Shown one piece after another: positions 1 through 25,631 of a DNA stretch of 25,631 nucleotides (the first letter of the stretch is position 1; each line of letters begins with the position of its first letter). This DNA is from a virus: positions 1 through 25,631 of IMG/VR virus record IMGVR_UViG_3300012263_000014. The stretch is one strand, 5' to 3'. The position numbers and the translations under genes were made by a program. Under the pieces are notes generated by a model, which was given only the letters and a program-made list of their open reading frames with translations, did no database searches and was not told the DNA's origin.

Positions 1-27
1 GATTATGTTGAGGAGCAAGAAGAATGA
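1..27 (+). CDS. 3' end of an unknown upstream gene (partial)
   Basis: The first nine codons read DYVEEQEE and then TGA, in a frame that enters from outside the window. The stop overlaps the next start codon as ATGA, which is the normal gene junction in this genome. The tail is acidic. Nothing can be said about function from eight residues. Confidence 0.5.
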   Translation, partial: DYVEEQEE

Positions 28-251
28 ACGAAGACCAGATAGCCGATATTTGGAATTTATTCAAGGAGTATCTTGATAAAAAGCATGTCGAACTTGCAGC
101 AGAAAAGTATGTTGATTTATTAGCAGACTACGGTGTTAACGACATGACTCTTAGAGAGGTTAGCGGAACTGACAAGTTCTTAGATCACGCTATTAATTAC
201 TATCTTGATCTAGATACTGACGACGACAACGATGAAGAAGACGAGGACTAA
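24..251 (+). CDS. small acidic protein of unknown function
   Basis: A 75-residue protein with a helical-looking body and a strongly acidic C-terminus made almost only of D and E. Its start overlaps the preceding stop (ATGA) and a GGAG ribosome site lies 9 bases upstream. It ends two bases before uvsY, so the two are probably cotranscribed and translationally coupled. I do not recognise a domain. The acidic tail could mimic DNA or bind a basic partner, but that is only inference. Similar small acidic genes next to recombination genes are common in marine T4-like phages. Confidence 0.7.
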   Translation: MNEDQIADIWNLFKEYLDKKHVELAAEKYVDLLADYGVNDMTLREVSGTDKFLDHAINYYLDLDTDDDNDEEDED

Positions 252-253
252 GC

Positions 254-709
254 ATGGGATGGTACAGCAAAGTCACTAATGACATTACTGAAATTCCAAA
301 TGCTATACAATACTTTGAAAGCGAGCTGGCAACAGCTCGCTTTGAAACTCAGATTAAGGGTAGTATTGAAAAAGCAGCAGCAATGATGCCTGGAATTGTT
401 GAACAACGATTTAATCAACTTCAAGAACTTGAGGCAATACTGGAATATCTAAATATCGAATTACGTAAGTTGCGTAGCTCGTTTTTTAGAAAATATTTAG
501 AAAATTATCAGCGTGCATTATCCAGTCGCGATTGTGAAAAGTATGTAGACGGCGAGACAGCAGTCTGCGATTACGAACAATTAATCAATGAGTTTGCACT
601 ACTACGAAACAAATGGCTGGGCGTACTAAAAGGACTTGATTCAAAAGGGTTTTCTATTAATAATATAATTAGACTAAGAGTTGCTGGCCTAGACGACGCA
701 GCAATATAA
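254..709 (+). CDS. uvsY: UvsY-like recombination mediator
   Basis: A 151-residue protein; T4 UvsY has 137. UvsY helps load the UvsX recombinase on ssDNA coated by gp32 during recombination-dependent replication. The call rests on length, the all-helical character, and the C-terminal segment LKGLDSKGFSINNIIRLR (about residues 125-142), which parallels the T4 UvsY end (LDAIKSRGFAIKHIQDMR). The central part also fits: charged helices, then a tyrosine-rich stretch near residues 77-85. The start is two bases after the previous stop, with a GAGG ribosome site. The neighbouring UvsW, gp41 and gp61 genes fit a recombination/replication module. uvsX and gene 32 are not in the window. Confidence 0.75.
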   Translation: MGWYSKVTNDITEIPNAIQYFESELATARFETQIKGSIEKAAAMMPGIVEQRFNQLQELEAILEYLNIELRKLRSSFFRKYLENYQRALSSRDCEKYVDGETAVCDYEQLINEFALLRNKWLGVLKGLDSKGFSINNIIRLRVAGLDDAAI

Positions 710-712
710 ATA
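705..712 (+). promoter_or_regulatory. T4-type late promoter box, leaderless
   Basis: TATAAATA is an exact match to the T4 late promoter core. It overlaps the uvsY stop and lies only 4 bases before the ATG at 717. If the start site is placed as in T4, the transcript begins at or next to the ATG. No ribosome site fits between. This separates the late sugar genes from the uvsY unit. Confidence 0.6.
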
Positions 713-716
713 CAAT

Positions 717-1271
717 ATGGCATATTCGGCACAATACTTAGAAGAACTAAAAATACTGCATAACAAAAAAACATTTGGATTAGGATCTCAACTTCCGCAA
801 CAGGTCATTGAGTTGCTAGAGTTTGGAAACATTACAAGTTTCTTGGATTTTGGTGCAGGAAAAGGAAACGTTAGTAAACAATTTAAACAAGACTACGTTG
901 ACATCGAATTGCATACGTTTGATCCAGTAACGTTTCCAAATCCACTTCCTGCAACAGTTGACATGATTTATAGCAGCGATGTGTTAGAGCATATAGAACC
1001 TAACTTAATTGACGAAACACTAGCAGACCTTTGTACGCGAGCAACAAAGTACCAATATCATTTAATTGCATGCCATCCTGCTAAAAAGTCACTAAGTGAC
1101 GGACGGAATGCACATTTAATAATTGAAAATCCACAATGGTGGAAGCATAAACTTCAATTACTTAGTGGATGGGACATTGTGTTTGACGACACCAAGGAAT
1201 ACCTTGCTACTGTTAAAAAAGGCCCACAACTAGAAGTTATTAAATATATTGTTGTATTAAAAAAATTATGA
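717..1271 (+). CDS. class I SAM-dependent methyltransferase
   Basis: A 184-residue protein with a Rossmann methyltransferase core. Motif I is LDFGAGKG at residues 43-50, an acidic residue follows the second strand (TFDP, 67-70), and SDVLEHI at 87-93 is the usual motif IV region of small-molecule methyltransferases. The likely substrate is a sugar or sugar nucleotide, inferred only from the adjacent FkbM-type methyltransferase, nucleotidyltransferase and glycosyltransferases. Its stop overlaps the next ATG as ATGA, so the two methyltransferases are coupled. It is preceded by a late promoter box with no room for a leader. Confidence 0.8.
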   Translation: MAYSAQYLEELKILHNKKTFGLGSQLPQQVIELLEFGNITSFLDFGAGKGNVSKQFKQDYVDIELHTFDPVTFPNPLPATVDMIYSSDVLEHIEPNLIDETLADLCTRATKYQYHLIACHPAKKSLSDGRNAHLIIENPQWWKHKLQLLSGWDIVFDDTKEYLATVKKGPQLEVIKYIVVLKKL

Positions 1272-1897
1272 AAAAAGTTTACGACTACTGGATGCCCGAC
1301 ACTGATACCCACTTTGAAAGATTAATTACTAAACGAATAAGTAATGGTGGCCCTGCACAATATCAAGACGATGTTAGAACAGAAGCATACAAATATGTTA
1401 GCGACTTCGACAGAGCACTCGATGTCGGTGCAAACGTGGGATTGTGGACAAAACATCTCGCAGAAGAATTTCATCAAGTTATAGCATTTGAACCAATTGA
1501 AGAAATATACAACTGTTTAAAACTAAATGTTGCAGGAAAAAATGTTGTAACAAATCATTTTGCGTTGGGCAATCATAATAGCAAAATTGATCTAGTAGTT
1601 AACAAAGAAAATACTGGTGCAAGTTACGTAAACAAAGATAGTATGGGCAGTGGCAGCATAGACATTAAGAGACTAGATGACTTGGATATTGATAGATTTG
1701 GATTGCTAAAAATAGACTGCGAACGCTACGAACTAGAAGTATTGAGAGGCGCAACCGAAACAATACTTTTTTACAAACCAATTATTATAGTTGAGCAGCA
1801 TCCGGACACTGGATATTGCGCAGGCGAATACCTCAAAAGCCTAGGTGCTATAGAACTTACTAATGTTCGAAAAGACTATATATTTGGCTGGAACTAA
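1268..1897 (+). CDS. FkbM-family methyltransferase
   Basis: A 209-residue protein with the FkbM signature: LDVGANVGLW at residues 51-60 binds SAM, AFEP at 73-76 closes the second strand, and LLKIDCERYELEVLRGA (about 145-161) is the diagnostic FkbM block. FkbM enzymes O-methylate sugars, polyketides and other small molecules. In phages they usually sit in glycan-modification clusters, as here. The start overlaps the previous stop (ATGA). The C-terminus IFGWN looks complete. Substrate unknown. Confidence 0.88.
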   Translation: MKKVYDYWMPDTDTHFERLITKRISNGGPAQYQDDVRTEAYKYVSDFDRALDVGANVGLWTKHLAEEFHQVIAFEPIEEIYNCLKLNVAGKNVVTNHFALGNHNSKIDLVVNKENTGASYVNKDSMGSGSIDIKRLDDLDIDRFGLLKIDCERYELEVLRGATETILFYKPIIIVEQHPDTGYCAGEYLKSLGAIELTNVRKDYIFGWN

Positions 1898-1902
1898 TTC
1901 GA

Positions 1903-1910
1903 TATAAATA
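1903..1910 (+). promoter_or_regulatory. T4-type late promoter box, leaderless
   Basis: A second exact TATAAATA, 5 bases before the ATG at 1916. With T4 geometry the start site falls on the A of the ATG. No Shine-Dalgarno sequence is present. It lies between the FkbM stop and the nucleotidyltransferase gene. Confidence 0.6.
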
Positions 1911-1915
1911 TAAAC

Positions 1916-2686
1916 ATGAAAACAGTAGTAATGGTATCAGGTGGATTTGACCCAATCCACAGTGGTCATATTGAGTATTTTAAAGCAGCTAGGGCACTCG
2001 GCGACAAGTTAGTAGTTGCTGTTAACAGTGATGCGTGGTTAGCAAGAAAGAAAGGCAAACGTTTTATGCCGTTTGCCGAGCGTGCAAATATTATCAAACA
2101 CCTAGACATGGTGGATGAAGTCATTGGGTTTAATGACGATGATGATACTGCAAATTTTGCAATATTTCATATGTTGTCAACTCACAGCAACAATACTGCT
2201 ATTATATTTGCAAACGGTGGCGATCGAGCCAATGACAACACTCCGGAATATAAAATGTACAAACATCAGTATGGCCTTCGATTTGCATGGGGCATTGGCG
2301 GAACTGCTAAACTAAATTCATCAAGTTCAATACTCAGAGAGTATCGCCGTCCTACTACTGAACGTGCATGGGGCACATACACAGTGCTAGATAAGAACAA
2401 CGGCTGGCAAGTTAAAGAACTTGCGTTTTGCAAAGGTATGTCATTAAGTGACCAACGTCATTACAATCGCAGCGAACACTGGCATGTTGTATGTGGGCAA
2501 ATACGCATGGATTTAGAATATCAAGATGGGCGTAAAACAACTAACCTGTACATTGCAGGCGAGAGCATTGACATTCCTAAAAATACGTGGCATAAAGCAA
2601 CTAACACTGGCTGCGATACTGCTAAAGTTATAGAAGTTTGGCTAGGCAACAACTTAACGGAGAGCGACATTGAACGAAGAGATTAA
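1916..2686 (+). CDS. nucleotidyltransferase-cupin fusion (cytidylyltransferase-like plus sugar isomerase-like cupin)
   Basis: A 256-residue two-domain protein. Residues 1-142 are a cytidylyltransferase-like fold: GGFDPIHSGH at 9-18 carries the HxGH nucleotide site, KGKRFMPFAER at 46-56 is the following basic loop, and a serine-rich segment with ILREY at 134-143 ends the domain, as in glycerol-3-phosphate cytidylyltransferase and RfaE relatives. Residues 150-245 are a cupin like the type II phosphomannose isomerase domain, with metal-ligand candidates H182, E187, H190 and H226. It probably makes an activated sugar or polyol for the neighbouring glycosyltransferases. The 3' end overlaps the next gene by 17 bases. 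Confidence 0.82.
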   Translation: MKTVVMVSGGFDPIHSGHIEYFKAARALGDKLVVAVNSDAWLARKKGKRFMPFAERANIIKHLDMVDEVIGFNDDDDTANFAIFHMLSTHSNNTAIIFANGGDRANDNTPEYKMYKHQYGLRFAWGIGGTAKLNSSSSILREYRRPTTERAWGTYTVLDKNNGWQVKELAFCKGMSLSDQRHYNRSEHWHVVCGQIRMDLEYQDGRKTTNLYIAGESIDIPKNTWHKATNTGCDTAKVIEVWLGNNLTESDIERRD

Positions 2687-3398
2687 ACCATTAAAAATAT
2701 TTGTAGGTTGGGACAGCAGAGAAGACATTGCTTATCAAGTTTGTAAACAAAGCATACTTGATACAGCCAGTGTTCCAGTTGAGGTAATTCCGTTAAAACA
2801 AAAAGAGCTAAAGAAGAAGGGGCTGTATAGCAGACCAATAGATGCTCTTGCATCAACGGAATTTACTTTTACTAGATTTTTAGTACCAGAACTTTGTAAC
2901 TTTGAAGGTTGGGCATTGTTTATTGATTGCGACATGATTTTTAAAACAGACATCAAAGAATTATTTGATCAAGTTGACGATCAGTATGCTGTAATGTGTG
3001 CTCAACATGACTACACCCCCGAGGAAGGTACCAAGATGGATGGGCAACAGCAGCATCAGTATCCACGAAAGAACTGGTCTAGTATGGTATTGTTTAATTG
3101 TTCGCACAGTTCCAACAAAGTTCTTAACAAAGAAATAGTAAATGACGAAACTATTACCGGTGCATATCTTCATCGATTTAGTTGGTTAGACGATTACGAA
3201 GTTGGCAAAATAAGTCACACCTGGAATTGGTTAGTAGGATGGTACAACGAACCCACTGATGGCAAACCTGATCTTATTCATTACACAGAAGGTGGCCCGT
3301 GGTTTGAACAATATCAAGATTGCGAATATTCAAACGATTGGTATAGAGCACAAGCAAGCTATTATAAAAATATCATAGAGTCTCAAAAAAAAAGTTAA
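2670..3398 (+). CDS. glycosyltransferase, GT-A fold with DxD motif
   Basis: A 242-residue protein starting at TTG, supported by GGAG 7 bases upstream and by the N-terminal strand LKIFVGWDSRED that begins directly after it. FIDCDMIF at residues 84-91 contains the DxD motif that binds the metal and the nucleotide-sugar phosphate. The protein resembles GT8-like transferases, which add a sugar to a glycan. The substrate is unknown. The 3' end contains an A9 tract (3385-3393) just before the stop; a -1 slip there enters the open frame of the next gene. Confidence 0.78.
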   Translation: MNEEIKPLKIFVGWDSREDIAYQVCKQSILDTASVPVEVIPLKQKELKKKGLYSRPIDALASTEFTFTRFLVPELCNFEGWALFIDCDMIFKTDIKELFDQVDDQYAVMCAQHDYTPEEGTKMDGQQQHQYPRKNWSSMVLFNCSHSSNKVLNKEIVNDETITGAYLHRFSWLDDYEVGKISHTWNWLVGWYNEPTDGKPDLIHYTEGGPWFEQYQDCEYSNDWYRAQASYYKNIIESQKKS

Positions 3399-3487
3399 CT
3401 AAAACAGAAGTATACATCTCGGATCTACTATATTCGGACAAAATAAAAACCACGTTAGAGAATTATTTACATAATATAATCGATCCT

Positions 3488-4339
3488 TTGCAAAAATATT
3501 ATAAGGAGAAACCAAGCGTTATGGGAATAAAAGTTACAGCAATCGCGCCAGACGTAGGCGATTTTAATATAGCCAAAAAAGGACTGGTGTACGACCCATG
3601 CCTCGAAAGCTTTGTAATTGGTGCACATGGTAATATTAGCGACCTTGAAACAGAAAAAGATACATCTACGCCAATGGTAATTAGAGGTCTTGGTAGTACA
3701 AGCCAGCGAGCATTAAAACTATGTGCAGATACTAATAGAGACTTTTATTCAATTGACACTGGATATCTACAGCCCCTGAATACTAAAGTAAAGATGTACC
3801 ATCGTATTACCAAGGGTGCTCTTCAAAACCTAGGACCAATCATTGACCGCAACACTGACAGGCTGTCCAGTTTACAGTGGAGATATAGAGAACCAGGGTC
3901 TGGTAACACAATATTAGTTTGCCCGCCTAGTGAAAAAGTAATGAAATTCTATAACAAAAACTTAGACAAATGGATGGAAGAAACCATTGCCAAAATCAAA
4001 ACACAAACAGACCGCCCTATTGAAATTAGACTAAAGCCTGACAGGCACGAACGAATAACAACCAATACAATCTGGAGCGCGTTAGATAATGCATATTGTT
4101 TAATAACGTTCAACAGTATTGCGGCAACCGAAGCATTGCTTTACAGCGTTCCGGCAATTGCTCTTGCACCTAATGCAGCATCTGTTCTGTGTCATACGTC
4201 AATTGACGATATAAACAGCGCAACAGTTCCATCAAAGGACACACTGACTGCATTTGCTGCACACTTGTCGTACTGTCAATTTACAAATTTTGAAATGAAA
4301 AATGGGTATGCATGGAACATTTTAAATGAAGGTAGTTAG
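3488..4339 (+). CDS. RPHP-family putative glycan transferase, divergent paralogue (start uncertain)
   Basis: At least 283 residues from a TTG with no clear ribosome site. It is a paralogue of the genes at 4326 and 6115. Shared features are a basic phosphate-binding-like strand (RLKPDRHER, replacing RPHP) followed by a segment with FNSIAATEALLYSVPAIAL, like the nucleotide-sugar domain of capsule Kdo-transferase-type proteins. The reading frame stays open and looks coding for 40 codons upstream of the TTG, back to the end of the preceding glycosyltransferase, with no ATG, GTG or TTG. The real N-terminus may therefore come from a frameshift at the A9 tract or from a lost start codon. Substrate unknown. 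Confidence 0.65.
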   Translation: MQKYYKEKPSVMGIKVTAIAPDVGDFNIAKKGLVYDPCLESFVIGAHGNISDLETEKDTSTPMVIRGLGSTSQRALKLCADTNRDFYSIDTGYLQPLNTKVKMYHRITKGALQNLGPIIDRNTDRLSSLQWRYREPGSGNTILVCPPSEKVMKFYNKNLDKWMEETIAKIKTQTDRPIEIRLKPDRHERITTNTIWSALDNAYCLITFNSIAATEALLYSVPAIALAPNAASVLCHTSIDDINSATVPSKDTLTAFAAHLSYCQFTNFEMKNGYAWNILNEGS

Positions 4340-5246
4340 TTATCTTAAATCGGTCCCGTTAAAAAACACTAACTTGCAAAAAGAATTATTGCTTAAAAAG
4401 TTTGTAGAAGGTGCTAACAAAACCGGCGATATCGGATTACTTCATGCCGGCAACGATTTAGTTGAATGCGATGTTGGAGTGATACAAGGATGGGTGTACG
4501 CCAATACTTCTACTGCACATTTGCAACTTAGAAGCAATGTAATAAAAACGCAAATAAAAAATAAGAAATATGTAGTAGCAGCAGACGCCAACTTATTTCT
4601 GTACAAAGACAAAATAAATCCGCATGGTTACTTAAGATACAGCTTCAATGATGTGTTTCCGTCTACTGGTATTTATTGCGACACTGCTCCTGATGTAAAG
4701 CGTTGGCAACAAATTAGTAGACACACTGGCATAAAACTAGAAGATTATAAAACAGTTGGGCTAAACATTATCCTTTGTTGTCAGCGAAACGGAGGTTGGA
4801 GTATGGGAACACAATCTGTAACTGATTGGATAGTCAAAACTGTAACCGAGATACGAAAATACAGCAGCAGGCGGATAATTATACGACCTCATCCTGGCGA
4901 CAAGAGAGCAAGAGAATACATAAGTAACAGTCGAATTACAACACTTGCTAACTGCAAAGTCAGCATTGGCACAACATTAGACGTCGATCTGCAAAAGGCA
5001 TGGGCAGTGGTTAACCATAACAGTAGTTCTATAGTTGGCCCACTAATTCAAGGATATTATGGATTTGTAACAGACCCAGTAAACAGTCAATGCAAGGAAG
5101 TTGCTGAGACAGACTTTAGTAAGATTGAAAGCCCTGGGCGGTTTGATAGACAATCTTGGCTAGAACGTGTTAGCATGTTTCATTGGAACTTTGAAGAACT
5201 GTCGTCAGGCAAGTGTTGGCAGCACATGCGAAACTACTGCCAATAA
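4326..5246 (+). CDS. RPHP-family putative glycan transferase
   Basis: A 306-residue protein, second of three paralogues. IIIRPHPGD (about residues 184-192) and then AWAVVNHNSSSIVGPLIQG form a GT-B-like C-terminal half, resembling the domain of KpsC/KpsS-type capsule transferases. The end has the block (I)ES/NP..-DRQ.WL..... shared with the 6115 gene. The start overlaps the previous stop by 14 bases. The 3' end overlaps the minus-strand gene at 5234 tail to tail by 13 bases, with no room for a terminator. The donor sugar and acceptor are unknown. Confidence 0.7.
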   Translation: MKVVSYLKSVPLKNTNLQKELLLKKFVEGANKTGDIGLLHAGNDLVECDVGVIQGWVYANTSTAHLQLRSNVIKTQIKNKKYVVAADANLFLYKDKINPHGYLRYSFNDVFPSTGIYCDTAPDVKRWQQISRHTGIKLEDYKTVGLNIILCCQRNGGWSMGTQSVTDWIVKTVTEIRKYSSRRIIIRPHPGDKRAREYISNSRITTLANCKVSIGTTLDVDLQKAWAVVNHNSSSIVGPLIQGYYGFVTDPVNSQCKEVAETDFSKIESPGRFDRQSWLERVSMFHWNFEELSSGKCWQHMRNYCQ

Positions 5247-6076
5247 CCTTCATTTCGTGCTACTATAATGTCCTGTGTCAAGCTTTTGCCATTGTGCTTA
5301 CGGTTGCCCTTCATGTGGTCAATCCATTGTCCTAGCTTGGTATTGATAAGGGGATGCCCTCCGCCGCCGGTCTTTGCTGTTTTCATATACATCTCGGCAC
5401 TGTAATCTAGCACATTAGGAGCAACCTTCTTCATTCTGTTTACAATATCGCCGAACACAAAGCTGTCGTGCCATTCTTCGAGTAGAAAGATACCGTTTTC
5501 GGCATCGGCGTAAACTCTTTCAAATTCTTTTAAAAATTCTTGGCAATCAAAATTGTTTAAATTCATGCCATAGAATCCGCACTCGGGCCAAGTTTGCGAC
5601 CCTTTACCTCTGCCCACATATGTGATCCAACTGGTATCAGGCAAGCATCCTTTGAACTGATCAAAACTCCAATCACTGTGTACAAACGTGTCGGCATCCA
5701 TCCACACACACCAGTCCTTACAGCGTCTACAAGCGTCGTATACCGCGTAGGTCTTGTTGGCAAACCGTACAGCATCCCACTTGAATGCTTTGTGACGGTC
5801 ACGATGCCGTTTTGCACGAATGTCAGCAGGCGGAATTCCGTTTGCTTTTGGATCATCTCTCCATCGTAGTTTAAACGCATTTAAGTCGGGCAACGCAAGT
5901 GCTGCATCAAGAATTGTAATTTGATTCTCATCTGGATTAACAGGTTGACAATGCTCGGTGTATACTAAAAGTTTGACTTTCTTGTCTACTCGTTGAGCAA
6001 AGCTGTCTAAAAATCGTTGTCCATACAAGTCCATTCCAGCTTTGTGAAATGTAGTAACCACAGTTATATCGTTCAT
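5234..6076 (-). CDS. glycosyltransferase-like protein with DAD motif
   Basis: A 280-residue protein. It begins with a short strand (DITVVTTFHK), typical of GT-A glycosyltransferases, and carries CVWMDADTFV at residues 123-132 with DAD in the place of DxD. The region after it (FYGMNLNN, then EEWHDSFVF) fits an acceptor-binding part. An AAGGA ribosome site lies 7 bases before the ATG. It is transcribed against its neighbours but sits inside the sugar cluster between two RPHP genes, so it may be a separately acquired member. Substrate unknown. Confidence 0.72.
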   Translation of the reverse strand: MNDITVVTTFHKAGMDLYGQRFLDSFAQRVDKKVKLLVYTEHCQPVNPDENQITILDAALALPDLNAFKLRWRDDPKANGIPPADIRAKRHRDRHKAFKWDAVRFANKTYAVYDACRRCKDWCVWMDADTFVHSDWSFDQFKGCLPDTSWITYVGRGKGSQTWPECGFYGMNLNNFDCQEFLKEFERVYADAENGIFLLEEWHDSFVFGDIVNRMKKVAPNVLDYSAEMYMKTAKTGGGGHPLINTKLGQWIDHMKGNRKHNGKSLTQDIIVARNEGYWQ

Positions 6077-6086
6077 GCGTAAATCC

Positions 6087-6094
6087 TTTAAATA
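6087..6094 (+). promoter_or_regulatory. possible late promoter box with leader
   Basis: TTTAAATA, one mismatch from the T4 late core, in the short divergent gap between the genes starting at 6076 (minus) and 6115 (plus). Unlike the boxes at 705 and 1903, this one leaves a leader of about 15 bases with a TAAGG ribosome site at 6101-6105. Confidence 0.35.
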
Positions 6095-6114
6095 CAGTAG
6101 TAAGGTATTTAACT

Positions 6115-6960
6115 ATGAAATTCACTCTCTTCAGAGAATATGGCGCACTCAACAGCAAACCTGTGTTTGATGCGTTTGAAAAAAGCCTAATCGACGCAGG
6201 CCACAGATCACTGGATGATGATATGCATGCTGACGTTGCTGTAATATGGAGTGTTCTGTGGGCCGGAAGGATGGTTGGCAATAAGCCGATATGGGATTAT
6301 TTTAGAAAAACTGGCCGAAATGTAATAGTACTCGAGGTTGGCGGCCTGCAACGAGGCATTACATGGAAAGTAGGTCTCAATGGAATAAACAGGGAGGCAT
6401 ACTTTTCTCCCAAGGGCAACAACAGCAATCGCGCCAATCAGCTCGGACTTGATCTAAAACCCTGGCGCAGCCACGGCGGCCCTATTTATATTTGTTGTCA
6501 ACACAATAAAAGCCTACAATGGGTCAATTTACCGACAATTAATACATACTTATCGGTGTCAATCAATACTATACGACAACACACTGATAGAGAAATTGTT
6601 GTCCGGCCTCATCCTCGTTGCCCAATATCATATAATAATCTTGAATACAAAAATGTAAGTATACAACAGCCTCGGTTGATTAAGGGATCGTACGACGACT
6701 ACGATTTACACTACAAAGATGCATGGAGTGTTGTTAACTGGAGCAGCAATCCCGGAATCCAGGCTGTTAGAGAAGGAGTGCCGGCGTTTGTAGGTCCGAA
6801 CAGCCTGGCATGGGACGTAGCGTTGCACGACCTAACGCAAATTGAAAACCCTATAATGCCAGATAGGCAACAGTGGCTAAACGATCTTGCACACACAGAA
6901 TATACCATTGCAGAAATTGAGCAAGGCATCCCACTGAATAACTTGACACACTATATGTAA
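6115..6960 (+). CDS. RPHP-family putative glycan transferase
   Basis: A 281-residue protein, third paralogue of the family. EIVVRPHPRCP near residues 161-171 and DAWSVVNWSSNPGIQAVREG near 201-220 are the conserved core, and IENPIMPDRQQWL near residue 242 matches the C-terminal block of the 4326 gene. The N-terminal half (RPHP-independent) differs, as expected for the acceptor side of a GT-B enzyme. TAAGG lies 9 bases before the ATG. It probably modifies a glycan with the other genes of this block. Confidence 0.7.
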   Translation: MKFTLFREYGALNSKPVFDAFEKSLIDAGHRSLDDDMHADVAVIWSVLWAGRMVGNKPIWDYFRKTGRNVIVLEVGGLQRGITWKVGLNGINREAYFSPKGNNSNRANQLGLDLKPWRSHGGPIYICCQHNKSLQWVNLPTINTYLSVSINTIRQHTDREIVVRPHPRCPISYNNLEYKNVSIQQPRLIKGSYDDYDLHYKDAWSVVNWSSNPGIQAVREGVPAFVGPNSLAWDVALHDLTQIENPIMPDRQQWLNDLAHTEYTIAEIEQGIPLNNLTHYM

Positions 6961-6971
6961 TATGCTAGTAT
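6943..6971 (+). promoter_or_regulatory. sigma70-like promoter, leaderless, with inverted repeat over the -10
   Basis: TTGACA (6943-6948), a 17-base spacer and TAGTAT (6966-6971), then 6 bases to the ATG at 6978. The start site is predicted at the ATG itself. The inverted repeat GTAATA (6957-6962) / TATTAC (6969-6974) covers the -10 element and could be an operator. The -35 lies inside the end of the previous gene. Confidence 0.55.
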
Positions 6972-6977
6972 TACATT

Positions 6978-8177
6978 ATGACACAAACAATCGAAGACGT
7001 AATTTTTAAAATTAATGAGGTCGAGCTCTCTCCGGCTGATAATCCAGTCTTAAAGAGCTTACGTTCGCAGTTATTGAGAAACGTTTCTCTAACTGACCGC
7101 CAGTACGAACTAGCCAAGGAAAAGTTGGTTAATTATCAAGATGAATTACTTGCCTTGGGAATCACAGACTTAACAATGGCAATGTCCACAACCGGTAAAC
7201 CTCTGCGTTACATTGATAGATCAAAAACTATAACCGTAATTGAAAAATCAGATGGCAACGAGTCATCAATCTTAACAAATAATAGTCAACATGCACGGTG
7301 GATCAAGATAACGTTTCCTTTTAACAAAAAAATCATTGCAGCAGTCGAAGCTATTAGAAAACACGGAACAACCAGCTACTTTCATAAAAAGGGCGATAAA
7401 TCGCATTATTTTGCCCTAACAGAGTCGAGTGTTACAACTGTAGTAGACACCTTTAGAGATAGGAATTTTAACATCGATAACACACTCATTGCAATGGCAC
7501 AAGAGATTGCAGATATAACTGCTAATAAGTCTGCTTATGTGCCTGGGATTTACAACAACAAAATGTTAAATCTAAGATCGGCAGCAGTTGAATTGATCAC
7601 ACAAGAAATTGACATTACTGACATTAATCGCAATATCAAGCTCTATGACCGAAGATTTAAATACGGGCTAGGGCATGTTGACATTGAAGTTCCTGAAGGA
7701 ATAATTTCAGAAATCCTTAGCAGAGATTGCCCAATTATGAGCATGACTTGCGAGTCAAATAGCATGAATGATATAGCTGCTGCCCTTACAACATTGGATC
7801 GATTTCCAATGTTGGTTATAGTTAACAAACAACATGCACTTGATCAAGTTTCTTCAGTGCATGGTGCATTTTCAAACATTGCCAGCCAGCAGCAATCTGC
7901 TCTGTTCCGAGTAACATCAACTCCAGGCCCCACTGTTAATGACTATATACGCGAGCAAGCTCTCAACAACTGGGTTGACGAAACTACAAAAATAGTGTAC
8001 ATTAATAATAACAAGCTTCCAAAAGTGTTGCTCAATAGCAAGTGGAAGCCAGCCTGTACATTAAATTTATCAAACCAATCGATAATGAATACACATGTTG
8101 ATGCGTACAGTACAGACCACTCTGATTTAGTAATACAGCTAGTCAAAGACAGTGATTCAAAGAACAGAAAAAGATAA
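6978..8177 (+). CDS. unknown protein beside uvsW, possible HARP-like and inactive helicase-like domains
   Basis: A 399-residue protein I cannot assign to a named family. Residues about 110-180 (from WIKITFPF to AMAQEIADI) have the pattern of the HARP domain that precedes annealing helicases such as SMARCAL1: a hydrophobic strand with FPF, a lysine-rich turn, and the pair of helices ending in a hydrophobic AxEI. The C-terminal part has strand-helix alternation (MLVIVNKQHAL, then KIVYINNN) like the second RecA fold of SF2 helicases, but there is no Walker A or DExH. It ends one base before the uvsW ATG, so the two are coupled. It could be a DNA-binding partner of UvsW. This is inference. Confidence 0.6.
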   Translation: MTQTIEDVIFKINEVELSPADNPVLKSLRSQLLRNVSLTDRQYELAKEKLVNYQDELLALGITDLTMAMSTTGKPLRYIDRSKTITVIEKSDGNESSILTNNSQHARWIKITFPFNKKIIAAVEAIRKHGTTSYFHKKGDKSHYFALTESSVTTVVDTFRDRNFNIDNTLIAMAQEIADITANKSAYVPGIYNNKMLNLRSAAVELITQEIDITDINRNIKLYDRRFKYGLGHVDIEVPEGIISEILSRDCPIMSMTCESNSMNDIAAALTTLDRFPMLVIVNKQHALDQVSSVHGAFSNIASQQQSALFRVTSTPGPTVNDYIREQALNNWVDETTKIVYINNNKLPKVLLNSKWKPACTLNLSNQSIMNTHVDAYSTDHSDLVIQLVKDSDSKNRKR

Positions 8178-8178
8178 T

Positions 8179-9204
8179 ATGGGTTTATGTAAATTAATAA
8201 TCGAAGACGAAGTAAATATAAAGTTTGAAGGATTGTCAGTAGCCGTACGGAGACAACTCTCCAACGCATTAAAATTTGAAGTACCGTATGCAAAGCATAT
8301 GCCGCAATTTAAATTGGGTCGCTGGGACGGCAAAGTCGGCTTTTTTGGCATAGGTGGCGCAGGATATCTAAGCCATTTAGACGTATTATTACCAATACTT
8401 GAAAAGAATAAGATAAACATTTCAGAGATTGTTGACAAGAGAACAACGATTGAATTAAATTTTCAAACCATTGATGCCAACTACTGGGGCACCACAGTTT
8501 GGCCAAAAGGTCATCCTGCTGAGGGCGACCCTATTATACTACGAGACTATCAAGTCGAAGCAATCAACAACTTTATACAAAATCCGCAAAGCTTGCAGCA
8601 AATTGCAACTGGCGCAGGCAAAACAATTATCACAGCAACATTATCTAAGATGTGCGAAGTGTTCGGCAGGAGTTTAATTATTGTTCCTAACAAAAGTCTA
8701 GTTGAGCAAACAGAAGAGGATTATATCAACTGTGGATTAGATGTAGGCGTTTACTTTGGAGACAGAAAAGAACTAGGTAAAACACACACAATCTGTACTT
8801 GGCAAAGTCTCAACATACTCAACAAGCGTAACAAAGAAGGACTTTTAGTTCTCAGCTTGGCAGAATTTTTAGAAGGTGTGACTACTGTTATAGTAGACGA
8901 GTGTCTTGACGGCGACACCTTAATTACTACACCAACAGGAAAGATTGCTATTAAAAACCTAAGAGTTGGAGACGCAGTAATTAATCTATGCGAAAAAACA
9001 AACACGTACAAAGAAGACGTTATTGTTAAAGTACACAAAAATCTACCCAACAGTAGCTCTGAGGATATGCTAGAGTTGGAGTTTAATAACGGTAGTATTA
9101 CTAAAGTCACAGCTAACCATAAATTTTTAACCAACAAAGGATGGGTTAGAGCAGATCTATTAACTGATGAGTTAGATGTTATTGATATAAATACATACAA
9201 CTAA
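8179..9204 (+). CDS. uvsW: UvsW helicase N-terminal piece fused to the N-half of a split intein
   Basis: Starts at the ATG one base after the previous stop (MGLCK). Residues 1-241 are the UvsW N-extein: the N-terminal DNA-binding domain (about 1-115), the RDYQ Q-motif-like entry at 122-125, Walker A TGAGKT at 144-149, motif Ia IVPNKSLVEQ, and the first half of motif II, VIVDE. At 8902 the intein N-half begins with Cys1 (CLDGDTLITT, block A) and runs 100 residues, with block B as VTANHKFL, to a stop at 9202-9204. T4 UvsW is a branch-migration and fork-regressing SF2 helicase of about 503 residues. This piece cannot work alone: motif II is cut. Trans-splicing with the product at 10113 would restore DECH. 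Confidence 0.92.
   Translation: MGLCKLIIEDEVNIKFEGLSVAVRRQLSNALKFEVPYAKHMPQFKLGRWDGKVGFFGIGGAGYLSHLDVLLPILEKNKINISEIVDKRTTIELNFQTIDANYWGTTVWPKGHPAEGDPIILRDYQVEAINNFIQNPQSLQQIATGAGKTIITATLSKMCEVFGRSLIIVPNKSLVEQTEEDYINCGLDVGVYFGDRKELGKTHTICTWQSLNILNKRNKEGLLVLSLAEFLEGVTTVIVDECLDGDTLITTPTGKIAIKNLRVGDAVINLCEKTNTYKEDVIVKVHKNLPNSSSEDMLELEFNNGSITKVTANHKFLTNKGWVRADLLTDELDVIDINTYN
9186..9193 (+). promoter_or_regulatory. late promoter box inside the intein N-half, for the endonuclease
   Basis: An exact TATAAATA in the last codons of the intein N-half. With T4 geometry transcription would start near 9199, between the box and the AAGGAG ribosome site (9204-9209) of the endonuclease. It would also express the UvsW C-half from the same transcript. 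Confidence 0.6.
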
Positions 9205-9219
9205 AGGAGAAGTATTTAT
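9187..9219 (+). promoter_or_regulatory. RNA hairpin sequestering the endonuclease start codon
   Basis: ATAAATAC (9187-9194) and GTATTTAT (9212-9219) are perfect 8-base complements. The 17-base loop holds the AAGGAG ribosome site and the 3' arm contains the AU of the AUG at 9218. The 5' arm is the late promoter itself, so late transcripts would lack it. This is the layout of the I-TevI control region in T4. Structure predicted by eye only. Confidence 0.6.
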
Positions 9220-10126
9220 GGCAAAGATATTTGATATTACTAATTTTAATAATATTCTAAAAAATTTAAACCAAACTCTATTTGCGGAAACCATATCAGT
9301 AAATGAAATAAAGTTATCTAACGGATTAACATTAACTACAGAAAGAGATATCCGTTTATGTAAAAGAAGGATAATGACCGGCCATCCTGTATGGAAGAAT
9401 ACATTTGACAGACTATATAGTATAGACGTTTCTATCAGGGTCGATGCTGAAAAAGCAGCAAGGGCAGTTACCTCAAAGATCGGCGGCGCCGCGTGTCAAC
9501 TAATACACGGTGATAAGATAAAAGAAAATCTAAATACAGGCATTCCTTGGAATAAAGGGACAAAAGGCAATTATCCTTATTCTACAACAGTCACAGCAGA
9601 AACTAAGCAAAAAATTAGTCAAGCTAACATTGGTTCAAAAAACGGCATGTATGGAACAGTTATGTCAGCAGAAGATAAACTACATCGTAGTAATATCATG
9701 AAAGAAAAAATATTAAACGGTACTTTTACTCCTAACTCAAATAATAGAAATACGCATTGGGATGCATTTTATAAAAATAAAAAATATAGAAGTTCTTGGG
9801 AAGCACTATACCAATACTTCGATAAAGATGCAGAATACGAAACTATTAGAATTCCATATGTCTATAATAATAAAGAACATATTTATATTGTTGACTTTGT
9901 AAATCATGATATAAAGACATTAATAGAAGTAAAACCAGAAGAACTAATGTATGACGAAAAAACTAAAGCAAAGATTAATGCTGCAAAAGAATGGTGTACA
10001 ACTAACGGATATACTGTTATAATAGCAAATAAAGAATATTTTATTAACAAAAAGTTTCCTACTAACTTAGACAACTTTGATGAAAATACACAAAATAAAA
10101 TTAGGAAATTATATGAAATTAGTTAA
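9218..10126 (+). CDS. free-standing homing endonuclease (NUMOD3 plus PD-(D/E)xK-like domain)
   Basis: A 302-residue protein. Residues about 105-160 carry NUMOD3-type DNA-binding modules (GIPWNKGTKG, then AETKQKISQANIGSKNGMYG at 127-146), the hallmark of phage homing endonucleases. Residues 185-245 look like a PD-(D/E)xK-like nuclease core: SSWEALYQYF, then IVDF with D226, and LIEVKPEE with E237 and K239. It likely cuts intein-less uvsW at the DE/CH codons and so spreads the cassette. AAGGAG stands 8 bases before the ATG. Its last 14 bases overlap the start of the uvsW C-piece. It reads intact. Confidence 0.88.
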   Translation: MAKIFDITNFNNILKNLNQTLFAETISVNEIKLSNGLTLTTERDIRLCKRRIMTGHPVWKNTFDRLYSIDVSIRVDAEKAARAVTSKIGGAACQLIHGDKIKENLNTGIPWNKGTKGNYPYSTTVTAETKQKISQANIGSKNGMYGTVMSAEDKLHRSNIMKEKILNGTFTPNSNNRNTHWDAFYKNKKYRSSWEALYQYFDKDAEYETIRIPYVYNNKEHIYIVDFVNHDIKTLIEVKPEELMYDEKTKAKINAAKEWCTTNGYTVIIANKEYFINKKFPTNLDNFDENTQNKIRKLYEIS

Positions 10127-10952
10127 AAAGACAGTTATAAACAAACCAGACAAGGTCTATAACTTACATGTTAAGAACGATCACAACTACATTGCTAATG
10201 ATGCTGTAGTGGCAAACTGTCACCAAGCCAAGGCAGATGTACTAAAGAATATATTAACACAAAACTTAAAGAATGCGCCAATCCGCTGGGGTCTAACAGG
10301 AACTGTTCCTAAAGAAGCCTTTGAATTTCAAAGCATACTTGCAAGTCTTGGTCCTGTCGTAGGCAACGTAACAGCAAAAGAACTACAGGACAAGGGCGTA
10401 TTGTCAAACTGTCATGTTAATATATGTCAGTTGATGGATGTCAAAGCATTTACAAATTATCAAGAAGAACTCAAGTATCTTGTGTCAGACGAAGCACGCC
10501 TTGAATATCTTGGTAAGTTAATGATTAAGATAAAAAGTTCAGGAAATACATTAATCCTAGTTGATCGAATTGCAGCTGGACAAAAACTACAAGAACTAAT
10601 TCCGGGCTCTATCTTTATTAACGGCGCGGTTAAAACAAAGAACAGAAAAGAAACTTACGATAAAGTGCAAGATGCTACGGATATGGTAATTATTGCAACA
10701 TATGGTGTTGCAGCAGTTGGTATTAATATTCCGAGAATCTTTAATTTGGTGCTTTTTGAACCCGGCAAGAGTTTTGTCAGAGTCATTCAAAGTATCGGCA
10801 GGGGCGTAAGAAAAGCAAAGGACAAAGACTTTGTCCAAATATGGGATATCACCAGCACATGTAAGTTTGCCAAACGGCACCTTGCTGCTCGCAAGAAATT
10901 TTACGCCGAAGCTCAATATCCTTATACTATAGAAAAAATAGATTGGAATTAA
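10113..10952 (+). CDS. uvsW: split intein C-half fused to the UvsW helicase C-terminal piece
   Basis: The ATG at 10113 (MKLVKK) is chosen because it starts the 35-residue intein C-half and has AGGA about 7 bases upstream. A longer in-frame start at 10077 falls inside the endonuclease gene and adds nothing intein-like. After the terminal Asn at 10215-10217 the C-extein begins with CHQAK and runs 244 residues: motif III LTGT (RWGLTGTVPK), motif IV (NTLILVDR), motif V (VIIATYGVAAVGIN) and motif VI QSIGRGVRKAKD. These are all the helicase motifs missing from the N-piece. It overlaps the endonuclease by 14 bases. Confidence 0.92.
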   Translation: MKLVKKTVINKPDKVYNLHVKNDHNYIANDAVVANCHQAKADVLKNILTQNLKNAPIRWGLTGTVPKEAFEFQSILASLGPVVGNVTAKELQDKGVLSNCHVNICQLMDVKAFTNYQEELKYLVSDEARLEYLGKLMIKIKSSGNTLILVDRIAAGQKLQELIPGSIFINGAVKTKNRKETYDKVQDATDMVIIATYGVAAVGINIPRIFNLVLFEPGKSFVRVIQSIGRGVRKAKDKDFVQIWDITSTCKFAKRHLAARKKFYAEAQYPYTIEKIDWN

Positions 10953-10959
10953 ATTAAAA

Positions 10960-11466
10960 ATGAGAATACTAACACTGGAAAACGAAACGTTTATACTTAA
11001 TCAATTGCCAGAATCGGTTGACGAAGCATTACGATTTGCAGTGCTTGATAACAGTAATCCAGCAGATCCGGATTTCTTTTTCAATCCATTGATATTTCTA
11101 GAAAGTTTCAACAGCCCTGCTATTGTACTAGAAATAAACGGCAACGAGATCACAATGCCGCTAGACTGGTGTCTAGCAGTAGGGTGCAGCGAAGCGGGCA
11201 GCGACTTAGAGGTATTACCTTTAACCAGCTTGAACGATAGGGGATTTGAAGCATTTGTATTCAATCCCCTAACTGGAACCCATCCACAATACGCAAAGGT
11301 AGAGATAATAAATTTCTACAATGACGTCAAGTGGTATTTTCCAAAAATGAGAAATGGCCAATTGCTAGCAGTGCCTCTCAAGGAAGAACCAAATACAAAT
11401 TGCGCGTTTTTTGTAAAAGACATAAGCCGTCAGAGTGAAATTATCGACTTCGGCAAATTATTATAA
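10960..11466 (+). CDS. unknown protein downstream of uvsW
   Basis: A 168-residue acidic protein, 7 bases after uvsW, probably in its transcript. It has mixed strand/helix character, with MPLDWCLAVGCSEAGSD in the middle and a C-terminal half ending in IIDFGKLL. No catalytic motif, signal peptide or membrane segment is visible. The position suggests a role in replication or its control, but this is only association. Confidence 0.7.
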   Translation: MRILTLENETFILNQLPESVDEALRFAVLDNSNPADPDFFFNPLIFLESFNSPAIVLEINGNEITMPLDWCLAVGCSEAGSDLEVLPLTSLNDRGFEAFVFNPLTGTHPQYAKVEIINFYNDVKWYFPKMRNGQLLAVPLKEEPNTNCAFFVKDISRQSEIIDFGKLL

Positions 11467-11516
11467 AACGAATAAACTAAATTATTAACAAAAAGAATAG
11501 GCATAAAGGCATAAAC

Positions 11517-12233
11517 ATGGAAAATTACAAGAATGAATTACTAGCACTAACCAAAGAAGAGTTAGTTGCATATATAGACATTACTGCTTCTATGGCAGAA
11601 AAATTTGAATCTAAAGTAGCAGGAGCAAAGCACTTAACAGAAGTTAACGGACCAGACGCTGAACTGCCCTGCGGTAGATATGTTGAAATAAAGACTCAGT
11701 GCTATTCAGGTAATTACGAGTTACGAGGTCGCGGCAAATACGGATCCGCTACGATGGATATTTACAAGAAAAAGTTACAGAAGAACGAACTTACCATTGT
11801 AAGCGGATTTGATCAAACTACTGGTGATGTGTTGTATCGCTTTTCTTTTGACTTTACTGCAATTTCTAATAGATATCTTGCAAATGTAGAAGACAGAGCA
11901 TCCAGGGGACTAGGCCCAACAAATTACGATACTTATCCAGCGCATTACATGCATCACAAATCTTTTAAAATTGATTTTGTTGCAGATCCATTAATACTAT
12001 TTTTAAGCTGTCATAAATTTACCAACAAGTTTTATAAGTTCTTACTTTACAATGCAATAACTGGAAAAGTTGACACTACTTATCAACCACAATTGAGAAG
12101 TCCTAAAAATACTACATCTGATTTGTGGCATTCACAGGCACAAGCATTGTGGGCTAAAAATGCATCAGCAGTTGATAATATTGAACTATTTAAAGAAATA
12201 CAAGATCACTTTAAAAAATGTAAAGAAGCATAA
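11517..12233 (+). CDS. unknown protein with a possible nuclease-like core
   Basis: A 238-residue protein with an AAAGG ribosome site 7 bases before the ATG. After an N-terminal helix (to about residue 40) the segment GPDAEL, then CGRYVEIKTQ (about residues 45-60) resembles a PD-(D/E)xK active site (D, then ExK), followed by a basic glycine-rich patch RGRGKYGSATMDIYKKK. That could be a restriction-like nuclease or decay enzyme, but the match is two short motifs. Nothing else identifies it. The stop overlaps the next ATG as TAATG. Confidence 0.65.
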   Translation: MENYKNELLALTKEELVAYIDITASMAEKFESKVAGAKHLTEVNGPDAELPCGRYVEIKTQCYSGNYELRGRGKYGSATMDIYKKKLQKNELTIVSGFDQTTGDVLYRFSFDFTAISNRYLANVEDRASRGLGPTNYDTYPAHYMHHKSFKIDFVADPLILFLSCHKFTNKFYKFLLYNAITGKVDTTYQPQLRSPKNTTSDLWHSQAQALWAKNASAVDNIELFKEIQDHFKKCKEA

Positions 12234-12493
12234 TGGGAAACTTATTAGAAGGTGAACAATTAGTTTACGAAAGACAAGGCAAAGTAGTATACGCTAGATA
12301 CTTTGGCAGACCCGATATACCACGTTGGGTAATAAGCGGGGATGCAGACGGATTTACTTATTCTGAATTTATAACAATGATGGATATGGCCAACAATGAC
12401 GAAATATTTAAAAAAGAGTTTGACAAATTAATAACTCTGTATTACCTTAAAAGAGAAGAGAAAAAAAAATGCCAGCACCCAAGCTTCCTGTAA
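12233..12493 (+). CDS. small unknown protein
   Basis: An 86-residue protein with an acidic middle and a lysine-rich end. The start overlaps the previous stop (TAATG). The 3' end overlaps the next gene by 25 bases across an A9 tract (12461-12469). A -1 slip on that tract would put ribosomes in the frame of the gp62-like protein and join the two. No family recognised. Confidence 0.65.
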   Translation: MGNLLEGEQLVYERQGKVVYARYFGRPDIPRWVISGDADGFTYSEFITMMDMANNDEIFKKEFDKLITLYYLKREEKKKCQHPSFL

Positions 12494-12930
12494 AAGACCT
12501 ACTAGCAGCAATTGATCTAAACGGAAAAGACGTCTGGGACGAGCTAGACAAAGACCAGCGCAAGCAAGTAAGGTTCTGGTTGCTAAATCGCTACGTCAGT
12601 AGTATAATAAAAGCTAGTAGAATACAAACTGAACTTGCAGTCTTTAAAACCAACGAGTACTATAATAAAAACTGGGAAGTGTTAGGAGCAAGACATCCTA
12701 AGCTACAATGGCAATTATTGTGCATGGCTGGCAACACAGGTGAGATCCAATATCATCAATGGATTGGACTCAAGCAGCACAAGGGTGTGAACAACAAAGC
12801 GGTAAACTTATTATTAGAAATTTACCCTAACAAAAAGATAGATGAGGTCGAATTACTTGTTAAAATATCTACCAAAGCAGAAATTAAAGCACTTGCTAGA
12901 GAACATGGATATGACAAAGTCAACATCTAA
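12469..12930 (+). CDS. probable small clamp-loader subunit, gp62-like
   Basis: A 153-residue protein. In T4, gp62 pairs with the gp44 ATPase to load the gp45 clamp on DNA. The call is tentative: the marine gp62 proteins are short, helical and poorly conserved. They share an N-terminal FxLNRxxS-type helix (here FWLLNRYVSS, about residues 36-45), then a helical stretch with QWLLC-like pairs and a C-terminal block ending in aliphatic and lysine-rich helices (LLVKISTKAEIKALAREHGYD). Genes 44 and 45 are not in the window. If it is not gp62 it is an unknown helical protein. Confidence 0.5.
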   Translation: MPAPKLPVKDLLAAIDLNGKDVWDELDKDQRKQVRFWLLNRYVSSIIKASRIQTELAVFKTNEYYNKNWEVLGARHPKLQWQLLCMAGNTGEIQYHQWIGLKQHKGVNNKAVNLLLEIYPNKKIDEVELLVKISTKAEIKALAREHGYDKVNI

Positions 12931-13603
12931 GAAATTTGTTTGCGAATATTGCAAAAAGAGTTATTCAAAAGAAAGTACTCTTGTTGTTCACATGTGCGAG
13001 CCAAAACGTAGATGGTTGCAAAAAGATGAAAAACGTGTGAAGCTAGGACTGTATACGTTCCAGCGATTCTATAGATTAAGCGCAGGAAACAAGACCGAAA
13101 AGTCGTATGAAGAGTTTATGAAGTCTACATTTTACAAAGCATTTGTAAAGTTTGGAAGTTTTGTAAACAACGTCAAGCCGTTGTATCCAGAGAAGTATGT
13201 TGATTATGTTGTAACCAGTGGAGTAAAGCTTGACCATTGGTGCAGAGACGAAATGTACGAAGCTTACGCTACCGACCTTATAATGAAGGAAGGTGTTGAA
13301 ACTGCACTAGAGCGCTCGGTAAACACAATGGTAGCATGGGCTGAATCCAACCAGTCTGTGTGGAATCATTATTTTTTACATGTTTCAACAAATAGAGCAG
13401 TTTACGATATAAAAGACGGTAAGGTATCACCGTGGCTATTACTAAATTGTAACTCTGGAAAGTCGCTGCTGGCCAAGTTCAGCGACGAACAGCTGGGGCT
13501 GGTTTTCCATATTTTAAATCCTAGTCACTGGGCTATAAGATTTAAAAGACAGCCCACTGACGTAGCACTTGTAAAGTCTATTGCAAAAGAAGGTAAACTA
13601 TGA
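12905..13603 (+). CDS. C2H2-type zinc-finger protein of unknown function
   Basis: About 232 residues from the ATG at 12905; the ATG at 12911 is nearly as good, and the frame stays open further upstream inside the gp62-like gene. CEYCKKSYSKESTLVVHMC near residues 13-31 is a zinc finger (CxxC, then HxC), followed by an RRW basic patch, so nucleic-acid binding is likely. The remaining helical domain (about 45-230) has no motif I know. Its partner gene is the polymerase III-like protein 10 bases downstream. I recall this pair as adjacent conserved genes in cyanophages. Confidence 0.72.
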   Translation: MDMTKSTSKKFVCEYCKKSYSKESTLVVHMCEPKRRWLQKDEKRVKLGLYTFQRFYRLSAGNKTEKSYEEFMKSTFYKAFVKFGSFVNNVKPLYPEKYVDYVVTSGVKLDHWCRDEMYEAYATDLIMKEGVETALERSVNTMVAWAESNQSVWNHYFLHVSTNRAVYDIKDGKVSPWLLLNCNSGKSLLAKFSDEQLGLVFHILNPSHWAIRFKRQPTDVALVKSIAKEGKL

Positions 13604-13613
13604 AAGAATCTAA

Positions 13614-14171
13614 ATGCCAGATATTGACATAGACTTTGCAAACAGAGATTTAATTTTGTCCAAGATACAGCATCATGTTGCAAAACTTGAAAATGGCAAG
13701 AAGCACAATACTGGGGTATATGCTACTTTGATTCCGCACAATCCTATTGACAATCTTTCTACGATTGATTACAAGACAGCCGAATACAGAAAATATTTCA
13801 AGTTAGATTTCTTAAACGTAAGCATATACAAAGATGTTCGCAACAATGCTCACATGGACGAATTGGTTAAAAAAGAACCTATGTGGGATTTACTGCAATA
13901 TAAAGAGTTTAGCGATACAGTATTTCATGTATCGGGACATCATGATATTTTACAAAAGCTTAAACCGGATTCTATTGCAAAATTAGCAGCATGCCTTGCA
14001 ATTATCCGTCCTGCAAAGCGACACTTAGTAGAAAAAGATTGGGATGATATATTTGAGGAAGTGTGGATTAAGCCAACTACCGATCAATATTTCTTTAAGA
14101 AAGCGCATGCGTTTTCTTATGCAATGGCAGTAATGGTTCATATGAACCTAATTTGCGAAGCGTCTATTTAA
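13614..14171 (+). CDS. mini-protein resembling the DNA polymerase III alpha palm
   Basis: A 185-residue protein that appears to be a reduced DnaE-like polypeptide. MPDIDIDF at its very start matches the DnaE motif bearing two catalytic aspartates, FKLDFLNVSI near residue 63 matches the third (KxDFLGL), LQKLKPDSIAKLAACLAIIRPA near 113-134 matches the fingers segment (LxRLxPxxFEDxIALxALxRPG), and KKAHAFSYAMAVMV near 162-175 matches the F-KSHAxAYA-type block. The PHP domain, the GRGSAAGS glycine loop and the beta-binding domain are absent. It is about one sixth of a full DnaE. It may be a regulator or an RNA/DNA-binding remnant rather than a polymerase. Confidence 0.75.
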   Translation: MPDIDIDFANRDLILSKIQHHVAKLENGKKHNTGVYATLIPHNPIDNLSTIDYKTAEYRKYFKLDFLNVSIYKDVRNNAHMDELVKKEPMWDLLQYKEFSDTVFHVSGHHDILQKLKPDSIAKLAACLAIIRPAKRHLVEKDWDDIFEEVWIKPTTDQYFFKKAHAFSYAMAVMVHMNLICEASI

Positions 14172-14532
14172 TTTTCTTAACAAGTTGGACGCTTTTTCTC
14201 TTTACTCGTTTTAGTGATAAATTATTGAGATTCACGCAAGGCCCAACAACAACTTTTACATCCTTGGAATTCATTGACATCATACAATAACGTACAGGAT
14301 CAATCTCTCTCCTCATAAAGGTGCTAACTGGTATGAGTCTATTTGATTCCCACCACCATGTTTCTGCAATGTCCAACAGCAGACGTTTGTCTTCGTTGGT
14401 CTTTAATCCAGTGTACACAAACATTGTTGTCACATACTGATCTTGATTTGCAATCACTCCAACATACTCGTTGCCGCCATATGCGACAACGCTCACGTAT
14501 GGAAATTGTTCTTCTATTTCTTTTAATAACAT
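14164..14532 (-). CDS. conserved unknown protein of marine T4-like phages
   Basis: A 122-residue protein with a beta-rich N-terminal part containing VVAYGGNEYVGVIANQDQ, a tryptophan-rich block ETWWWESNRLIPV, and a lysine-rich C-terminus. I recall very similar unnamed proteins in marine T4-like phage genomes. The basic tail suggests nucleic-acid binding. It is convergent with the polymerase III-like gene and overlaps it by 8 bases. No ribosome site is clear before the ATG at 14532. Confidence 0.7.
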   Translation of the reverse strand: MLLKEIEEQFPYVSVVAYGGNEYVGVIANQDQYVTTMFVYTGLKTNEDKRLLLDIAETWWWESNRLIPVSTFMRREIDPVRYCMMSMNSKDVKVVVGPCVNLNNLSLKRVKRKSVQLVKKIK

Positions 14533-14535
14533 TAC

Positions 14536-14543
14536 GATAAATA
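14536..14543 (+). promoter_or_regulatory. probable late promoter box with leader
   Basis: GATAAATA, one base from the late core, 24 bases before the ATG at 14568. TAAGGA at 14553-14558 is a ribosome site with a 9-base spacing. A TATAAT at 14547-14552 lacks a matching -35. Late expression fits the virion-type product. Confidence 0.45.
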
Positions 14544-14567
14544 CACTATAATTAAGGATCCTACTAT

Positions 14568-15353
14568 ATGCAGCTAATACCTAGATATTTAGTCGATGAG
14601 AGAACAATTGTTATATCTAACGATGCAGGATTCCCAGTGGAGTATAGACCGGTGTACAGCAGACAGTTAAAAGTATATAGAGGTATTGATAATACCATAC
14701 AATTTAGACTATTAAACGCAGATCAAAAGCCTGTGGAAATCACGTCCGATATGGTATTTGTTGTTTTTGACGAAGCCAACAATATGATAATCAACAAGCT
14801 TGTAACAGTCACAGATGATTCATCTGTGCCAACTAGGGGAATGTTTGAAGTAACAATTACAGACAATGAATTACTTAATGTAAAACAACAATACCTCAAA
14901 TACAATGTTTACAAAAGCGACAATGGCGTAAGCACTGTGACGTATTCTAGCCGCAGTTTTGAAAGTGCAGGAATAATATATCTTGACGGTAACGCCTATC
15001 CAGGCCCAAAATCCAGCACAACAATCACTGACTTTTATGCAGTATCAGACTTCTGGGTTGCTGGCAGCGACGATGTCGACAAGATTGGTGCACAACCAGG
15101 ACTAAACGGAAACGAAGCATTGCACACAGTTGCAGTTTACACCAGCGGATATGTTGGCAATGTAGAAATACAAGCAACTCTCGACAATCAAATCACAGGC
15201 ATCAACAACTGGAGTACAGTTGGTACACTGACGTTTGATGGTACAGAAACTGAGGCAGTCCCCTTCAACTTCAACGGTGTTGTAAGTTTTGTTAGATTCA
15301 AGATGGACAATGATCCAGCAAGCACAGTAACCAAGATTCTTATTAGAAACTAA
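14568..15353 (+). CDS. probable virion structural protein, baseplate or appendage type
   Basis: A 261-residue, almost entirely beta-strand protein with no charged active-site motif. Residues about 32-125 (LKVYRGIDNTIQFRLLNADQ and following strands) resemble the N-terminal beta-sandwich of baseplate proteins such as BppU. The rest, from about 150 on (FWVAGSDDVD, VAVYTSGYVGNVEIQATLD), is a second beta-sandwich. It would be built into the virion late in infection, which fits the late promoter. It could be a baseplate or a tail-appendage subunit. Its stop is followed immediately by the primase promoter. Confidence 0.6.
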   Translation: MQLIPRYLVDERTIVISNDAGFPVEYRPVYSRQLKVYRGIDNTIQFRLLNADQKPVEITSDMVFVVFDEANNMIINKLVTVTDDSSVPTRGMFEVTITDNELLNVKQQYLKYNVYKSDNGVSTVTYSSRSFESAGIIYLDGNAYPGPKSSTTITDFYAVSDFWVAGSDDVDKIGAQPGLNGNEALHTVAVYTSGYVGNVEIQATLDNQITGINNWSTVGTLTFDGTETEAVPFNFNGVVSFVRFKMDNDPASTVTKILIRN

Positions 15354-15382
15354 TTGACATTTAATGGTGTTGCTGTTATTAT
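15354..15382 (+). promoter_or_regulatory. sigma70-like promoter, leaderless, for primase
   Basis: TTGACA (15354-15359), 17 bases, TATTAT (15377-15382), then 6 bases to the ATG at 15389. The start site is predicted at the ATG. An overlapping TATAAT (15380-15385) has a 20-base spacing and would start inside the gene. Confidence 0.55.
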
Positions 15383-15388
15383 AATGAC

Positions 15389-16375
15389 ATGAGCATCGTA
15401 TCAGAAACATTATTGACGTTCTTGCCGAGCAAGCGTAAACAAACGCCCAGTGGCTGGCTGTCGTTTAACGGAGTGTGTTGTGTTCACAACGGAGAATCTG
15501 CAGACACTCGAACTCGAGGGGGTGTTATACAAGAAGGCGATGTAGTAAGCTATCATTGCTTCAACTGTGGATATAAAGCCAGTTGGCAACCTGGCAGACA
15601 TATTTCGTACAAGTTAAAGAAGCTGTTTCAATGGCTAGGCGCGCCAGACGATATTATTTCCAAGTTGAGTTTGGAAGTCCTAAAGATTAATGACGGCTTT
15701 GAGTCAGTTGAACGACTAATTGAATTGCCTACCTTTGCCAGTGTGCCACTGCCCGATGATGCAATAGTGATAACAGAAGACCCTTGTGCAACAGGCAAGC
15801 TAGTTGAAGTTATGGATTATATGTCCAGCAGAAAACTTTGGCTAGATGACGGATATAATTACTACTGGTCGCCACAACTGAAATACCGAGATAGATTGTT
15901 TATTCCTTTTTATTACGAAAATAGAATTGTTGGCTGGTCAGGAAGGACTGTTAATTCTAACAAAAAGCCTAAGTATTTGACTGACTCTCAACCAGGGTAT
16001 CTTTTCAACTTGGACAAACAAACTTCAGATAAAATATTTTGTATTGTAGTCGAGGGTCCACTGGACGCTATTCCAATTGACGGTGTGGCATTGTTAAGAG
16101 CAGAGATCAACGAGCAGCAAGTGATGCTGCTGAAGAGACTAAACAAAGATATAATACTCTTGCCAGACAGAGATTATTCTGGTAAAAGATTAGTTGAAGA
16201 AGCAATTGAGTACGGCTGGCAAGTGAGTATGCCCGACTGGGACGACGACATCAAAGACACAGGAGAAGCTGTGCAACGATACGGTCAGGTGTATACCTTA
16301 TTCAGTATTGCTGCCGCAGCAGAAAGTTCTCCTCTGAAGATTAGATTGAAAGCAAAAAAATGGTTCAAAAAATAA
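15389..16375 (+). CDS. 61: DNA primase, gp61-like
   Basis: A 328-residue protein; T4 gp61 has 342. It makes short RNA primers for lagging-strand synthesis and works with the gp41 helicase, whose gene lies 2 kb downstream. The N-terminal zinc ribbon uses CCVH (30-33) and CFNC (57-60). The TOPRIM core carries VVEGPLDAIPID near residue 218 and LLPDRDYSGKR near 262, with acidic residues that bind Mg. The C-terminus is lysine-rich. The promoter leaves no leader. Confidence 0.9.
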   Translation: MSIVSETLLTFLPSKRKQTPSGWLSFNGVCCVHNGESADTRTRGGVIQEGDVVSYHCFNCGYKASWQPGRHISYKLKKLFQWLGAPDDIISKLSLEVLKINDGFESVERLIELPTFASVPLPDDAIVITEDPCATGKLVEVMDYMSSRKLWLDDGYNYYWSPQLKYRDRLFIPFYYENRIVGWSGRTVNSNKKPKYLTDSQPGYLFNLDKQTSDKIFCIVVEGPLDAIPIDGVALLRAEINEQQVMLLKRLNKDIILLPDRDYSGKRLVEEAIEYGWQVSMPDWDDDIKDTGEAVQRYGQVYTLFSIAAAAESSPLKIRLKAKKWFKK

Positions 16376-16485
16376 TTAATATATTTACGATAATCATGTC
16401 TCCATTTATATGGATTAGAAATGAGATAAAGTACCGTAAGAAGATGAAGGAACTTCGCAAAAAAGATCCGTTCATTTACAAATGA
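16360..16485 (+). CDS. 41-residue basic protein with a hydrophobic N-terminus
   Basis: Starts at an ATG within the last codons of primase and ends with TGA overlapping the next ATG (16482). Residues 5-19 are hydrophobic (IINIFTIIMSPFIWI) and the rest is basic, ending in ELRKKDPFIYK. That C-terminal block is one I recall in several marine T4-like phages as a small conserved protein. The hydrophobic segment could lie in or against the host membrane. An internal ATG at 16396 would make a 29-residue form. The tight overlaps on both sides support it being translated. Confidence 0.6.
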   Translation: MVQKIINIFTIIMSPFIWIRNEIKYRKKMKELRKKDPFIYK

Positions 16486-17942
16486 TTTGGGGTATTAGTG
16501 CAAACAGTCACGATGCTGCGCTGGCAGTATTTGACCAAAATATTAACTTGAAGTTTGCAAGTCAGAGTGAAAGATTTAGCCGAGTAAAGAATGATCCGCA
16601 TTTGCACACAGATTTGATCGATTATGCAATGCAGTTTGGCAAACCCGAACATGTAGTCTGGTATGAAAATCCATACAAGAAAACAATGCGGCAACTTCTA
16701 GCAGGCCAGGGCTGGAACGCAAAAGAAAACAACGTCAAGGAGTATTTGTGTCAGTTTGAAATTAAGCCAGCTAAAATTAGCTATGTAGACCATCACTGTA
16801 GTCACGCCGCAGCTGGTTTTAACACAAGCGGATTCGTTGACGCCACTGTGGTGTGCATTGACAGTGTTGGCGAGTTTGAAACTCTAACTGTTTGGAGTGC
16901 AACACATCACGGAATGAAGAAAGTATACAGTCAACGATACCCGCATAGCGTGGGTATGTGGTATAGTGCAATGACGCAGCGTGTTGGATTAAAGCCACAA
17001 GAAGATGAATACATACTCATGGGCATGGCAGCATACGGCGACGGCAACAGGCTTTATCATGACGTAAAACAAGACTTTGTTGAAATTGGCAACAAGCCTA
17101 TGGTCAAGTTCAATAGAAATCTGCATCGTGGCTGCAAGGATTGGCGCCCTGATTTAACCAGCGAACAGGATTACTTTGACATTGCAGCCGCAACGCAACT
17201 TGTGTATGAAGATATATTACGACACATACTTGGCACATTTGCTAACAAGCTGCCCAGCAATAATCTAGTGTTAATGGGAGGATGTGCGTTAAATTGCAGC
17301 GCCAACTCTATTGCGTATGAATACTTTAAAAATGTCTGGGTTATGCCTAATCCAGGCGACAGCGGCAGTGCAATTGGTGCAGTTCTTGCCCATTACAAGA
17401 AAAAAATCAAATGGCCCGGCCCATACCTTGGATATAACATAGAAGGAACATACCCTGTTAACAAAATTCTTTTGGAGCTCGTTCGATCGGGCATATGCGG
17501 CGTTGCTAATGGTCGTAGTGAGTTTGGCCCTCGTGCTTTGGGCAACCGAAGTCTTTTCGCAGACCCACGAGGCGCCGACATCAAAGACAGAGTCAACGAC
17601 ATTAAATTACGTCAACGGTTTAGACCCTTTGCTCCAGTTATACTTGAGGAACACGCCAACGACTTTTTTACCGGACCCATGGGCCCATATATGCAATTCA
17701 CAGCACGTTGCAGATATCCTGAAACTTACCCTGCAATTGTCCACGGAGACGGCACCTCAAGAGTTCAAACTGTTGGAAAGAGAGATAGCCCTGATCTTCA
17801 TGGGTTGCTGGAAAGATGGTACGAGTTAACAGGCTGCCCAATGCTGCTCAACACCAGTCTTAATGTAAAAGGACAACCCATCGTTAACACAAGGTTAGAC
17901 GCAATAGAATTTGAAAAGCAATACAATGTAAAAGTGTATTGA
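16482..17942 (+). CDS. carbamoyltransferase, NodU/CmcH family
   Basis: A 486-residue protein with both domains of the family. The N-terminal Kae1-like domain makes carbamoyl-adenylate: SHDAALAVF near residues 9-17, DHHCSHAAAGF near 103-113, DEYILMGMAAYGD near 172-184, LMGGCALNCSAN near 261-272. The C-terminal domain contains EFGPRALGNRSLFADPR near 347-363 and LLNTSLNVKGQPIV near 459-472. The enzyme transfers a carbamoyl group to a sugar hydroxyl or similar. It is shorter than bacterial NodU (about 560). Phage copies may decorate surface glycans or nucleotides. It starts with ATGA. Confidence 0.93.
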   Translation: MIWGISANSHDAALAVFDQNINLKFASQSERFSRVKNDPHLHTDLIDYAMQFGKPEHVVWYENPYKKTMRQLLAGQGWNAKENNVKEYLCQFEIKPAKISYVDHHCSHAAAGFNTSGFVDATVVCIDSVGEFETLTVWSATHHGMKKVYSQRYPHSVGMWYSAMTQRVGLKPQEDEYILMGMAAYGDGNRLYHDVKQDFVEIGNKPMVKFNRNLHRGCKDWRPDLTSEQDYFDIAAATQLVYEDILRHILGTFANKLPSNNLVLMGGCALNCSANSIAYEYFKNVWVMPNPGDSGSAIGAVLAHYKKKIKWPGPYLGYNIEGTYPVNKILLELVRSGICGVANGRSEFGPRALGNRSLFADPRGADIKDRVNDIKLRQRFRPFAPVILEEHANDFFTGPMGPYMQFTARCRYPETYPAIVHGDGTSRVQTVGKRDSPDLHGLLERWYELTGCPMLLNTSLNVKGQPIVNTRLDAIEFEKQYNVKVY

Positions 17943-17967
17943 CTTTTACAACTAATTAAAGTATAAT
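17939..17967 (+). promoter_or_regulatory. sigma70-like promoter, leaderless
   Basis: TTGACT (17939-17944), 17 bases, TATAAT (17962-17967), then 7 bases to the ATG at 17975. The start site should lie at or one base before the ATG. No ribosome site is possible downstream of it. The -35 overlaps the carbamoyltransferase stop. Confidence 0.62.
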
Positions 17968-17974
17968 AACTATT

Positions 17975-18292
17975 ATGACAAACATTAAAAATATCACCGA
18001 AGACATGGTAAAGGATGCACTACGAGAAGTGTATGATCCTGAAATTGCAGGAATTAGCGTTCAGGATTTAGGATTAATTTATGAGATAAACATCACCGGC
18101 GATCATGTACACGTTAAGCACACATTGACCAGTATGATGTGTCCGTTTGCTGAAGAAATTTGCGAGGATATATACGGTGCAGTAATGGCAATCAATGGTG
18201 TCGAAACTGTCAACAGAGAATTGGTTTTTCAGCCTGCATTTTCCGTGGAAATGGTTCCAGAAGAAACAAGAATGATTATGGGATGGTACTAA
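17975..18292 (+). CDS. MIP18/SufT-type (DUF59) Fe-S assembly protein
   Basis: A 105-residue protein with the family pattern: VYDPEI near residues 19-24, VQDLGLIYEI near 29-38, TSMMCPFAEEI near 52-62 with the conserved Cys, and the C-terminal PAFSVEMVPEETRMIMGW, equivalent to PxWSxxxMSExARxxLG. The family helps insert or repair Fe-S clusters (SufT, PaaD, CIA2). Phage copies are uncommon. Its own strong promoter, immediately before gp41, suggests expression with the replication genes. Its target, host or phage, is unknown. Confidence 0.88.
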   Translation: MTNIKNITEDMVKDALREVYDPEIAGISVQDLGLIYEINITGDHVHVKHTLTSMMCPFAEEICEDIYGAVMAINGVETVNRELVFQPAFSVEMVPEETRMIMGWY

Positions 18293-18314
18293 GCGATTAA
18301 CAGGGTAATATAGT

Positions 18315-18965
18315 ATGAGCACACGACAAAATACAGACTATGGGTTCGACATACAAAAAGTCTACTTAGAAATGATGATGAGCGACGCTGCAACATTTGT
18401 ACGTTGCCAGAGTGTGTTTGATGCTGAATCATTTGATAGAAGATTAAAGCCAGCGGCAGAGTTTCTAAACAACTATGTTGTTGATCACAATGCATTGCCT
18501 ACATTCGACATGATTAACGCTGCTACACATACCCAGCTTAAGGATCCGGGCATGTTGCAAGATTCTCATTACGATTGGCTGTTAACTGAATTTGAAACAT
18601 TCTCTCGGCACAAAGCACTTGAAGCTGCAATTTTACAGAGTGCCGACTTGTTGGAAAAGGGCGAGTATGGCCCAGTTGAAGAACTGGTTAAGAAGGCTGT
18701 ACAAATTGGATTGCAACGAGATCTTGGTACTGACTATTGGGAAGACCCCCGTGCAAGATTAGAAGCAATCAAAGCAAACAATGGACAGGTCAGCACAGGC
18801 TGGAAAAATTTAGATAAGAAATTATTTGGCGGATTTAATCGCGGCGAACTAAATATATTTGCCGGCGGATGTGTAACTGCCGAAACTGAGGTAAAAATAA
18901 TTGAACTATACAACATTGACAGCTTTATTAAAACAGGAATACTTAACAGCCAGGGGGTCGTTTAA
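18315..18965 (+). CDS. 41: gp41 helicase N-terminal piece fused to a short intein N-half
   Basis: The first of three gene pieces for the DnaB-like replicative helicase (T4 gp41, 475 residues, hexameric 5'-3' helicase that binds gp61). Residues 1-185 are the N-extein: the helical N-terminal domain (1-140), the linker, and STGWKNLDKKLFGGFNRGEL, ending at FAGG, the first half of the P-loop. At 18870 Cys1 opens an intein N-half of only 31 residues (CVTAETEV...) that stops at 18963-18965. CAGGG lies 9 bases before the ATG. Not functional alone: the P-loop is cut. Confidence 0.9.
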   Translation: MSTRQNTDYGFDIQKVYLEMMMSDAATFVRCQSVFDAESFDRRLKPAAEFLNNYVVDHNALPTFDMINAATHTQLKDPGMLQDSHYDWLLTEFETFSRHKALEAAILQSADLLEKGEYGPVEELVKKAVQIGLQRDLGTDYWEDPRARLEAIKANNGQVSTGWKNLDKKLFGGFNRGELNIFAGGCVTAETEVKIIELYNIDSFIKTGILNSQGVV

Positions 18966-21151
18966 TGGAAAGAAACTTCTTCCTGCGGTTGTACTCGATA
19001 GTATATTAGCCCACACTGCCTTTTTAAATTATAACGCTACTATTAATACTCGAGTTTCGTATATAATCACCAACACGTCTACTCAGCTATTGTGCAGGAA
19101 TTGCAATACGCCGTTGGAGATAAAGGCAGCAATTTATAATCCACCGAAGTATTGTTCTAGCAAATGCAATGCTACTAGCAACGAAACAAAGAACTTGAAG
19201 GCGTCCACCAGCGAAAGAAAGTACGGTTATAAAAACGTATTTCAGAGTCCCGAAGTAAAACAAAAGATATCATCAACAAACATAAAAAAGTTCGGCTCTG
19301 CTAATCCTGCAAAGTCACAGGTAGTAAAAGACAAGATATCTAAAAAGGCCAAAGTAAATTCTCCTCAACGACTACAAAAGGCACAGGAAACTGTTCGGCA
19401 AAAATACGGAGTCGACCACATATCTCAATTAGATTTGGTCAAAGACAAGAAGAAACAAACTTGTATCGACCGTTATGGCACTGAGTACTACTTTAGTACA
19501 AATGCATGTAAATTTAAATCTAAACAAACAATGATGAGACTATACGGGGTAGAAAACGCATCACATAGTCCTTATTTTATTGACAAGATACGTAGTACCA
19601 AGTTTAATAAATATAGGGATAGTAGTTACAATAACAGAGACCAAGCACTGTCTACTATGATAAAGACTTACGGCGATGTTTCTGCCCGTCAGCATTGGAG
19701 TACACTGGCTACTCGAATTTTGCTTTCTCCTGATGAGTTAGTAGAATACGCCGCTGGCAAAACAATAAACTATATGGCGACCTCGTTGGAAGTAGCCCCT
19801 ACAACAGTGTATCTTTATTTAAAAAAGTACAATATTTCTAACTTCGACTCTCGTAATAACCAGTACGAAGACCTAATAAGTTCATTCCTAGATACATATG
19901 GAATTGAGTATAAAACAAATACAAGAACTATTATACCACCTCTGGAACTTGATTTTTATATTCCAGAACACAATTTGTGTATAGAGTGCAATGGTATCTT
20001 TTGGCACAGCGAATTAATGGGCAAGGACCGAGCATACCATATGAACAAAACAACACGATGTAACGACATAGGATTACAGTTGTGGCATCTATGGGATTAT
20101 CAAATAGATCGTAATCCTGACTTGATAAAAAGTATGCTAACACATAAATTACTCAAACAACCTGATCGAATAGGAGCCCGTAGTTGCTCGGTAGTTAACC
20201 TAACAGCACAGGAATATCGATCTTTTCTAGACGAAAATCATATTCAGCAGTCTATTAATTCTAAGATAAAGTTAGGATTATTATACAACAACGAAGTACT
20301 AGCAGTAATGGGGCTTGGTGCATCGAGATTTGAAAAAGACACTTGGGAACTACATCGGTTTTCAGTTAAAAAGAATTATCACGTTCCAGGAGCTCCTAGC
20401 AAACTGTTCAACAACTTTTTGAAAAATCAACATAATTGTCATAAAATAGTATCATACGCATCGCGTGACTTTAGCAACGGCAACATGTATCAACAGCTGG
20501 GATTTAAGTTTGTAGACCATACTCCTCCAGGATACTTTTATTTTAAATCTCGGGTGGTATTTAATAGGGTAGCATTTCAGAAACATAAATTAAAGGATAA
20601 GCTAGAGCACTTTGACGCCAGCCTGTCAGAATGGCAAAACATGATTAATAATGGATACAACCGATTTTGGAACACAGGGAACATAAAATATGAATTTACT
20701 AGATAAGAGAATTGAGTGGTTATCCAAGTGGTACTCGGTAGACAAGTTACTACAATTATCAGAAGACAAGTTGGTACTCCTATACAACAATAGTCAGCCA
20801 AAAAAAGTCCGTATTGGATCACTGGAAGGTGTTCCGACCAGCAGTTATCGGATCAACAGCCCCGATGGGTATGTTAACGCACATGCATGGCGAAACAAGG
20901 GAACCAAAGAGTGTGTTACTCTGACCACAGACGCTGGAAATTCTATAACTGCTAGCACAGATCATTTTTTTGAAATGTCCGACGGCAAGTGGAAATATGC
21001 AGACTGTTTGTTTCCAGGACAGTGCATTAGCACAGAATCCGGCATCGAAACAGTAACCAGCGTAGTAGCAGCAGGCAAGCACACAGTATACGACTTCTAC
21101 ATCAATCATGAAAATCACAGATACTATACCAATGGAATAAGCAGTCATAAC
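18870..21151 (+). mobile_element. atypical split-intein/endonuclease cassette in gp41 (site GG/SGSGKS, P-loop)
   Basis: Intein N-half 18870-18962 (31 residues), endonuclease gene 18901-20706, intein C-half 20690-21151 (154 residues, ending ISSHN). The C-half carries block B (NSITASTDHFFEM) as well as blocks F and G, so the break lies between blocks A and B rather than before block F. Splicing joins FAGG to SGSGKS and restores the Walker A motif. The endonuclease overlaps both intein halves. Confidence 0.88.
18901..20706 (+). CDS. large homing endonuclease, Vsr-like EDxHD type
   Basis: A protein of up to 601 residues. The start is uncertain: TTG at 18901 or 18916, the frame being closed upstream at 18898. 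It overlaps the intein N-half in another frame. An ATG at 18965 with good AGGGGG spacing is in the wrong frame and closes after 14 codons. Order: a zinc knuckle (CRNC, then CSSKC, about 65-90), four or five repeats of a KYG.N..QS..V+.K motif (about 105-245), a Vsr-like nuclease domain with LDFYIPEHNLCIECNGIFWHSE (about 349-370) and QLWHLWDY (about 391-398), and a GNAT-like C-terminal region (about 420-580). It likely cuts intein-less gp41. Confidence 0.85.
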   Translation: MNYTTLTALLKQEYLTARGSFNGKKLLPAVVLDSILAHTAFLNYNATINTRVSYIITNTSTQLLCRNCNTPLEIKAAIYNPPKYCSSKCNATSNETKNLKASTSERKYGYKNVFQSPEVKQKISSTNIKKFGSANPAKSQVVKDKISKKAKVNSPQRLQKAQETVRQKYGVDHISQLDLVKDKKKQTCIDRYGTEYYFSTNACKFKSKQTMMRLYGVENASHSPYFIDKIRSTKFNKYRDSSYNNRDQALSTMIKTYGDVSARQHWSTLATRILLSPDELVEYAAGKTINYMATSLEVAPTTVYLYLKKYNISNFDSRNNQYEDLISSFLDTYGIEYKTNTRTIIPPLELDFYIPEHNLCIECNGIFWHSELMGKDRAYHMNKTTRCNDIGLQLWHLWDYQIDRNPDLIKSMLTHKLLKQPDRIGARSCSVVNLTAQEYRSFLDENHIQQSINSKIKLGLLYNNEVLAVMGLGASRFEKDTWELHRFSVKKNYHVPGAPSKLFNNFLKNQHNCHKIVSYASRDFSNGNMYQQLGFKFVDHTPPGYFYFKSRVVFNRVAFQKHKLKDKLEHFDASLSEWQNMINNGYNRFWNTGNIKYEFTR

Positions 21152-21892
21152 TCCGGTTCTGGAAAAAGCTTGTTCCTTGCCAACCTAGGAGTTAACTGGA
21201 GTCTGATAGGAATGAACGTATTATACCTTACGTTCGAACTCAGTGAGAATCTAGTAAGTATGCGCATCGATAGCATGATAACAGGTATCCCCAGCAGAGA
21301 TGTATTTAAGACCATCGACGACGTTGAGATGAAAGTTAAGATGATTGGCAAGAAAGCAGGTGCTTTCCAAGTCAAGTATATGCCGTCTGGTAAGAATGCA
21401 AATGACATTCGAAGCTATATTAAAGAATACGAAATTAAGACAGGTCGCAAAATTGATGTTCTGCTGATCGACTACTTGGATCTTATGACACCGTTGAGTA
21501 TTAAGATTTCTCCGGAAAACTTGTTTGTCAAAGACAAGTATGTAAGTGAAGAACTTCGCAACCTTGCAATGGAATTACAGACAATCTTTGTTACTGCATC
21601 ACAGTTGAACCGTTGTTTAAAATTAGATACACTAGTTGAAGCCAACGGCAAAAAAATACAAATCAAAGATGTGCAAGTAGGCGACTATTTAACGTCAAAC
21701 CAAGGTCCGGTACGGGTATACGAAGTGTTGCCTATTTCTAAACAGCATGTCTACAAGATTAAAACCAAATCCGGCAAAGAAATTACATGCTCGGCAAAAC
21801 ATAAGTTTCCAACAACTAACGGAATTAGTACACTAGAATCAGGCCTAAAAGTAGGAGATAAATTGCAGAGTTTGCGTAGCTGTGATAAATAG
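20690..21892 (+). CDS. 41: gp41 middle piece flanked by halves of two different inteins
   Basis: A 400-residue protein in three parts. Residues 1-154 are the C-half of the P-loop intein. Residues 155-308 are the gp41 middle extein, from SGSGKSLFLANLG through Walker B (VLLIDYLDL) to TASQLNR. Residues 309-400 are the N-half of a second intein (CLKLDTLV at the start, block B SAKHKFPTTNG, then a stop). The second intein closely resembles the gp41-8 split intein and sits at the same SQLNR site. To yield helicase this chain must splice at both ends. It overlaps the endonuclease by 17 bases and has AGGGA 9 bases upstream. Confidence 0.9.
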   Translation: MNLLDKRIEWLSKWYSVDKLLQLSEDKLVLLYNNSQPKKVRIGSLEGVPTSSYRINSPDGYVNAHAWRNKGTKECVTLTTDAGNSITASTDHFFEMSDGKWKYADCLFPGQCISTESGIETVTSVVAAGKHTVYDFYINHENHRYYTNGISSHNSGSGKSLFLANLGVNWSLIGMNVLYLTFELSENLVSMRIDSMITGIPSRDVFKTIDDVEMKVKMIGKKAGAFQVKYMPSGKNANDIRSYIKEYEIKTGRKIDVLLIDYLDLMTPLSIKISPENLFVKDKYVSEELRNLAMELQTIFVTASQLNRCLKLDTLVEANGKKIQIKDVQVGDYLTSNQGPVRVYEVLPISKQHVYKIKTKSGKEITCSAKHKFPTTNGISTLESGLKVGDKLQSLRSCDK

Positions 21893-21951
21893 ATGTATGC
21901 AAAATATATATAATAACACCAAAATTAGCATTAACTAGTTACAAAATTGAA

Positions 21952-21972
21952 ATAATTAATAGAATTAATTAT
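21952..21972 (+). promoter_or_regulatory. hairpin over the broken endonuclease start
   Basis: ATAATTAAT (21952-21960) and ATTAATTAT (21964-21972) are perfect complements with the loop AGA. The 3' arm includes the first two bases of the ATG at 21971. It is similar in idea to the hairpin at 9187-9219 but AT-only and with a 3-base loop, so it may be chance. Confidence 0.3.
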
Positions 21973-22986
21973 GACAAAAAGATCAAACATGGCTGATACA
22001 AAAAATTAGACACTATGTCACAAAGTTGTATCCATTAGAAATATTGCAAGCAAACTATGTACAGATACGCAGCCTTGGCAGAGACTCATCGAGCTTGCGA
22101 TCGTTTATCATTCGATACGGCGATAAACTAGGCAGCAGTTTATTTGCAATCAAGAATAGCAAGACTATGATGGATCGGCAGAGACTAGAAGACCTTCATG
22201 GCGTAAAGAAAACAGACGCACTAATTCGTAGTCGTGGCGCATCATTAGAGAATTATATAGCGCGTCACGGAGCCGTCGAAGGCACACGTCGGTGGTCAGC
22301 ATATCTAAATAAGCGCACGGCATCGTACGCAAAAAAAAGATACGACGGACACACATATCCGTCGTATACTTTAGAATATTATACCAAACTACATGGTATA
22401 GACAAAGGCACAGCGTTACAAGGTCTCGCTGGCATATTATATTGAACAATACGGGCAAATACTAGGTCCGATAAAATGCAGAGAGTGCAAGGATCATTCG
22501 AGTTTGGCCTACTTTACTAATAAATATGGATCTACATTAGGTGAAGAAAAATACAGGGCGCGTTGCCTGCAGGCCGCTACCGGATCATCGAATATTACTT
22601 ACTCAAGAATGAGCCAAGAATTATTTGATGAGCTAAGGAAGGTAATAGTGGATCTACATTATTACGGACCAAACGAAATAACCTGGGGCGTATCACAAAA
22701 ATATAATCTTCCGCAACGGGTAATTTGCCCAGACTTGTTTTATAAAGGAAAAATTATCGAGTTTAACGGAGATGTCTTTCATGCTAACCCAGCACTATAT
22801 GAGGCTACGGATTGCCCTCATCCGTATAGAAAGAAATTATCTGCAAGAGAGATATGGAGCGCCGACGCGAGCCGTTACGAATATTATAAAAAAAGAGAAT
22901 ATAAATTATTGGTCGTTTGGGAAAATGACTACAAACATAATCAAAAGGAGATAATAGATCAATGCCAGAAATTTTTAATGACCTAA
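21971..22986 (+). pseudogene. homing endonuclease pseudogene (two frameshifts)
   Basis: The region codes in three segments. The ATG at 21971 reads MTKRSNMADTKN and stops. Coding sense continues in the frame of 22005-22445, whose TTG at 22026 is not a natural start, and shifts again near 22405-22425 into the frame that ends at 22986. The first break is at an A6 run near 22000; one base fewer would restore it. The product has YGxxxG-type repeats (YIARHG, YYTKLHG, YYIEQYG, FTNKYG), a nuclease domain with CPDLFYKGKIIEFNGDVFH and LLVVWENDY, and overlaps the gp41 C-piece by 25 bases. The 3' frame alone (22420-22986) retains the nuclease core, but no start was found for it except TTG at 22504. Confidence 0.75.
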
Positions 22987-23492
22987 CAGAGATAGATGAC
23001 GAAATAGTGTCAATTGAATACATCGGTGAAGAAGATACAATTGATATCAACACAGACGGTAACAGATTGTTTTATGCTAACAACATCTTAACACACAATT
23101 CTTCAGTCGAAGAGGTTGAATTTGATCACTCGCACATATCCGGCGGACTTAGTAAGATCAACACAGCAGATAATGTGATTGGTATCTTTACAAGCAGGGC
23201 TATGCGAGAACGTGGCAGGTATCAATTGCAGTTAATGAAGACAAGAAGTTCAAGTGGTATTAACTCTAAAATTGATCTAGGGTTCGACGTTGACAGCTTG
23301 CGCATTGTCGATTGCGAAGAAGATGATGAAGATTCGTCACAAGGACAAACTACCGGAAGCAGCATTGTTGCAAATCTCAAACGCAATAATTCAAATAATC
23401 CGTCTGACGGATCAGCTGCTCCTAAAATAAAAGCAGATACAGACAGTACCAAGTTGCGATCTTTCCTAAGTGGGTTAGGTCAGGACGAGTAA
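22962..23492 (+). CDS. 41: gp41-8-like intein C-half fused to the gp41 helicase C-terminal piece
   Basis: A 176-residue protein. Residues 1-46 are the intein C-half: MPEIFNDLTEIDDEI, block F YIGEEDTIDIN, and block G ending LTHN. Residues 47-176 are the C-extein from SSVEEVEFDHSHISGG, through the DnaB-like arginine-finger region (IGIFTSRAMRERGRYQLQLMKTRSS), to an acidic-then-serine-rich tail. The three exteins sum to 469 residues, close to the 475 of T4 gp41. AAAGGAG is 11 bases upstream, a long spacing. The 3' end overlaps the minus-strand gene by 13 bases. Confidence 0.92.
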   Translation: MPEIFNDLTEIDDEIVSIEYIGEEDTIDINTDGNRLFYANNILTHNSSVEEVEFDHSHISGGLSKINTADNVIGIFTSRAMRERGRYQLQLMKTRSSSGINSKIDLGFDVDSLRIVDCEEDDEDSSQGQTTGSSIVANLKRNNSNNPSDGSAAPKIKADTDSTKLRSFLSGLGQDE

Positions 23493-23980
23493 TGTACTCT
23501 CATTTGTACCTTGCGCACAATTAGATTGTTGCTGCTGGGCATGTCATTTCTTGGAGCAAAATCCACCAATGCGCCAAATGACATGCCGGAAACATCAACA
23601 TCTTCCATGCCCCAGTATGCACCAAGTAGTCCGCTATATGTTTTGATGTTTTCTGTACTCAAGTCCGATACATCCGTGCCGGACGTGCCTGCTATAAGCA
23701 ATTGAACTCTGTCATCTTGTATGCGTGCGTAGCGCTGGGCTTCTATACGAAGCTCCACTCTGTCAACGCTGCCCGCAGTGAATGCAAAGTTGGTGTATAT
23801 CAAGCCTTTGCTGCCGTAGGTATTAACTCGATCGTTGTAGTCCTGTGCTGATGCGTACAATAACGCTGTGCTTTGCAGGTCCGTGGTTTGATCTAAAACA
23901 CTATCGCCATCAGTGAAGTCTATGCCTTCATCTGTGTCTTGTGCTATAGTTGCGGGGGTTTTCCAATTGCTCCATGTCAT
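23480..23980 (-). CDS. probable virion or tail protein, beta-rich
   Basis: A 166-residue beta-sandwich-like protein. The C-terminal region (GLLGAYWGMEDVDVSGMSFGALVDF, given here only as its key residues W118, W-G pair and FGALV) and the final VRKVQMRVHY resemble the end domain of many phage and bacterial surface or fibre proteins. The N-terminal MTWSNWKTP is also typical of such proteins. It probably belongs to the virion; the exact part is unknown. A late-type box with leaderless spacing precedes it. Confidence 0.55.
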   Translation of the reverse strand: MTWSNWKTPATIAQDTDEGIDFTDGDSVLDQTTDLQSTALLYASAQDYNDRVNTYGSKGLIYTNFAFTAGSVDRVELRIEAQRYARIQDDRVQLLIAGTSGTDVSDLSTENIKTYSGLLGAYWGMEDVDVSGMSFGALVDFAPRNDMPSSNNLIVRKVQMRVHYSS

Positions 23981-23985
23981 GATAA

Positions 23986-23993
23986 TATTTATG
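23986..23993 (-). promoter_or_regulatory. late-type promoter box, leaderless (minus strand)
   Basis: CATAAATA on the minus strand, 5 bases before the ATG at 23980. Same geometry as the box at 1903-1910. It also overlaps the ATG of the plus-strand small gene at 23991. Confidence 0.5.
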
Positions 23994-24101
23994 AAACGGC
24001 CATCTATTTGGTTGCTTAAATGGGCAATTATAGCTGGTCAAGTACCAGTGTACTATTATGACATACAAAATAAAAACGATGTCGACCACGTCGATAGCTA
24101 G
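23991..24101 (+). CDS. small 36-residue protein (tentative)
   Basis: The ATG at 23991 reads MKRPSIWLLKWAIIAG and ends DHVDS, with its TAG inside the large palindrome. A hydrophobic stretch (about residues 6-21) is followed by a polar end. No ribosome site or recognisable promoter was found. The hydrophobic W-rich start resembles small membrane-associated proteins of T4-like phages, but the evidence is weak. Confidence 0.3.
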   Translation: MKRPSIWLLKWAIIAGQVPVYYYDIQNKNDVDHVDS

Positions 24102-24112
24102 CTATCGACGTG
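24087..24112 (+). repeat. 26-bp perfect palindrome
   Basis: CACGTCGATAGCT and its exact reverse complement meet at the centre with no loop, so 24087-24112 is a perfect 26-bp palindrome. A weaker stem GTGTCG/CGACAC follows directly downstream (about 24109-24133). There is no T-run immediately after it. It separates the minus-strand array from the gene at 23480-23980 and the small plus-strand gene. Confidence 0.9.
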
Positions 24113-24143
24113 TCGTTAGTGCCCTATCGACACGGTTGACGAT

Positions 24144-24371
24144 TTAACACCTTTTTATAGTCAGTCCTGCATAGTCATACTTTAATCTAAACATCGTAGC
24201 AGCACTGTTGTTGTCATGCCCTACAGAAAACAAACTATCGAACCTATCTGTGTAGTCTGTTATGATAAATCCGCAGTGCATGAATTCTATTCGCACAGTC
24301 TGAATTTTACCTAAACTATATAATGACAACTCTTTGGGTAAGGTGAGTATGTGAACCTGCCAATTGTACAT
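24144..24371 (-). CDS. small paralogous protein, array member 1
   Basis: A 75-residue protein, start chosen at the ATG at 24371 (MYNWQVHIL), because the other array members begin with the same YxW entry. A TTG 15 bases upstream is less likely. It shares the family pattern: YxWxV/I, then GF (FMHCGFII), then a block ATMFRL near the end. It has its own late-like box 5 bases before the ATG. Function unknown. Confidence 0.6.
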   Translation of the reverse strand: MYNWQVHILTLPKELSLYSLGKIQTVRIEFMHCGFIITDYTDRFDSLFSVGHDNNSAATMFRLKYDYAGLTIKRC

Positions 24372-24376
24372 AATAG

Positions 24377-24384
24377 TATTTAAC
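24377..24384 (-). promoter_or_regulatory. late-like promoter box, leaderless (minus strand)
   Basis: GTTAAATA on the minus strand, 5 bases before the ATG at 24371. Two mismatches from the late core, so weak on its own, but the spacing equals those at 1903 and 23986. Confidence 0.35.
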
Positions 24385-24398
24385 AAAATACATTAGTA

Positions 24399-24665
24399 TT
24401 AACTTACATCAGTTACTGAGCATGGAGCATCCGGTGCGTGGAGTAATAAGAAAACAGTCATTGCACATTTTTTATCGGATGCTGCATACAGATCCCACTC
24501 ACCACTGCCGGGAATTATATCGACTTCGAATTCATTTTCATATAACTTGTCGACTAGCTCGTGCCAATCATCAGTGTGCTCATCGAGATCGAAATCTCCA
24601 GGAAATCTTATATACCAGTTGTATTTCATTTCCTTGCATGCAGTGTTGGGCGTCTTTGCGGTCAT
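24399..24665 (-). CDS. small paralogous protein, array member 2
   Basis: An 88-residue protein from the ATG at 24665, which overlaps the stop of member 3 as ATGA. An internal ATG at 24629 begins the family-type MKYNWYIRF and may be the true start, but its AAGGA is too close to the ATG. Family pattern: KYNW, then LYENEFEVDI (in place of GF), then KKCAMTVFLL. Acidic in the middle. Function unknown. Confidence 0.6.
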   Translation of the reverse strand: MTAKTPNTACKEMKYNWYIRFPGDFDLDEHTDDWHELVDKLYENEFEVDIIPGSGEWDLYAASDKKCAMTVFLLLHAPDAPCSVTDVS

Positions 24666-24919
24666 CGACTGTCCAATTTGGTTATTGATAAAAGACTGCA
24701 ATCGTGCTGTATGACAAACATAGTCATTGCATGTTTGCTGTTGTGGCCAACGTAACAATCCCACTGTAAGCTGTCGGTTAGCAGGTCTATAGCAAACCCG
24801 CCGTTTTCAAAATTGTCAATCATATTGTGAAACGGTGTGCCTTTACTAGTATAGACGTCGTCTACGGCAACATACCAACTATGTTTACTTGTTATACAGC
24901 ATGTGTGGTTGCCTTTCAT
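24662..24919 (-). CDS. small paralogous protein, array member 3
   Basis: An 85-residue protein. The start overlaps the stop of member 4 as ATGA. Family pattern: HSWYVAV, NGGFAIDLL, then SKHAMTMFVIQH. A Cys-containing N-terminal extension (NHTCC) is unique to this copy. Function unknown. Confidence 0.65.
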   Translation of the reverse strand: MKGNHTCCITSKHSWYVAVDDVYTSKGTPFHNMIDNFENGGFAIDLLTDSLQWDCYVGHNSKHAMTMFVIQHDCSLLSITKLDSR

Positions 24920-25176
24920 AGAGTACCTGTGGATGTAATCACCAACATGTCGCAGTTGTGCTTTAATACAAACAAACTCATTGCTGAACGACTACGATGT
25001 TGCACAGTTATAGTTGCAGGATTGCTGGATTCTGGCAGTGGGTTGAATGTAAATCCAGATTCTAACAGCCAGCGACACCAGGCGTCTGTTTCAGCGCGAG
25101 CAAATGTTCTACGACCTATCCGAATATCTTTGTCCCATCGGTGTATGTGCCAGCTGTACTTGATTTCTAGTTTCAT
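24916..25176 (-). CDS. small paralogous protein, array member 4
   Basis: An 86-residue protein. The start overlaps the stop of the truncated member 5 as ATGA, with GAGG upstream. Family pattern: IKYSWHIH, ESGFTFNPL, then SRSAMSLFVLKH. Basic overall (HRWDKDIRIGRR). Function unknown. Confidence 0.65.
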   Translation of the reverse strand: MKLEIKYSWHIHRWDKDIRIGRRTFARAETDAWCRWLLESGFTFNPLPESSNPATITVQHRSRSAMSLFVLKHNCDMLVITSTGTL

Positions 25177-25334
25177 TGTTCCTCACTGCTATCTATTATT
25201 TTAAATGGGCAGTGCCCATCATCTGCTAGTATAAACATGTTCATTGCATATTTTTTCATATGACTCACATACAATTTAATCAACGGTGGATTGTCGACCC
25301 AGCTTATGGCTGCAGGAGATAACAAGTTCTGCAC
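25173..25334 (-). CDS. truncated small paralogous protein, array member 5
   Basis: A 53-residue frame from a GTG at 25334, preceded by GGAGG 4 bases upstream. It keeps only the C-terminal half of the family: YVSHMKKYAMNMFILAD and KIIDSSEEQ. The frame continues upstream (GFVAHRGG can be read in it) but there is no start there. It is either a shortened gene or a decayed copy. Its TGA overlaps the member 4 ATG. Confidence 0.5.
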   Translation of the reverse strand: MQNLLSPAAISWVDNPPLIKLYVSHMKKYAMNMFILADDGHCPFKIIDSSEEQ

Positions 25335-25351
25335 CTCACCTCCGCGATGGG

Positions 25352-25576
25352 CTACAAACCCAGCGCGTCCACTATGATAGACGAGCCATTGGGGCCGAGA
25401 AAAAACACAGTCAGCGCCCTTTGATCTTTGTGAGATAACAAGTAGACACGCCGCATAGGTCGGCCTCCGTATCTGCGTAATACAAAGCCCTTGTTGAGAA
25501 GATCCACTGCAAGATGTTCAGGAACTCCTTGCTCAACACTTTGTATTTTGTTAAATTTGACTTTCCATGTGTACAA
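25352..25576 (-). CDS. small paralogous protein, array member 6
   Basis: A 74-residue protein starting at TTG (25576), reading MYTWKVKFNK, with AGGAG 9 bases upstream; no better ATG exists. Family pattern: YTWKV, LLNKGFVLRR, then RALTVFFL. Basic middle. It is the first gene of the array in the direction of transcription. Function unknown. Confidence 0.6.
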   Translation of the reverse strand: MYTWKVKFNKIQSVEQGVPEHLAVDLLNKGFVLRRYGGRPMRRVYLLSHKDQRALTVFFLGPNGSSIIVDALGL

Positions 25577-25631
25577 ACTCTAACACTCCTAAAAGGTTAT
25601 CATACTTTCCTAGCTTTAACAATAGCATAGC

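Follow-up and report, generated by a model that had tools for sequence, protein, structure and literature searches.

Split inteins are predicted to fracture both helicase genes of a T4-like phage whose population gathers such elements in several core genes

Split inteins very probably break both helicase genes of a T4-like phage, uvsW and gene 41, into separately translated pieces. The window analysed here is a virus record of 25,631 bases, and its ORF list and translations show one fracture in uvsW (DE|CH) and two in gene 41, at GG|SGSGKS (site a) and at SQLNR|SSVEE (site b). The first-pass annotation spoke of three fractured helicase genes; the three junctions are present where it placed them, but the genes number two. 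At all three sites a conserved gene lies in two ORFs, the upstream piece ending in an intein N-half (IntN) and the downstream piece starting with an intein C-half (IntC), and the exteins join, as had been claimed, to full-length proteins that show no gap at the joins when aligned with intact relatives. Such arrangements are known, and what is unusual is the number accumulated in one phage population.

On the plus strand, where all of the features lie, the uvsW N-extein (8179-8901) ends in VIVDE and starts at ATG 8179, with GTG 8152 also possible. It runs into a 100-residue IntN (8902-9204) that extends from Cys1 to a TANH block B and closes at a stop codon at 9202-9204. A gene for a 302-residue homing endonuclease follows (9218-10126), preceded by the Shine-Dalgarno sequence AAGGAG and combining NUMOD3 with a TnsA-like PD-(D/E)XK domain (phrog_22417, 4.4e-47); checked for a Vsr-like domain, it matches the TnsA-like family instead. 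The 35-residue IntC (10113-10217), the start of which overlaps the endonuclease stop, ends in VVAN, and the C-extein (10218-10952) begins CHQAK, with Cys at +1. This intein is a canonical split, and the insert relative to the empty allele is 8902-10217. The intein terminates in Ala-Asn rather than His-Asn and so lacks the penultimate His. Val occupies the +1 position (DE|VH) in all 75 intein-free uvsW alleles that were read and Cys occupies it in the intein alleles, so the uvsW element carried in its own nucleophile.

Site a of gene 41 falls in the P-loop and is split atypically. The N-extein (18315-18869; phrog_19) ends in NIFAGG, and the IntN is an atypically short 31 residues (18870-18965). 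The endonuclease frame (18901-20706, 601 residues; homing endonuclease family phrog_3339, 1e-116) begins inside the IntN coding sequence; lacking an ATG close to the 5' end, it likely starts at TTG 18901, with GAGGT 8 bases upstream. Its product is a Hef-like protein with DUF7487, a candidate Vsr-like nuclease and a GNAT-like C-terminal part; the match to the Vsr Pfam family (E 9.4e-4) falls short of the Pfam cut-off. A 154-residue IntC (20690-21151) ending in SSHN completes the insert (18870-21151 against the empty allele) and leads into a 154-residue middle extein (21152-21613; DnaB_C) that runs from SGSGKS to SQLNR. Since the break falls some 31 residues in, away from the usual endonuclease position, the C-half contains block B. 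The best PDB sequence match of this IntC is VidaL (6vgv, 4.5e-14), and an AlphaFold model of it (mean pLDDT 74.5) also finds VidaL by Foldseek (E 1.2e-6). With 31 and 154 residues and a predicted Hint fold in the long IntC, site a holds an atypically split intein, a class in which N-halves range from 15 to 37 residues (PMC13014065). It shares the short IntN and long IntC of VidaL, AceL-TerL, GOS-TerL and PolB16, but the VidaL IntN has 16 residues, whereas that of site a has 31, with an endonuclease frame beginning inside.

Site b is split canonically, with a 92-residue IntN (21614-21892, stop at 21890-21892) and a 46-residue IntC (22962-23099) that ends in LTHN and has its own ATG with AAGGAG upstream; the insert relative to the empty allele is 21614-23099, and the C-extein (23100-23492) begins SSVEE, with Ser at +1. 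Between the halves lies the remnant of an endonuclease gene (21897-22986; phrog_22677, 3.1e-23), frameshifted into two frames and missing 11, 1 and 29 bp, in three deletions, compared with a relative (L004) in which 376 codons are open; another relative (L012) keeps 380 codons open. The claim that an endonuclease gene follows each N-half thus stands for uvsW and site a, where a free-standing gene is intact, but not for site b, where it is a degenerate pseudogene. The closest PDB match of the site b IntN is gp41-1 (6qaz, E 2.7e-13), an intein of the same gene 41, the endonuclease being degenerate in our case; gp41-8 presumably occupies the same NR|S site, the direct comparison having been with gp41-1 only. 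In annotated phages, the site b intein has weak relatives only (Shigella phage ESh36, 38%; Prevotella Lak phages, 33%), and the helicase gene of ESh36 is fractured at another position.

Class 1 intein motifs (Cys1, the block B His, a C-terminal Asn and Cys or Ser at +1) are found at all three sites, the +1 residues being Cys for uvsW and Ser at both gene 41 sites. Cys1, block B and the terminal Asn had been reported at each junction, and they are there, with the qualification that block B of site a belongs to the C-half. Intein profiles match as well (TIGR01445, 2.1e-7 for the uvsW IntN and 4.7e-11; TIGR01443, 9.1e-6 for the uvsW IntC), and because the arrangement also recurs in many other contigs, we reject chance resemblance. 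The exteins match helicase families (ResIII/DEAD, Helicase_C, DnaB_C, phrog_16, phrog_19). By profile searches the three endonucleases come from three different families, and the start ATG of each C-piece overlaps the 3' end of the endonuclease frame. The annotation was right to read these genes as fractured by three distinct split inteins. Homing endonucleases also reside in group I introns, which lends some plausibility to joining at the RNA level, by such an intron or by translational bypass; the sites hold intein halves that are conserved and read in the same frame as the exteins, which makes this exceedingly unlikely. Rfam returned no group I intron or other known RNA in the window.

We propose that three mobile split inteins were acquired independently in conserved motifs (the Walker B motif of uvsW, the P-loop of gene 41 and its QLNR|S motif), each interrupted by a free-standing homing endonuclease gene. 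The pieces would be translated separately, the C-pieces from the ATG that overlaps the endonuclease end, and matched halves would associate and splice in trans to yield one UvsW, predicted at 494 residues or about 485 from the likelier ATG, and one gp41 of 469 residues. For gp41 this would take two reactions, by way of a middle piece ordered IntC-extein-IntN. The endonucleases would cut empty sites and so spread the elements to intein-free phages, and the site b intein may persist after the death of its endonuclease because loss of splicing would inactivate gp41. The gene layout, the insert boundaries, motif conservation, selection, lateral movement and the absence of another copy from the sequence analysed are seen directly in our comparisons. 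Trans-splicing is the best-supported mechanism and very probably the correct one; we infer it, as we do translation, endonuclease cutting and essentiality. The pieces might instead work as a non-covalent complex, for which the split NrdA of phage Aeh1 is a precedent (reviewed in PMC2988022). However, the breaks fall inside a P-loop and a Walker B motif, and such a complex would not need the intein catalytic residues, which are nevertheless conserved, so we regard it as most unlikely.

The predicted splicing load of this phage extends beyond its helicases. One sister record (G001) equals window positions 1-17534 with one base different, and a 151-kb contig (G008) overlaps that record over 15.8 kb with 2 mismatches and contains the window's first 640 bases with 0 mismatches. 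Here terL carries two fractures (LLY|CDEF and REYG|CEFL), with short N-halves of 39 and 31 residues and an endonuclease-like gene between the pieces at both sites; relatives have both terL sites empty and align continuously across the joins. A further fracture breaks the P-loop of gene 46 (GTGK|TTIIN), where a 37-residue N-half is accompanied by a 368-residue ORF whose end is Vsr-like. In the portal gene lies an uninterrupted intein that includes an HNH part, and the DNA polymerase gene has an intein C-half at DTD|S, positioned at a contig end. Searching the records of this population with an intein-tail profile revealed no further ones. From these readings the population carries at least six putative split inteins in four core genes (uvsW, gene 41, terL and gene 46), with gene 41 and terL in three pieces each.

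Were the fractured genes inactive remnants, the helicases would come from the host or from another phage gene, and it is true that one of the three endonucleases has already become a pseudogene. The first-pass annotation had itself named a continuous copy elsewhere in the genome as one finding that would favor this. The window, the sister records and the 151-kb contig, about 176 kb once overlaps are removed, contain no continuous uvsW or gene 41 and no second copy; the genome is perhaps incomplete, and any missing part could hold such a copy. In many contigs, moreover, intein and extein halves have kept their reading frames and evolve under purifying selection. The dN/dS ratios (Nei-Gojobori, rough values) are 0.08-0.16 for the intein halves in most comparisons and 0.11-0.24 for the two intact endonucleases, which indicates purifying selection on both; the site a IntN, 31 codons that overlap the endonuclease frame, reaches 0.70 in one comparison (L006). 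Cultured phages S16 and PM2, furthermore, live with a fractured uvsW. Inactive remnants are therefore very unlikely, and we retain trans-splicing as the preferred reading.

The same arrangement, and its absence, can be followed among relatives. One contig (L015/L092), with 93-94% identity in both helicase proteins, has all three sites empty, which sets the insert boundaries. Among loci fetched with both helicases, 77 are uninterrupted at the uvsW site, 74 at site a and 81 at site b, counts from an automated test, a few inteins having been recovered only through direct intein search. Since the contigs are metagenomic, an assembly chimera might be suspected, but near-identical records with different metagenome numbers repeat the layout at 99.94-99.99% identity, and it is found again at lower identity in L004, L006, L084-L090 and L093. 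We reject an assembly artefact on the near-identical records and hold a chimera to be barely credible. The uvsW and site a endonucleases are open in near relatives. In a diverged contig (G010) uvsW has two split sites and terL is also broken, and another (G004/L012) has one uninterrupted and one split intein in uvsW and is split at site b too.

In the comparison with L004, intein and endonuclease sequences differ by a dS of 0.08-0.23, whereas saturation is reached in the N- and middle exteins and the C-extein stands at 2.4; for the uvsW intein compared with L084 and L093, dS is 0.37-0.48, and the extein is again saturated. The DNA match to L093 is restricted to the insert and 15-20 bp. Because the elements are far less diverged from these nearest relatives than the saturated exteins, they must have passed between phages recently, and in the comparisons with L004, L084 and L093 they are younger than the genes that carry them. 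Element divergence far below that of the host gene, with empty alleles present, is the pattern of a mobile element.

The first-pass annotation held that the three pairs must not cross-react, a reasonable expectation that our comparisons partly support. Pairing across sites was compared by sequence identity and charge only: where longer stretches can be aligned, the pairs are only about 17-30% identical, and between the two canonical pairs the charge pattern is reversed (uvsW IntN -4 and IntC +3; site b IntN +7 and IntC -11). An IntC-extein-IntN layout is the one used for making cyclic proteins, and cross-reaction would cyclise the middle pieces of gp41 and TerL, so selection for orthogonality would be expected. 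We consider it more likely than not that gp41, UvsW, gp46 and TerL each rely on trans-splicing, through at least six mutually orthogonal reactions in all, and that orthogonality is directly selected. Known members of a mutually orthogonal split-intein set include gp41-1 and gp41-8 (PMC7090010). If our suggestion is correct, the replication, recombination and packaging engines of this phage would all rest on natural trans-splicing, with natural three-piece proteins requiring two such reactions, and the population would provide a measure of how many split inteins one phage can gather and tolerate. Six naturally co-occurring pairs, together with intein-free relatives, would be a resource for orthogonality tests and protein ligation. 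The lineage also lays out stages of an element's life cycle, namely the empty site, the active-looking element, the dead endonuclease, the shrunken endonuclease and the uninterrupted intein.

Fractured genes with split inteins were reportedly described by Dassa and colleagues in 2009 (NAR 37:2560), a study that PMC6892783 and PMC13014065 cite. The present case resembles theirs in having conserved enzyme genes, split inteins, free-standing endonucleases, candidate Vsr-like endonucleases and phage DNA. It differs in that a single phage population carries at least six pairs, that two of its genes are divided into three pieces, that one gene combines an atypical with a canonical split, and that one endonuclease is dead. 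The related Pseudomonas jumbo phage MIJ3 has a split PolB intein with an endonuclease (PMC6892783), comparable to the IntC at the PolB DTD|S motif here, although the MIJ3 fracture is in a gene other than uvsW or gene 41; its uvsW and gp41 matches end at our sites, with no intein match there. Our literature searches found nothing linking split inteins with uvsW and no match for T4Lh. In the cultured Straboviridae phages S16, STP4-a and PM2, annotated helicase pieces surround a hypothetical protein, and we find uvsW fractured at the same DE|CH site, with an IntN 56-58% identical to that of the window, a NUMOD3-type endonuclease and an IntC start that overlaps the endonuclease end; the comparison there concerns the uvsW fracture alone. 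Because S16 and PM2 are in culture with this fracture, dependence on trans-splicing is testable now. PHROGs 16259 and 9690 are helicase families that match the fractured uvsW of these cultured Straboviridae.

At the second insertion site of gene 41 (site b), the +1 nucleophile differs among relatives, with Ser, Cys and Thr found across the window and the related loci L012 and L010. At the first of two insertion sites in terL, the last intein residue is Gln (SHQ|C, the bar marking the insertion point) rather than Asn in all 35 of the 35 sequences read (L170, L178-L200 and others).

The terL gene of the window's phage population is broken at two sites by two atypically split inteins (L170:8272-12693), which are accompanied by two endonuclease-like genes. 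At site 2, where this phage has a split intein, locus L190 seems to carry an uninterrupted mini-intein (L190:1389-3170). In the same population, an atypically split intein, accompanied by a Vsr-like ORF, breaks the SbcC-like gene 46 in its P-loop (L258:1804-5120, contig G008). The gene for the portal protein gp20 (L257:13006-15903) contains an intein that is uninterrupted and includes an HNH-like part, and an intein C-half (HN|SVYFS) opens a DNA polymerase B fragment at a contig end (L262:10118-11107).

The layout at uvsW differs in the diverged contig G010 (L264, about G010:38087), where the P-loop intein N-half continues in frame directly into a Vsr-like endonuclease. In L012, the uvsW-site endonuclease is reduced to 118 aa without a nuclease domain (L012:2742-3098), yet the split intein is retained.

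By eye, two large endonucleases have a GNAT-like C-terminal part (window 18901-20706 and L170:17475-19055), the latter free-standing with tail genes on both sides. Methyltransferase- and glycosyltransferase-like genes and one carbamoyltransferase-like gene were likewise recognized by eye (window 717-6960 and 16482-18292), as was, in these regions, a DUF59/MIP18-like gene adjoining gene 41. The window also has a short DnaE-like ORF containing PDIDIDF (window 13614-14171); the Rak2-like phage CBB is likewise reported to have a truncated Pol III alpha-like protein (PMC5259590).
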